This document shows positions 1 to 49,021 of a DNA stretch of 49,021 nucleotides, piece after piece. This DNA is from an uncultured Desulfotomaculum sp. (GTDB taxonomy: Bacteria; Bacillota; Desulfotomaculia; Desulfotomaculales; Desulfotomaculaceae). The notes under the pieces were generated by a model. That model was given only the letters and a program-made list of their open reading frames with translations, did not search any database and was not told where the DNA came from. Where the stretch lies: assembly GCA_946411205.1 (NCBI GenBank), contig CAMKDG010000010.1:1-49021 (forward strand). Direction: 5' to 3'. A program made the translations under genes and the position numbers. How positions within the stretch are numbered: the first letter of the stretch is position 1; the number at the start of each line of letters is the position of its first letter.

Positions 1-992
1 TCGAATACCTGAAGCAGGCGGACAATGCCACTTTCTTTGAGGGGTTGAGGACTGTTCCCGGCGGGGAAGCGGTTCTGCCCGTTTTCTTACATTATTTCGA
101 ACAATACGGTATGCGAGGCACCGGGGAAATCGACATGACCCGGCCCCGGTGGCGTGAGGTGCCGACCCAGTTGGTGCCTGCTCTACTTAGCCATAGTAAA
201 AGCGTTAGACCCGGCCGGCACCGCCGTGATTTCCTGGCCGGTAAAGAAGAAGCTGAACTGGCTGCCAATAGGCTGCTGGCGCGCCTCCGGCAAACGCCCC
301 GGGGGAGCCTTAAGGCAAGACGTATGCACCGTCTGCTAAAGGTTCACCGGACATTGATCGGAATTAGGGAACACCCCAAATATTTTATTGTGCAGAATCT
401 GGATCTGATTAAGCAAGCTATTATGCAGGAAGCTGTTGAATTAGTCAAGGCCAACATCCTGGAGTATCCGGAAGATATTTTTTGGTTTTCGCTGCAGGAG
501 ATTAAAAAGATCATAGAAACCCGGCAGGTGGATCGTAAAATTATCGCCATGCGAAAAGAAAAGTACCAACAGGATGCCAAGCGGGTTCCTCCCCGGGCGA
601 TCACCAGCGAGGGAGAAATTATTTTTGCCAAACCGGGAGCTCAGGTGCCGCCAGGTGCTTTGCCCGGGAGCCCGGTGTCAGCCGGAACGGTCGAGGGTTA
701 TGCCCGGGTCATTCTGAGGCTGGAAGAAGCTAAGATGGATAAGGGAGATATCCTGGTGGCACCGTACACTGATCCGGCTTGGACGCCGTTATTCCCATTG
801 GCGGCTGGTCTGGTAACGGAGGTTGGCGGTCTGATGACACATGGTGCGGTGGTGGCCCGGGAATACGGTATTCCTGCAGTGGTAGGGGTCGATCAGGCTA
901 CCCGCAAGATTCAGGATGGACAGAAGATACGGGTGGATGGTAGCCAGGGGTTCATCGAGATTTTGGAGAGTGGAACCTTAACGAAGCCTTAA
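1..992 (+). CDS. PEP-utilising enzyme, rifampicin phosphotransferase/PEP synthase-like (5'-truncated by window edge)
   Basis: The reading frame is open from the first bases, so the N-terminal ATP-grasp part lies outside the window. What is visible is a long helical middle region, which resembles the substrate domain of rifampicin phosphotransferases, followed by the C-terminal swivelling phosphohistidine domain. That domain contains GGLMTHGAVVAREYGIPAV, with the His expected to carry phosphate between ATP and acceptor. In the family, ATP is split to AMP and Pi and a phosphate is passed through this His to pyruvate or to rifampicin. The acceptor cannot be told from this fragment. The first TTG in frame, at 45, is not taken as the start because homologous-looking sequence continues upstream. 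The convergent clpP ends 6 bp away. Confidence 0.8.
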   Translation, partial: EYLKQADNATFFEGLRTVPGGEAVLPVFLHYFEQYGMRGTGEIDMTRPRWREVPTQLVPALLSHSKSVRPGRHRRDFLAGKEEAELAANRLLARLRQTPRGSLKARRMHRLLKVHRTLIGIREHPKYFIVQNLDLIKQAIMQEAVELVKANILEYPEDIFWFSLQEIKKIIETRQVDRKIIAMRKEKYQQDAKRVPPRAITSEGEIIFAKPGAQVPPGALPGSPVSAGTVEGYARVILRLEEAKMDKGDILVAPYTDPAWTPLFPLAAGLVTEVGGLMTHGAVVAREYGIPAVVGVDQATRKIQDGQKIRVDGSQGFIEILESGTLTKP

Positions 993-998
993 AAAGAG

Positions 999-1586
999 TC
1001 ACTTTCTTAGCATGACAGCATCAATGAGTCCATAGTCTTTGGCCTCTTCTGCTGTTAGATAACAGTCCCGTTCCATGTCTCTCTCAATTTTCTCCAGCAG
1101 CTGCCCGGTATGTTCACTGTATAGCCGGTTTAGCTTGGCCTTGGTTTTCTGCAGCCAGTCGGCATGAATTTTTATATCGGTAGCCTGGCCTTTGAGGCCG
1201 CCGTCCATCCAGGGTTGATGAATCAATATCTCACTGTTGGGGAGAGCAAATCTTTTTCCCTTCGCACCGGCTGTTAAGAGAAAAGATCCGGCGCTGGCTG
1301 CTCTGCCAACACAAATGGTTGATACATCGGGTTTGATATGCTGGATTGTATCATAGATGGCAAAACCCGCAGTAACAGATCCGCCGGGACTGTTAATGTA
1401 AAAATGAATATCCCGCTCAGGATCAGAGGCTTCCAGAAAAAGCAGTTGGCCAATAATCAGGCTGGCCGTTGTATCAGTAATGGTATCACTCAAAACAATA
1501 ATCCGGTCATTTAATAACCTTGAATAAATATCGTAAGAACGCTCTCCGCGGTTTGTCTGTTCGATTACAATTGGTACCAAACTCAT
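999..1586 (-). CDS. clpP: ATP-dependent Clp protease proteolytic subunit (ClpP paralogue)
   Basis: A 195-residue protein with the full ClpP fold: [12 protein letters not shown] near residue 64, the nucleophile Ser98 in GRAASAGSF, His123 in LIHQP, and the acidic member in the ERD motif near 170. ClpP forms tetradecameric chambers that degrade unfolded proteins fed by Clp ATPases. The ATG at 1586 is chosen because AAAGGAG sits just upstream; the frame stays open further upstream, but that stretch overlaps the araC-type gene and does not look like ClpP. The residues around the nucleophile (GRAASAG instead of the usual GMAASMG) differ slightly. No clpX or tig is adjacent, so this is probably an extra, orphan copy. 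It may be co-transcribed with the upstream regulator. Confidence 0.9.
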
Positions 1587-1626
1587 GCGATCACTCCTTT
1601 GTAGCTGCAGTATTTTAAAAAAAGGT

Positions 1627-2031
1627 TTACGCTGCCCTGCATAAGGTAGTAGTGATTGAATTGGAGCCCTTGTTAAAGGCATTGGTCTTTCTGCGGTCGA
1701 CATATCTGCCAAGGGTGTACCTATAATCTCTCGGACTTGAACCGTATAATCGCTTAAAGGCCCTGGAAAAGGACTCTTCTGAGCTAAATTGGTACTTAAA
1801 AGCTATATGGGTAATTTTCTCATCTGTTTCTGCCAGTTCTTTTGCAGCTTCCGACAAGCGCATTGTTCGAACATACTCCATAACCGATACCCCGACAGCT
1901 TTGCGGAAAAGCCTCTGAAAATGAAATTCGGAGAAATGAGATTGTTTGGCAATTTCATTTAATGTAATACTTTCACATAAATGTTTCTCAATATAGTCAA
2001 TTGAATTTTGGATTTGGCGTTTATGATCCAT
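1627..2031 (-). CDS. AraC/XylS-type DNA-binding protein, DNA-binding domain only
   Basis: A 134-residue protein made almost entirely of the two helix-turn-helix motifs of AraC regulators: [20 protein letters not shown] in the first, and [21 protein letters not shown] with the SPRDYR tail in the second. Many relatives with this N-terminal DNA-binding layout carry a GyrI-like ligand domain after it. Here only about 30 unrelated residues follow, so the gene is either a stand-alone HTH protein or one that lost its effector domain. The start at 2031 is favoured by GAGGAGG seven bases upstream; the TTG start 15 bp earlier would translate the ribosome binding site itself. Only 40 bp separate it from clpP on the same strand. 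Confidence 0.85.
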
Positions 2032-2116
2032 ATAAATCCTCCTCAATACCTATTTGAGATATATTATATAAAAAATTCAACCAAATAACCTGACATTCCA
2101 TGCTAACATCTACAAC

Positions 2117-2155
2117 AAGGGACTCCCGTCTCTGATTTCGGGAGTCCCTTTATTT
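2117..2155 (-). terminator. Intrinsic terminator-like hairpin
   Basis: A perfect 12-bp stem (AAGGGACTCCCG / CGGGAGTCCCTT) with a 10-nt loop lies just past the stop of the secreted VCBS-like gene. T-rich sequence flanks it on both sides, more strongly on the + side, so it could work in both directions. Confidence 0.7.
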
Positions 2156-2166
2156 GCTAGTCGGTT

Positions 2167-3492
2167 TTATTCAAGTCCTTTGACATCGGCCTCAAGTAAC
2201 TTCCAGTGATTACCGGTAAACTTCCAGAGTGAAGTAGCTGTGGCAATCGAGTCGGCATTACAAATGCCTTTAATCGTTTGTAGCCCCTTTACTTCATAAA
2301 CACCATCATTATCAATATCCACAGGTGTCAATACATTATAGCTGGTATGCCATGTTTCAACTGGCTTCAGCAGTTTACCATTTTTATAAATTTCGCCCTC
2401 ATCATACGCACTTTGATGGTCTTTTAGATCAATGGTGTAGGATTTTTTAGTCTCCTTTATAGTTACCGTAGCTTGGTAGTTATCCTGAAGGGAACCGGTA
2501 ATGTTCAGTTGGGTTTCTTCAGTAGGGTAATACAGTAATTTTGCTTGCTGATCCTTTACGGTTACAATGTGATGATAACAAACGCCACCGCTGCCGCCGG
2601 TATTGGCGGTTATGAATACGTCTGGAATTTTATCTCCGTTAAAATCATGAAGTTGCATCTCTGCCCCATAGCCCCCGTCCGATTCCTCCGGTAGTTTTAC
2701 TAAAATTCCTTGACCCTCGGTTGGGGAAGGATCTTCAACTAGCAGATACAGATTTCCCAGATAGAAACCTCTTCCATCAACGCCTTTGCCCAGCAGGGAG
2801 ACACGCTGCTTGTTTCCGTCACCGGTTACATCGGCTAATACCTGCTGCAGAATATAGGTGTTTTCCGGCAATTGGTACTGAGCGGCGTTTTGTAAAAAGG
2901 CCGGTAGCAGATATACTTCCAGGTAGTCGCCATAATCCTGCAGGTCATAGGTCACGCCACTCTTAAGCCAATGGGCAAAATATTCAGAGGGGGCTCCGGG
3001 TTCGCTTTTTCCCTGCTCCGGTTCTCCTAAGATATTCGATAGTTGTTTAATTAAGGCAGTGCGATCGGTTCCCTGAGGAAATTTAACGGTTATTTGTTGA
3101 ATCTTTTGCTCTTTGTCCGCAGAGACAAAGTACTCTGCTACCACCGGCATTTCCAGGTCAAACCATTTTTCTATAAAGGTAATATGGGACAATTTTTTAC
3201 CTTCACTAGTCGTGCTATATACCAATTGGCCGTTGGGCTGTAAGTCTACTAATTCCTGGTAGTTCATGCCTAAGCTTATCAAGGGGTCATTGGCTACCAC
3301 TATCGCCGGGGGGCAGATGGCAATTGCCGGTAACTGCTCTAGGGGTTGTTTTGTAGTAACGCCTTCGATCTGGAGCGGGAGATTTGTAGCTGCCAGGGCT
3401 GGGGCAGCACTGAACCCGCCAAACATGGTGGCTACGGCTAAGATGAGCGCACACATTTTTTTATGTACATTTTTTCTAATCTGTCTTTTCAT
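2167..3492 (-). CDS. Secreted VCBS/FG-GAP-like repeat protein
   Basis: A 441-residue exported protein. A Sec signal peptide (basic start, hydrophobic stretch about residues 12-30, cleavage near ALAA) is followed by an unassigned region and then FG-GAP/VCBS-like calcium-binding loops: DVTGDGNKQ, DFNGDKIPD and DIDNDGVYE. Such loops normally lie between beta-propeller blades or in integrin-like repeats of extracellular proteins. The C-terminal LWKFTGNHWKLLEA element is common in secreted Firmicutes proteins of this type. No enzyme motif is evident. It is transcribed alone and ends at the 2117-2155 hairpin. Function is unknown; a cell-wall or spore-surface location is possible. Confidence 0.75.
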   Translation of the reverse strand: MKRQIRKNVHKKMCALILAVATMFGGFSAAPALAATNLPLQIEGVTTKQPLEQLPAIAICPPAIVVANDPLISLGMNYQELVDLQPNGQLVYSTTSEGKKLSHITFIEKWFDLEMPVVAEYFVSADKEQKIQQITVKFPQGTDRTALIKQLSNILGEPEQGKSEPGAPSEYFAHWLKSGVTYDLQDYGDYLEVYLLPAFLQNAAQYQLPENTYILQQVLADVTGDGNKQRVSLLGKGVDGRGFYLGNLYLLVEDPSPTEGQGILVKLPEESDGGYGAEMQLHDFNGDKIPDVFITANTGGSGGVCYHHIVTVKDQQAKLLYYPTEETQLNITGSLQDNYQATVTIKETKKSYTIDLKDHQSAYDEGEIYKNGKLLKPVETWHTSYNVLTPVDIDNDGVYEVKGLQTIKGICNADSIATATSLWKFTGNHWKLLEADVKGLE

Positions 3493-3800
3493 TTTAATAA
3501 ACGCTCCTTTCGGATAACTGCTTAATTTTAGCCTCTCTATTAAGTAAGACGGGAGTAATTGACAATTCGTTTGCGCTCAAAAAAATAATTTTTTTAGAGA
3601 CCCCATCAGAAAAGAATCCTGCCGTAGGATATGGTGAGTGTTGAGCGTAAAGATAGAGGGATTTTGCCTATGATAAAGAATATTTGTTTCTAGTAAAAAG
3701 TCTTACGCTAATGAATTTGGCTGGAGTGCTGCCCTTGAATACCTGCCAGGTATTACGAATAGGGTGAAAACAATAAATGCACCGAGTAAGGGGGATTTAA
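3493..3800. other. Divergent intergenic region, 308 bp, with hairpins and a perfect palindrome
   Basis: No coding region is supported here. It separates two divergent genes for exported proteins and must hold both promoters, though I see no clear consensus pair. It contains a hairpin around 3599-3640 (ATCCT-GCCGT-AGGAT core with partly paired flanks) and the palindrome listed separately. No match to a riboswitch class that I recognise. Confidence 0.5.
3738..3754. promoter_or_regulatory. Perfect palindrome, possible operator
   Basis: AATACCTGCCAGGTATT is a perfect 7-bp inverted repeat with a 3-bp centre, 47 bp upstream of the GTG start of the stalk-domain protein gene. Symmetry and position fit a dimeric repressor site. 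The regulator is not identifiable in the window. Confidence 0.4.
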
Positions 3801-4802
3801 GTGAAAAATACGCTAATGGCTTTATCTTGTTTTTTATTTGCAATCATAGTAGGCAGCACGTCTGCCGTAGCTGCCCAACCATTGACGATGCAGATAAATG
3901 GATCTGCGGTAACGGTTCCTCCGGGTACCCATGTTACCGAAGGACAAGTGATGCTGCCCATTCGATGGGCCGCCGAGCAGTTGGGGGCCTATTCTATTCA
4001 GTGGGATCCCGAGGCACGGGATATTGTCATTAAAACCAATGAAGATTTATATCAGATAACTAAGCTTGATTATTATGCTTTAGCCTTAGAGCATCTGCCC
4101 GCAGGCCTAGGAGAAGTAGCGGACAGGGTGGGGAAAGTGTCTTTACCCCAGAGCAGTGATAGAGATAGGAAGTTGGTTCTGGTGTTAGACTCTTGGCAAG
4201 AGAAATATGAGAGGCGTTTGGAAATCCGTATGATAGTCATTAATGAGAAGCAACCATATCCGCGTGATTCGGTGCTTTATAGCTTTGAAAATTATAAGGG
4301 CCATTTATATGTTCCGATGGATTGGTTAGTGTACCTGTTTGGGGCCAATGTGCATTATAACCAGGCTACGAACCAGCTGTCCATTCAGGTTCCTGACCTA
4401 AAAGAAGTTGAACAGCACTTGGCAGTCATAGAGAATGCCCTAATGCCCGCAACACCCCAGGAAGCCATGCAATTGTGGGGCCGGGGCGAGCAAATCCGCA
4501 ATGGTGCTCTACAATATGCGGTTTTATCACCAGAGCTTCGCCAGCAAGCAGCTAAGCGCGTTCATGAAGCAGGCTGGACCACCGGTTATTCAAGTCCTTG
4601 GGTTGGGTCGATGACAGTAAAAGAAGCAAAGAAACTTAGCGATACAGCCGTGGAATATACCGTTACCTTTCCCGAAGAGACTTCGGTTCCCCCGCATACA
4701 ACCGCAACAGAAAAGTTTGTTGTTAGGAAACTTACTATGGACGGTAAAGAGGGCTGGTTTATTACAGAGATGCTCCAGTCCAGCGGTTATGGGCTACTCT
4801 AA
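3801..4802 (+). CDS. Exported protein with copper-amine-oxidase-like N-terminal (stalk) domain
   Basis: A 333-residue protein with a signal peptide (hydrophobic about residues 5-24, cleavage near AVAA). A stalk domain follows: MQINGSAVTVPPGTHV, then VMLPIRWAAEQLGA. This domain binds nothing known and usually tethers or presents other modules outside Gram-positive cells. A second copy-like element (LYVPMDWLVYLFGANVHY) appears near residue 170. The C-terminal half is unassigned. GTG start with GGGGGA upstream. It overlaps the start region of the following acetyltransferase gene, so the two are probably co-transcribed. Confidence 0.75.
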   Translation: MKNTLMALSCFLFAIIVGSTSAVAAQPLTMQINGSAVTVPPGTHVTEGQVMLPIRWAAEQLGAYSIQWDPEARDIVIKTNEDLYQITKLDYYALALEHLPAGLGEVADRVGKVSLPQSSDRDRKLVLVLDSWQEKYERRLEIRMIVINEKQPYPRDSVLYSFENYKGHLYVPMDWLVYLFGANVHYNQATNQLSIQVPDLKEVEQHLAVIENALMPATPQEAMQLWGRGEQIRNGALQYAVLSPELRQQAAKRVHEAGWTTGYSSPWVGSMTVKEAKKLSDTAVEYTVTFPEETSVPPHTTATEKFVVRKLTMDGKEGWFITEMLQSSGYGLL

Positions 4803-5280
4803 ATTTTGCCTCTATCCGGTTAAATGGGAGGAAGCTATCATCATCAGAGAATTAACTACGAATAAACAAGAAATCAATAGGGTTATGGAAATCTGGAAAG
4901 AGTCAACCATTCAGGCCCATCGTTTTATTGCCAAGGAATACTGGCTGCAAAACTATACTGTTGTGAAAGAAACCTATATTCCCAGGTCTACAACGTATCT
5001 CTATTTAGAGGGTAATGAAATAAAAGGCTTTATTAGTATAGTAGACGGGCAATTTATAGGTGCTTTGTTTGTTGCGGTACATTGTCAGGGAAAAGGCATT
5101 GGCAGAAAATTGGTTGACCATGTCAAGGGAATATATGATCGTTTAACGCTGGCCGTTTATAAAGATAATCAACAGGCAGTTCATTTTTATCAAAAAAATG
5201 GGTTTGTTTTGCAACAGGAGCAAGTAGACAAAGAAACCAATCACGTAGAGTTTATTATGAGTTTTGAAAAAGTGACGTAA
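4789..5280 (+). CDS. GNAT-family N-acetyltransferase
   Basis: A GNAT acetyltransferase transfers acetyl from acetyl-CoA to an amine. Visible motifs are FVAVHCQGKGIGRKLVDHV, the acetyl-CoA pyrophosphate loop (motif A), and VYKDNQQAVHFYQKNGFV (motif B). It resembles the small YjaB-type enzymes. The start is uncertain. The ATG at 4789 is the last in-frame ATG before the domain but lacks a good ribosome binding site. A strong GGGAGGA at 4826-4832 sits ideally before in-frame ATC codons at 4837-4845, where homologues would be expected to start (IIIREL). A rare ATC start is therefore possible. The substrate is unknown. Confidence 0.8.
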   Translation: MGYSKFCLYPVKWEEAIIIRELTTNKQEINRVMEIWKESTIQAHRFIAKEYWLQNYTVVKETYIPRSTTYLYLEGNEIKGFISIVDGQFIGALFVAVHCQGKGIGRKLVDHVKGIYDRLTLAVYKDNQQAVHFYQKNGFVLQQEQVDKETNHVEFIMSFEKVT

Positions 5281-5291
5281 GATTCCATGCT

Positions 5292-5332
5292 AAAGCCCCT
5301 TCTGAGAATATCTTAGAAGGGGCTTTCTCCTC
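5292..5332 (+). terminator. Intrinsic terminator
   Basis: A perfect 12-bp stem AAAGCCCCTTCT / AGAAGGGGCTTT with an 11-nt loop, followed by a pyrimidine-rich run (TCTCCTCCT), lies 11 bp after the GNAT gene. It may also stop convergent transcription from the glycan operon. Confidence 0.8.
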
Positions 5333-5385
5333 CTATATCAGTGATTTTAGTTAGCTAAGAAGGACTTGCAAGGGAGGCAAGGTTT

Positions 5386-6420
5386 CTAATTCGTTGTCTC
5401 GGTGATCCCAAGTTGTTTTTCTTTTTCCAGCAAAAGAATTTTCTCGGTGGGTACCAGGTAATCTGTATATTGCCTGATTACACTGCACTTCGGTATTTTG
5501 CTTGGATAGATTTCTTCGCCCAGAATTTCTGCCCTTAGTAAAATTTCTGCTTCATTGATGCCTACCAGAGCACGCATACCCGTAGAGCTACTGAAGCGAG
5601 GATTTATTTCAAAAATATAGGGCTTACCCTCAAGTAAGCGCGATTGAAAGTTACACGGACCATAGGGTTTTAAAACCTGGGCTACCTGTTTGCAGTAATC
5701 TGTAATTTCGGTAAAATCCTCTGCATCTGCCGCAATGGTCATACCGTCCTGTAAGAACCTCTTTAAAGTAACCCCAGAAAGAACCTTTCCATTGGCTCCG
5801 GTGCAGATACCGGTGGTAAATTCCCCGCAGTCATCGGGTAAATATTGCTGCAAAATAATGTCCTTTTGGCCTTCAAGCAAGGAGTAAAGACTTTTATAGT
5901 TGTTAACGGTGTGCAAGCCCTCCGATCCGGCACCTCGTCTTGGCTTGATGATAAGGGGGAATTTCACTTCCTTAACAAAGGCATCGATTTGCTCCTGATC
6001 TTCTGGATAACGCAGGGTACGCGGGTAATGAAAGCCGTGCTCTTGCAAAAAATTTACGGTAAGCCATTTATCACTGCATAGTTTTAAGGTTTCTGGCTCG
6101 TTGGTAAATACTTTGGCACCGGTTTTCTTTTCAATATCAGCTTTATGTTGGCTATAAAAATCAAGCTCCTTGGAGGAAGCGACAAAAATGGCCTGGATAC
6201 TTTCCTGCTCAATAATCGTGAGCAATTCTTTTAAGTACTGTTCCTGCTGGTGAACAGGGGGTACGAGATAGGCTTGGTGAGCCAGGTAGAGGCCCAAAGT
6301 GCGGGGACTCATATCACAGGCCACCAGTTTAAGTGCCAATTCTGACTTCAATAAAGCCTGAAGGATAGCCACTCCGTACAGAGAGCCGGAGCCGGAGATT
6401 AATACATTGATGTTTGTCAC
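5386..6420 (-). CDS. ATP-grasp ligase, carbamoyl-phosphate-synthase-like
   Basis: A 344-residue ATP-grasp protein. A pre-ATP-grasp fold (MTNINVLISGSGSLYG) precedes the ATP-binding lobe, with FPLIIKPRRGAGSEG near residues 154-168, and the Mg-binding strand YIFEINPRFSSSTG near 268. Enzymes of this type make an acyl phosphate from a carboxylate and ligate it to an amine or other nucleophile. In polysaccharide clusters they are thought to add amino acids or make amides. It is the last gene of the seven-gene minus-strand operon; its GTG start overlaps the WbqC stop by 4 bp (GTGA), which implies translational coupling. The substrate is not known. A glycan carboxylate or amino sugar is my inference from context. 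Confidence 0.8.
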   Translation of the reverse strand: MTNINVLISGSGSLYGVAILQALLKSELALKLVACDMSPRTLGLYLAHQAYLVPPVHQQEQYLKELLTIIEQESIQAIFVASSKELDFYSQHKADIEKKTGAKVFTNEPETLKLCSDKWLTVNFLQEHGFHYPRTLRYPEDQEQIDAFVKEVKFPLIIKPRRGAGSEGLHTVNNYKSLYSLLEGQKDIILQQYLPDDCGEFTTGICTGANGKVLSGVTLKRFLQDGMTIAADAEDFTEITDYCKQVAQVLKPYGPCNFQSRLLEGKPYIFEINPRFSSSTGMRALVGINEAEILLRAEILGEEIYPSKIPKCSVIRQYTDYLVPTEKILLLEKEKQLGITETTN

Positions 6421-7109
6421 AAGATCACCTGCTTTGTGAGATACTCCCTACTGTTTGGGCCACAATTAAAAATCAAATCGACCGCCGACAAATTAGGCAT
6501 AAAATCCCCCCATAATTGCGGGTATACCGGATGTTGAAAGTCCTGATAGACCAGTCGGATACCGTTGCTCTCGAATGCTTGCTCATTATTATAAGCGCGG
6601 GCTCCGTTGCCGGATAAGTAGATCTCTGCTTGAAAATGTTGGCACAGGCTAATAATCAGGTCTCCTTTACTGCCTTGAATTCCAGGGTGTTCCGATGATC
6701 GCACCAGCGGGGTAGTAATGCCAAGGATGGACCGAATCACTTCAATTAACCTTAGATTAAGGGTTGCCAGATTTTCTTCCCGGGTATGATAAATGGGATA
6801 AAACAATTCTCGATATTGCTTCCAGTAGGGGGAACGGGCGTAGCAGGTTTCCAGGGAACCCCAGTGGTTAAAACTCCATGAAATCTCATTATAGATAGTG
6901 GTATCTTTAATCAGCGCCCTTTTTCTTTTTAGGGGGACACTTAGTAAGCGGGCCCCTTCCGGGCCCTTAATTTTATTTTTTTTAGTGATTTCCACTCTTG
7001 AGAGAAGAACGTCATCCAAAATAACAAAGAGGTCACAGGACATCATTTTATGGAAGTATCCCAGCCAGGGTAGGTAGTTGGGCTGATGACCGCTAATAAT
7101 CACCGGCAT
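6417..7109 (-). CDS. WbqC-like family protein
   Basis: About 230 residues, opening with the family signature IISGHQPNYLPWLGYFHKM and followed by LFVILDDVLLSR. The WbqC family occurs in O-antigen and other surface-glycan clusters. Its biochemical role is not firmly established; roles in attaching amino acids or acyl groups to sugars have been suggested. The ATG at 7109 is preferred over the GTG at 7112 because AAGGA then lies 5 bases upstream instead of 2. It starts 7 bp after the aminotransferase and overlaps the ATP-grasp gene, so it belongs to the same transcript. Confidence 0.75.
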   Translation of the reverse strand: MPVIISGHQPNYLPWLGYFHKMMSCDLFVILDDVLLSRVEITKKNKIKGPEGARLLSVPLKRKRALIKDTTIYNEISWSFNHWGSLETCYARSPYWKQYRELFYPIYHTREENLATLNLRLIEVIRSILGITTPLVRSSEHPGIQGSKGDLIISLCQHFQAEIYLSGNGARAYNNEQAFESNGIRLVYQDFQHPVYPQLWGDFMPNLSAVDLIFNCGPNSREYLTKQVIL

Positions 7110-7116
7110 CACATCC

Positions 7117-8199
7117 TTAACGGAAGGTATTAATGACTTCGACGATCGTTGTTACGTCATTCTGGGAAAGGGCCGGATGAACCGGTATGGAAATACAGGT
7201 ATTCGCTAGGTCTGCTGCTACCGGCCAGGTACCTAAGCAGCCCGGTATATTGCTGTAGGCTGGTTGAGCCGGAATGATTAACGGGTAGTGAATGCCGTAA
7301 CCGATGTTGTTTTTGGCCAGGTAAGCAGCAAAAACATCCCGCTCCTTTACCTTTAAGGTATATTGATGATAAACATGTTCTTTGTCGGGCAGGCACGCTG
7401 GTTTTTGCACCTGGGAGTTAACAAGATGGTTGTTGTAGAATTTTGCGTTGTCGATTCTCCGTTGATTATAGAGATCTAGTTTTTTTAGTTGTTCTAAGCC
7501 AATGGCAGCATGGATATTGGTCATGCGGAAATTATATCCTACCAAATCATGGTGGTAACGCTGCCGCTGCCCATGATTGACCAATAATCTTACCTTTTCT
7601 TCGACGCTTGGGTCATCGGTTAGGACCATGCCCCCTTCGCCGGAGGTTATATTTTTAGTGGGATAAAAGCTAAAGGCGGCAGCTTTGCCAAAGGTACCTA
7701 CTTTGCGGCCCCGGTAGGTGGCTCCGTGGGCCTGGGCGCAATCCTCCAGAACCGGGACTTGGTACTTTGCCGCCAGTTCCAGGATTTCATCCATATCGGC
7801 CGGCAGACCAAAAAGATGAACCACCAGAATGGCTTTCACTTCCGGGTTATCTTGCAGGGCAGAACGCAACTGAGCGGGGGAAAGATTATAGCTTACCGGA
7901 TCAATATCGACAAAAATCGGAGTAGCCCCGGTGAATAAAATGGCATTAGCGGTGGCGATAAAAGAAAAAGGGGTGGTAATAACCTTATCTCCGGCACCGA
8001 TTCCCAGGGCTGCCAAGCTGGCGTGTAGTGCCGTTGTCCCCGAGGAGGTAGCGATGGCATAGCGGCAACCGTGATAGCTCTTAAATTGCTCTTCAAATTC
8101 CTGGACATAACTACCCGCTGCAAGCATACCACTACGCAAAACTTCTAATACTCGCTCTTCTTCCTCTTTGCCCAACAAGGGTTTCACATGGGGAATCAT
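7117..8199 (-). CDS. DegT/DnrJ/EryC1/StrS-family sugar aminotransferase (GnnB/WbpE-like)
   Basis: A 360-residue PLP-dependent aminotransferase that converts a keto-sugar nucleotide to an amino sugar, usually with glutamate as donor. Family features are TSSGTTALHASLAALGIGAG near residue 51, EDCAQAHGA near 152, and the PLP lysine K182 in FSFYPTKNITSGEGG. The ATG at 8199 is certain: GGAGGAA precedes it and it overlaps the LpxC-type stop as ATGA. A longer in-frame reading runs back inside that gene and is not real. With the Gfo/Idh dehydrogenase at the head of the operon it forms a pair like GnnA/GnnB or WbpB/WbpE, which put an amino group at C3 of a UDP-GlcNAc-type sugar. The exact sugar is inferred. 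Confidence 0.88.
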   Translation of the reverse strand: MIPHVKPLLGKEEEERVLEVLRSGMLAAGSYVQEFEEQFKSYHGCRYAIATSSGTTALHASLAALGIGAGDKVITTPFSFIATANAILFTGATPIFVDIDPVSYNLSPAQLRSALQDNPEVKAILVVHLFGLPADMDEILELAAKYQVPVLEDCAQAHGATYRGRKVGTFGKAAAFSFYPTKNITSGEGGMVLTDDPSVEEKVRLLVNHGQRQRYHHDLVGYNFRMTNIHAAIGLEQLKKLDLYNQRRIDNAKFYNNHLVNSQVQKPACLPDKEHVYHQYTLKVKERDVFAAYLAKNNIGYGIHYPLIIPAQPAYSNIPGCLGTWPVAADLANTCISIPVHPALSQNDVTTIVEVINTFR

Positions 8200-9050
8200 G
8201 AACAGTTCCTCCTTAACAGGGGTTTCATTTTTTGACACATTTCGAAATTGTCCTTGTGGCCTGTTCTGATTCCAATAAAATGGCCCTGTACTGCCTGACC
8301 CAGGGAAAAAATGTCTCCCAACAGGTCCAGGGCTTTGTGCCTGGCAGGTTCGTTGGCCCACTGTAACGGTACCTGATTAGGCCCAGGGGGGAAAATCAGG
8401 CAGTCCTGCATGTTCTCACCTATTAATCCGGCCACCCTTTCAAACTCGCTTTGAATAATGTATGATCTGGCCGGTGCCAGTTCAGCGGCAAAATCCGTTG
8501 GTTGATTCAGCGTATAATGAGCTACCTGGGTGGGAATTTCTTTATGGGGGTAATCCAGTAGGTAGGTAATGCTAAGTTGTGGCGCGGGTAATGCCACTAA
8601 GAAACGATCATACCGTTTTTCCTGAATATAAAATGAGTTTGCTACCAATAGCGGCTCCGGTACCCGAATGTAATTTTTTGGTGCAGGTTGAAAAACAGGT
8701 TCTGCTTTTAAGAGAGCACGAACAAAATCGTGGCTGCTGAAACTACTTACCACCGGAATGGACGGGTTGTTCAAGCATATTCGCAAATTATCTAAGCCCA
8801 ACCCGGCAATGGCAGCTAGTAAATGCTCGGTATGCTCGATGCGAATATCCTGGAGAACCAAGGAGGTCCAGCGGGAGTCCACCCGTACATATTCGGGCCG
8901 GCAAGGAATTTCCGGCTGACCGGGTAAATCTTCTCTGACAAAAACAATCCCGCTGTCAGGGGGTGCCGGGTGGAATTTTACGGTCGAGGAAGTTTGACCG
9001 GTAATGCTAATACCGGAACAAAAGCCTGGATGTTTGATTGTTTTTTGCAT
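8196..9050 (-). CDS. LpxC-type UDP-acyl-GlcNAc deacetylase homologue
   Basis: A 284-residue protein with all active-site elements of LpxC, the zinc amidase that removes the N-acetyl group from UDP-3-O-acyl-GlcNAc in lipid A synthesis. By position: EHTEHLLAAIAGLGLDN holds the general base E75 and zinc ligand H76; ARSYIIQSEFE near 194 matches the ARTF segment; RHKALDLLGD holds zinc ligands H238 and D242; GHKDN holds the catalytic H265. The protein therefore looks active. It is unusual because the window otherwise looks Gram-positive, with no other lipid A gene (lpxA, lpxD, lpxB) nearby. It sits between a CgeB-like glycosyltransferase (2-bp gap) and a sugar aminotransferase (4-bp overlap). It probably deacetylates an amino-sugar nucleotide for another glycan or glycolipid. 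Confidence 0.87.
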   Translation of the reverse strand: MQKTIKHPGFCSGISITGQTSSTVKFHPAPPDSGIVFVREDLPGQPEIPCRPEYVRVDSRWTSLVLQDIRIEHTEHLLAAIAGLGLDNLRICLNNPSIPVVSSFSSHDFVRALLKAEPVFQPAPKNYIRVPEPLLVANSFYIQEKRYDRFLVALPAPQLSITYLLDYPHKEIPTQVAHYTLNQPTDFAAELAPARSYIIQSEFERVAGLIGENMQDCLIFPPGPNQVPLQWANEPARHKALDLLGDIFSLGQAVQGHFIGIRTGHKDNFEMCQKMKPLLRRNCS

Positions 9051-9052
9051 GG

Positions 9053-10021
9053 TTAACCCTGCCAGAGATCCGTAAATTGAAGAATTTGAGCTGCCCGATT
9101 TTGATACGTGTGTGGGTAAGAATAGACTTCCTGCTGACCGTTTAAAGCAATGTTCTCTCTCTCTGCAGCATGCTGTAGGTAATAGTCCACCAGGCGCAAG
9201 GTATCCTCCTCCGACCGGGAGATAACGAAATGTTTACCGGGCTTAAATTTTTCTAAAACAGCAAAGGTTGCCGGAGTTAGGAGGAATCCCCGGGCACCCA
9301 GAATTTCATAGGTGCGAGAGGTTAGTTCGGTGGTAATATTTTGAAAACCGAGCATGATTTTGGCGGAACTGTAAACATGATTTGTTTCCAGGTAGGATAA
9401 TTTCCCCCGCAGATGTCGAGAGTCCACGCTAAAGCCGACGATATCCGGGTCCAGGGTATCCCAGCGCTTGCCCCAAATGGCTACATCGTAACCCCGTTCC
9501 ACCAAGGGTTTTAACAATATTTGGGCACTGTTTCTGCGGAAAGAGTTCCAGGTAACGCCGCCGGTGGCCACCAGGGCAATATCGCATTGATATTCTTTCT
9601 TTGGCGCCACAGGACGATGAAACCCTGGATTGCAGGCCCAGGGCAAATAGTGGGCTTTTAAACCAAGCCGGCTGTATAAGGCTAGCGTTTCCCGGTCAAG
9701 GGTGAAGATATAGGCTGGCTTGGTGGCTTTAATGTAGGGTAAGGACCATTCCTCAGTCCAGCGAGAGTCTTCCGTTGCCCAATAGGCATGTTTTAATTGA
9801 TACTTCTCAACCATGCGGCCCAATATTTTTTGCTTGGACTGCGTGTGGATTTTAGTCCAGCCGACAGTGAAAACAAGATCGGGTCGGTCCTTACTAAAGA
9901 GTTGTTCTAATTCCTCTTCTATGATGTCCTCTAGTATAGTTACTTCACAGCCGTGCTCCTCAAAAGCTGATGGCAATCCGAGTAAATACTGAGGGTCAAT
10001 TTCAATAAAAAGGATTTTCAC
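9053..10021 (-). CDS. CgeB-like (spore-maturation) glycosyltransferase
   Basis: A 322-residue GT-B type protein. The N-terminal half has a Rossmann-like start (MKILFIEIDPQYLLG) and YWATEDSRWTEEW. The C-terminal half carries the glycosyltransferase-1-like nucleotide-sugar part: SSAKIMLGFQN near 240, SRTYEILGARGFLLTP near 255 and the EEDTLRLVDYYL segment. This matches the CgeB/DUF3880 family, whose namesake is in a Bacillus spore-surface cluster. GTG start with GGGGTGA upstream. It is tightly packed between the FemAB-like and LpxC-type genes. A spore-surface role is possible but only inferred. Confidence 0.82.
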   Translation of the reverse strand: MKILFIEIDPQYLLGLPSAFEEHGCEVTILEDIIEEELEQLFSKDRPDLVFTVGWTKIHTQSKQKILGRMVEKYQLKHAYWATEDSRWTEEWSLPYIKATKPAYIFTLDRETLALYSRLGLKAHYLPWACNPGFHRPVAPKKEYQCDIALVATGGVTWNSFRRNSAQILLKPLVERGYDVAIWGKRWDTLDPDIVGFSVDSRHLRGKLSYLETNHVYSSAKIMLGFQNITTELTSRTYEILGARGFLLTPATFAVLEKFKPGKHFVISRSEEDTLRLVDYYLQHAAERENIALNGQQEVYSYPHTYQNRAAQILQFTDLWQG

Positions 10022-10033
10022 TAAATCACCCCG

Positions 10034-11005
10034 TTATAGATCAAGGCAATACGTTTCACGTAAAACGCCTCGCCCACCAAATTTCTCCTTAAATTTAAAA
10101 AGCCCGTGATTAATCTTACGTCCTTTATTTTCCGTGGAGATACCCCAGTCCAAATAAGCATAGCCTTGCTGCCTTCCCCAATCAATTAGTTTGTAAAATA
10201 CTAATTCCAGAGAACGCAGTTGTTGGTATTGATTGTTGCTGGCAATGTAGAAGCAGTTTATAACACGTTTATTTAGCAGAAAAACCACCACGCCGCTAAC
10301 CATTTCTGCTTCCCGAAAGGAAGCAAAGAGCTTGATGGATTCAGGGTAGCGATTTGTTAGATCAAGCATTTCGGGTAATGTATGGGTGGGTTGAGAATGA
10401 TGTCTTTGTTGAAGGTTGTGGGAGAGAATGCTCCAAAAGGCAGCATAGTCAGTACTTTCTTCTACAGTAACCCCCAGCCTTTGGGCCTTGCGAATATTCC
10501 TTTGGGAACTCTGCGCCAGGGTTTCTGAAGCGTTGGCAATTTCCTGTAAAGGCAACGCCGTAGCTAGTTCGGAGGTGCCAAGGGAAAAGCCGTGATAGCG
10601 CAGGGCAAAATCTATTTCGTCACTGGGCCAGTGATGATAGATGCGGGGAACCATTTTCATTTCCATAGCGCGGTAGTTACTAGATCGACAGTGTTGGATT
10701 ACCAGGGGAATTAGTTCTAATGCTTCTGCCGTTGTAAATTTGGGACCAATAATGATGCCCCCGTGTGATGCACCGGGATAAGAGGAGAAAACTTTTTGCT
10801 GGTTTACCGTTTTTTGAGCTGCCGGGATTACGGCAAGCAACTTCCCCGCGTCGTTATAAATCAGTAAGGAGCTATCCACAAACCGGTTCGGGGGATGATA
10901 GTTGAGAAAAGTCCGTTGCTGCATAAAGGTACCGTTGCGGGAGTTGGCAACAAAATCATCCCATTCCTTTTCGTACGATGGATCGTAAATTTTGGTAAGT
11001 AACAT
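10034..11005 (-). CDS. FemAB/BioF2-like GNAT-fold acyl or aminoacyl transferase
   Basis: A 323-residue protein of the double-GNAT FemAB-like type found in exopolysaccharide and peptidoglycan genes. Typical features are FMQQRTFLNYH early on, SSQRNIRKAQRLGVTVEES near 170, and the C-terminal LELVFYKLIDWGRQQGYAYLD followed by GLFKFKEKFGG, all arranged as in FemX-like enzymes. FemX enzymes use aminoacyl-tRNA and others use acyl-CoA; which applies here is unknown. The ATG at 11005 is preferred because AAGGTGG lies five bases upstream; the TTG at 11020 is the longer alternative. It is the second gene of the operon. Confidence 0.78.
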   Translation of the reverse strand: MLLTKIYDPSYEKEWDDFVANSRNGTFMQQRTFLNYHPPNRFVDSSLLIYNDAGKLLAVIPAAQKTVNQQKVFSSYPGASHGGIIIGPKFTTAEALELIPLVIQHCRSSNYRAMEMKMVPRIYHHWPSDEIDFALRYHGFSLGTSELATALPLQEIANASETLAQSSQRNIRKAQRLGVTVEESTDYAAFWSILSHNLQQRHHSQPTHTLPEMLDLTNRYPESIKLFASFREAEMVSGVVVFLLNKRVINCFYIASNNQYQQLRSLELVFYKLIDWGRQQGYAYLDWGISTENKGRKINHGLFKFKEKFGGRGVLRETYCLDL

Positions 11006-11098
11006 TAATACCACCTTCAATCCTTAGAAAAACTTAGCTTGCGCCAAGTCTTTAGACGCCGGCGGAAGCCTAGTTTGCCCTGATGCATGTCGGAAAGT

Positions 11099-12064
11099 TT
11101 ATATTTTTTCGTCATGCCAAGGAAGTCTTGTGCCGTTGTTTACAAGTGATTGTTCAATCAGATCCATCACTTTAAGTACCCAAAGGATATCTTCAGATCC
11201 GGTCCTGGGAGATGATTTCGTTTTGATACATTCAACAAAATGTAAGCATTGGTTGGTGAGAGGTAGAGTCTTTTCGCACTTGGGCAGCGTAATTTCACCG
11301 TTATGAGAGATTCGCTGTAATTTATAATCAGCTTTGACATCATCAAAAACCAAAGTCATATGTTCCCCGGAAATGACTACCTGTCGCCTTTTGATAGGAC
11401 AAACCCAGTTGGCATGGATTTGCACGAATAGGTTATCTGGAAATCCCAAGGTGATAACAACTAAGTCATAATGATTGTGTGGACGATATTTTTCTCCCTG
11501 GGCGGCTACCCACAGTGGACTTTTGTTAAGTAGGTACCTAACCATAGAGAGATCATGCACGGCAAGATCCCAAAGCACGCTAACATCATTGCGAATTTTC
11601 CCGAGGTCTGTGCGCTCCAGGAACATATAGCGCAATTGACCCAGGTGTTCCGGAGTCATGAGGAGTTCTAATTGGGGAACTACCGGATGGTACTCCAATA
11701 AATGGCCAGCCATTAACACGGTATTCTTCTTTTGGGCCAGCTTGATTAAAGTAACCGCGTCATGGTAGGAGAGAGTAAAGGGTTTTTCCACCAGCACAGC
11801 CTTATTTTGAGATAAAAAATCAGATGCCATGGCATAGTGGCTATGCGGCGGTGTAGCAATAATAACGCCATCTAAGGATTCGTCATTTAATAGCTCTCGG
11901 TAATTGGTAGTTATGTTTAGGCTGGGATAGGTTTTCTTTACCTTGCTGAGGGAATCTTCGTTTATGTCGCAGATGGACTGAATGGTAACTTCCGGTATTG
12001 AGTACAAAGTATGGATATAATTAAAGCCCCAAGCCCCACAGCCGAGCAACCCAAGTTTAGCCAT
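11099..12064 (-). CDS. Gfo/Idh/MocA-family sugar dehydrogenase (GnnA/WlbA-like)
   Basis: A 321-residue NAD(P)-dependent oxidoreductase. It has the Rossmann loop LGLLGCGAWG, the VEKPFTLS motif with the conserved EKP, and VLWDLAVHDLSM carrying the likely catalytic His, as in WlbA/WbpB. Those enzymes oxidise C3 of UDP-GlcNAcA, and GnnA acts on UDP-GlcNAc, to give a 3-keto sugar for a DegT-type aminotransferase, which is present downstream. The start at 12064 is chosen because the G-run of the ribosome binding site would touch a GTG start at 12070. First gene of the seven-gene operon; a 93-bp gap precedes the next gene. Confidence 0.85.
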   Translation of the reverse strand: MAKLGLLGCGAWGFNYIHTLYSIPEVTIQSICDINEDSLSKVKKTYPSLNITTNYRELLNDESLDGVIIATPPHSHYAMASDFLSQNKAVLVEKPFTLSYHDAVTLIKLAQKKNTVLMAGHLLEYHPVVPQLELLMTPEHLGQLRYMFLERTDLGKIRNDVSVLWDLAVHDLSMVRYLLNKSPLWVAAQGEKYRPHNHYDLVVITLGFPDNLFVQIHANWVCPIKRRQVVISGEHMTLVFDDVKADYKLQRISHNGEITLPKCEKTLPLTNQCLHFVECIKTKSSPRTGSEDILWVLKVMDLIEQSLVNNGTRLPWHDEKI

Positions 12065-12329
12065 CTTCACCCCCCCCTGGAATAAAAAAGAAGTTTTTCA
12101 ATATATCGGTATACTATTCTAGGGCTAGATGGAACGTGAATGTCATTAGGGGTTTTCTAAAGTAGATCCTTTCGCAATAGAATGGTTTATTTTTTACTAT
12201 ACTTCGGTTGGGGAAGGCGGGTTCTTGTAATATTTACTGAATGGAGAATTTTACAGAGATTTATTTAGAGAGGATCGGAAAGCATATAAAAGAATTGCTA
12301 CAATGTCTCGGCGTTCAGGAGGTTTGGTA
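12065..12329. other. Divergent promoter region between glycan operon and alkaline phosphatase
   Basis: No gene is supported in this 265-bp AT-rich stretch. A TATACT at 12198-12203 could be a -10 for the phosphatase but lacks a good -35 at the right distance. I found no convincing sporulation-sigma or Pho-box match. Confidence 0.4.
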
Positions 12330-13760
12330 ATGAATTGTCAAAGGTATGCTCGGTTTTTAAAAATTACCATTGTAGTAACAGCCCTGTTTGCTTTTTTACT
12401 GGTATCGATTTCCCAAACTGTAGAAGCAAGCAATACTCCCAAATACGTCTTTTACTTTATTGGTGATGGGATGGGTGTTGCTCAAAGGCAAGCAGCGGAG
12501 TATTTTAAACAGGCTAAGGAAGATAACCCTACGTCAAAGTTGCTGATGAACACTTTTCCCGTGGCGGGGTTAATTACAACACATTCGGCCAATGAAACAC
12601 TGATAACCGACTCAGCGGCAGCAGGCACCGCGTTGGCTACCGGTCATAAAACCCTAAATGGGATGCTTGCTAAACTGCCTGACGGGAAAGCTGTAAAAAC
12701 CTTAGTTGAGGCGGCGGCCGAAAAGGGATTGGCCACCGGGATGGTGACTACCACCAGACTTACCCATGCCACCCCGGCAGCCTTTATCTCACACAATACG
12801 AGCAGACACAATGAGCATGAGATTGCCGCGGACCTAGCGGATAGTGGAGTGAATTTCTTGGCAGGCGGTGGGTATGGCTATTTTGTGCCGAAAAACGATC
12901 GGCTGGAATCAAATAGAAATGATGACAGGAACCTATTGGAAGTATTTTATCGAAAAAAATACAATGTATTTATTACTGAAAAAGAAATAGCAACTTTCAA
13001 AAAATTCCAGCCTAAGGGACCGCAAAAGGTAATGGCTTGCTTTACCCCCTCGCACTTACCTTACGAGTTTGACCGGGTCAACGATAAGCGTCTCCTACCT
13101 CTACCTAGCCTAGCGGAAATTACTGAGAAAGGAATTGAAGTTTTATCCCAATACCCCAAAGGTTTTTTTATGATGGTGGAGGGCGGTAGGATAGATCAGG
13201 CGGGTCATCTTAACGACGCGTTGAGAAGTTGCGAGGAAGTGCTGGCCTTTGATCAAGCGATTGCCAAGGCTTATGAATTTTACAAAAAATACCCTAAGGA
13301 AACATTAATCTTGGTTTTAGCGGACCATGAATCAGGCGGCATGACGTTAGGCTATGGCACAAAGGATTTTTTAAAAGTGAAAAACTTATTGGATAATCAG
13401 GTTCCCAAGAACAAGTTAAAACGTTATAACCATGATCGAGCAGCCTACTTTAACTACCTTTCCCAAGAGGTAGGCTTAGGCAATCTGCTGGATGATGAAA
13501 GGTCAATTATTGAAAGGTCAATTATTGAAAGGGCTATGGATGTGGTAGAAAAGAATGGCGACCAAGAAAAAATATATGTTGCCATAAAGAATGTGTTATC
13601 TAATAGAGCCGGTATTGCCTGGACAACCCAGAATCATACAGGTGCCTGCGTTCCGATCAGTGCCATCGGTGTAGGAGCAGAAAAATTTGGTGGCTTTCAG
13701 GATAATACGGAAATTGCTAAGACGCTGGCTGCTTTATTAAACCTAGAGCTTAATGTGTAG
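12330..13760 (+). CDS. Secreted alkaline phosphatase
   Basis: A 476-residue metallo-phosphomonoesterase that releases phosphate outside the membrane. A signal peptide or N-terminal anchor (hydrophobic about residues 10-28) precedes the catalytic domain. The domain shows YFIGDGMGV (metal-binding D46), TDSAAAGTA with nucleophile S95, LADHESGGMTLGYG (metal ligands) and QNHTGACVP near the C-terminus (metal-binding His). ATG at 12330 with GGAGGT six bases upstream; the frame begins earlier at 12303 but without support. A 15-bp tandem duplication near its 3' end adds five residues (RSIIE twice). It is monocistronic and ends at a terminator. Confidence 0.92.
   Translation: MNCQRYARFLKITIVVTALFAFLLVSISQTVEASNTPKYVFYFIGDGMGVAQRQAAEYFKQAKEDNPTSKLLMNTFPVAGLITTHSANETLITDSAAAGTALATGHKTLNGMLAKLPDGKAVKTLVEAAAEKGLATGMVTTTRLTHATPAAFISHNTSRHNEHEIAADLADSGVNFLAGGGYGYFVPKNDRLESNRNDDRNLLEVFYRKKYNVFITEKEIATFKKFQPKGPQKVMACFTPSHLPYEFDRVNDKRLLPLPSLAEITEKGIEVLSQYPKGFFMMVEGGRIDQAGHLNDALRSCEEVLAFDQAIAKAYEFYKKYPKETLILVLADHESGGMTLGYGTKDFLKVKNLLDNQVPKNKLKRYNHDRAAYFNYLSQEVGLGNLLDDERSIIERSIIERAMDVVEKNGDQEKIYVAIKNVLSNRAGIAWTTQNHTGACVPISAIGVGAEKFGGFQDNTEIAKTLAALLNLELNV
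13497..13526 (+). repeat. Two tandem copies of a 15-bp unit inside the phosphatase gene
   Basis: GAAAGGTCAATTATT occurs twice in a row and is followed by a third partial copy (GAAAGG). The unit is a multiple of three, so the frame is kept. It looks like a recent slippage duplication in a surface loop. Confidence 0.9.
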
Positions 13761-13785
13761 CAAGGACCTCGCTGGACAAAAGACT

Positions 13786-13817
13786 AACCCTGGTTACTTT
13801 ACGAACCAGGGTTTTTG
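13786..13817 (+). terminator. Intrinsic terminator (possibly bidirectional)
   Basis: Stem AACCCTGGTT / AACCAGGGTT with an 8-nt loop and a T-run, between the convergent phosphatase and MBL genes. Confidence 0.85.
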
Positions 13818-13830
13818 CTATCCAGATGAT

Positions 13831-14571
13831 TTAAATTTTGTCTGCCAACTCTTTGATGCGTTGACCTACTTTGCCTGTATATAAGCCGCCATGATAGCAA
13901 ATGACTGTTTCGATATCGTAGTGAGTGAGCTTGGCCAAAGATTTGATAGATAAAGCATGATCAAAGTTAATGAACTTTGGAGAAGCAACCAGTTGGCCAT
14001 TTTCCACACCCAGAGCGTCACCGGCTATGAGCACCTTACTTTCTTTAAGATATAGGCAAATGTGTCCCGGCGTGTGGCCCGGGGTGTCAATAACCGTGAT
14101 GCCGCCGCAATAGGGCAAGACTTCACCATCCGTTACTATTTGGTCTACAGGAGCTTTGCATTTTTCAAAACCGGCCTTGAGATTTTCATAGACAGCTTTC
14201 ATCTCAGGGGTTAAGGAATCTAACGTAGCTCCTAACTGAGCGAGCTTAACAGGGCATTTCTCGCCTTGAATATAAGGTTTTTCTTCCTCATGTGCAAGCA
14301 CCCTGACACCCTGAGGCAAGGCTTGATCAATACTTACCAGACTTCCAATATGATCAATGTCATGATGGGTCAGAATTACCATGGTTAGTTTATCAAAGGG
14401 TAGGCCTACCTGCTCAATGGCCTCCTTGAATTGGCGTAATTGCCCCGGATAGCCGGCATCAACCAGAATGACTGTATCATTATCCCAAAGGAGCGTGGGA
14501 GAAATGATGCTCTGTTTGCCCATGATATTGGCCGTTATTTCAAGCATTTCTACACCAGCAGCTATTTTCAA
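13831..14571 (-). CDS. Metallo-beta-lactamase-fold hydrolase
   Basis: A 246-residue MBL-fold protein. The metal site shows THHDIDHIGS (an HxDxDH variant of the usual HxHxDH, common in one MBL branch), DTPGHTPGHICLY and VICYHGG, which supply the further His ligands, plus LIAGDALGV for the bridging Asp. It most resembles glyoxalase-II-like or quorum-lactonase-like Firmicutes proteins; the substrate cannot be named. TTG start with GGAGGG ten bases upstream; an in-frame ATG exists at 14547. Same strand as the HxlR regulator, but a hairpin separates them. Confidence 0.82.
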   Translation of the reverse strand: MKIAAGVEMLEITANIMGKQSIISPTLLWDNDTVILVDAGYPGQLRQFKEAIEQVGLPFDKLTMVILTHHDIDHIGSLVSIDQALPQGVRVLAHEEEKPYIQGEKCPVKLAQLGATLDSLTPEMKAVYENLKAGFEKCKAPVDQIVTDGEVLPYCGGITVIDTPGHTPGHICLYLKESKVLIAGDALGVENGQLVASPKFINFDHALSIKSLAKLTHYDIETVICYHGGLYTGKVGQRIKELADKI

Positions 14572-14647
14572 TTCTTTTCATCCCTCCAGGGTCTGTTTAA
14601 AAGTGTGTTCATTAGGGATATGTTACCCCATATACGTTAAATAACAA

Positions 14648-14675
14648 CGGGTCATTAGACCCGAAAGGGTAAAAA
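14648..14675 (-). terminator. Terminator-like hairpin after the HxlR regulator
   Basis: CGGGTC-ATTA-GACCCG at 14648-14663. Read on the minus strand it is followed by a T-rich stretch (TTGTTATTT). Confidence 0.55.
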
Positions 14676-15014
14676 TCAATCCTCACTCCGGAGATTTTCG
14701 GTGCCCCATTTAACTAAATCCAGGAGAATCTTTTTTAAGCTTTCACCTTTGGTTGTTAGAGAGTATTCTACACGTGGAGGAACCTCCGGATAGATTTCCT
14801 TGGTAACAATCTCTTGCTTCTCAAGTTCTTGTAAGCGTGCGGATAGAGTTTTGGGGCTGATTCCTTTTAGTGATTTTTGCAGTTGACCAAATCTCTTGGT
14901 TCCCGAGGAAAGTTCCCGAATAATGGAGAGAGTCCATTTACCGCCCAGAATAGAGAGGGCCTTTTGGGCCGAGCAATAACATTCCTTTAGCCTTTGCTCA
15001 TCTTGATTGTTCAC
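14676..15014 (-). CDS. HxlR-type winged-helix regulator
   Basis: A 112-residue HxlR-family DNA-binding protein: ALSILGGKWTLSIIRELSSG, then RFGQLQKSLKGISPKTLSARLQELE (recognition helix region), and the wing YPEVPPRVEYSLTTKG. Two cysteines in KECYCSAQ near the N-terminus could make it redox- or electrophile-sensitive, as in HypR/QorR-like members. The GTG at 15014 is favoured because GGAGG lies 7-8 bases upstream; the GTG at 15029 would overlap that site. It is divergent from the flavoprotein-nitroreductase pair, which it probably controls. Confidence 0.88.
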   Translation of the reverse strand: MNNQDEQRLKECYCSAQKALSILGGKWTLSIIRELSSGTKRFGQLQKSLKGISPKTLSARLQELEKQEIVTKEIYPEVPPRVEYSLTTKGESLKKILLDLVKWGTENLRSED

Positions 15015-15133
15015 AATACTTACCTCCACTACAGTAGCTACAATAAAGGTAACTACTTCCTTTATGAAAGAAATAATATTAAACTTAATTCTAACATAAT
15101 TAAACGAATCTATAAATATAGGGGGGATACTTG

Positions 15134-15784
15134 ATGAAGGTACTCGGATTGAATGGAAGTCCCAGAAAACAATGGAATACAGCGACCCTGTTAAATAAAG
15201 CGCTGGCAGGGGCGGCCTCCCAAGGGGCAGAAACAGAACTGATTCATCTTTATGATCTTGCTTTTAAAGGGTGTATCAGTTGTTTTGCCTGTAAAACCAA
15301 GGGGGGTAAAAGTTATGGCAGGTGTGCGGTAAAGGATGATCTAGCACCGATTTTCGAGCAGATTGAGGAGGCCGATGCCATTATTTTAGGCTCTCCTATC
15401 TATTTTAGCAGTGTCTCCGGGGAAATGAGATCTTTTATGGAACGTTTAATGTTTCCCTATTTGTCCTATACCAACCCGCCACAATCACTTTTTCCCAAGA
15501 GAATAAAGGTTGGGTTTATTTACACCATGAATATTCCCGAGGAGAAAATGATGGAGAGTGGCTATGATCAGATCCTGGGTCGTAATGAACAGGGGCTTAG
15601 GATGTTGTTTGGTGAGGTAGAGAGACTCTATAGCTTTGATACCTATCAGTTTAAAGATTATGCAAAGGTAGTGTCAGACCTTTTTGATCCCGAACAGAAA
15701 GCAAAAAGACGGGAAGAAATCTTCCCCAACGATTGCCAGATGGCCTTTGCCTTAGGAGCGAGATTAGCAGGGGTAAATCCATAA
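15134..15784 (+). CDS. Iron-sulfur flavoprotein / NADPH-dependent FMN reductase family
   Basis: A flavodoxin-fold protein of 217 residues. The FMN-phosphate loop GLNGSPRKQWNTATLL is at the N-terminus. The cysteine cluster GCISCFACKTKGG and a later RCAVKDD match the compact 4Fe-4S motif of anaerobe iron-sulfur flavoproteins. Such proteins pass electrons between ferredoxin or NADPH and small quinone-like or nitro acceptors. GSPIYFSSVSGEM is the second flavin-binding stretch. ATG at 15134 with GGGGGGA seven bases upstream. Next to the ferredoxin-nitroreductase (22-bp gap) and divergent from the HxlR regulator, so a redox-stress or electrophile-detoxification unit is likely. Confidence 0.85.
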   Translation: MKVLGLNGSPRKQWNTATLLNKALAGAASQGAETELIHLYDLAFKGCISCFACKTKGGKSYGRCAVKDDLAPIFEQIEEADAIILGSPIYFSSVSGEMRSFMERLMFPYLSYTNPPQSLFPKRIKVGFIYTMNIPEEKMMESGYDQILGRNEQGLRMLFGEVERLYSFDTYQFKDYAKVVSDLFDPEQKAKRREEIFPNDCQMAFALGARLAGVNP

Positions 15785-15806
15785 ATTTGATAGGAGGTTT
15801 TTCAGC

Positions 15807-16610
15807 ATGTTGACGGTAAATCAAGACTGTATCAAATGCGGGGTATGTGCAGAAACATGTCCCGCCCGCATCATCGAGATGGGGCAGGATGGCCCAAAGC
15901 TACTTTATCTGACGGCCTGTATTAAATGTGGGCATTGCGTGGCGGTTTGTCCCCAAGAGTGCTTGGATCATGAAATGGTACCTCTGAGTAAACAAGTGTC
16001 CCGGGAAAATTATCCTGTTTTAGATCCACAGACCGCAGCCCATTTTTTAAGAGCCCGTCGTTCTATCAGGAACTATCAAAATGAAGCAGTGCCTAAAGAG
16101 AAAATGTTGCAGTTGCTGGATGTAGCCAGATTTGCACCCTCAGGGGGCAATTCCCAAGGCTTATCCTATATCGTTGTCACCGAAAAAGAATTGTTGAAGC
16201 AGTTAACCGAAACAACGATATGCTGGATGGAAGAGCAGCTTGCAACGGGGCCAGCCGAGGCAAGGTACTTTGAAGGGGTTGTACAGGGTTACCGTAAAAC
16301 CGGGCGGGACATAATTTTACGGGGTGCCCCGGCCTTGATCATTGCAACGGCCCCCAAGAACTTTCGCTGGGGGCATGACAACACCAGATATTCTCTGGCT
16401 TACGCAGAGTTATACGCTCCGACGCTGGGGCTAGGTTCCTGTTGGGCAGGTTACTTTGAAATATGTGCCGCCTCTGGGTATCCCGAAATCTATAGGTTGC
16501 TCGGCATGGGGGAGGACCTGACGGTGACGGGTGCGATCATGGTTGGTTACCCTGCGTACCACTATCACCGGTTGGTTGATCGGAATCCCTTACAGGTAAC
16601 CTGGAAGTAA
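15807..16610 (+). CDS. Ferredoxin-nitroreductase fusion
   Basis: A 267-residue protein. An N-terminal 2x[4Fe-4S] ferredoxin domain (CIKCGVCAETCPA, then CIKCGHCVAVCPQEC) is fused to a nitroreductase domain from about residue 75 (FLRARRSIRNYQNEAVPKEK, FAPSGGNSQG, and the C-terminal VGYPAYHYHRLVDR). In anaerobes such fusions accept electrons from reduced ferredoxin and reduce nitroaromatics, quinones or unknown metabolites on FMN. GGAGG lies upstream of the ATG. Probably co-transcribed with the iron-sulfur flavoprotein. Confidence 0.9.
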   Translation: MLTVNQDCIKCGVCAETCPARIIEMGQDGPKLLYLTACIKCGHCVAVCPQECLDHEMVPLSKQVSRENYPVLDPQTAAHFLRARRSIRNYQNEAVPKEKMLQLLDVARFAPSGGNSQGLSYIVVTEKELLKQLTETTICWMEEQLATGPAEARYFEGVVQGYRKTGRDIILRGAPALIIATAPKNFRWGHDNTRYSLAYAELYAPTLGLGSCWAGYFEICAASGYPEIYRLLGMGEDLTVTGAIMVGYPAYHYHRLVDRNPLQVTWK

Positions 16611-16647
16611 AGATAAATTAGAAGAATCGTCCTCTTCAGTCAAAGAG

Positions 16648-16685
16648 AAGGGGTGGCAAAACTACTTTTTGCCACCCCTTTTTTA
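16648..16685 (+). terminator. Strong intrinsic terminator
   Basis: A 14-bp perfect stem (AAGGGGTGGCAAAA and its complement) with a 5-nt loop and a run of Ts follows the nitroreductase gene. Confidence 0.92.
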
Positions 16686-16706
16686 TCATTGGGGCAGATA
16701 CTTACA

Positions 16707-17663
16707 TCACAATTCCAGATCACCAAACCACTTTTGACAAATTTCTGCATACTCTCCGCTGGCTATCAGCTTTTGCAAGCCGCTATTAATCTTAGCCAGT
16801 AGCTCAGGATTATTTTGAGCTACGGCAATACCCATCTCCTCTGGGGAAATCCTTTCAGCAAGCAGCTTAACCTCCGAATTGTTGGCACGAAGATAGGCGA
16901 CTGCCGAGGGGAAATCGCAGATAACGGCAGCTACCTGTCCCTTGGCCAATTCTGTGAGGGTCTGTTCAAACGTATCAAAGGAAGAGAGCTTGGTTGAAGA
17001 CTGCTGTTCTACAAACATTTGGGCATAGGTACCGGCCTGTACGGCAACGTTTTTGCCTGCCAGATCAGAGAATTTGTTAATATTGTTGTTAGCGGATTTT
17101 ACAACAATGACAAGACCGGAAGTAAAGTAGGGTTGGGAAAATAAAAATCTCTTTTGTCGCTCATCGGTGACGGTAATACCGGATATGACGGCATCTACTT
17201 GATTCGTCATTAAAGAGGGGAAAAGTTGATCAAAGCTGACATTTTTAAATTCCACCTCCAGGCCCGTGGTCCGGGCAATGGCCTGCATGATGTCGATATC
17301 AAAGCCGGAAAATTTGTTGTCAGGTTCCAAAGACTCAAAGGGTGGAAAGGTAGGATCACAGCCGACCACAATCTTAGGTTTGCTGGAAGCGGGCGCTTCA
17401 CCAATCCAGATACGTAAAGTGTTCTCCTCCCAGGTTACCGGCTGTCCCAGTGATTCAGCCACAAAACGCAAGGGAACATAGGTGGTACCTTGATAGACAA
17501 AGGCTGGCTGGCCCTGGGCGGGAGTTTGCTCAATACCGTTAACAAAAAACTTCAGGGGCAGGGGCTGCACGGTGATCGGCTGTTCCGCTGCCAGAACGGT
17601 AGAACTAAAGAAGAACGTTGCCATAAGCAGGCTCAAGAGAAGTAGCAATAGACGTTTCTTCAA
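16707..17663 (-). CDS. Stalk-domain / solute-binding protein fusion (amino-acid type)
   Basis: A 318-residue exported protein. A signal peptide (residues 1-25) is followed by a copper-amine-oxidase-like stalk domain: KFFVNGIEQT, TTYVPLRFVAESLGQPVTW. From about residue 95 comes a complete family-3 periplasmic binding domain (VGCDPTFPPFESLEPD, FSGFDIDIMQAIA, AVISGITVTDERQKRF, KNVAVQAGTYAQ). That domain binds polar amino acids in ABC importers or acts as a sensor domain. There is no lipobox and no permease or ATPase gene nearby, so the stalk may replace the lipid anchor, or the protein may be a free binding protein. TTG start with GGAGGTGA upstream. Transcribed alone. Confidence 0.85.
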   Translation of the reverse strand: MKKRLLLLLLSLLMATFFFSSTVLAAEQPITVQPLPLKFFVNGIEQTPAQGQPAFVYQGTTYVPLRFVAESLGQPVTWEENTLRIWIGEAPASSKPKIVVGCDPTFPPFESLEPDNKFSGFDIDIMQAIARTTGLEVEFKNVSFDQLFPSLMTNQVDAVISGITVTDERQKRFLFSQPYFTSGLVIVVKSANNNINKFSDLAGKNVAVQAGTYAQMFVEQQSSTKLSSFDTFEQTLTELAKGQVAAVICDFPSAVAYLRANNSEVKLLAERISPEEMGIAVAQNNPELLAKINSGLQKLIASGEYAEICQKWFGDLEL

Positions 17664-17759
17664 GAAACATCACCTCCAAGATTTGTTGTTATTAACATTA
17701 TTTAGACGATAAAGGGAAGAACCCTTTAAAAATTTATAGAGGTTTCTTGCTTAGTGGGA

Positions 17760-17765
17760 TATAAT
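17760..17765 (+). promoter_or_regulatory. Consensus -10 (TATAAT) upstream of the YcdB/YcdC gene
   Basis: A perfect TATAAT lies 26 bp before the TTG start. No good -35 is seen at 17 bp, so the promoter may need an activator. Confidence 0.45.
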
Positions 17766-17791
17766 GGTATGAAAAATGGGAGGGAAGAAAA

Positions 17792-19531
17792 TTGAAAAAG
17801 CATCGAATAGCCGGGCTTGCACTGGCCCTAGGTCTTCTAATGATCTCTCCGGCAGCGGCCAGTGAAGGCACGCCAGAGGTAGTGTTGGGAGACGTGCAGG
17901 TAACCATCCAGCCGGCGGAGCACCAAGTCGAGGCGACTCAAATAACCGTTTCCTCCTCGGGTCCTGTCGTAACAGATGCCCAGCGAAGGATACTGGAAAA
18001 ATATTATCAAATACTGCCGGAATTAAAAAAACTAACCCTGCAGACGGCAGGAGAATCCAGCATCGAGGGTGCCTGGGAGTTTCACTTTTATCAAACGCCG
18101 CCCCAGGGCAACTCACCTGTTTGGGCAGCCAATGCCCAGTTAATTGTGGCTGCCAATACCGGCGAGCTTGAGATACTGCGTATCTCCCATCCCCAGTGGG
18201 CCACAGAAGAACTGCCCCCGGCGGAACTGGCCAAACAGCAGGCAACTCAATTTATCAAGCAGGTGATGGGGGACCAGGCAGACCTGTACCGGGTGGACCC
18301 GTCTTTAGGCTACGGAGGATCCAGTAGCAGTGACAGTGAGGGGAATGAACTGCATTGGAGTACAGCGTCGGTAAGATTTGATCCTGTGATTAACGGGATT
18401 CCCGTGCTGTACAATGAACTGCAGGTAGATGTGGATGCCGCCGGACGGATAACCGGTTTTTATCGGCACCAAACCGCTCTGCGGGATGCCAGCAGCTTTC
18501 CAGACCCGGCCAAAGCCATCAGCCAGCCAGCGGCAGCGGCTATCATGAATCAGTTAATCCAAATGAAGCTGCAATACGTACAGCACCAACCTTTGCAATA
18601 CCCACCAGTATGGTCGAATAAACCGAGGGAGACCCGCCCGGTTCTTATGTATATACCGAAGTTTGAGAGTGCCCTTGATGCTTTAACCGGCAAACCTGCA
18701 TGGGGTGAGGAGTATCTAAACAGCCAAGGGGAGAGGGTGAGGCTGACCGGCGCAGGCAAGCAGTTATTTGCTCAGACCCAGGAAGAAGCGGCTAAAATAC
18801 TGACGGAAGAATTTAACGTAGATATGAGTAAGCTGGAGTTTGAGCGTCTCTTTGAGCGGGAGAACGTACTCCGGGGGGATCAGAAATATAAACACTATCT
18901 GTGGCGGACCGCTGATGACGCAGAGGCTGGCATGAACCGTAAGTATGTACAACTCCACACGGTTGCGGCTACCGGTGAAATTTGGCGCTTTAGCGTGCAA
19001 GAGGATGTAACGGTGGATCAAGAAGCAAGGGTTTCTCCAAAGCTGCTGCGGCAAAAAGCTGTACAGTTGGTAGAAAAATATTTACCCGCCGGGGCAACGG
19101 AAATGGAATTAGTAACCTTTGATTTTGCGGCAGTGCCTGACTGGGTGGACAAGCAGCAATTGAAAAAAGAAGAATTACCGCAGCCCACTACGAGTTTTAT
19201 GTTTTCTCCCCTGCACCAAGGGATTCCGGTGAGTGACGGAGCTTATGCTGTTTCAATGAATAACATAACCGGTGAGGTGACGGAGTATGCCAAAGGTGGT
19301 TTGGCTACAGATGTGACGCTGCCGGATAGCCGGGGGGTTGCTACTGCAGAAGTTGCCAAGGCAGAGTATCTAAAAAACCATCCTCTGCAGCTGATATATC
19401 GCTGGCCTGAATGGTTTAGGCAGAGAGCGGCAAACCCGGAATTGGTGTATATGTTGAACTCCGACATCGGTTGGGGCTATATTGATGCATTTACAGGCAA
19501 AACAGTCATGATCCAAAATGGCAGCATGTAG
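17792..19531 (+). CDS. YcdB/YcdC (PepSY-like) repeat exported protein
   Basis: A 579-residue exported protein with a signal peptide (cleavage near AAAS, residue 24). Several YcdB/YcdC-type units follow: WEFHFYQTPPQGNSPVWAA, then AANTGELEILR, LQVDVDAAGRITGFYRH, a PVLMYIPKFE... region with ALDALTGKPAW, and a final GWGYIDAFTGKTV. These units resemble PepSY folds. Family members occur on the outer face of sporulating Firmicutes, with unknown function. TTG start with GGGAGGG upstream. It is followed by a terminator and then a two-component system that probably belongs to the same functional unit. Confidence 0.82.
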   Translation: MKKHRIAGLALALGLLMISPAAASEGTPEVVLGDVQVTIQPAEHQVEATQITVSSSGPVVTDAQRRILEKYYQILPELKKLTLQTAGESSIEGAWEFHFYQTPPQGNSPVWAANAQLIVAANTGELEILRISHPQWATEELPPAELAKQQATQFIKQVMGDQADLYRVDPSLGYGGSSSSDSEGNELHWSTASVRFDPVINGIPVLYNELQVDVDAAGRITGFYRHQTALRDASSFPDPAKAISQPAAAAIMNQLIQMKLQYVQHQPLQYPPVWSNKPRETRPVLMYIPKFESALDALTGKPAWGEEYLNSQGERVRLTGAGKQLFAQTQEEAAKILTEEFNVDMSKLEFERLFERENVLRGDQKYKHYLWRTADDAEAGMNRKYVQLHTVAATGEIWRFSVQEDVTVDQEARVSPKLLRQKAVQLVEKYLPAGATEMELVTFDFAAVPDWVDKQQLKKEELPQPTTSFMFSPLHQGIPVSDGAYAVSMNNITGEVTEYAKGGLATDVTLPDSRGVATAEVAKAEYLKNHPLQLIYRWPEWFRQRAANPELVYMLNSDIGWGYIDAFTGKTVMIQNGSM

Positions 19532-19607
19532 AATCTGTAACCTTAACGCCAAGGGATATGCCGGTTTTTGCCATAAAACGACAGTTGTCATAGGCGGTAA
19601 GATAAGA

Positions 19608-19640
19608 GAAAATGCATGTAACAATGCATTTTTTCTTTTT
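19608..19640 (+). terminator. Intrinsic terminator
   Basis: AAAATGCAT-GTAACA-ATGCATTTT stem-loop followed by TTCTTTTTC lies between the YcdB/YcdC gene and the response regulator. Confidence 0.8.
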
Positions 19641-19662
19641 CTAATAGGGAGAGTGGTTACAG

Positions 19663-20352
19663 ATGCAGGAACGAGTGTTGATTGTTGAGGATGAGGCGTC
19701 TATCCGACAATTCATCATGATTAATCTTAAACGCAATAATTTTGAGGTGGCAGAAGCCTGCAGTGGTGAAGAGGCCCTGGAAAAAGTCCGGTCTTTCCGG
19801 CCCCAGGCAGTTGTTTTAGACATTATGCTGCCGGGTATAGACGGCTTTACCGTTTGCCAGCGGTTGCGGGAGGAATGGCCGGGGGTAGCCGTGATCATGT
19901 TAACAGCCAGGGGAGAGGATATGGACAAAGTGATGGGCTTGGAGTTAGGCGCGGATGACTACCTGGTGAAACCCTTTAATCCCCTGGAATTGGTGGCGAG
20001 AATTCGTTCCATACTGAGACGAGTGCAGATTGGCCACCCGGAGAAGAGCGAAATCATCCGGTCACCCTTTCGCTTAGAAATGAGATCCCAGAGATTGTTT
20101 AAAAATGATCAACCCATTGACCTAACACCCAGGGAATTTGCGCTGCTGAAAATGTTTTTAGAAAAAAATAACCAGGCCCTATGTCGAGACGATATTTTAA
20201 ATCTTGTCTGGGGAGAAGACTATGTGGGTGATACCAAGACGGTGGATGTCCATATCAGAAGACTTAGGGAAAAAATTGAGGACAACCCTTCCGAGCCGTA
20301 CTATCTAGAGACTGTCTGGGGCTATGGCTACCGCTGGCGGGAGGGTGAATAG
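19663..20352 (+). CDS. OmpR/PhoB-type response regulator
   Basis: A 229-residue two-domain regulator. The receiver (1-118) has the acidic pocket VEDE, phosphoacceptor D53 in VVLDIMLPG and the VKPFNPLE lysine. The C-terminal winged helix (about 130-229) has LTPREFALLKMF and the recognition region TKTVDVHIRRLREKIEDNP with the final YLETVWGYGYRW. It is phosphorylated by the kinase that starts 2 bp after its stop. Members of this family bind tandem direct repeats of 10-11 bp period, and such repeats are present upstream of the lipoprotein gene at 21837. Confidence 0.95.
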   Translation: MQERVLIVEDEASIRQFIMINLKRNNFEVAEACSGEEALEKVRSFRPQAVVLDIMLPGIDGFTVCQRLREEWPGVAVIMLTARGEDMDKVMGLELGADDYLVKPFNPLELVARIRSILRRVQIGHPEKSEIIRSPFRLEMRSQRLFKNDQPIDLTPREFALLKMFLEKNNQALCRDDILNLVWGEDYVGDTKTVDVHIRRLREKIEDNPSEPYYLETVWGYGYRWREGE

Positions 20353-20354
20353 TT

Positions 20355-21731
20355 TTGCAGGGTATCAGAAAAAGACTGGTTACCAGCTACTTACTGGTAA
20401 TTTTCTTAACCGTATTTATTTTGGAAGCATTACTGTTAATCGGGATTAGACAGTATTATGTAGACAATGTCAAAGAAATTATGCAGCAACAGGCGGAGGT
20501 TACCGCTAACTTTTATCATTTGTATTTAGCGGGCTCTGATTTGGTTAGGGAAGCCCCCTTCCTTTATGATAGTTTTTCCCAGGTAACCACGGCCCAGGTC
20601 CAGATCGTTGATCAGCAAGGTGTTTTATTAGTAGCGTCACCGGGGTTAGACAAGGGAGATCAGTTGAACCTGCCGGACGTGCAAAGGGCCTTAACCGGTG
20701 AACCAGGGGACTGGCGGGGTGTCTTACCCCTAACCAAGGAACCAATATTAGCCGTTACGCAACCGCTGAAAGCCGGGGAACAAGTGGTAGGGGCGGTAAG
20801 GTTGATAACTTCCTTAACCGGGGTCAATGAAGTTATCCAAAGAGTGGCCTTACTGCTGGTGGCCATTGGACTGGCGGTATTGCTGCTAGGAGCAGGTGTC
20901 AGTATGTACCTATCCTCCACCATTACCAGGCCGGTTGAGCGCATAACCGGGGTAGCACGGCAGATGGCCAAAGGCCGGTTTCATGAACGGGCAACCAAGG
21001 ATTATGATGATGAAATTGGCAAGTTGGCGGAGACCTTAAATTACATGGCCGGGGAGATCGTTAGGCAGGACCACCTAAAAAACCAATTTATTGCGTCAAT
21101 CTCACATGAGTTGCGGACGCCCCTGACCGCTATCAAGGGATGGGCTGTTACACTGGGTGGCAGTTTGGAAAACAAAGCGGAAATGCTGGATGGACTGACC
21201 ATCATTGAAAAGGAAAGTGACCGGTTAACTTCCCTGGTTGAAGAACTTTTGGATTTTTCCAAGCTAGCGGCCGGGAAGATAACTTTAGCCAAGGATTTGG
21301 TTAATGCCGGAGAGCTACTCAGTACCCTAACGAAAATGGTTACACCCAGGGCCTTGCGTCAGGGGATACATCTGGTGGTAAATATTCAGGAGGAGATACC
21401 GGCAATACAAGCAGATGCCAATCGGTTAAAACAAGTGCTGATTAACTTGTTAGATAATGCCTTTAAATTTACCCCAACCGGGGGAAGTGTCAGTATCACT
21501 GCCTTGTCAAACGATCAGGCCTTGATTATCCGAGTTAGCGACACCGGGGCGGGGATAGCAGCCAATCACTTACCCAGAGTCAAAGAGAGATTTTACAAAG
21601 CCGGTGCTCACTCCGGCAGTGGGTTGGGTTTAGCCATTTGTGATGAAATCATCAAACTGCACGGTGGTGAACTTACCCTTGCCAGTGAAGTGGGGCAGGG
21701 TACCAGAGCAGAAGTGATGCTTCCCCGGTAA
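20355..21731 (+). CDS. Membrane sensor histidine kinase
   Basis: A 458-residue kinase. TM1 (about 10-31), an extracellular sensor of about 130 residues, and TM2 (about 163-187) are followed by a HAMP domain (ITRPVERITGVARQMAKG). The HisKA helix carries phospho-acceptor H251 in SISHELRTPLTAI, and the ATPase has the N box (NRLKQVLINLLDNAFKF), DTGAGI, and GSGLGLAI. TTG start, translationally coupled to the response regulator. Its signal is unknown. The neighbouring exported YcdB/YcdC protein and lipoprotein suggest a cell-envelope signal. Confidence 0.95.
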   Translation: MQGIRKRLVTSYLLVIFLTVFILEALLLIGIRQYYVDNVKEIMQQQAEVTANFYHLYLAGSDLVREAPFLYDSFSQVTTAQVQIVDQQGVLLVASPGLDKGDQLNLPDVQRALTGEPGDWRGVLPLTKEPILAVTQPLKAGEQVVGAVRLITSLTGVNEVIQRVALLLVAIGLAVLLLGAGVSMYLSSTITRPVERITGVARQMAKGRFHERATKDYDDEIGKLAETLNYMAGEIVRQDHLKNQFIASISHELRTPLTAIKGWAVTLGGSLENKAEMLDGLTIIEKESDRLTSLVEELLDFSKLAAGKITLAKDLVNAGELLSTLTKMVTPRALRQGIHLVVNIQEEIPAIQADANRLKQVLINLLDNAFKFTPTGGSVSITALSNDQALIIRVSDTGAGIAANHLPRVKERFYKAGAHSGSGLGLAICDEIIKLHGGELTLASEVGQGTRAEVMLPR

Positions 21732-21791
21732 CCTTTCTGTAACTATTTTTAACCCTTTGCTAACCCTTTTTGTCTGCTGTTACCTTATACT
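21729..21791 (+). promoter_or_regulatory. Tandem response-regulator-like boxes and -10 element
   Basis: TAAC(C) motifs begin at 21729, 21740, 21750 and 21761, an 11-10-11 bp period. TATACT at 21786-21791 follows, but no good -35. This layout matches PhoP/OmpR-class activation, with the boxes ending where the -35 would be. The first box overlaps the kinase stop codon. The adjacent response regulator is the obvious candidate. Confidence 0.6.
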
Positions 21792-21836
21792 AAGGGTAGT
21801 TCCGGAACCAACACACTGTTGCACGAGGAGACTACG

Positions 21837-22946
21837 ATGAAAATAAAATTAGGTCTGACAGCTATTCTTTTAGCGGCTGCCCTGGTCTGGTCCGGCTGTT
21901 CCATGCTGCCATCCCCCGGGGAAGTTATTCAACCACCCAAGCAAGCCGGTGCCCAGGAAGAGAAAGATTTGGCATTAACTAATTATGTACAAAAACTATT
22001 ACCGGCGGGGGCTAAGTTAGTAGTGCCAGCCTATCCCGCGGGGGCGAAAGCGATCCAACAGGCAGATGTAGACGGTGATGGCAAAGAGGAAGTAGTGGTA
22101 ACCTACAGCATTGGCTCTAACCCTGCTCAGTTAAAGGTGTCCGTTTTTAAGGAAGACAAAGAGGTCTGGACCTATGATGGACAAGGTTATGGCCTGGACT
22201 GTTTTAGTATCACGGATTTGACCGGAGATAAAAAACCGGAGCTCTTGCTAGGCTGGACAGTAGGTGCTTCAGCGGGCAACGGGCTGGATATCTTTACTTG
22301 GGATCAAAATACCATGAAGAGATTAACCGGCATTGGTTATCATAAGCTAGAAATAGAAGATATGCCTGGCGCTAACGGTACCGATGGAAAAGTTGAAATT
22401 GCCATTTGGCAGAAGGATACAGGAGAGGCCTATGTTATTAAGGTAATGCGTTGGCAGGATAACGATCTGGCCCTGGCCGAGGACGTTTATCCCTACTACT
22501 TTAAAAGGGTAGTAGAGTATTACAGTCACAAAGTTAAGGAAATGCCTGGTGCGGCTTTTTACCGGTACTACCTAGCCGATGCCCAAGTAAAAAGCAACCT
22601 ACCGGAAGAAGCATTGAAGTCCATTGAGGCCGGGGTAGCTCTCAAGCTCGATTACCCGGAGAACTATCAATGGCACATCGTTAAGGGAGAAGCGTTTAAT
22701 AAGCTGGGTAACTATCAAGAAGCCATCACAGAACTGCAAACAGCTATTCGCATTTTGGAGAAAAACCAGATTGCTTTCGAAAGAACCTATCTGAGCCAAG
22801 CTTATCTGGAAATAGCCCGGAGTTATCAAGGGATGAAGGACTATGATAAAAGCAAACAGGCTGCAGAGAAAGCCAAAGAACTTAGCCAAACTACTTTAGT
22901 AAAAGAAGCAGCCCAACCACAATTGAGAAGTTTACCGAACAATTAA
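21837..22946 (+). CDS. Lipoprotein with FG-GAP-like and TPR regions
   Basis: A 369-residue lipoprotein. The signal peptide ends in a lipobox (ALVWSGC), so the mature protein should be attached to the outer face of the membrane. The middle part has FG-GAP-like loops (DVDGDGKEEV, DLTGDKKPEL). The C-terminal third has TPR-like helices (ALKSIEAGVAL, GEAFNKLGNYQEAITELQTAI, YLEIARSYQGMKDYDKSKQAAEKA). ATG at 21837 with GAGGAG upstream. Function is unknown. Its promoter carries tandem repeats likely bound by the upstream two-component regulator. Confidence 0.8.
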   Translation: MKIKLGLTAILLAAALVWSGCSMLPSPGEVIQPPKQAGAQEEKDLALTNYVQKLLPAGAKLVVPAYPAGAKAIQQADVDGDGKEEVVVTYSIGSNPAQLKVSVFKEDKEVWTYDGQGYGLDCFSITDLTGDKKPELLLGWTVGASAGNGLDIFTWDQNTMKRLTGIGYHKLEIEDMPGANGTDGKVEIAIWQKDTGEAYVIKVMRWQDNDLALAEDVYPYYFKRVVEYYSHKVKEMPGAAFYRYYLADAQVKSNLPEEALKSIEAGVALKLDYPENYQWHIVKGEAFNKLGNYQEAITELQTAIRILEKNQIAFERTYLSQAYLEIARSYQGMKDYDKSKQAAEKAKELSQTTLVKEAAQPQLRSLPNN

Positions 22947-22986
22947 TAGCATAATTTCCAACCAGTAGGCAATGCTGCTGTATAGC

Positions 22987-23034
22987 AGGGGAGAATGACT
23001 TTAGCAATCTTGCGGAGTTATTCTCCCCTTTTTA
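22987..23034 (+). terminator. Intrinsic terminator
   Basis: Imperfect 14-bp stem (AGGGGAGAATGACT with AGTTATTCTCCCCT) followed by TTTTTA, after the lipoprotein gene. Confidence 0.85.
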
Positions 23035-23063
23035 TTGACAAAAGGCAACAGACACATTATAGT
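23035..23063 (+). promoter_or_regulatory. Sigma-A promoter of the TrmB-lysA operon
   Basis: TTGACA, a 17-bp spacer and TATAGT. The transcript would start about 110 bp before the regulator gene. The leader contains a GGGCCT...AGGCCC hairpin (23121-23161) but no lysine riboswitch or T-box that I can recognise. Confidence 0.8.
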
Positions 23064-23183
23064 ATTCGTAATCAGGAACACTAAATTTGAAAAGATTGGT
23101 CAGAGGTTAAAAAACGAATAGGGCCTGTCTGGAGACAAAGCTTTTAAAAAATCTAAGGCCCCAGAAAATAGTGTGGTGATAGC

Positions 23184-23885
23184 ATGGATATCAATGAATT
23201 ACTAGTGCATTTCAATCTAACCAGGCAGGAAGCCACCATCTATACAACACTGTATGCAGAAGGCGAACTGACTGGTTACGAGGTGGCGAAACTAACAGGT
23301 ATTTCCCGTTCCAATACCTACACCTCCCTGGCGGGGCTGGTGGAAAAAGGGGCAGCCTATGTCATTGAAGGAACCGCTACCCGCTACACGCCGGTTCGGA
23401 TAGAAGATTTTTGTGACAACAAAATTCGGCAACTGCAGCAGATTAAACAGGATTTACTCAAAGGGATGCCCCGTAAAAGAGAAGAGACGGATGGATACAT
23501 TACCATCAAGGGCGAGAAACATATTTTAGAAAAGATGAGAAATATGGTCGCTCGGGCTCAGGAACGGGTGTATCTTTCTGTCGCCAGACCAACCCTTTCC
23601 TTTATCCTAGCAGAATTAAAGGATGGATTGGCGAGAGGTTTAAAAATTGTCATTATTACCAATCAACCCTTTGAGTTGGCTGGAGCCATCATCTATCATG
23701 CTGAAAAGCCACCGCATCAAATCAGATTGATCGTCGATTCCGCCAATGTTTTAACGGGTGATATAGCGGATGGTGATTTTTCAACCTGTTTGTATTCGAA
23801 AAAGAAAAACCTGGTGGAACTAATCAAAGAGTCCATAAAAAATGAGATAACGTTGATAGATTTAATGAAAGGAAAGGGATCATGA
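23184..23885 (+). CDS. TrmB-type transcriptional regulator
   Basis: A 233-residue protein. The N-terminal winged helix (LVHFNLTRQEATIYTTLYAEGELTGYEVAKLTGISRSNTYTSLAGLVEKG) is typical of TrmB. A coiled linker (about 70-95) leads to a phospholipase-D-like/TrmB middle domain (ITIKGEKHILEKMRNMVARAQERVYLS). The long sugar-binding domain of archaeal TrmB is absent. Its last codons overlap the lysA start by 4 bp (ATGA), which couples regulator and enzyme. It probably regulates its own operon; the ligand is unknown. Confidence 0.85.
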   Translation: MDINELLVHFNLTRQEATIYTTLYAEGELTGYEVAKLTGISRSNTYTSLAGLVEKGAAYVIEGTATRYTPVRIEDFCDNKIRQLQQIKQDLLKGMPRKREETDGYITIKGEKHILEKMRNMVARAQERVYLSVARPTLSFILAELKDGLARGLKIVIITNQPFELAGAIIYHAEKPPHQIRLIVDSANVLTGDIADGDFSTCLYSKKKNLVELIKESIKNEITLIDLMKGKGS

Positions 23886-25147
23886 AAAAGACATTTGTAA
23901 ATTTAGCACAGCTACAGGAGATTACCCAACAATACCCGACACCATTTCATTTATACGATGAAAAGGGTATTCGGGAAAATGCGCGCAGATTGCAGCGGGC
24001 ATTTCAATGGAATAAAGGCTTTAAGGAGTATTTTGCGGTCAAAGCTACGCCGAACCCTGCCATCCTGAATATCTTAAAGGAAGAGGGTTGTGGTGCGGAC
24101 TGTTCATCCTTTACAGAATTAATGTTGGCCCAGGCCGTAGGCTTTACCGGGGATGAAATAATGTTTTCCTCCAATGTAACCCCCGTGGAGGATTTTGCTT
24201 ACGCCAACAAGCTTAATGCCATGATTAACTTTGATGACATAACGCATATTGATTTCTTTCATCAGATCGCCGACATGCCGGAAACCATTAGTCTGCGTTA
24301 TAATCCAGGCGGCGAATTTAAAATCAGCAATGCCATTATGGACAACCCCGGTGAGGCCAAATATGGTTTAACCCGCGAACAGTTAACCGAGGGCATTAAA
24401 AAGCTGCAGGATTTAGGGGTTAAGCACTTTGGTCTGCATGCATTTCTGGCCAGCAATACCACAACCAATGAATATTACCCGGAACTGGCTAAGATTCTAT
24501 TTAAAACCGCGGTAGAACTAAAGCAAGAAACCGGTGCCCATATTTCTTTTATCAATCTATCGGGCGGGGTGGGGATACCCTATCGCCCTGAGCAGGAACC
24601 GGCGGATATCATGGCCATCGGCGAGGGAGTACGGCAGGCTTATCAAGAAGTGTTGACACCGGCAGGGATGGATGATGTGGCCATCTACACCGAGCTGGGC
24701 AGATTTATGCTAGGCCCCTACGGTTGTCTGGTAACAACTGCCTTGCATGAGAAACACATCCACAAGGACTATATTGGTCTGGATGCCTGTGCCGCCAATC
24801 TGATGCGGCCGGCCATGTATGGTGCCTATCATCATATTACCGTGATGGGCAAGGAGCATCTTCCCTGTGATCATAAATATGATATTACAGGTGGTCTCTG
24901 CGAAAACAATGATAAATTTGCTATCGATCGCCTGTTACCAAAAATTGATCTTGGGGATGTACTGGTTATACATGATACTGGAGCTCACGGCTTTGCCATG
25001 GGTTACAATTATAATGGCAAGCTGCGTTCGGCAGAGGTTTTACTGAAAGAAGACGGCAGCACCGAACTGATCCGCCGGGCGGAAACACCCGCAGACTATT
25101 TTACTACCCTGAATCATACCGAATACTTCAAAAAATCATTGTTTTAG
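23882..25147 (+). CDS. lysA: Diaminopimelate decarboxylase-like PLP enzyme
   Basis: A 421-residue fold-III PLP decarboxylase. The PLP lysine is in EYFAVKATPNPAIL (about residue 57), the His-containing FGLHAFLASNT and SGGVGIP stretches bind cofactor, ELGRFMLGPYG follows, and ITGGLCENNDKFA supplies the active-site Cys from the second subunit. The usual reaction is meso-diaminopimelate to lysine. Some relatives act on other D-centred amino acids, and the pairing with a TrmB-type regulator instead of lysine-pathway genes leaves this open. The spacing of motifs (for example FHLYDEKGIRENAR at the start) fits LysA well. Confidence 0.87.
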   Translation: MKKTFVNLAQLQEITQQYPTPFHLYDEKGIRENARRLQRAFQWNKGFKEYFAVKATPNPAILNILKEEGCGADCSSFTELMLAQAVGFTGDEIMFSSNVTPVEDFAYANKLNAMINFDDITHIDFFHQIADMPETISLRYNPGGEFKISNAIMDNPGEAKYGLTREQLTEGIKKLQDLGVKHFGLHAFLASNTTTNEYYPELAKILFKTAVELKQETGAHISFINLSGGVGIPYRPEQEPADIMAIGEGVRQAYQEVLTPAGMDDVAIYTELGRFMLGPYGCLVTTALHEKHIHKDYIGLDACAANLMRPAMYGAYHHITVMGKEHLPCDHKYDITGGLCENNDKFAIDRLLPKIDLGDVLVIHDTGAHGFAMGYNYNGKLRSAEVLLKEDGSTELIRRAETPADYFTTLNHTEYFKKSLF

Positions 25148-25170
25148 GAGCCTAAATAGCGTAAAGTGAA

Positions 25171-25217
25171 GTTGTACAGGCCTCATTCCTAAAGAGGAAT
25201 TCAGGCCTGTCTTCAAC
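25171..25217 (+). promoter_or_regulatory. Large hairpin between lysA and the PNPOx gene
   Basis: ACAGGCCT...AGGCCTGT with an inner ATTCCT/AGGAAT stem and outer GTTG/CAAC pairs. There is no T-run, so it is probably an RNA structure, operator or weak terminator instead of a standard terminator. Confidence 0.5.
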
Positions 25218-25241
25218 TACAGGGTAAAAGGAGGAGATACC

Positions 25242-25709
25242 TTGTTTAAGGAACTCCGTCGTAAGAAGAAGCTGATGTCCCAGGAGGATGCCAGTAAAAT
25301 TATCAAAGAGGCCGCATATGGGACCCTGGCCAGCGTTGGTGAGGATGGCTATCCCTATGCGGTACCGTTAAACTACGCTTATGAAAACGGCACGATTTAT
25401 TTCCATTCTGCGCCTGAAGGCCATAAAATTGAAAACATCAAACATAACCATAAAGTTAGCTTTTCGGTGGTAACCTATCAGCAAGTGTTACCCGAAAAGT
25501 TTGATACTGAATATGATAGTGTGATTGTTTTTGGCAAGGCCTTTGAGATTATCGATGAGCAGGAAAAGAAGCAGGCCCTTACCCTGCTAATAGAAAAATA
25601 TTCCGGGGATTATCTTGAACAGGGTGCTAGGTACATCGATAGGGCTGTAAAGGGAGTTGGGGTTTTTAAAATAGAAATTGAGCATATGGCGGGGAAATGT
25701 GGACGGTAA
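25242..25709 (+). CDS. PNPOx-like flavin-binding protein (NimA-related)
   Basis: A 155-residue split-barrel protein. AAYGTLASVGEDGYPYAVPLNYAYENGTIYFHSAPEGHKIENI is the FMN-binding core of the NimA/pyridoxamine-oxidase-like group. Members reduce nitroimidazoles or bind flavin or haem; the substrate here is unknown. TTG start with GGAGGAG upstream. The flanking hairpin and the riboswitch promoter on the other side suggest it is monocistronic. Confidence 0.82.
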   Translation: MFKELRRKKKLMSQEDASKIIKEAAYGTLASVGEDGYPYAVPLNYAYENGTIYFHSAPEGHKIENIKHNHKVSFSVVTYQQVLPEKFDTEYDSVIVFGKAFEIIDEQEKKQALTLLIEKYSGDYLEQGARYIDRAVKGVGVFKIEIEHMAGKCGR

Positions 25710-25725
25710 CCAGCGATAGTTATGC

Positions 25726-25754
25726 TTGTTTCTTCTTTGTTTAAAGTGTATACT
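25726..25754 (+). promoter_or_regulatory. Sigma-A promoter of the TPP-riboswitch/luxE-luxC operon
   Basis: TTGTTT, a 17-bp spacer and TATACT. Transcription should begin near 25761, just before the TPP aptamer. Confidence 0.75.
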
Positions 25755-25773
25755 TGAAAAAATGAATATTTTG

Positions 25774-25911
25774 TCCGGGAGCTTGTGGAAGCAAGCTGAG
25801 AGTACGACTAGGCCGTCGTAGACCGGTTGAACCTGTTGGGTAATGCCAGCGTAGGGAGTGGAGAGATTAGGAAGGCACTTTGCTTACGCAGAGTGTCTTT
25901 TATTTTTTTAG
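25774..25911 (+). ncRNA. TPP (THI-box) riboswitch with terminator
   Basis: The aptamer runs from about 25774 to 25865 and contains the conserved CTGAGA and GAACCTGTTGGGTAATGCC followed by AGCGTAGGGA, the core THI-box elements. The expression platform is an intrinsic terminator at 25872-25909 (AGGCACT / AGTGTCT stem, then TTTTATTTTTTT). TPP binding should cause premature termination, so the downstream luxE-luxC-ABC-SDR operon is expressed when thiamin pyrophosphate is low. It is nearly identical to the second riboswitch at 36362, including the loop of the terminator. Confidence 0.95.
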
Positions 25912-25932
25912 CTAAGAAAGGGTTGGACGAGT

Positions 25933-27018
25933 ATGCAACAGCAAGAAATAATCAATAGGATCCTGGCGTTTATCACAGATCAGGAGGAGTCCGCAGCGGC
26001 TTTTAACCAGTTGGCCCTACAACTATTTTCTTACCAATATAAAAATAACCTCCCTTACCAAAGCTTCTGCCTGCAAAAGGGCAAAACCCCGCGGACAGTT
26101 AAAGAATGGCAGGATATCCCTGCGGTAACCATTAACGCCTTTAAGGAAGTAACCTTAAGTTGCGCTGATCCCCGGCAGGCGGCAGGGGTTTTTATGACCA
26201 GTGGAACAACCCAGGGGGTTCAGGGGAAACACTACCATCCTAGCCTAGCGGTCTACGATCAATCCATGATCCATAATTTTAAACGGCATTTTATGAAGGA
26301 TACCGAAAAAATTCGTATGGGAATTCTTTTTCCTATGGTAGCAGAGATGCCGCATTCTTCGTTGGCTCATTACTTGGCACTGGCTGTTCAGGAATTTGGG
26401 ACACCGGAGAGCCATTATTTGGTTGATCGCCAAGGAGTCGAGATAGATCGGTTTATGATGGAACTGGCACAGGCGGAGCAGACCGGGGAACCCTATGGAT
26501 TATTGGGAGCATCCTTTAGCTTTGTACATCTGTTAGATGAATTGGCCAAAAGGGGCAAACAGTTTTCTTTACCCAAAGGGAGCAGAATTCTGGATACCGG
26601 TGGTTTTAAGAATCGCTCCCGAGAAATTGCCTTAGAGGAATTTTATGAGAGGCTCGAATTTTTCCTGGGAGTGCCCAGAAAATCCTGTATCAATATGTAT
26701 GGTATGACTGAGCTGAGCACCCAGTTTTACGATGACGGTAATGAAATGGTACCCTCTGTTAAGTACGGCCCTCACTGGAGCCGTACCAGGCTAGTCAATC
26801 CTTTAACCGGGGTGGAGGTTCCCCGGGGGGAGCAGGGCGTTTTGGTGCATTGTGATCTGGCCAATTTTAATTCCGTTACCACTATTCTCACGGAAGATCT
26901 GGGTGTGGAAGTGGCTGGCGGCTTCTTGTTATTGGGGAGAGCCCAAGGTGCCGCGGCGAAGGGGTGTTCCCTTGCGGTTGAAGAATTTATTGAGAGTGGA
27001 AGAGGTCGAGTTAAATGA
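25933..27018 (+). CDS. LuxE-like acyl-protein synthetase (thiamin-regulated)
   Basis: A 361-residue adenylate-forming enzyme of the LuxE family, which activates a carboxylate with ATP and holds it as a thioester for reduction by LuxC. Visible motifs are FMTSGTTQGVQGKHYH near residue 89 (the phosphate loop), MYGMTELSTQF near 256, and the tail GAAAKGCSLAVEEF with Cys345, the position expected for the acyl-carrying cysteine. No luxA or luxB is present. It is the first gene after the TPP riboswitch and overlaps luxC by 4 bp. I infer that its substrate is a carboxylic acid related to thiamin; a fatty acid remains the alternative. Confidence 0.88.
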   Translation: MQQQEIINRILAFITDQEESAAAFNQLALQLFSYQYKNNLPYQSFCLQKGKTPRTVKEWQDIPAVTINAFKEVTLSCADPRQAAGVFMTSGTTQGVQGKHYHPSLAVYDQSMIHNFKRHFMKDTEKIRMGILFPMVAEMPHSSLAHYLALAVQEFGTPESHYLVDRQGVEIDRFMMELAQAEQTGEPYGLLGASFSFVHLLDELAKRGKQFSLPKGSRILDTGGFKNRSREIALEEFYERLEFFLGVPRKSCINMYGMTELSTQFYDDGNEMVPSVKYGPHWSRTRLVNPLTGVEVPRGEQGVLVHCDLANFNSVTTILTEDLGVEVAGGFLLLGRAQGAAAKGCSLAVEEFIESGRGRVK

Positions 27019-28463
27019 AAGAACGGGCTGGCTATCTCCCCGGTATCAGCGAAGACGATGTGGCCTGGCAGACAATAACCTTTAACAGAAATGAAGAAGT
27101 ATTGGAAGTGGCAGTACCGGTTTTGGCCCAGGAGCAAATGCAACAGTTGGCGGAGCAAATCAAAAACAATAGCCGCCAAGTGCTAAAAACCCTGGCCATA
27201 GGCGAGATTGTGGAAATTCTGGACAAGGCCGTGGCAGTCTTCCTGGATCGGCATTCCCCCTATCGCCGGAAGGCAGAACAGCTTTTACCCATGGTAACCG
27301 GCTATGACCCGGAAGTGATCCGTCACGGTTTGACCTCTTTTTTAAAGACCTTTAGGAAACCCCAGTTACTGCGGTTTTTGGCAGAGGATTTGGGAAATAT
27401 CTCTCTTTTGGATGACTTTCAACCCAGAGCGAAAGGCGGCTTTGCCAAGGCCTTTGGCCCGGACCTAATTGTGCATGTCTGGGCGGGTAACGTTCCGGCC
27501 TTGCCGCTTTGGAGCTTGCTGGCCGGGATGCTGGTCAAGTCCGGCAATATTGGCAAGGTTGCCAGTGCCGAGCCCTTATTTGCCGGTTGGTTTGCTAACG
27601 TGCTGGCGGAGGTAGAGCCTCGTCTGGCCGGCTGCCTAGCCATTGTTTGGTGGAAAGGTGGCGATGCGGAACAGGAACAAAGCCTGTTGGGACAGGGCGA
27701 CGTGGTGGTGGGTTATGGCAGTAATACCTCCTTGACATCCCTGCGCAGCAGAATTCCTGTTACAACACGCTTTTTACCCTATGGGCATAAAATGAGTTTC
27801 GGTTTGGTCACCAAGGACAGTTTAGATGCACGCAAAGCTTGGCCAACAGCTCATGCTGCGGCCTTAGATGTGATTCGCTATGATCAACAGGGTTGCTATT
27901 CCCCGCATTTTTTCTATGTGCAGCGAGGCGGGGCTGTTTCACCCGGGGAGTTTGCTAAATACCTGGCCCATGAACTAGAGTGCTTTGCTCACAGGTACCC
28001 GCGCCGGGCCCTTTCCCTGGCAGAAATGTCAGACCAGGCAGCTTGGCGGCAGCAGGAAGAACTGACTCTTTTCAGCACGCCAACCAAGGAAATCTTAGGA
28101 GATGATGCCCGAGCGTGGACGGTTGTTTATGAAGAAGGGGCCCAGATTACCCCCAGTTGCCTCAATCGGACGGTCAAGGTTCTGGCAGTGGATCACTGGG
28201 AAGAAATCTTGCCTCAGCTTATCCCCTATCGCCCCTTGCTGCAAACCGTGGGCGTGGCCGCTGCCCCCCGGGAGCTCTGGCAAATTGCTGAATTACTCGG
28301 CAGCGCCGGTGTGACACGGATTACCTCCCTCGGGAGGATGACCTCTCCGGAAGCAGGTTGGCATCATGATGGACGTTTTAATTTGTTAGATCTGATTACT
28401 ATGGTGGATATTGAATCTGCGGCGGAAGAGTATGCCGAAAGATTGGCCCCTTATGTTGATTAA
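27015..28463 (+). CDS. LuxC-like acyl-CoA/acyl-enzyme reductase (thiamin-regulated)
   Basis: A 482-residue LuxC-family reductase, which takes an acyl group from CoA or LuxE onto a cysteine and reduces it with NADPH to an aldehyde. The fold is aldehyde-dehydrogenase-like: VHVWAGNVPALPLWSLLAGM near residue 155 (cofactor region), YGSNTSLTSLR near 235, and DQQGCYSPHFFYVQ with the nucleophile Cys294. ATGA overlap with the luxE-like gene implies coupled expression and probably a complex, as in the lux fatty-acid reductase. An aldehyde product could pass to the SDR at the end of the operon. Confidence 0.88.
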   Translation: MKERAGYLPGISEDDVAWQTITFNRNEEVLEVAVPVLAQEQMQQLAEQIKNNSRQVLKTLAIGEIVEILDKAVAVFLDRHSPYRRKAEQLLPMVTGYDPEVIRHGLTSFLKTFRKPQLLRFLAEDLGNISLLDDFQPRAKGGFAKAFGPDLIVHVWAGNVPALPLWSLLAGMLVKSGNIGKVASAEPLFAGWFANVLAEVEPRLAGCLAIVWWKGGDAEQEQSLLGQGDVVVGYGSNTSLTSLRSRIPVTTRFLPYGHKMSFGLVTKDSLDARKAWPTAHAAALDVIRYDQQGCYSPHFFYVQRGGAVSPGEFAKYLAHELECFAHRYPRRALSLAEMSDQAAWRQQEELTLFSTPTKEILGDDARAWTVVYEEGAQITPSCLNRTVKVLAVDHWEEILPQLIPYRPLLQTVGVAAAPRELWQIAELLGSAGVTRITSLGRMTSPEAGWHHDGRFNLLDLITMVDIESAAEEYAERLAPYVD

Positions 28464-28476
28464 AGGTGGTGAATGC

Positions 28477-29223
28477 TTGAGTTTTTTACAGCTAGACCGT
28501 GTTACCTACAGTTATCCCGGCCAAGAGGCCATGATTAAAGAGATTAGCTGGCAAGTTGCCCAAGGGGAATTTCATTGTCTACTGGGGAAAAGTGGCTGTG
28601 GCAAGACTACTTTACTAAAGTTGGCGGCCGGTCTCTTGCCAGTGGCCCAAGGAACGGTCTATTTGCAGGGGGAGGCGGTAACCAAGCCCTCGCCCCAGGC
28701 GGGCTTTGTTTTCCAAGCACCCACCCTTTTAGAGTGGAAGACCGTGCTGGACAACGTCCTTCTACCGATTTCTCTCAAGAGAACACCCACCTCAGAGGAC
28801 TCTCGTCGGGCGGAGGATTTATTAGGTCTAATGGGTTTGCCGGCCCATCTACGGCACTACCCCACAGAGTTGTCCGGTGGTCAGCAAAGTCGGGTGGCCA
28901 TTGCCAGGGCACTTATTGAAAAACCCGCCATGCTCTTTTTAGATGAACCCTTTGCCGCCTTGGATGCTATTACCAGAGAAGAGCTTCAGGACGACTTGCT
29001 GAAGCTTTGTCAGGCGCAAGGGATTACGGTTCTTTTTATTACCCATGATATTGCCGAAGCACTTTATTTAGCGGATCAGGTAGCCGTTATGGTGGAGGGG
29101 AGAATCACCTTTACGGCAAGGGTAGACCTTGCTAAACCACGTCATTACACCATGCGATATGGTACCTATTTGAATGAGCTTGGCCGAGAAGTGCGGCAGG
29201 CCATCAGTGGAGGTGCAGCATGA
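28477..29223 (+). CDS. ABC importer ATPase (SsuB/TauB/ThiZ type)
   Basis: A 248-residue nucleotide-binding subunit with Walker A GKSGCGKTT, the Q-loop (VFQAPTLLEW), signature LSGGQQSR, Walker B AMLFLDEP and the H-loop (FITHDIAEAL). It belongs to the nitrate/sulfonate/taurine group, which also includes ThiZ of thiamin-precursor importers. The TTG at 28477 is chosen because AAAGGTGG lies 7-8 bases upstream. Earlier in-frame starts would lie inside luxC. It overlaps the permease gene by 4 bp. Confidence 0.92.
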   Translation: MSFLQLDRVTYSYPGQEAMIKEISWQVAQGEFHCLLGKSGCGKTTLLKLAAGLLPVAQGTVYLQGEAVTKPSPQAGFVFQAPTLLEWKTVLDNVLLPISLKRTPTSEDSRRAEDLLGLMGLPAHLRHYPTELSGGQQSRVAIARALIEKPAMLFLDEPFAALDAITREELQDDLLKLCQAQGITVLFITHDIAEALYLADQVAVMVEGRITFTARVDLAKPRHYTMRYGTYLNELGREVRQAISGGAA

Positions 29224-29972
29224 AACGGCTGGCAGGGTACCCTCTTATCGTACTGCTGTTGTTACTGCTAACCTGGCAATATTTTGCTGCCACCATGTCC
29301 GAATTGGTGCTGCCCGCACCCTCGGTTGTTGCTCTCACCCTATGGGAAGGATTGCTCAGCGGTTACTTTGTACCGCATATCCTTCGTACGAGTGCCGAGG
29401 TTTTCTGGGGACTGGTGTTGGGATGTAGCCTGGGTTTTGTTTTTGGTATCTTGATGGGCGAAGTGGAATTTTTCAGAAGGCTTTTCTTACCATATCTCAT
29501 CGCCAGTCAAGCTGTTCCTAAACTGGCCTTAGCGCCTCTTTTTATTTTGTGGTTTGGCTTTGGCATGACCTCCAAAGTGGTCATCACAGCCTTAATCTGT
29601 TTTTTCCCCTTATTGGAAAATACAATCACAGCCGTGCAGTATACCGACCCCCAAAAGCTAGAGTTATTTCGTGTCTTAGGGGCCAGCCGCTGGCAAACCT
29701 TGTTTTGTTTAAAAATACCGGGTGGGCTGCCCAGTATTATGGCAGGATTTCGTGTAGCGGTGATCTTGGCTGTGGTTGGCGCGGTTGTTGGGGAATTTAT
29801 TGGTGGCAGTGAGGGATTAGGGGCGTTGATTATTGCTTCCCAGGGTATGATGGACACGCCGTTAATGTTTGCTGTCTTGATCTTGTTAACCATCTTAGGC
29901 ATGTTACTCTATCAAGGAGTTACATTCGTTGAAAAATGCATCTTACAACCATATATGAGGGGGAAACGTTAA
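29220..29972 (+). CDS. ABC importer permease (SsuC/ThiX type)
   Basis: A 250-residue membrane protein with about six predicted helices: LIVLLLLLLTWQYFA at the N-terminus, then the EAA loop region (LFRVLGASRWQTLFCLKIPGG) that contacts the ATPase. VGEFIGGSEGLGALI and MLLYQGVTFVEKCIL close the protein, as in SsuC/ThiX permeases. It overlaps the ATPase gene and the following binding-protein start (TAATG). Confidence 0.92.
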   Translation: MKRLAGYPLIVLLLLLLTWQYFAATMSELVLPAPSVVALTLWEGLLSGYFVPHILRTSAEVFWGLVLGCSLGFVFGILMGEVEFFRRLFLPYLIASQAVPKLALAPLFILWFGFGMTSKVVITALICFFPLLENTITAVQYTDPQKLELFRVLGASRWQTLFCLKIPGGLPSIMAGFRVAVILAVVGAVVGEFIGGSEGLGALIIASQGMMDTPLMFAVLILLTILGMLLYQGVTFVEKCILQPYMRGKR

Positions 29973-30991
29973 TGAAACGAAAGAGCGTAGGAATCGCTTT
30001 GTTACTGGCTATGGTGGTATTCTTAACAGCCTGTGGCACAAAGGAACAGCCGGAAAAAACAACGGCTAAAGCCCCAAAAGAACTGCAAAGTGTTCGGGTA
30101 GCCAGTTGGAGTCAACCCATTACTGAGCAAACTAATTTACTGGTTGATCAGGAAAAAGGCTTTTTTAAAGAAAAGGGATTACAGGTAACCTTTGTACCTG
30201 GGGCGGGTGGTGGCGATGCCATCAAAAATATCCTGACCGGTCAAGCTGATATCGCTTTCACCGATCCCGGTTCCTTATACTTTGCCTTGGATAAAGGAGA
30301 AAAGTTACGGGTTATCTATAATATTTATCCCCAAAACGTCTTTAATGTAGTTTCTTTGAAAGAAAACAAGATCACCCGGCCCGCAGACCTAAAGGGGAAA
30401 AAAATTGGGGTCTATAGCTTAGCCAGCGGCACGCGCCAAAACTTATTAGTACTTTTAAATCAGGTGGGTCTGTCCGAGCAAGATGTTACCATTGTTGAAA
30501 CGGGGCTTTTGAATTTTGCCCCGCTAATGCAAGGGCAGGTGGATGCCACCGCAGCCACCGACACTGGGCTTTCGATCGGTAAACAAAAGGGTCTCGGCGA
30601 AATTGATGTGATGGAGGTAAAGGACTACTTAAATATCCCCAGTGATGTGTTTGTGGTAACAGAAAAAACCTATCAGGAAAAGAAAGAGCTAATTAGAGAC
30701 TTTCTGGCAGGCTATCGCAATAGCAGTCAATGGATGCTGGAGAACCCAGAAGAAGCGGCGGCCTTGGCTGTAAAATATGCCATTGATGGTAAGGAGGCAG
30801 GACGTAACCTCGAAATCATCCAGTTAAGAAATGCAGCCAGTGTATCTCCTGCTACCGAGAAGGTGGGTTTAGGCGCTCTCGATGTGTCGATCTTGCAACA
30901 AGGGGCGGATACTTATAAAAACCTGGGCCTCATCAAGAACTCATTAGATATGAGCCAAGTGGTTACTCAAGATCTGAGTCCCACCAAGTAA
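29972..30991 (+). CDS. ABC importer lipoprotein, NMT1/ThiY-type solute-binding protein
   Basis: A 339-residue binding lipoprotein. The lipobox FLTACG anchors it outside the membrane. The NMT1/THI5-like fold is seen in LLVDQEKGFFKEKGLQVTFVPGAGG, QADIAFTDPGSLY, DLKGKKIGVYSLASGTRQN and FVVTEKTYQEKKELIRDFL. ThiY, which binds a formylated pyrimidine, is in this family, as are sulfonate and nitrate binders. Its place behind a TPP riboswitch and beside luxE/luxC suggests a thiamin fragment, possibly an acidic one. ATG at 29972 with GGGGG upstream. Confidence 0.88.
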   Translation: MKRKSVGIALLLAMVVFLTACGTKEQPEKTTAKAPKELQSVRVASWSQPITEQTNLLVDQEKGFFKEKGLQVTFVPGAGGGDAIKNILTGQADIAFTDPGSLYFALDKGEKLRVIYNIYPQNVFNVVSLKENKITRPADLKGKKIGVYSLASGTRQNLLVLLNQVGLSEQDVTIVETGLLNFAPLMQGQVDATAATDTGLSIGKQKGLGEIDVMEVKDYLNIPSDVFVVTEKTYQEKKELIRDFLAGYRNSSQWMLENPEEAAALAVKYAIDGKEAGRNLEIIQLRNAASVSPATEKVGLGALDVSILQQGADTYKNLGLIKNSLDMSQVVTQDLSPTK

Positions 30992-31004
30992 GGGAGGCCT
31001 AGTC

Positions 31005-31775
31005 ATGTTAAAATTTCAAGGGAAGGTCGTTTTGGTGACCGGCGCTAGCCGTGGTATTGGCGCTGCCATTGCCCGAGCCTTTGCTGCAGAGGGAGCCTTT
31101 GTAATTATTAATTATTTGCAAAACGAACTAGCCGCGGCAAGAACCGTCGCAGCCTGCCAAGAGCTAGGTGGCGATGCCTGGGCCATCAAAGGGGATGTGA
31201 TGTCAGAGGGCGCTGTTACGGAGATGATCCAACAGGTCTTGGTAGAAGTCGGTAAGATTGATGTCCTAGTCAATAATGCCTTTAAACCCTATGAATTCGA
31301 TCCTGAAAAGAGAAAACTGGCCTGGCAACTTACCTGGCAGGATTTTCAGGCGCAAATGGAGGGGGCCTTGCGTTCTACCCATGGCCTCTGCCAAGCGGTG
31401 CTGCCCCAGATGAAAAAACGAAACCAGGGAAGCATTGTCAACATCGTGAGCAATCTCGTGGCCAGACCCATTATCCCCTATCACGACTACACCACTGCCA
31501 AAGCAGCCGTGATTGGCTATAGCCGCAACTTAGCAGCTGAACTAGGGCCCTTCGGCATTCGAGTGAATTGTGTGGCGCCGGGGTTGGTTTATCCCACGGA
31601 GTCCAGCCGCCATACCAAGGAAGAAGTGAAAGAAATGATTATTGCCCAAACGCCTCTGCGTAAAATCGCTTCACCGGAAGATGTGGCCGGGCCGGTACTC
31701 TTTTTAGCTTCGGAGTGGAGTGGTTTTATGACCGGCCAAACCCTCTATGTAGACGGCGGTTTTATTATGAAATAA
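31005..31775 (+). CDS. Short-chain dehydrogenase/reductase, FabG-like
   Basis: A 256-residue classical SDR with the cofactor loop TGASRGIGAAIA, the LVNNAF stretch, VNIVSN containing the catalytic Ser region, YHDYTTAKAAV with the catalytic Tyr and Lys, and the C-terminal YVDGGFIM. It reversibly interconverts an alcohol and a carbonyl with NAD(P)H. It starts 13 bp after the binding-protein gene in the TPP-controlled operon. I infer reduction of the aldehyde made by the LuxC-like enzyme to the alcohol needed by ThiD or ThiM. Confidence 0.88.
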   Translation: MLKFQGKVVLVTGASRGIGAAIARAFAAEGAFVIINYLQNELAAARTVAACQELGGDAWAIKGDVMSEGAVTEMIQQVLVEVGKIDVLVNNAFKPYEFDPEKRKLAWQLTWQDFQAQMEGALRSTHGLCQAVLPQMKKRNQGSIVNIVSNLVARPIIPYHDYTTAKAAVIGYSRNLAAELGPFGIRVNCVAPGLVYPTESSRHTKEEVKEMIIAQTPLRKIASPEDVAGPVLFLASEWSGFMTGQTLYVDGGFIMK

Positions 31776-31809
31776 AGGGGTTGTGTATAAGGAACCGATG
31801 TTGCGAATT

Positions 31810-31841
31810 GGCCATTAGCTGGTAGCCTTTGGCCATTGGCT
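31810..31841 (+). repeat. Short direct repeat GGCCATTRGCT
   Basis: GGCCATTAGCT (31810-31820) and GGCCATTGGCT (31831-31841) are 21 bp apart in the spacer after the SDR gene. Such low-complexity spacers occur between many Clostridia genes. Confidence 0.5.
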
Positions 31842-31892
31842 TTGGTTCGTTTAAACTTGGTAATTTTGTTCTGTAACGTATAGGTTTCAGTA

Positions 31893-31920
31893 GGGGCGAC
31901 CTTTGGTCGTCCGTTGTTTT
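31893..31920 (+). terminator. Terminator-like hairpin after the thiamin-regulated operon
   Basis: GGGGCGACC-TTT-GGTCGTCC followed by GTTGTTTT. It resembles a GTAGGGGCGACC hairpin repeat found dispersed in many Firmicutes genomes. Confidence 0.6.
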
Positions 31921-31940
31921 GCTTAGGCCTATGGCAAAAG

Positions 31941-31986
31941 AAGGGAGTGCCGCTTACTACACAAAAAGTAGTTTACGCCACTCCCT
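31941..31986 (-). terminator. Terminator hairpin of rsgA
   Basis: A long stem (AAGGGAGTG...CACTCCCT with CTTACTAC/GTAGTTTA inner pairs). Read on the minus strand it ends in TTCTTTTG, just after the rsgA stop. Confidence 0.75.
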
Positions 31987-31994
31987 CTCTCCTA

Positions 31995-33074
31995 TTACCT
32001 ATGCTTATTCTTTTCTTTCATAAAGTTTCTTGCTTGCTTCATGCCGCCCATGCCGCTAAACATTCTGTTGAGCTTTTCCTGCTCAATCTGACGAGAGTTC
32101 AGTCCTTGATAGTTCATCTCGATTTGCAGTTTTTTTAAGCTCTCCAGACGTGCGGCAGAGAGGAGTCCTTTGCTAATAGCCTCCCTGACGGCACAGCCCG
32201 GCTCTTCTTGGTGGGTGCAATCGCTAAAGCGGCAGTGTTGCGCCAGTTCCTCGATGTCAGCAAAGGACTTCGCAAGATCAGCACTTTCTAGTTGCAACTC
32301 ACGCATACCCGGAGTGTCTATGACCACCCCACCCTTGGGTAGAACGATCAGTTGCCGGCGGGTGGTGGCATGCCGCCCCTTGTCAGCCCCATCAATTTCC
32401 CGGGTAGCCAGGAAATCCTGATCCAACAGGCGGTTGATCAAGGTGGATTTGCCCACTCCTGAAGAACCAATAAAAGCGATGGTTTTACCATGGCCGAGGT
32501 AGTTGCTAACTGCGGTATAGCCGTCATCCTTCATACTTGTGGTCACCAGGACATCCACACCGAGAGCAATGGCAGACACTTCGGCAAGCTTAGCGTCTAT
32601 ATCGGTACAGAGGTCTGCTTTTGTGAGTACCACCACAGGGGTAGCCATACTGTCCCAGGCGATAGATAGATATCTTTCCAACCGCCGGAGATTAAAGTTA
32701 TGATTGAGCGACATGCAGATAAAAACCGTATCAATGTTGGCTGCCACGATCTGGTTTTCCTGGGACGTGCCTGCGGCCTTCCGCTGGAAAACGCTTTTTC
32801 GGCGCAGGATGTGGTGCATGATAGCGTGACCGCCGCTGTCTTCCACACGGTCCACCATGACCCAGTCGCCCACGGCGGGATAGTCGGTACTGTCATTGGC
32901 CAGAAAAGCCAGCTTGCCTGAGACCTCTGCCGTTATCTCGCCATTTTCTGTAATTACCGTATATAAATCTCGATGCTGTATGGATACTCTGCCGAGGTGT
33001 AATCCTTCAAACATCGTAGCTTCTTGGGCAAAGCGGTCGGTTAGTCCAACATCATATAAATTTGTTTGAGTCAT
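31995..33074 (-). CDS. rsgA: Ribosome small-subunit-dependent GTPase RsgA
   Basis: A 359-residue circularly permuted GTPase that helps mature the 30S subunit. The OB-fold N-terminus is followed by NFNLRRLERYL, the G4 motif LTKAD before G1 (GSSGVGKST), G3 DTPGM, and a C-terminal zinc site CRFSDCTHQEEPGC. The order G4-G1-G3 is diagnostic of the family. ATG at 33074; the ribosome binding site GGGAGG is 11 bases upstream, rather far. A structured leader with a possible leader peptide precedes it (see 33075-33219). Confidence 0.95.
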   Translation of the reverse strand: MTQTNLYDVGLTDRFAQEATMFEGLHLGRVSIQHRDLYTVITENGEITAEVSGKLAFLANDSTDYPAVGDWVMVDRVEDSGGHAIMHHILRRKSVFQRKAAGTSQENQIVAANIDTVFICMSLNHNFNLRRLERYLSIAWDSMATPVVVLTKADLCTDIDAKLAEVSAIALGVDVLVTTSMKDDGYTAVSNYLGHGKTIAFIGSSGVGKSTLINRLLDQDFLATREIDGADKGRHATTRRQLIVLPKGGVVIDTPGMRELQLESADLAKSFADIEELAQHCRFSDCTHQEEPGCAVREAISKGLLSAARLESLKKLQIEMNYQGLNSRQIEQEKLNRMFSGMGGMKQARNFMKEKNKHR

Positions 33075-33219
33075 TGCTTATTTGTCCTCCCGTATTGATA
33101 ATGCTGAGCTTGGGGAGGGCAGAGGGTATTCCTACTCTGCAAGTACCTCCCCGCTTACTACCGACTGAGCTTGATATGTTTTGAACATAAAATTCAACTC
33201 CCTTCTTGCTCTTAGTATA
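33075..33219 (-). promoter_or_regulatory. Structured rsgA leader with possible anti-SD switch
   Basis: An extended -10 (TGA-TATACT) lies at 33214-33219 on the minus strand. The leader RNA can form a stem from GGGGAGG...GCAGAG and CTCTGC-CCTCCCC (33112-33152). The CCTCCC strand could instead pair with the ribosome binding site GGGAGG (33086-33091). The two pairings are mutually exclusive, as in a translational switch. Confidence 0.55.
33132..33188 (-). CDS. Possible 18-codon leader peptide upstream of rsgA
   Basis: ATG at 33188 with GGGAG nine bases upstream encodes MFKTYQAQSVVSGEVLAE and a TAG stop. The end of this small ORF covers the 5' arm of the leader hairpin, as is common for leader peptides in translational attenuation. 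No homology can be judged at this length. Confidence 0.35.
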   Translation of the reverse strand: MFKTYQAQSVVSGEVLAE

Positions 33220-33243
33220 TCATAGGATTAATTTCAACAGAAA

Positions 33244-33273
33244 TTGACGTGACTGGATGCTTGCTAGTATAGT
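33244..33273 (+). promoter_or_regulatory. Sigma-A promoter of the ybaK-like gene
   Basis: TTGACG, an 18-bp spacer and TATAGT, 34 bp before the ATG. It is divergent from the rsgA promoter, about 25 bp away. Confidence 0.65.
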
Positions 33274-33306
33274 ATTTAAAGAAGTTGAATGGAGGTTGAG
33301 GCAATT

Positions 33307-33765
33307 ATGTCTGTACAAGATGTAGTAGAGTTTTTTAAACAGAGAAAAAGAGATATGGAAATACTGACCTTTGAAGATACCAGTACCGTGGCCAAGGCAG
33401 CAGATTCTCTGGGGGTAACCCATGGGGAGATTGCCAAGTCGTTGCTATTTAAAGTGAAAGATGACTTTATTATGGTGGTAATGGCGGGGGATAAGCGTTT
33501 GGATAATAGGAAGTTTAAAGATGCCTTTCAGACCAAAGCTAAAATGCCCGAAATTGCCGATGTGTTGGCTGTAACCGGACATCCTGTTGGTGGGGTATGC
33601 CCCTTTGGGTTAAAACAACCGATACCCATTTATCTGGATCAATCACTGCAAGCCTATGAGCATGTCTTTCCGGCAGCAGGAGACACCAATGCAGCCGTAA
33701 AATTAAATGTTGATGAACTACAGGATATTACCGGGGCCATGTGGGTTGATGTAGCGCAGGCTTAA
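33307..33765 (+). CDS. YbaK/ProX-type aminoacyl-tRNA deacylase
   Basis: A 152-residue editing-domain protein that hydrolyses mischarged tRNAs in trans (Cys-tRNA(Pro) for YbaK). Visible are TVAKAADSLGVTHGEIAKSLLFKV with the conserved Lys, VMAGDKRLDNRKF, and VTGHPVGGVCPFG, the loop that lines the active site. ATG at 33307; the in-frame TTG at 33289 is less well placed. Possible substrates cannot be told apart by eye. Confidence 0.9.
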   Translation: MSVQDVVEFFKQRKRDMEILTFEDTSTVAKAADSLGVTHGEIAKSLLFKVKDDFIMVVMAGDKRLDNRKFKDAFQTKAKMPEIADVLAVTGHPVGGVCPFGLKQPIPIYLDQSLQAYEHVFPAAGDTNAAVKLNVDELQDITGAMWVDVAQA

Positions 33766-33996
33766 CGGCCAATGAATCTATTGGTTTGTTCCAGTATAGT
33801 TAGTCCGGCGTTATTTGCTAAGTAGCGGTATTATTTAACCTAGGACTAGTTAAGTAAGTTTATAGGTGTTTTGATAGGGCAGGAACCCGTGTTATTTTTG
33901 ATACTCCATTGACTTTCCATAAAATAGATTTTAAGATAAAGCCAACAAATGAATTAACATTCATTTGTTGGAGTGGATAGTTAGGAGGGGGAAGAA
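33766..33996 (+). promoter_or_regulatory. Promoter and operator region of the ubiA-CPBP operon
   Basis: TTGACT (33909-33914), a 17-bp spacer and TAAGAT (33932-33937) make a good sigma-A promoter. The perfect inverted repeat CCAACAAATGAAT-TAAC-ATTCATTTGTTGG (33942-33971) begins at about the +1 site. The rest of this 231-bp gap shows nothing I can name. Confidence 0.65.
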
Positions 33997-34896
33997 ATGA
34001 TAAAAACATGGTTTCTGGCTCTAAGGCCTTGGTCCTTTACCGCTGCGGCGATTCCGGTAACATTGGGTACCGTAGTGGCATTACAGCAGGGTCATTTCAA
34101 TGTCTTTTTATTCATTCTCACTTTGCTGGGTGGCATTTTATTACAAGCAGGGACAAACTTAACCAATACCTATGGTGATTATATTTCCGGTGTTGATACG
34201 CCAGAATCTGCCACGACCTGCCCTCAGTTAGTAAACTATATTTTAAAACCAAAACAAATGAAAATGGCAGGTGTTTTTGCTTTTCTTTTGGCGGCCGTGA
34301 TTGGTAGCTACTTAACCTATCTACGGGGATGGCCAATTTTGGTCCTAGGAAGCATCGGGGTTATTTTCGGATATACCTATACTTTGGGACCAAAACCCTA
34401 TAAATACATGGGGTTAGGTTCAATTTTGGTTTTCTTTCTGATGGGTCCTTGCATGGTCATAGGGTCTTATTATGTTCAGACAGGTTTTTTTAACTGGTTA
34501 GCCCTTTGGGTTTCTCTACCGATCGGTTTTCTTGTCTCCTGTATTCTACATGCGAATGATTTACGAGACGTTAACTTTGATTATAAAGCGGGGATTCATA
34601 CCTTAGCACTGACATTAGGCAAGAAGAGAGGCTTCTTGTTGCATTATTTCTTGAATATAGGCGCATTCTTGTCACTAGTTCTTTTGCTGGCCACTCAAAA
34701 AATACCGCTAACAGCGCTACTTCCTATTTTGCTAATGCCGGGGTTGGTAAAAATAATCAAGCAAACGAGCGCTTCCTGGCACGGTAATAATGAATGTTTA
34801 GTAATGCTTGAAGCAACTGCAGCCAAGTTTCATCTGCAGTTTGGCTTGATGTTTATTGGTGGCTTTTTGCTCGACATTATATCGAGGGGGCTATAA
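33997..34896 (+). CDS. UbiA-family prenyltransferase (MenA-like)
   Basis: A 299-residue membrane enzyme with about eight helices. The two Asp-rich Mg sites are NLTNTYGDYISGVDT near residue 52 and DLRDVNFDYKAGIHT near 188, as in MenA, which prenylates dihydroxynaphthoate in menaquinone synthesis. Its length and start (WFLALRPWSFTAAAIPVTLG) fit MenA-type members. No other men genes are nearby, so the acceptor could also be another aromatic compound. GGAGGGGG precedes the ATG. Its stop and the following start overlap (TAATG). Confidence 0.88.
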   Translation: MIKTWFLALRPWSFTAAAIPVTLGTVVALQQGHFNVFLFILTLLGGILLQAGTNLTNTYGDYISGVDTPESATTCPQLVNYILKPKQMKMAGVFAFLLAAVIGSYLTYLRGWPILVLGSIGVIFGYTYTLGPKPYKYMGLGSILVFFLMGPCMVIGSYYVQTGFFNWLALWVSLPIGFLVSCILHANDLRDVNFDYKAGIHTLALTLGKKRGFLLHYFLNIGAFLSLVLLLATQKIPLTALLPILLMPGLVKIIKQTSASWHGNNECLVMLEATAAKFHLQFGLMFIGGFLLDIISRGL

Positions 34897-35522
34897 TGTA
34901 TAACCGTAGAATTAAGGACCGTCACGCATTTACGACGATTGCTTTAGCAATTGTATTTTGGTATCTTACTTTTTCGGTTCAGTTATTTAACTTTTGGCTC
35001 TCCATGGGATTGGCTGCTACCACATTAAGTATCTTAGCCATAATCTGGGGAGGTCTTCCTTACAAAAGAGAGCAACTAAATTTGAGAACCATCGTGATAG
35101 GTGTTGGCTCGGCTGGATTGCTCTACTTAATTTTTTTCTTGGGTAACTATTTGTCCCAATTGATGTTTACCTTTGCGAAACCTCAAATATCATCGATATA
35201 TCACATTCGCACACAGGCAGAAGCGATTGTTATAGCACTAGTTTTACTGTTTATCACCAGTCCGGGCGAAGAGATATTTTGGCGAAACTTTTTGCAGAGA
35301 TGGTCCATGCAAAGGTTTGGTGATTTTCAAGGTTGGTTTATCGCGGCTTTGATTTACGGAGGTGTACATATAGCCTCTGGCAACTTTATGCTAACGATGG
35401 CTGCCTTTATTGCAGGTTTATTTTGGGGATATATCTACTGGAAAGAAAGAAATACCCTAATGGTTACAATTTCTCACGCCTTGTGGACAACGAGTATATT
35501 TGTCTTTTTCCCTGTCAGGTAA
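34896..35522 (+). CDS. CPBP-family intramembrane metalloprotease
   Basis: A 208-residue membrane protein of the CAAX-protease/Abi family. The motif GEEIFWRNFLQR gives EExxxR, and later GGVHIASGN supplies the His of motif 2; HALWTTS is motif 3. CPBP proteins cleave prenylated or other membrane proteins, or serve in bacteriocin immunity. It is coupled directly to the prenyltransferase gene, a pairing I find suggestive but unproven. Confidence 0.85.
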   Translation: MYNRRIKDRHAFTTIALAIVFWYLTFSVQLFNFWLSMGLAATTLSILAIIWGGLPYKREQLNLRTIVIGVGSAGLLYLIFFLGNYLSQLMFTFAKPQISSIYHIRTQAEAIVIALVLLFITSPGEEIFWRNFLQRWSMQRFGDFQGWFIAALIYGGVHIASGNFMLTMAAFIAGLFWGYIYWKERNTLMVTISHALWTTSIFVFFPVR

Positions 35523-35580
35523 TTTTCACCTAGGTTCCTAGGGTGACCGTAGAGAAAAATAACAGTAGAGAAGGATTGCA

Positions 35581-36354
35581 ATGGAAGATTTTTACGTATT
35601 TTTATTTCGAAACCAGGACATGTTGGTAAAACGTGCTGGGGAGAGCGTACGGATGCCAACTTTCCAGGACCTAAAAGAAATTGGTATAGAGCTAAAAAGG
35701 AAACATTACCTTGGTGAGCTGAATCAAATTTTATGCTATGCTGCTGAATTTGAAACGGATATTCAAATGCCTGATGGCTTTTCCCTTTGGGGGGTAAGAC
35801 AACTATTAGGCCAGGTTGATGACAGCCTTTTTCAAGTTGCCGGCAAGGGGTACCAAATTATCTATTGGGACCGAACCAGCCGTTTTTGTGGCAGTTGTGG
35901 TTCTCTGAACCAAGATAAACCGGATGAAAGGGCTAAACAATGTCCTAATTGCGGCTTCGTTACCTATCCCCGGATATCTCCGGCTGTTATTGTAGCGGTC
36001 ATTAAGGACAATCAGATTCTTCTGGCAAGAAACAAAAAATTTGCTAATCATATGTTTAGTGTTATTTCCGGCTTTGTGGATCCCGGAGAAACCTTGGAGG
36101 AATGTGTTCGGAGAGAAATTAAGGAGGAAGTGGGCATCGAGGTTAAAAATATACGTTATTTTGGTAGTCAACCGTGGCCCTTTCCAGATTCTTTGATGAT
36201 TGGTTTTACCGTAGAATATGCCCAAGGTGAGTTGAAAACGGATAATGTAGAAATTGTAGAAGCCAAATGGTTCACGGCAGATAAACTCCCCCACCTTTCT
36301 CCCAAAAGCACGATTGCCAGAGAGCTAATTGATTGGTATACTGTTAAGAAATAA
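35581..36354 (+). CDS. nudC: NADH pyrophosphatase (NudC)
   Basis: A 257-residue Nudix hydrolase that splits NAD(H) and can remove NAD caps from RNA. The zinc ribbon CGSCGSLNQDKPDERAKQCPNCG is followed by the Nudix box GFVDPGETLEECVRREIKEEVGI, which fits GX5EX7REUXEEXGU, and by SQPWPFPDS, the NudC signature. The second thiamin promoter lies inside its 3' end. Confidence 0.95.
   Translation: MEDFYVFLFRNQDMLVKRAGESVRMPTFQDLKEIGIELKRKHYLGELNQILCYAAEFETDIQMPDGFSLWGVRQLLGQVDDSLFQVAGKGYQIIYWDRTSRFCGSCGSLNQDKPDERAKQCPNCGFVTYPRISPAVIVAVIKDNQILLARNKKFANHMFSVISGFVDPGETLEECVRREIKEEVGIEVKNIRYFGSQPWPFPDSLMIGFTVEYAQGELKTDNVEIVEAKWFTADKLPHLSPKSTIARELIDWYTVKK
36314..36342 (+). promoter_or_regulatory. Sigma-A promoter of the thiM operon, inside nudC
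   Basis: TTGCCA, a 17-bp spacer and TATACT. Transcription would begin near 36349, a few bases before the nudC stop and about 13 bp before the TPP aptamer. Confidence 0.7.
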
Positions 36355-36361
36355 TATTTTA

Positions 36362-36498
36362 TCCGGGAGCTTGTGGAAGCAAGCTGAGAGTACGACTAAC
36401 CGTCGTAGACCGGTTGAACCTGTTGGATAATGCCAGCGTAGGGAGTGAAGAGATAACTAGGAGCACTTTGCTTACGCAAGGATGCTCTTTTTATTTTT
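36362..36498 (+). ncRNA. TPP (THI-box) riboswitch with terminator, second copy
   Basis: The aptamer (about 36362-36452) contains CTGAGA, GAACCTGTTGGATAATGCC and AGCGTAGGGA. The terminator at 36460-36498 has a GAGCA/TGCTC stem with inner TTTGC/GCAA pairs and CTTTTTATTTTT. It differs from the first copy at only a few positions and has the same CACTTTGCTTACGCA loop segment. High TPP should stop transcription of thiM-thiD-thiE. Confidence 0.95.
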
Positions 36499-36555
36499 CA
36501 TTAGCCAAGTTTTTCTAAGCTGCCAAGACATCAAAAAAGAAGGGACTGGGTTACT

Positions 36556-37365
36556 ATGAAGCTGCAAAATATTGTGAATACGCTGCAAAGGGTGCGGCAA
36601 GTCAATCCCCTGGTACACAACATCACCAATGTTGTAGTAACCAATTTTACGGCAAACGGTTTGTTAGCCTTGGGTGCCTCGCCAGTGATGGCCTATGCTC
36701 CGGAGGAAGTGGCTGATATGGCCAGTATTGCCGGAGCTTTAGTTTTGAATATTGGAACCTTGCATGAAAAAGAAATAGCAGCCATGCTGTTAGCAGGTAA
36801 AAGCGCTAACCAGCATCAGGTGCCGGTAATTTTTGACCCCGTTGGTGCCGGGGCAACGGCTTATCGAACCGCCACGGCCCGCAAAATTGTCAAAGAAGTT
36901 AACGTTTCTATTGTCCGAGGAAATGCTGGGGAAGTTGCCAATGTGGTGGGAGAAAATTGGAGTGTACGAGGTGTGGATACCGGAGATGTCCAGGGGGATG
37001 TGGTATCCTTAGCCCAATCAGCCGCCAGACAACTTGGTACGGTGGTAGTGGTAACGGGTCAAGAGGATGTAGTCACCGATGGTCAGCGAACCTATCTGGT
37101 CCGTAACGGTGATGCCCTGTTAACCAAAGTCACAGGCAGTGGTTGTTTGCTTTCTTCGGTCATTGGAGCCTTTGCGGCAGTGGAGCAGGACCTTCTCTTA
37201 GCAGCTACCTCGGCCTTGGTAAGCTATGGCGTGGCAGCCGAAATTGCTTCCGCCAGTAAAGGACAGGCAGGACCCGGAAGCTTTCAAGTGGCTTTCCTGG
37301 ATCAATTGGCGAAAGTTTCAACCGATGAAATCATTAAATACGGCTCTGTTATAGAAAAAATCTAG
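36556..37365 (+). CDS. thiM: Hydroxyethylthiazole kinase
   Basis: A 269-residue ribokinase-like enzyme that phosphorylates 4-methyl-5-(2-hydroxyethyl)thiazole for thiamin salvage. It has [30 protein letters not shown] at the N-terminus (substrate side), FDPVGAGAT near 95, [11 protein letters not shown] near 118, and [17 protein letters not shown] near 195, the ATP-binding loop with the conserved Cys. First gene after the second TPP riboswitch. Confidence 0.96.
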
Positions 37366-37383
37366 CATAAAAGGGGAAAAACC

Positions 37384-38196
37384 ATGAACCAAATAGCTAA
37401 GGCTTTAACCATTGCCGGTTCAGATTCCGGCGGCGGGGCCGGCATCCTGGCTGATATAAAGACCTTCCAAGAATTGGAAGTCTTTGGTATGTCTGCCATT
37501 ACGGCGATTACCGCTCAAAACACCTTGGGTGTGCAAGGGGTTTATCCCATGTCCGTGGAGGCTGTACAGGAACAACTAAAGTCCATTGGTGAAGATATCG
37601 GGACCGATGCACTGAAAACCGGGATGCTCTTTAGCAGTGAAATCATTCAGGTGGTGGCTGAACAAATAAAACATTATCAGTGGCGCAATGTTGTCGTGGA
37701 CCCTGTGATGATCGCCAAAGGCGGAGCTTCTTTGCTGCAAAGGGAGGCGATAGAGGCGCTGAAAAAAGACCTCCTGCCGCTGGCAACGGTCATTACCCCC
37801 AATATTCCAGAGGCGGAACTTTTAACCGGCATAACCATCAAAAAGCTTGCGGATCGACAAAGGGCGGCCCAATATTTATGGGATTTGGGTGTTGCCCATG
37901 TGGTCATCAAAGGTGGCCACGGTGAAGGCGAACTTGTGGATTTGCTGTTCGATGGGAAGGAGTTTACCGAGTACCGGAGTGAGAGAATCCAGACGAAAAA
38001 TACCCATGGTACAGGGTGTACCTTTGCCGCCGCGGTCACGGCAGAGCTAGCCAGGGGCAGGGGAGTAAAAGAAGCAGTACAAGTTGCCAAAGAATTTATC
38101 CAAGCGGCCGTGGCAAACCAAATAGAAGTGGGCCATGGACATGGACCAACCAACCATTGGGCCTACCGAAGAGAAAAAATGAAGGAACATAGATAG
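37384..38196 (+). CDS. thiD: Hydroxymethylpyrimidine/phosphomethylpyrimidine kinase
   Basis: A 270-residue kinase that makes HMP-P and HMP-PP. It opens with [22 protein letters not shown] and has [12 protein letters not shown] near 101, [13 protein letters not shown] near 137, and [12 protein letters not shown] near 210 with the GTGC anion hole. The order thiM-thiD-thiE is that of a salvage operon. GGGGAAA ribosome binding site. Confidence 0.96.
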
Positions 38197-38206
38197 AAGG
38201 CGGGTG

Positions 38207-38860
38207 ATGGAAATCATTACAGATGCAAAGATGCGAGAGTTATTAAAAGTATATTTTATACTGGGGAGTACTAACTGCACCAAAGACCCCGTAGAAGTAA
38301 CCCGCCAAGCCATTGAGGGTGGCATTACTTTATTTCAGTACCGGGAAAAGGGCACCGGGGCTTTACTGGGTGAAGATAAATATAAATTAGCCCAAGCCCT
38401 GCAAAAGCTTTGCCAACAACATCAAATCCCCTTTATTGTCAATGATGATGTAGATTTAGCCCTCTCCCTTAATGCCGAGGGTGTGCATATTGGCCAAGAG
38501 GATGAATCTGCCGCCGCGGTAAGGGAAAAAATCGGCAATAAAATTCTGGGTGTATCTGTTCATACCAGAGAACAGGCTTATGAGGCGATCCAGCAAGGTG
38601 CCGATTACCTTGGTCTAGGTCCTGTTTTTTCCACCACCACCAAGGAAGATGCCAAAGCGGCAGCCGGCACAGCCCTTATTCAAACCCTAAGAAAAGAGGG
38701 GCTGACCATTCCTATGGTGGGTATTGGCGGGATCACAGCAGAAAATGCCCCTATGGTTATAGCAGCCGGGGCTGATGGGGTGGCTGTCATCACAGCTATC
38801 AGCCTGGCTGATTCAGTTATCCAGAGCACTCAAAAACTCTGCCAAGCAGTTCACGGTTAG
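38207..38860 (+). CDS. thiE: Thiamin-phosphate synthase
   Basis: A 217-residue TIM-barrel enzyme that joins HMP-PP and thiazole phosphate to thiamin phosphate. Typical stretches are LFQYREKGTG, PFIVNDDVDLALSLNAEGVHIGQED (Mg and pyrophosphate site), GVSVHTREQA, YLGLGPVFSTTTKEDA and GIGGITAENA. The ATG at 38207 is preferred to the GTG at 38204. The start lies 10 bp after thiD. Confidence 0.96.
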   Translation: MEIITDAKMRELLKVYFILGSTNCTKDPVEVTRQAIEGGITLFQYREKGTGALLGEDKYKLAQALQKLCQQHQIPFIVNDDVDLALSLNAEGVHIGQEDESAAAVREKIGNKILGVSVHTREQAYEAIQQGADYLGLGPVFSTTTKEDAKAAAGTALIQTLRKEGLTIPMVGIGGITAENAPMVIAAGADGVAVITAISLADSVIQSTQKLCQAVHG

Positions 38861-38999
38861 AGAGACGGCTCCCGAGAAATCTCACTAAAGGCCCCCACAG
38901 CCAAAGAAGATACTGCGTTTCCGTGCTAAGAGTTACAGATAGTGATAAAATAAAGTCGTGAATGGTTGATTTTAATATCGCCAACTTTGAGGTGTTTAC

Positions 39000-41900
39000 A
39001 TGATCGCGGATCTTTTAGTAACGACAAATTTTATCCAAAAATGGTGCGGTTCGGCTGCTATTTACCAGCGGGGAGTCAGCTATTTTAGGCAGGGGCGGGT
39101 TATTGACCTGGAAGCGGAGTCTTTTGGTGCCAGTTGGTATGCCCAAGTGGCTGGCAGTGAGATGTACGGGGTAAGGGTTCATTTTGCAGACCATGACATA
39201 GATGCTACCTGTGACTGCCCGGCTTTTGAAACGCATTGGGCCTGCAAACATATTGTTGCCGTGTTGCTTGAAATTGAACAAATACAGCGAAGACAAAGAG
39301 GGAGATCAACCCGGGATAGTATAAAACCGGGCAAAAACAAGCTAGATGCACATAAATATCATCAAGCAGAGCAACTGATTGATGCCTTTGTCAAAGGAGC
39401 TATCACTGTAGGCGAAGATAAGCAGTTTCGCGCAAAACCCGGATTAACGGTTGAATATAGTATTACTAATTACCTCTCAAGCCGAAGTAAACTATTGAAA
39501 ATAGAGTTAAAGATAGGGGAAAAAAGACTCTATATTGTTAAAAATATTCGTGAATTCCTGCAGTGCGTAAAAAACCAGGAACCTTTTTATTTTACGAAAA
39601 AGTTTACTTATCAACCTGCGGAACACGATTTTTCAACAGAGGATCAAGAGATTATTCAAATCTTACAGGAGATCAGCAAACAGGAAGATTTTTATCATCG
39701 TCAGCCAAACGACTACTATTCTGGAATAGAGGGTGGACGGGCACTATCCATTCCGCCAATGGTAGCAGATAGCCTGATCTCCCGCTTAGCAGGTAGAAAC
39801 GTCACCTTTGAGGAACAAACAGGACTCACTTTTCAACCCCATTGTGAGGAACTACCCTTTGCCTTCCGCTTGGAGAAAGGCAATAAGGCAGATTTTCAAA
39901 TTGATTTAACTTCTTTACAGCAAACCTCTTATTATGAAGCTTATGGCTGGCTGGTCCAGAAAAATAGGATTTATAAATTATCGCCGGCTCAAAAAGAGTT
40001 GCTTGATAATGTTTACCCTTTTTTGAAAGAACCTAGCGATAGTGTTTTACAAGTGGCCCAAAATCAAATGCAGCAGTTTATCTCCCATGTAATACCTGGG
40101 TTAAAACAGCTGGGGCGGGTGGCCATAGCGGAGCAAGTGTCCGACCAAATCATCAGCCCAGACTTACATGTCAAGGTATTTGTGGATCAACGAGATGAAA
40201 GAATCCTGGCCCAAATAGAATACCATTACGGTCACATGATCATTAACCCATTTCAGCCGGAGTCAGCAGAAAAGTCGGCCAAAGAAATAATCCTGCTGCG
40301 GCAGGTGGAAAAAGAACAGGCCATTATGAAAATCTTTGAGAGCACTTCTTTAAAGTATAACGGAAAGGAATGTTACCTAGAAGGAGAAGATCAAATCTAC
40401 GATTTCCTCTATACTTCTCTGCCAAAACTGCAAGAACAGGCAGAGCTATATTTGACCAGTGCTGTCAAGAGCCTTATTGTGCCCAGACAACAGGCCGCTA
40501 TGACCAAGATCGATATTACTTCCGAGGGGAATTTATTGGAAGTCAGTTTTGATCTGGAAGGAATTGATCGCCAAGAGATCAAAGAAATTTTACAATCTGT
40601 GGTGGAAAAGAAGAAGTATTACCGCTTGACCAGTGGTGCTTTTGTTTCACTGGAGGATGAAGCTTTTCAAATGATGAACCAGTTATTGGGAGAATTAAGC
40701 CTTTCGCAAGGGCAATTGGCTGAGGGCATTGTCCGTCTCCCGGTTTATCGAGGGTTGCAGCTTGATGGAATCATCAACGGAGCAAATCGGGATGCTGTAA
40801 AGCTCGGTAAGAAATTTCGTCGCTTACTCCAGGATTTGAAAAACCCCGATGCCATTGATTTTGTGCTGCCCTTGGATATAAAGGCAACTCTGCGGGATTA
40901 TCAACAGGTTGGCTATCAATGGCTAAAAACCATGGCTCATTATGGACTGGGCGGTATCTTAGCCGACGATATGGGTCTGGGTAAAACCCTGCAAGCCATT
41001 AGCTTTCTTCTTTCTGAAAAAAGCGATACGCTGGAAGGGAGACGAGCCTCGCTGGTTGTTTGTCCGGCTTCACTGGTGTACAACTGGAAAAGTGAGTTTG
41101 CCAAATTTGCGCCGTCCTTAGAGGTCGTCGTGGTATACGGCACACCGGACGAACGGAGCAGATTACTGCGACAAGCGGAACCAGATGTCTTCGTTACCTC
41201 GTACCCCTTATTGCGGCAGGATTTGGAGTTGTACGAAGAAAAAGAATTTGACTCTCTCATTTTAGATGAGGCCCAGGCCATCAAGAATCATTTAACCAAA
41301 GCAGCCAAAGCAGTAAAACAGATCCGGGCTGGCAAACGATTTGCCTTGAGTGGAACGCCCATTGAAAACTCTCTAGACGAACTTTGGTCCCTTTTCGATG
41401 CTATTCAGCCAGGTTTTTTCCAAAGTCAACGTGCCTTTAGCAATCTCACCCGGGAGCAGATTGCCCGGATGGTGAGGCCCTTTATTTTAAGACGGGTAAA
41501 ACAAGACGTGCTAAGAGAACTGCCGGAGAAAATTGAAACCGTTCATCAGTCGGAATTAACCAAAGAACAAAAGGAGCTGTATCTGGCCTATTTAGAAAAA
41601 ATACGCCAGGAAACCAAAGACTCCTTACAAAAGGAAGGGTTTGAAAAAAGCCGCATTAAGATTCTGGCAGGGTTAACTCGCCTTAGACAATTATGCTGTC
41701 ATCCGGCCCTCTTTTTGGAAAACTACAGCGGGCAATCCGGGAAACTGGAGCAACTTTTGGAGATGATTGAAAACGCCTTGGAAAATAAGCGCAGGATATT
41801 AGTATTTTCTCAGTTTGCCAGTATGTTGCAGCTTATCCGGGAGAAGCTTGACCACCTAAACAAGAGCTACTTTTACCTTGATGGACAAACCCCGGCTAAA

Positions 41901-42248
41901 GATCGGGTAGAAATGACCCAGCGATTTAATCAGGGAGAAAACGAACTTTTTCTCCTATCGCTAAAGGCAGGGGGAACCGGACTTAATTTAACCGGTGCCG
42001 ATACCGTCATTTTATACGATTTGTGGTGGAATCCCGCCATTGAAGAACAGGCGGCAGGGCGAGCCCATCGCATGGGGCAAAAAAATTGTGTTCAGGTGAT
42101 GAAACTCATTGCCAGGGGAACCATTGAGGAAAAAATATATGAAATGCAACAACTAAAAAAGGAACTAATTGAACAAGTTATCCAGCCCGGAGAAACAAAG
42201 CTGTCCAGCCTATCGGAGGAAGATCTCAAAGAAATACTGGGCCTATAA
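39000..42248 (+). CDS. SWIM-zinc-finger SNF2-family helicase
   Basis: A 1082-residue Swi2/Snf2 ATPase. The N-terminal SWIM finger (CDCPAFETHWACKH, residues about 70-83) is followed by a long bacterial-type middle region, then the motor: LADDMGLGKTLQAI (motif I), LDEAQAIKN (motif II), ALSGTPIENSLDELWSLFD (motif III), and in the second lobe FSQFASMLQLI, LSLKAGGTGLNL and EQAAGRAHRMGQ (V and VI). Such proteins use ATP to move along DNA or displace proteins such as RNA polymerase. It stands alone between the thiamin operon and a strong terminator. Not a restriction or BREX component, as no partners are present. Confidence 0.92.
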   Translation: MIADLLVTTNFIQKWCGSAAIYQRGVSYFRQGRVIDLEAESFGASWYAQVAGSEMYGVRVHFADHDIDATCDCPAFETHWACKHIVAVLLEIEQIQRRQRGRSTRDSIKPGKNKLDAHKYHQAEQLIDAFVKGAITVGEDKQFRAKPGLTVEYSITNYLSSRSKLLKIELKIGEKRLYIVKNIREFLQCVKNQEPFYFTKKFTYQPAEHDFSTEDQEIIQILQEISKQEDFYHRQPNDYYSGIEGGRALSIPPMVADSLISRLAGRNVTFEEQTGLTFQPHCEELPFAFRLEKGNKADFQIDLTSLQQTSYYEAYGWLVQKNRIYKLSPAQKELLDNVYPFLKEPSDSVLQVAQNQMQQFISHVIPGLKQLGRVAIAEQVSDQIISPDLHVKVFVDQRDERILAQIEYHYGHMIINPFQPESAEKSAKEIILLRQVEKEQAIMKIFESTSLKYNGKECYLEGEDQIYDFLYTSLPKLQEQAELYLTSAVKSLIVPRQQAAMTKIDITSEGNLLEVSFDLEGIDRQEIKEILQSVVEKKKYYRLTSGAFVSLEDEAFQMMNQLLGELSLSQGQLAEGIVRLPVYRGLQLDGIINGANRDAVKLGKKFRRLLQDLKNPDAIDFVLPLDIKATLRDYQQVGYQWLKTMAHYGLGGILADDMGLGKTLQAISFLLSEKSDTLEGRRASLVVCPASLVYNWKSEFAKFAPSLEVVVVYGTPDERSRLLRQAEPDVFVTSYPLLRQDLELYEEKEFDSLILDEAQAIKNHLTKAAKAVKQIRAGKRFALSGTPIENSLDELWSLFDAIQPGFFQSQRAFSNLTREQIARMVRPFILRRVKQDVLRELPEKIETVHQSELTKEQKELYLAYLEKIRQETKDSLQKEGFEKSRIKILAGLTRLRQLCCHPALFLENYSGQSGKLEQLLEMIENALENKRRILVFSQFASMLQLIREKLDHLNKSYFYLDGQTPAKDRVEMTQRFNQGENELFLLSLKAGGTGLNLTGADTVILYDLWWNPAIEEQAAGRAHRMGQKNCVQVMKLIARGTIEEKIYEMQQLKKELIEQVIQPGETKLSSLSEEDLKEILGL

Positions 42249-42270
42249 AGATTGCATATATTTTGCAGCC

Positions 42271-42336
42271 GGCCCCATCCATGAGACCACAGAAAAAGAC
42301 TTTTGTCAGTGGTCTCATGGATGGGCTCTTTTTATT
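42271..42336 (+). terminator. Strong intrinsic terminator of the helicase gene
   Basis: A stem of about 19 bp (GCCCCATCCATGAGACCAC with its near-perfect complement), an 18-nt loop and TTTTTATTTTTA. Confidence 0.93.
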
Positions 42337-42346
42337 TTTAGTCCGT

Positions 42347-43447
42347 TTAAAACAAATTTTGCACGAGACGAAGCGTCTCAAACTGAGGTTTTTCTCCTAA
42401 TTCTTCCGCCAGCAGCTTTTCCAGTTTCCGATACGTCTCCAGCGCCTTCCTTTTATTGCCCAAGTCCAAATGATGCCGGATCAATTCTTGAATATAGCGT
42501 TCTTCGAATGGCTCCATGTCAATCAATTTTTCCAGACTTTCCCTGCGCGCGCCCTTTTTCGAGCAGGTTGCGGGTGTAGAAAAAACATAGCTCTCCAAGC
42601 AATGTTTGCAGGCTTCGCGCAACTTCTCCCGAGCGCCTAAGGACCAGGACCAGTCTTCTTGTTCTAGATAGTCCTTATTGGCGTATTGCAGCAAGTTTAA
42701 AATGACTTGTTCGTTTGCCGGAGACTGGCAAGTGAGTATTTCTTCGATTTCGTGCACATCACTCTCCGCTCCCAGGCACAGCGTGTAAAATTCACCGGCG
42801 TAAAGGATCGGGTTCTCACAATCTAAAGATTTTAAAGTCTTTCTCAATTGGTAAACCGTGCTATGCAACAGAATACTCCCCTTATCCGGAGCCACAGCAG
42901 ACCACAGATCATTGATAATTTGGCTGCGGTGGATCGGTTGGCGATAATGCAGCAGGTAGGCGCAAAGCTCTTTTACCTTTTTGGTGCGCCATTTAATTAA
43001 GTCTCCGTTCGGATCGCGCAAACTGAAATTTCCCAAAAACTGTGCCTGGAAACAGCGTTTCTCAACAGAAGGCGCAGAAACTCTCCCGGTCCATTTTAAA
43101 AAGCGGCGGATAGTTTTAGCCAGCCGGTCTTTTTCAATGGGCTTCAAAATATAATCCGCCGCCCGGACGCCAAAAGCTTGCAGCGCGTAGTGCTCATAGG
43201 CGGTGACAAAGACAATGTTGGTTTCATCATTCAGAGCTGTCAGTTGCTCAGCCAGGGAAAGGCCGTTTTGGTCCGGCATTTCCACGTCCAGAAAAACGAT
43301 GTCGGGCTTTTCCTTGATAATAGCTGCCAAGGCCCGGGTTGTATCGGTAAAAGTTCCAATCATGTTGACGCCGCCTATTTCTTGTAATAGATTTTCCAAC
43401 AAGCACAGCGCCAGAATTTCATCATCTACAGCTATGGCCCGAAGCAT
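42347..43447 (-). CDS. Response regulator with SARP-like DNA-binding and BTAD domains
   Basis: A 366-residue regulator. The receiver (1-120) has phosphoacceptor D54 in VFLDVEMPDQNG and YILKPIEKDRL. It is followed by a winged helix like OmpR/SARP (about 140-230; WRTKKVKELCAYLLHYRQPIHRSQIINDLW) and a bacterial transcriptional-activation TPR domain (about 235-366; YIQELIRHHLDLGNKRKALETYRKLEKLLAEELG). The ATG at 43447 with GAAGGAAG upstream is chosen over an in-frame start 18 bp earlier. It is the likely partner of the hybrid kinase encoded just upstream on the same strand. Its own promoter carries SARP-like 11-bp direct repeats. Confidence 0.92.
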   Translation of the reverse strand: MLRAIAVDDEILALCLLENLLQEIGGVNMIGTFTDTTRALAAIIKEKPDIVFLDVEMPDQNGLSLAEQLTALNDETNIVFVTAYEHYALQAFGVRAADYILKPIEKDRLAKTIRRFLKWTGRVSAPSVEKRCFQAQFLGNFSLRDPNGDLIKWRTKKVKELCAYLLHYRQPIHRSQIINDLWSAVAPDKGSILLHSTVYQLRKTLKSLDCENPILYAGEFYTLCLGAESDVHEIEEILTCQSPANEQVILNLLQYANKDYLEQEDWSWSLGAREKLREACKHCLESYVFSTPATCSKKGARRESLEKLIDMEPFEERYIQELIRHHLDLGNKRKALETYRKLEKLLAEELGEKPQFETLRLVQNLF

Positions 43448-43537
43448 GATTCTTCCTTCTTTCAATTGAAGTCATAGGAGGCCGGTATTGCCAACAGGAA
43501 AAATTCTTGCAAGTTGAGAAATATTCCTACTTGTTCA

Positions 43538-43572
43538 ATTATAACGAAGGCAGCTGAACAATTTCTGAACAA
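43538..43572 (-). promoter_or_regulatory. SARP-like promoter with 11-bp-spaced direct repeats
   Basis: On the minus strand TTGTTCAG occurs twice with an exact 11-bp period (43572-43565 and 43561-43554). A perfect -10 TATAAT (43543-43538) follows 10 bp later, with no usable -35. SARP activators bind such heptamer repeats next to the -10. Confidence 0.55.
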
Positions 43573-43604
43573 ATCGTTTCAATAAGTTTGTGGCAAGCCC
43601 TTTG

Positions 43605-46600
43605 TTACGAGAAAGAGCGGTTTTTCTCCTTTTCAGCTTCCTCACAGGCGGCTATTTTATCTCTATAAGGCGCAGTGATGACGATGGTTGTGCCTACATT
43701 TTCCTCACTGTGAATGACAACAGAAAAGCCCGTGTGTTGTTTAATCCGTTTGCAAAGATTCAACAGGCCCACCCCGTCCCCGGGAAGCGCTTGCTGTTGT
43801 CGAATGCGCTCTACTTGCGTCTCGGACATGCCGGAGCCATTGTCCCGGATCTGGAAGATAACATCGTCACCCTCCCGCCGCACGGTTAGGGATACCGTTC
43901 CCTCCTGGCGGTTGGCCAGACCGTGACGGACAGCGTTTTCCACAAGGGGCTGCAATAAAAGGGGCGGCAGGTAACAGCGCAAGTTTTTTTCCACAACCAG
44001 TTCGAACTGAAACCTCCCGGGAAAACGCGCCTTTTCGATGATGATGTAGGATTGGACCAGGGCCAGTTCCTTTTCCAGCGGTATAAACTGACTGATATTG
44101 CTGAAGGAAAAGCTACCTCGCAAAAAATTGGCAAATTCAGTGATGAGCTTGCGCGTCTTTTCGATGTCCATATAACTTAAGGACAAGATGGAATTCAACA
44201 CATTATAGAGAAAATGCGGGCGGATTTGGGCTTGCAAAAAAGCGGCTTCCATCCGGGAGGCTGTGGTGACGGCTTCTTTCAAGTTGAGCAAGCTGCTCAT
44301 CCGGCTTTTCAATTCTGTTAAGTCAAAGGGTTTGTGCAGGAAGTCGTTGGCCCCCGATTGAAAGGCTGCTACCATGTCTTCCGGTAAAATGGCCGCTGTC
44401 AGCATGAGCACGGGCAATTCGGCAATGCTATAGGATGCTCTGATTTTCCGGCATACTTCATAACCCGACAAGCCCGGCATCATGATGTCCAGAATGATCA
44501 AATCCACATCAGCACGCTGTTCCAATAGATCCAACACAGCCTGTCCATTGTCGACGGCGATGAGAAAGTATCCTTCCGGTTCCAACGCTTCTATGAGCAC
44601 GCGCAAGCTCGTATGGTCGTCATCGGCAATGATGATTTTTTTCCCAGAACCCTTTTCAACCATTTTGGATATCGGGAATGTAACCTGAGCTGTCCGAAAA
44701 TCTGTCGGTTTCTGGAGGGAGATGTCAATTGAACGGACCTTTTCCGTGGCTGCCACAGGAATGGTAAAGGAAAAGACGGCACCTTTTCCTGGTTCTGATT
44801 GGACCCAAATGCGTCCTCCCTGCAGTTCCACCAATTGCCTGGCAATGGCCAATCCCAGGCCGACGCCTCCAGGTTTCTGAGACGAAACGGCCCCTTGCTG
44901 GTAAGGCTCAAAAATATTTTCCAATTCTTCCGGCGTGATGCCCGGTCCCACATCTTTGATGGACACCACCACAAAGCCGGCTTGTTCCCGGGCCGAAAGT
45001 TCAATTTCATTACCGGCGACGGCATGTTTGGCTGCGTTGTCAATCAGGTTGTTCAGAATTTGCCGGAGTCGGTTTTCGTCAGCCCGTACATAAGGAATGT
45101 GGGGCGGAACCAGATTGCGCAGCGTCATGTGACCGGGTAGGACATGGGCAAAAATTTCCGCCACCAGATGGGAGACTGTGTACAGGTCCACATCTTGCGG
45201 CTGGATTTTCAACTGCCCTTGTTTAAGTTTGGCAAGATCCGCAATATCCTCCACCAGAAAGGCCAATCGTTTGGAGATCTCCGTAACGAGCGACAGTTTA
45301 TTAGTTTGCTCCGGGGTCAGCGTGCCGGAGGCAGGATTTGTGAGCATGGATTGAACCAACATCATAACGCCATGTAGCGGCGTGCGAAACTCATGAGATG
45401 TTTTGGCCAAAAATTCGTCTTTAAAGCGGTCCGCCTGCATAAGCCGGTCAGATAGTGCCTCATTCTGCTTGTAGATGTTCACAAAGCGATTAGACATGTA
45501 CAGGGAGAGCAGAAGCATGTAAATAAAGGGTATGAGGGGCGGTAGAATTGAAGGGTTCATTTGATTGTACACATTTAATATACCCACAGCGATGTACAGG
45601 ATGGTGACCGAAGAAGCAACAATCAGAAAAGAAGCCCCTGCTTCCCCCGTTTGCACGGCTTTCACCTGAATATAGAAAATATGGATGAATACGGTAAGTG
45701 GGAAAAGAATATTGAGTTTCAGCACTTCCACTTGCGCGCCCATATTGAAATGAGCAGGACTGCAGATCAAAACCAGCATCAAGCCGCCGATCCCCAGGAT
45801 GGCATAAAGAATTTTTTGATGAGAAAGACGAGGGAAAAGGAAATAAAAAAACAAAGCTAGGAATATGCCCATAAGGGTGCCAGAAAGCCTTTGTATTCCT
45901 AAAAATAAAACATAAGGCAGTTGAGGATAATAGGTGTGCAACAGTTTCTCGCCATGGGTGGCAGTATAAAGAGCAAACATAAAACAGGCTAAGGAAAAAA
46001 CCAGCAACTCTTTATATTTCCTTAAAAAAAAGTAAAAATTGAAGAAATAAATTCCCATGGTCAGAAAAGATACAAGCATCACCCAGTCATACATACGTTG
46101 AAGATCCAGTATTCGGAGGATGCTTTGCTCATCACCCAGATACAAAGAACTGATGATGCCACCGCCCGTGCCATAGTGAAAATTGGCCGTCTGAACGATA
46201 ACCTCCAGTTCATTGCCTTCAAGCGGAAAAAAAGTAACGTACGGCGTGTTACAAGCTTGATAGGAAGCGTCTTCTTGCGGGGTGCCGCTTTGACCCACCT
46301 TTTCTCCATTGATCCACACGGCGTTGGACATGCGAATATTGTTCGTCTTTATACCCATGACCCCGTTCATCTCCGGCAATTGCACGCGCAGGCGATAGGT
46401 GGCACTGCCGTAGGGGGGCATCGGGTGCCCGTCTGTTTGATAACGGGTCCATTCGGAAGGAACAGGTACATAGTGGGGAGTGCCTTGGTGCTGCTCAAAG
46501 TAGGCAGTATCCGCCAGCTTCCCGGCTACAAACTGCCATTCACCATTTAACAGAAGAGGTCCCGCTGCGTCAAAATCATACGCTCTGGCGTCAAGCACGC

Positions 46601-46718
46601 CCTTAACGGCTCTTGGCGCATTGGAATTATCCCACTCAAGGGCAAAAAAAAGCAATCCCAGGGCGATGGCAAGGGAAAAAGCTACGCTCAGGAAAGAATA
46701 GATCGTTCTTTTTCTCAC
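43605..46718 (-). CDS. Hybrid sensor kinase with two kinase modules (7TMR-DISM type)
   Basis: A 1037-residue protein. After an N-terminal TM (about 8-27) comes an extracellular DISMED2-like carbohydrate-binding-type domain (about 50-195), seven membrane helices (about 210-412), a HisKA domain with H442 (KTSHEFRTP), an ATPase (NNLIDNAAKH, GVGLGLAI; 545-655), a receiver (695-810) with D744, and a second, LytS-like kinase (AQIRPHFLYNVLNSIL; H835) with its own ATPase (PLLLQPLVENAVRHGL, DNGSGM). The second kinase type is unusual in one chain with the first. GTG start with AAGGAG upstream. It probably signals to the SARP-type regulator 157 bp downstream. Confidence 0.93.
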   Translation of the reverse strand: MRKRTIYSFLSVAFSLAIALGLLFFALEWDNSNAPRAVKGVLDARAYDFDAAGPLLLNGEWQFVAGKLADTAYFEQHQGTPHYVPVPSEWTRYQTDGHPMPPYGSATYRLRVQLPEMNGVMGIKTNNIRMSNAVWINGEKVGQSGTPQEDASYQACNTPYVTFFPLEGNELEVIVQTANFHYGTGGGIISSLYLGDEQSILRILDLQRMYDWVMLVSFLTMGIYFFNFYFFLRKYKELLVFSLACFMFALYTATHGEKLLHTYYPQLPYVLFLGIQRLSGTLMGIFLALFFYFLFPRLSHQKILYAILGIGGLMLVLICSPAHFNMGAQVEVLKLNILFPLTVFIHIFYIQVKAVQTGEAGASFLIVASSVTILYIAVGILNVYNQMNPSILPPLIPFIYMLLLSLYMSNRFVNIYKQNEALSDRLMQADRFKDEFLAKTSHEFRTPLHGVMMLVQSMLTNPASGTLTPEQTNKLSLVTEISKRLAFLVEDIADLAKLKQGQLKIQPQDVDLYTVSHLVAEIFAHVLPGHMTLRNLVPPHIPYVRADENRLRQILNNLIDNAAKHAVAGNEIELSAREQAGFVVVSIKDVGPGITPEELENIFEPYQQGAVSSQKPGGVGLGLAIARQLVELQGGRIWVQSEPGKGAVFSFTIPVAATEKVRSIDISLQKPTDFRTAQVTFPISKMVEKGSGKKIIIADDDHTSLRVLIEALEPEGYFLIAVDNGQAVLDLLEQRADVDLIILDIMMPGLSGYEVCRKIRASYSIAELPVLMLTAAILPEDMVAAFQSGANDFLHKPFDLTELKSRMSSLLNLKEAVTTASRMEAAFLQAQIRPHFLYNVLNSILSLSYMDIEKTRKLITEFANFLRGSFSFSNISQFIPLEKELALVQSYIIIEKARFPGRFQFELVVEKNLRCYLPPLLLQPLVENAVRHGLANRQEGTVSLTVRREGDDVIFQIRDNGSGMSETQVERIRQQQALPGDGVGLLNLCKRIKQHTGFSVVIHSEENVGTTIVITAPYRDKIAACEEAEKEKNRSFS

Positions 46719-47042
46719 AGCGAGTCTCCTTATTATTTGCAGGCAAAATAAAGCTGGCCTGTGTTTTATGTATCAGCTTTAAAAACAAAGTTTTTATTTG
46801 TTATTTCAATATTTATATGGATTCTTCCTTTTTTTATTTGGAAACAAAAAGTCACAGGCTTACTCCGGTTGTTTTGGATAATAATTACTGGATAAGCTAT
46901 TCTTTGGAAAATGTATTCCTCCCCCTGAAATAGGAGAAAAAAGTCCTTCTGACAGCAAATTGCTACTCACTATCAGAAGGATTCTTTGCATTTTACAACA
47001 GACCGGTCAATGCGCTGTGGTCTGCCGCTATTGTTATGGTTG
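46719..47042. other. AT-rich intergenic region, 324 bp
   Basis: No gene is supported. It holds the terminator of the surface-protein gene (46935-46985) and must hold the promoter of the kinase. AT-rich runs make several weak -10 candidates, none convincing. An in-frame ORF on the + strand here has no ribosome binding site or recognisable motif. Confidence 0.5.
46935..46985 (-). terminator. Intrinsic terminator of the SLH surface-protein gene
   Basis: TCCTTCTGA / TCAGAAGGA stem (46944-46952 and 46973-46981). Read on the minus strand it is followed by CTTTTTTCTCC. Confidence 0.82.
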
Positions 47043-49021
47043 TTACTTGTTAATCATTTTTGTTTCTGTCAGGAGGTTACGGATGGCTGTGGCTGCCTCA
47101 GCATAGGTGAGCATTCCTTTCGGGTCGATAGTCGCATTCGTTTTGCCGTTGAATACTCCGGCATTGACGGTTTTCTTGACGCCCTCGTAGGCCCAGCCAC
47201 TTATTTCCTGTTTGTCTAGATAGTTCTCGATTCTGTTGTCGCTCTTCTCCTTCAATCCGACTATGTCCATGGCTCTTGCATACATGATCATCGCTTCTTC
47301 CCGGGTGATTTTCGCTTTCGGTTTGAAGGTTCCGTCGGGATATCCAGCTATGATTCCATATTCGGCTGTCACCGTAATGGCATCCGCCAGTTCGTTGCCG
47401 CTCGCCACATCAGGGAACTCTCCCGCTTTGGCTATTCCCGTTCTGTATATACCGAGGGCTTTGGCAATATATTCCGCAAAATCTCCCCTTGTGATCTGTC
47501 CGTCCGGCGTGAAGCTCTCAGGATTTTTTATGACTAGCCTGGAGGCCATGTCATTAACATAAGATTTCGACCAGTGATTCTCCACCGAACTCACCGTTAC
47601 CGGGTTCCAGATAACTGAATAGGTTGAATTGGTCAGGGAGTTCAGTTTGGCATACCATGTTCCATTCTTTTCAAACACTTCCGTTGGAACGTGGGAGAAG
47701 CTTCCGTCGCGGTTAAACACGATGCCTGTGGTGATTTTGCTTGCATCGACTCCTTCTGGGAGGGTGATGATTCGCTCTACGTAAGCATTGAATTTGGTGA
47801 TCTCCACTGTCTTACCGGCAGTTGTAGCGGTTATCACGAATTCTACCGGATCAACTACCATTTGAGCGTTGTTCCGAGCCTCCAGGGTGGATGCGGCGAT
47901 TTTGACATCAATCAGGATATCCTTAAGTTCAACCTGCCGGCCAAATTGGGACGATACGCTGTCGATGTTGATTTGCGCCGCAGGCAGGACGTAGCGTACA
48001 TGATCGGTTGTAATCTCCAGGCTGGCCTCTTGGCCTTCCATGTTCTTAACGATCTGGCCGTTTAAGCGCCCGATTACCACATCCGCTTGGGTTGCCACCG
48101 GGATCGTCACAACCGCCTTTCTTCCTTCTTGGTTCAGTCTTTCTGCCAATTGCTGATCGTCCATAGTAACGGTGATGGTTGTTGTGTCACCTACTTTGGT
48201 CGTATCGACCGTAGCTATCGTTTGCCCTTTGCCGTTGACAGTGACGTTCACGCCGCTTGTCGGCGGCGTACTCGGCGTGCTGCTGCCGTTGCTGTTGCCG
48301 CCACTGGAAGAACCATATGGTGTTACGGAATTGGACGGCGTTGACTGCGTACTATCTCCTGCCGCATTGGTTGCTTTTACGGTAAAGGTGTAGCTTGTTC
48401 CGTTGGTCAAACCGACCACGGTAATCGGGCTGCTTGTGCCTGTGGCAGTAATATTGCCGGGACTTGCCGTTACGGTATAGCCTGTGATTGGGTTGCCGCC
48501 GTTGCTTGCAGGAGTGCTAAAGCTCACAGTGGCTTGTCCATTTCCCGTTGTGGCCGTTACATTTGTCGGTGCCCCGGACACGGTTCTCGGCGTGGCGCTG
48601 TGATTACCGGAAGTAGCGATAACAGCATCATGATTATCAATGGCCCGAACTTCAAAGGTATACGTCTGACCATTAGTAAGGCCCGTAACTTCATGACTGT
48701 AGACACCGCCTGCTACTGTTTGCACATATGAACTGTCTTGATACACATAATAGGATACTGATTCAGGCACTTCGCTCCAAGCCAGGTGCACCAAACTGTC
48801 GCCAGGCGTTAAAAGAAGGTTCAAGTCTCCTGGCTCGTTGACTGTCAAGGTTGCCGAATCACTAATGATATTGCCAGCATCGTTGCTTACTTCTACGGTG
48901 TAGATCCCTGCATCCGAAGTCTGGGCATTGACTATATCCAACGTCGCAGAGGTAGCTCCGGCTATGTTAATCCCATCTTTTTTCCATTGGTAGGTAAGTG
49001 GTTCCGAACCTGCCGCTGTCA
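47043..49021 (-). CDS. S-layer-homology surface protein with Ig-like and FN3 domains (5'-truncated by window edge)
   Basis: The reading frame continues past the right edge of the window. In transcript order the visible part has an Ig-like I-set domain (TYQWKKDGINIAGATSATL, then DAGIYTVEVSND), two fibronectin type-III domains (LAWSEVPESVSYYVYQ; then GAPTNVTATTGNGQATVSF), a Ser/Gly/Pro linker, an unassigned beta-rich domain, and three SLH units at the C-terminus (NHWSKSYVNDMASRLVI; FPDVASGNELADAITV with TFKPKAKITREEAM; and GWAYEGVKKTVNAGV). SLH domains anchor proteins to pyruvylated cell-wall polymer. It is probably a large adhesin or S-layer-linked protein. Confidence 0.9.
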   Translation of the reverse strand, partial: TAAGSEPLTYQWKKDGINIAGATSATLDIVNAQTSDAGIYTVEVSNDAGNIISDSATLTVNEPGDLNLLLTPGDSLVHLAWSEVPESVSYYVYQDSSYVQTVAGGVYSHEVTGLTNGQTYTFEVRAIDNHDAVIATSGNHSATPRTVSGAPTNVTATTGNGQATVSFSTPASNGGNPITGYTVTASPGNITATGTSSPITVVGLTNGTSYTFTVKATNAAGDSTQSTPSNSVTPYGSSSGGNSNGSSTPSTPPTSGVNVTVNGKGQTIATVDTTKVGDTTTITVTMDDQQLAERLNQEGRKAVVTIPVATQADVVIGRLNGQIVKNMEGQEASLEITTDHVRYVLPAAQINIDSVSSQFGRQVELKDILIDVKIAASTLEARNNAQMVVDPVEFVITATTAGKTVEITKFNAYVERIITLPEGVDASKITTGIVFNRDGSFSHVPTEVFEKNGTWYAKLNSLTNSTYSVIWNPVTVSSVENHWSKSYVNDMASRLVIKNPESFTPDGQITRGDFAEYIAKALGIYRTGIAKAGEFPDVASGNELADAITVTAEYGIIAGYPDGTFKPKAKITREEAMIMYARAMDIVGLKEKSDNRIENYLDKQEISGWAYEGVKKTVNAGVFNGKTNATIDPKGMLTYAEAATAIRNLLTETKMINK

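Follow-up and report, generated by a model that had tools for sequence, protein, structure and literature searches.

Why should a TPP riboswitch head genes related to those that make fatty aldehydes in lux operons? The question is raised by a window of 49,021 nucleotides (the whole stretch of DNA that was analyzed, from an uncultured Desulfotomaculum sp.), in which such a riboswitch is followed by the gene order luxE-luxC-ABC-SDR (25933–31775). It is likely, in our judgment, that this operon is a TPP-repressed system for the salvage of oxidized thiamin pyrimidine, which would take up a carboxylate and reduce it to HMP; as the substrate we infer a pyrimidine carboxylate, probably 4-amino-2-methylpyrimidine-5-carboxylate. 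The features of the operon and of the thi genes downstream are as follows.

25765..25874, + strand: TPP riboswitch aptamer ahead of the operon (RF00059, 62.9 bits, full model 1-105)
25870..25911, + strand: terminator-like hairpin that follows the aptamer and is likely its expression platform (14-pair stem, 4-nt loop, T-run)
25933..27018, + strand: luxE-like carboxylate-activating / acyl-protein synthetase (PF04443, 61.9 bits, cut-off 24.9)
27015..28463, + strand: luxC-like acyl-thioester reductase, aldehyde forming (PF05893, 300.5 bits, cut-off 21)
28411..29223, + strand: ABC importer ATPase (PF00005, 110.5 bits; likely start near 28477)
29220..29972, + strand: ABC importer permease (PF00528, 103.8 bits)
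29936..30991, + strand: substrate-binding lipoprotein of the NMT1/THI5 type (PF09084, 177 bits)
31005..31775, + strand: short-chain dehydrogenase/reductase (SDR), proposed aldehyde-to-alcohol step (PF13561, 205.7 bits)
31894..31912, + strand: terminator-like hairpin 3′ of the operon (pattern scan; a class no commoner than in shuffles)
36353..36461, + strand: second TPP riboswitch, ahead of thiM-thiD-thiE (RF00059, 66.4 bits)
36556..37365, + strand: thiM, hydroxyethylthiazole kinase (TIGR00694, 326 bits, cut-off 256)
37384..38196, + strand: thiD, HMP/HMP-P kinase (TIGR00097, 362.5 bits, cut-off 205)
38204..38860, + strand: thiE, thiamin phosphate synthase (TIGR00693, 210 bits, cut-off 145)

The aptamer at 25765–25874 matched RF00059 over the full model and above the gathering score of Rfam (54.3 bits), which supports TPP control of the operon as read from its leader. 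The original prediction had also placed a twin riboswitch over thiM, thiD and thiE downstream, and this was found as well, with all three genes exceeding their NCBIfam cut-offs. The fold of the operon leader had a z score of -3.0. We read the hairpin at 25870–25911 as the likely expression platform because it lies where the platform of a TPP riboswitch is expected; as a class, terminator-like sites showed no excess (7 in the region vs a mean of 9.1 in shuffles). A promoter of the operon's own, which had been proposed too, was not recovered: a sigma-70 scan that began at 25600 gave no promoter ahead of the aptamer, and its hits did not outnumber those in shuffles.

LuxE and LuxC belong to Pfam families PF04443 and PF05893 by both score and catalytic Cys. 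Their profiles matched 7xc6_E (LuxE) and 7xc6_A (LuxC), two chains of PDB 7xc6, with 106 and 130 bits. Cys345, predicted from the start to be the tail Cys of LuxE, aligned with the KGCSL motif of 7xc6_E, and Cys294, the proposed catalytic residue of LuxC, with YDQQxC of 7xc6_A; the acyl-transfer Cys345 and the catalytic Cys294 were each invariant in 82/82 aligned sequences. Tyr162 and Lys166 of the SDR were kept in 76/76 sequences. NCBIfam models gave no specific family assignment for this protein, and among the matches listed to solved structures (60 of 85) were FabG-like and other generic dehydrogenases, none of them named as a thiamin enzyme.

When 84,980 species genomes were scanned for LuxC, the best 80 of 147 were kept as named loci, which lie in Firmicutes and Proteobacteria (order-level and class-level genome searches covered the same 113 genomes; L017 and L023, identical in LuxC, are near-certainly one genome). 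With a purpose-built TPP model, whose source loci included L046, L049, L064 and L074, a riboswitch was detected upstream of luxE in 78/78 named loci having upstream sequence, a count that leaves out L067 and L088, where this sequence is missing. When the Rfam model RF00059 was applied to 12 of the 80 named loci, eight reached the gathering score; L087 and L093 (54.1 and 52.7 bits) were just below it, and L030 and L079 were unlisted at the Rfam threshold and scored 73.9 and 53.3 bits with the purpose-built model. All six operon genes were present in 72 of 81 loci, and six of the remaining nine were cut by contig ends. Among plasmids, eight of the 27 records with full-length LuxC were examined, plus one of three distant ones. 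The plasmid loci examined with LuxC of at least 38% identity were TPP-linked in 8/8 cases, seven of which reached Rfam's own cut-off; plasmid locus L132 scored 49.0 bits with the Rfam TPP model. Because the TPP-luxE-luxC arrangement recurs at 78/78 loci with upstream sequence, chance co-location was rejected, and in these genomes the unit is no local accident and is conserved across two phyla. The LuxE-LuxC pairs beside TPP riboswitches that the original prediction had suggested searching for were found at every usable named locus, which supports its link of LuxE, LuxC, SDR and importer to thiamin rather than to fatty aldehyde; the opposite pattern, in which pairs from this branch would lie away from thiamin genes and have no riboswitch, was seen neither there nor at the eight plasmid loci. 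The sequences themselves show the riboswitch, the order of the genes, the conserved catalytic residues and the two-phylum conservation of the whole unit.

The importer gives a clue to the substrate. Its ATPase, for which comparison with L011 makes a later TTG near 28477 the likelier start, resembles ATPases of nitrate/taurine/sulfonate importers, and its permease resembles SaoP/SsuC; both score below the NCBIfam cut-offs. In its AlphaFold model (pLDDT 86), the binding protein comes nearest in structure to ThiY, which binds FAMP: the top Foldseek match was 3ix1 (ThiY-FAMP) and the second was 4nmy, which has thiamin bound. THI5 HMP synthase ranked among those that followed, and sulfonate-binding proteins were also among the fold matches. 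The fold is the same as that of ThiY, but by sequence the match scored 42.5 bits. A separate ThiY-type protein of this genome, to which it is 29% identical, scored 366.6 bits against 4nmy and 141.5 bits against 3ix1. The importer had been described as of the ThiXYZ/SsuABC kind; an ABC importer with an NMT1/THI5-type binding protein it is, but it is probably not ThiXYZ itself: elsewhere this genome carries another importer, of the ThiXYZ type and under TPP control, with which its thiamin pyrophosphokinase (TPK) gene lies. Polar residues W58, E64, D110, N134, T166 and D209 of the binding protein were kept in 33/33 sequences and R167 in 30/33; our guess is that R167 might bind an anion. In two lactobacillus plasmids and in Niallia, where it stands beside thiW, an NCS2 nucleobase symporter replaces the ABC importer. 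The best-scoring model for these symporters was that of a xanthine permease, whose cut-off they did not reach, and they could transport something other than a thiamin pyrimidine acid.

Gene content was surveyed in 46 operon-bearing genomes (42 of the 80 named loci plus G000, G051, G118 and G233), in which absences from drafts and MAGs may reflect incompleteness. ThiD, which is near universal, was over its cut-off in 46/46 carriers, counted as gene presence only. ThiM was present in 27 and missing in 19; TPK was present in 19, the window genome among them, and missing in 27, including all 27 proteobacterial genomes surveyed; 18 carriers lacked both. ThiC was present in 38 and missing in eight, so the salvage route would be optional for most carriers. 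ThiG matched at >300 bits in 43, six carriers had ThiG without ThiC, and three of these six were also without TenA, to which 16/46 carriers had no match. Of the three acids put forward originally, the pyrimidine carboxylate was retained, and 4-methylthiazole-5-acetate and thiamin acetic acid were disfavored because their products appear unusable by the many carriers without ThiM or TPK, respectively, although ThiK, a thiamin kinase, may leave some room for thiamin acetic acid.

Several neighborhoods point the same way. Five betaproteobacterial loci (L057, L062, L063, L073 and L102) have thiD between the riboswitch and luxE, and in the two surveyed genomes of this group (G524 and G537) the operon thiD was the only listed ThiD above cut-off. 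At L058 the operon continues into thiD-thiE without thiM, and that genome has no ThiM match. Other arrangements included thiM 3′ of the operon in L036, a second TPP riboswitch and thiG 3′ of it in Peribacillus loiseleuriae, in which ThiC was not found, and thiW inside the unit in Niallia and L026.

In the pathway that we propose, the ABC importer, or the NCS2 nucleobase symporter in relatives, would import a carboxylate of the pyrimidine. The likeliest is 4-amino-2-methylpyrimidine-5-carboxylate, which is a known thiamin metabolite to judge from the title of Neal and Pearson (1964), cited in PMC7780320. LuxE would activate the acid with ATP and hold the acyl thioester on Cys345, LuxC (Cys294, NADPH) would carry out the first reduction, from thioester to aldehyde, and the SDR the second, from aldehyde to HMP. 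ThiD would then phosphorylate HMP twice and ThiE would couple the pyrimidine product to thiazole phosphate, whereas at high TPP the riboswitch would halt transcription at the terminator.

The same chemistry would serve the thiazole branch, with 4-methylthiazole-5-acetate imported and hydroxyethylthiazole restored by LuxE, LuxC and SDR for ThiM, and thiM is indeed found near the operon in the window, behind it in L036 and in 27 carriers overall. ThiW is a thiazole-side transporter by family name, and its gene within the Niallia and L026 units may equally hint that the substrate belongs to the thiazole branch; where present, however, it would already provide uptake of the thiazole alcohol. Considering also the 19 ThiM-less carriers, the thiD-thiE pair without thiM at L058, and the strong ThiG matches in 43 carriers whereas ThiC is missing in eight, we regard this branch as improbable. 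Another unlikely possibility is that the cell makes the carboxylate itself, as an intermediate of a novel biosynthetic rather than salvage pathway whose product would be HMP or a different TPP precursor. It would suit the eight carriers without ThiC, as well as L016, L042, L048 and two Pantoea loci examined, in which luxE-luxC-SDR occur with no transporter in the operon. However, at least 72 of 81 loci carry the importer genes, lactobacilli and Niallia substitute another importer, and no further non-thi gene recurred in the operon at nine loci inspected gene by gene. Import of thiamin acetic acid and its reduction to thiamin, to which the thiamin-bound second Foldseek match and the TPK of the window genome lend some color, is quite unlikely: TPK was missing from 27 carriers, that of the window genome sits with a different importer, and the operon of relatives adjoins thiD, with TPK unseen beside it in loci viewed for other genes. 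Ordinary fatty-aldehyde production beside a chance riboswitch, as the Pfam family names would have it and also the public annotation, which gives long-chain fatty acid--CoA ligase and a GO term for bioluminescence, was rejected as having almost no probability, given that the scores are far from those of the lux long-chain fatty acid reductase equivalogs NF052244 and NF052251 (62.7 vs 550 and 100.2 vs 750 bits), that every usable named locus is TPP-linked, and that the six operon proteins contain no luxA/luxB luciferase or luxD-type domain.

If salvage of the pyrimidine acid is the true function, the B1 economy of soils, sediments and fermented food would include one more form of the vitamin, the carboxylate, and bacteria could draw B1 from its oxidized debris, which for some that lack ThiC might even be the chief source. 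The scoring of certain genomes as HMP auxotrophs would then have another explanation, and a function would be found for a large clade of LuxE/LuxC whose genes at present carry fatty acid or bioluminescence annotations. The prediction narrows to one small compound.

No description of such a LuxE/LuxC thiamin-salvage route was found in the open-licence literature searched. LuxE and LuxC are absent from the main text of PMC3766115, whose supplementary gene lists may name them. We consider it somewhat probable that the operon represents an undescribed B1-salvage branch, spread over Firmicutes and Proteobacteria and also borne by small plasmids of lactobacilli, that repurposes a fatty acid reductase of the lux type to convert a pyrimidine acid to HMP. 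To our knowledge, the precursors imported by ThiW, YkoFEDC, CytX and ThiV can be used as they are, and none of these systems comes with a carboxylate reductase; they resemble the operon in TPP-riboswitch-controlled uptake that feeds ThiD/ThiM. TenA provides the hydrolysis step in the salvage of base-degraded thiamin, and its partner, the FAMP importer ThiXYZ with ThiY, shares with the operon TPP control, an NMT1/THI5-type binding protein and, on our reading, salvage to the pyrimidine branch; the operon would differ in using reduction chemistry instead of TenA hydrolysis. PMC10881298 treats HMP, AmMP and FAMP as salvageable pyrimidine vitamers and is one source for HMP or HET import under TPP riboswitches by the four transporters. 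The LuxC-LuxE complex of lux (PDB 7xc6) has the same two families, encoded by adjacent genes and with the catalytic Cys aligned, and we assume that ATP-dependent acyl-Cys transfer and NADPH reduction are common to it and the operon enzymes. In contrast to that complex, whose chains are matched by the operon proteins at only 106 and 130 bits, the operon has TPP control, an added SDR and an importer.

The operon and its predicted regulation were established at the level of sequence. The riboswitch, the operon genes and a twin riboswitch before thi genes, all part of the original prediction, were borne out by riboswitch score and by gene and family calls; a scan gave no confirmation of the operon's own promoter, which had also been claimed. 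The following features were found in the window:

25765-25874, TPP riboswitch upstream of luxE (62.9 bits compared to a gathering score of 54.3)
25870-25911, terminator-like hairpin of 14 pairs with a T-run, directly 3' of the aptamer
25933-31775, forward strand, six tightly packed genes 3' of the hairpin: luxE, luxC, ABC ATPase, permease, NMT1/THI5-type binding protein and SDR
36353-36461, second (twin) TPP riboswitch, upstream of thiM-thiD-thiE

The contig is that of a Desulforamulus-like Firmicute, whose closest named relative was D. aeronauticus (LuxC 96% identical). Genes for a TrmB-type regulator, a LysA-like PLP decarboxylase (marginally below the lysA cut-off) and a PNPOx-type flavin protein lay 5' of the operon (23184-25709), and no thiamin connection was seen for them.

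LuxC was scarce nearby. Of the 113 genomes in the order, 4 gave any match, only one of which, besides the window's own, was close; matches were present in 6 of 398 phylum genomes. Besides the window genome and G051, two phylum matches (LuxC 62% and 45% identical) had a TPP riboswitch 5' of luxE, and at the 45%-identical locus an SDR gene immediately followed luxC. When 348 phylum genomes were searched with the Pfam LuxC model, near-full-model matches came from five, including the window's; four were the TPP-linked ones, and the fifth (G383) had no TPP match within its 20 kb locus. With a LuxC alignment we scanned the GTDB species genomes and kept the best 80 of 147 relatives (53–96% identical). 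These 80 loci belonged to Bacillaceae and their kin, Desulforamulus, Desulfosporosinus, and Alpha-, Beta- and Gammaproteobacteria. A covariance model that we built from ten TPP aptamers matched 5' of luxE in 78 of them (E-value 3e-7 or better), four of the 78 being inside the model. In the two misses (L067 and L088) the contig started at or shortly 5' of luxC, and L053, whose contig begins within the aptamer, gave only a partial match. When 12 of the 80 loci were scanned with the Rfam model at its own gathering cut-off, eight passed, two were near-misses (54.1 and 52.7 versus 54.3), and L030 and L079 were not listed. Full-length LuxC relatives were also detected in 27 plasmid records, of which eight were opened, together with one Streptomyces record (27% identity). 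Our model placed a TPP riboswitch before the operon in all eight, seven of which reached the Rfam gathering score (the eighth, Priestia L132, scored 49.0); it found none at the Streptomyces locus or at the distant LuxC loci L018 and L019. By these matches, the predicted TPP-controlled luxE-luxC operon is real and widely conserved.

Gene order was compared in 81 riboswitch-bearing loci (the 78 named loci plus L015, L016 and L017). All six genes were present in 72, usually in the order luxE-luxC-ATPase-permease-binding protein-SDR; ABC genes were truly absent from L016, L042 and L048, and the remaining six incomplete loci ended at contig edges. In a LuxC tree of 82 clade sequences and two outgroups, a branch with support 89/82 had 23 Bacillota sequences on one side, and the window sequence adjoined D. 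aeronauticus and Desulfosporosinus; the root is unsure because the outgroup branches are very long.

The predicted transporter of the operon is exchangeable. In Lactiplantibacillus plantarum and Levilactobacillus brevis, plasmids carried TPP-NCS2 symporter-luxE-luxC-SDR, the two opened Pantoea loci had no transporter within the operon, and in Niallia two tandem riboswitches preceded thiW-NCS2 symporter-luxE-luxC-SDR:

4498-4606 and 4685-4794, Niallia taxi locus L136, tandem TPP aptamers 5' of thiW

The lactobacillus and Niallia symporters were 59% identical. NCS2 carriers are named after purines and pyrimidines, which is consistent with a pyrimidine acid as cargo. The NCS2-luxE-luxC-SDR units of two food lactobacilli (L134 and L135) had protein accessions in common and lay on small plasmids that also bear toxin-antitoxin and integrase genes, which suggests recent transfer.

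We further surveyed thiamin genes in 46 operon-bearing genomes: 42 from the 80 named loci, plus G000, G051, G118 and G233. ThiD was present in all 46; since it is near universal, this by itself proves little, and the argument lies in the contrast with ThiM and TPK. Full ThiM matches occurred in 22 carriers (21 above the cut-off, one marginally below) and two-piece matches in one open frame in 5 more, whereas ThiM was absent or weak in 19 (12 with no match, 7 below 27 bits; those in G512 and G515 fell on thiD). TPK was found in 19 carriers and in none of the 27 proteobacterial genomes. Both were lacking in 18 carriers, where any alcohol product except HMP would be left with no evident way into the pathway. 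ThiG exceeded 300 bits in 43 carriers, with weak matches only in G233, G511 and G523 (45 pass the low Pfam cut-off), and ThiC was missing in 8. Six carriers had ThiG without ThiC (G498, G506, G508, G510, G524 and G537), three of which (G498, G524 and G537) also lacked TenA. This gene content indicates that the half of thiamin missing in carriers is the pyrimidine.

Gene contexts in relatives agree with the pyrimidine as the missing half. In five betaproteobacterial loci (L057, L062, L063, L073 and L102) thiD lay between riboswitch and luxE, and in G524 and G537 (L073 and L102) it was the only ThiD over the cut-off among the matches listed. The operon continued into thiD-thiE without thiM in L058 and into thiM-thiD-thiE in L036. 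In L041, whose genome lacked ThiC, another TPP riboswitch lay 3' of the operon, with ThiE/TenI-like, ThiO-like (by eye) and ThiG genes behind it. The unit also includes thiW in Niallia and in Bacillus sp. OK048 (L026, between riboswitch and luxE); judging from the family name, its product would import the thiazole alcohol, although thiW here may also be taken as a hint toward thiazole. In L026 (5359-10004) one TPP riboswitch preceded thiM-thiD-thiE and a second thiW-luxE-luxC-ABC-SDR; this genome had ThiG and lacked both ThiC and TenA. The proposed salvage of oxidised thiamin fragments stands as a pathway type, and the lack of ThiM and TPK, the ThiG-positive, ThiC-negative carriers and the thiD contexts narrow its likely substrate from a pyrimidine or thiazole acid to the pyrimidine acid.

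The original reading was a good prediction. The importer would most likely take up 4-amino-2-methylpyrimidine-5-carboxylate, LuxE would activate it and transfer it to a thioester on LuxE, LuxC would reduce this thioester, and the SDR would carry out the subsequent reduction to HMP, to be handled by ThiD and ThiE. This acid is a known metabolite of thiamin, reported from rat urine (title of Neal and Pearson, 1964, cited in PMC7780320). The AlphaFold model of the binding protein (pLDDT 86) best matched 3ix1 (ThiY with FAMP), followed by 4nmy (thiamin-bound), 3qsl, sulfonate-binding proteins and THI5 HMP synthase. The window genome has a second TPP-controlled ThiXYZ-type importer beside its TPK (L021, 7937-11812), whose ThiY-type protein scored 366.6 bits to 4nmy and is 29% identical to the operon protein, so that a separate ligand is probable for the operon importer. 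No description of a TPP-linked LuxE/LuxC salvage operon was found in the open-licence literature searched. The main text of a description of TPP regulons is without LuxE or LuxC (PMC3766115), and a list of pyrimidine vitamers gives HMP, AmMP and FAMP and not the carboxylate (PMC10881298).

In public annotation, the operon genes of L132 and L133 go under the names long-chain fatty acid--CoA ligase and bioluminescence acyl-CoA reductase, which are probably misleading. The Streptomyces plasmid locus (L138) carries, besides a LuxE-like gene, a LuxC relative that, read by eye, continues in one long open frame into an apparent adenylation enzyme, without a TPP riboswitch; it looks like another use of the enzyme pair. 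In L048, an alphaproteobacterial MAG, a luciferase-like flavin monooxygenase gene (7482-8585, reverse strand; SfnG 182 bits, RutA 146 bits, both below cut-off) is divergent from the TPP-luxE-luxC-SDR unit.

Within the operon, LuxE Cys345 and LuxC Cys294 were conserved in all 82 sequences, their regions aligning with KGCSL and YDQQxC of the LuxE and LuxC chains in the lux fatty acid reductase complex (7xc6), and all 76 SDR sequences had Tyr162 and Lys166, residue 149 being Ser in 52 and Thr in 24. The operon LuxE and LuxC scored far below the cut-offs of the curated models that define the true lux proteins, and thus form a separate clade of their families.
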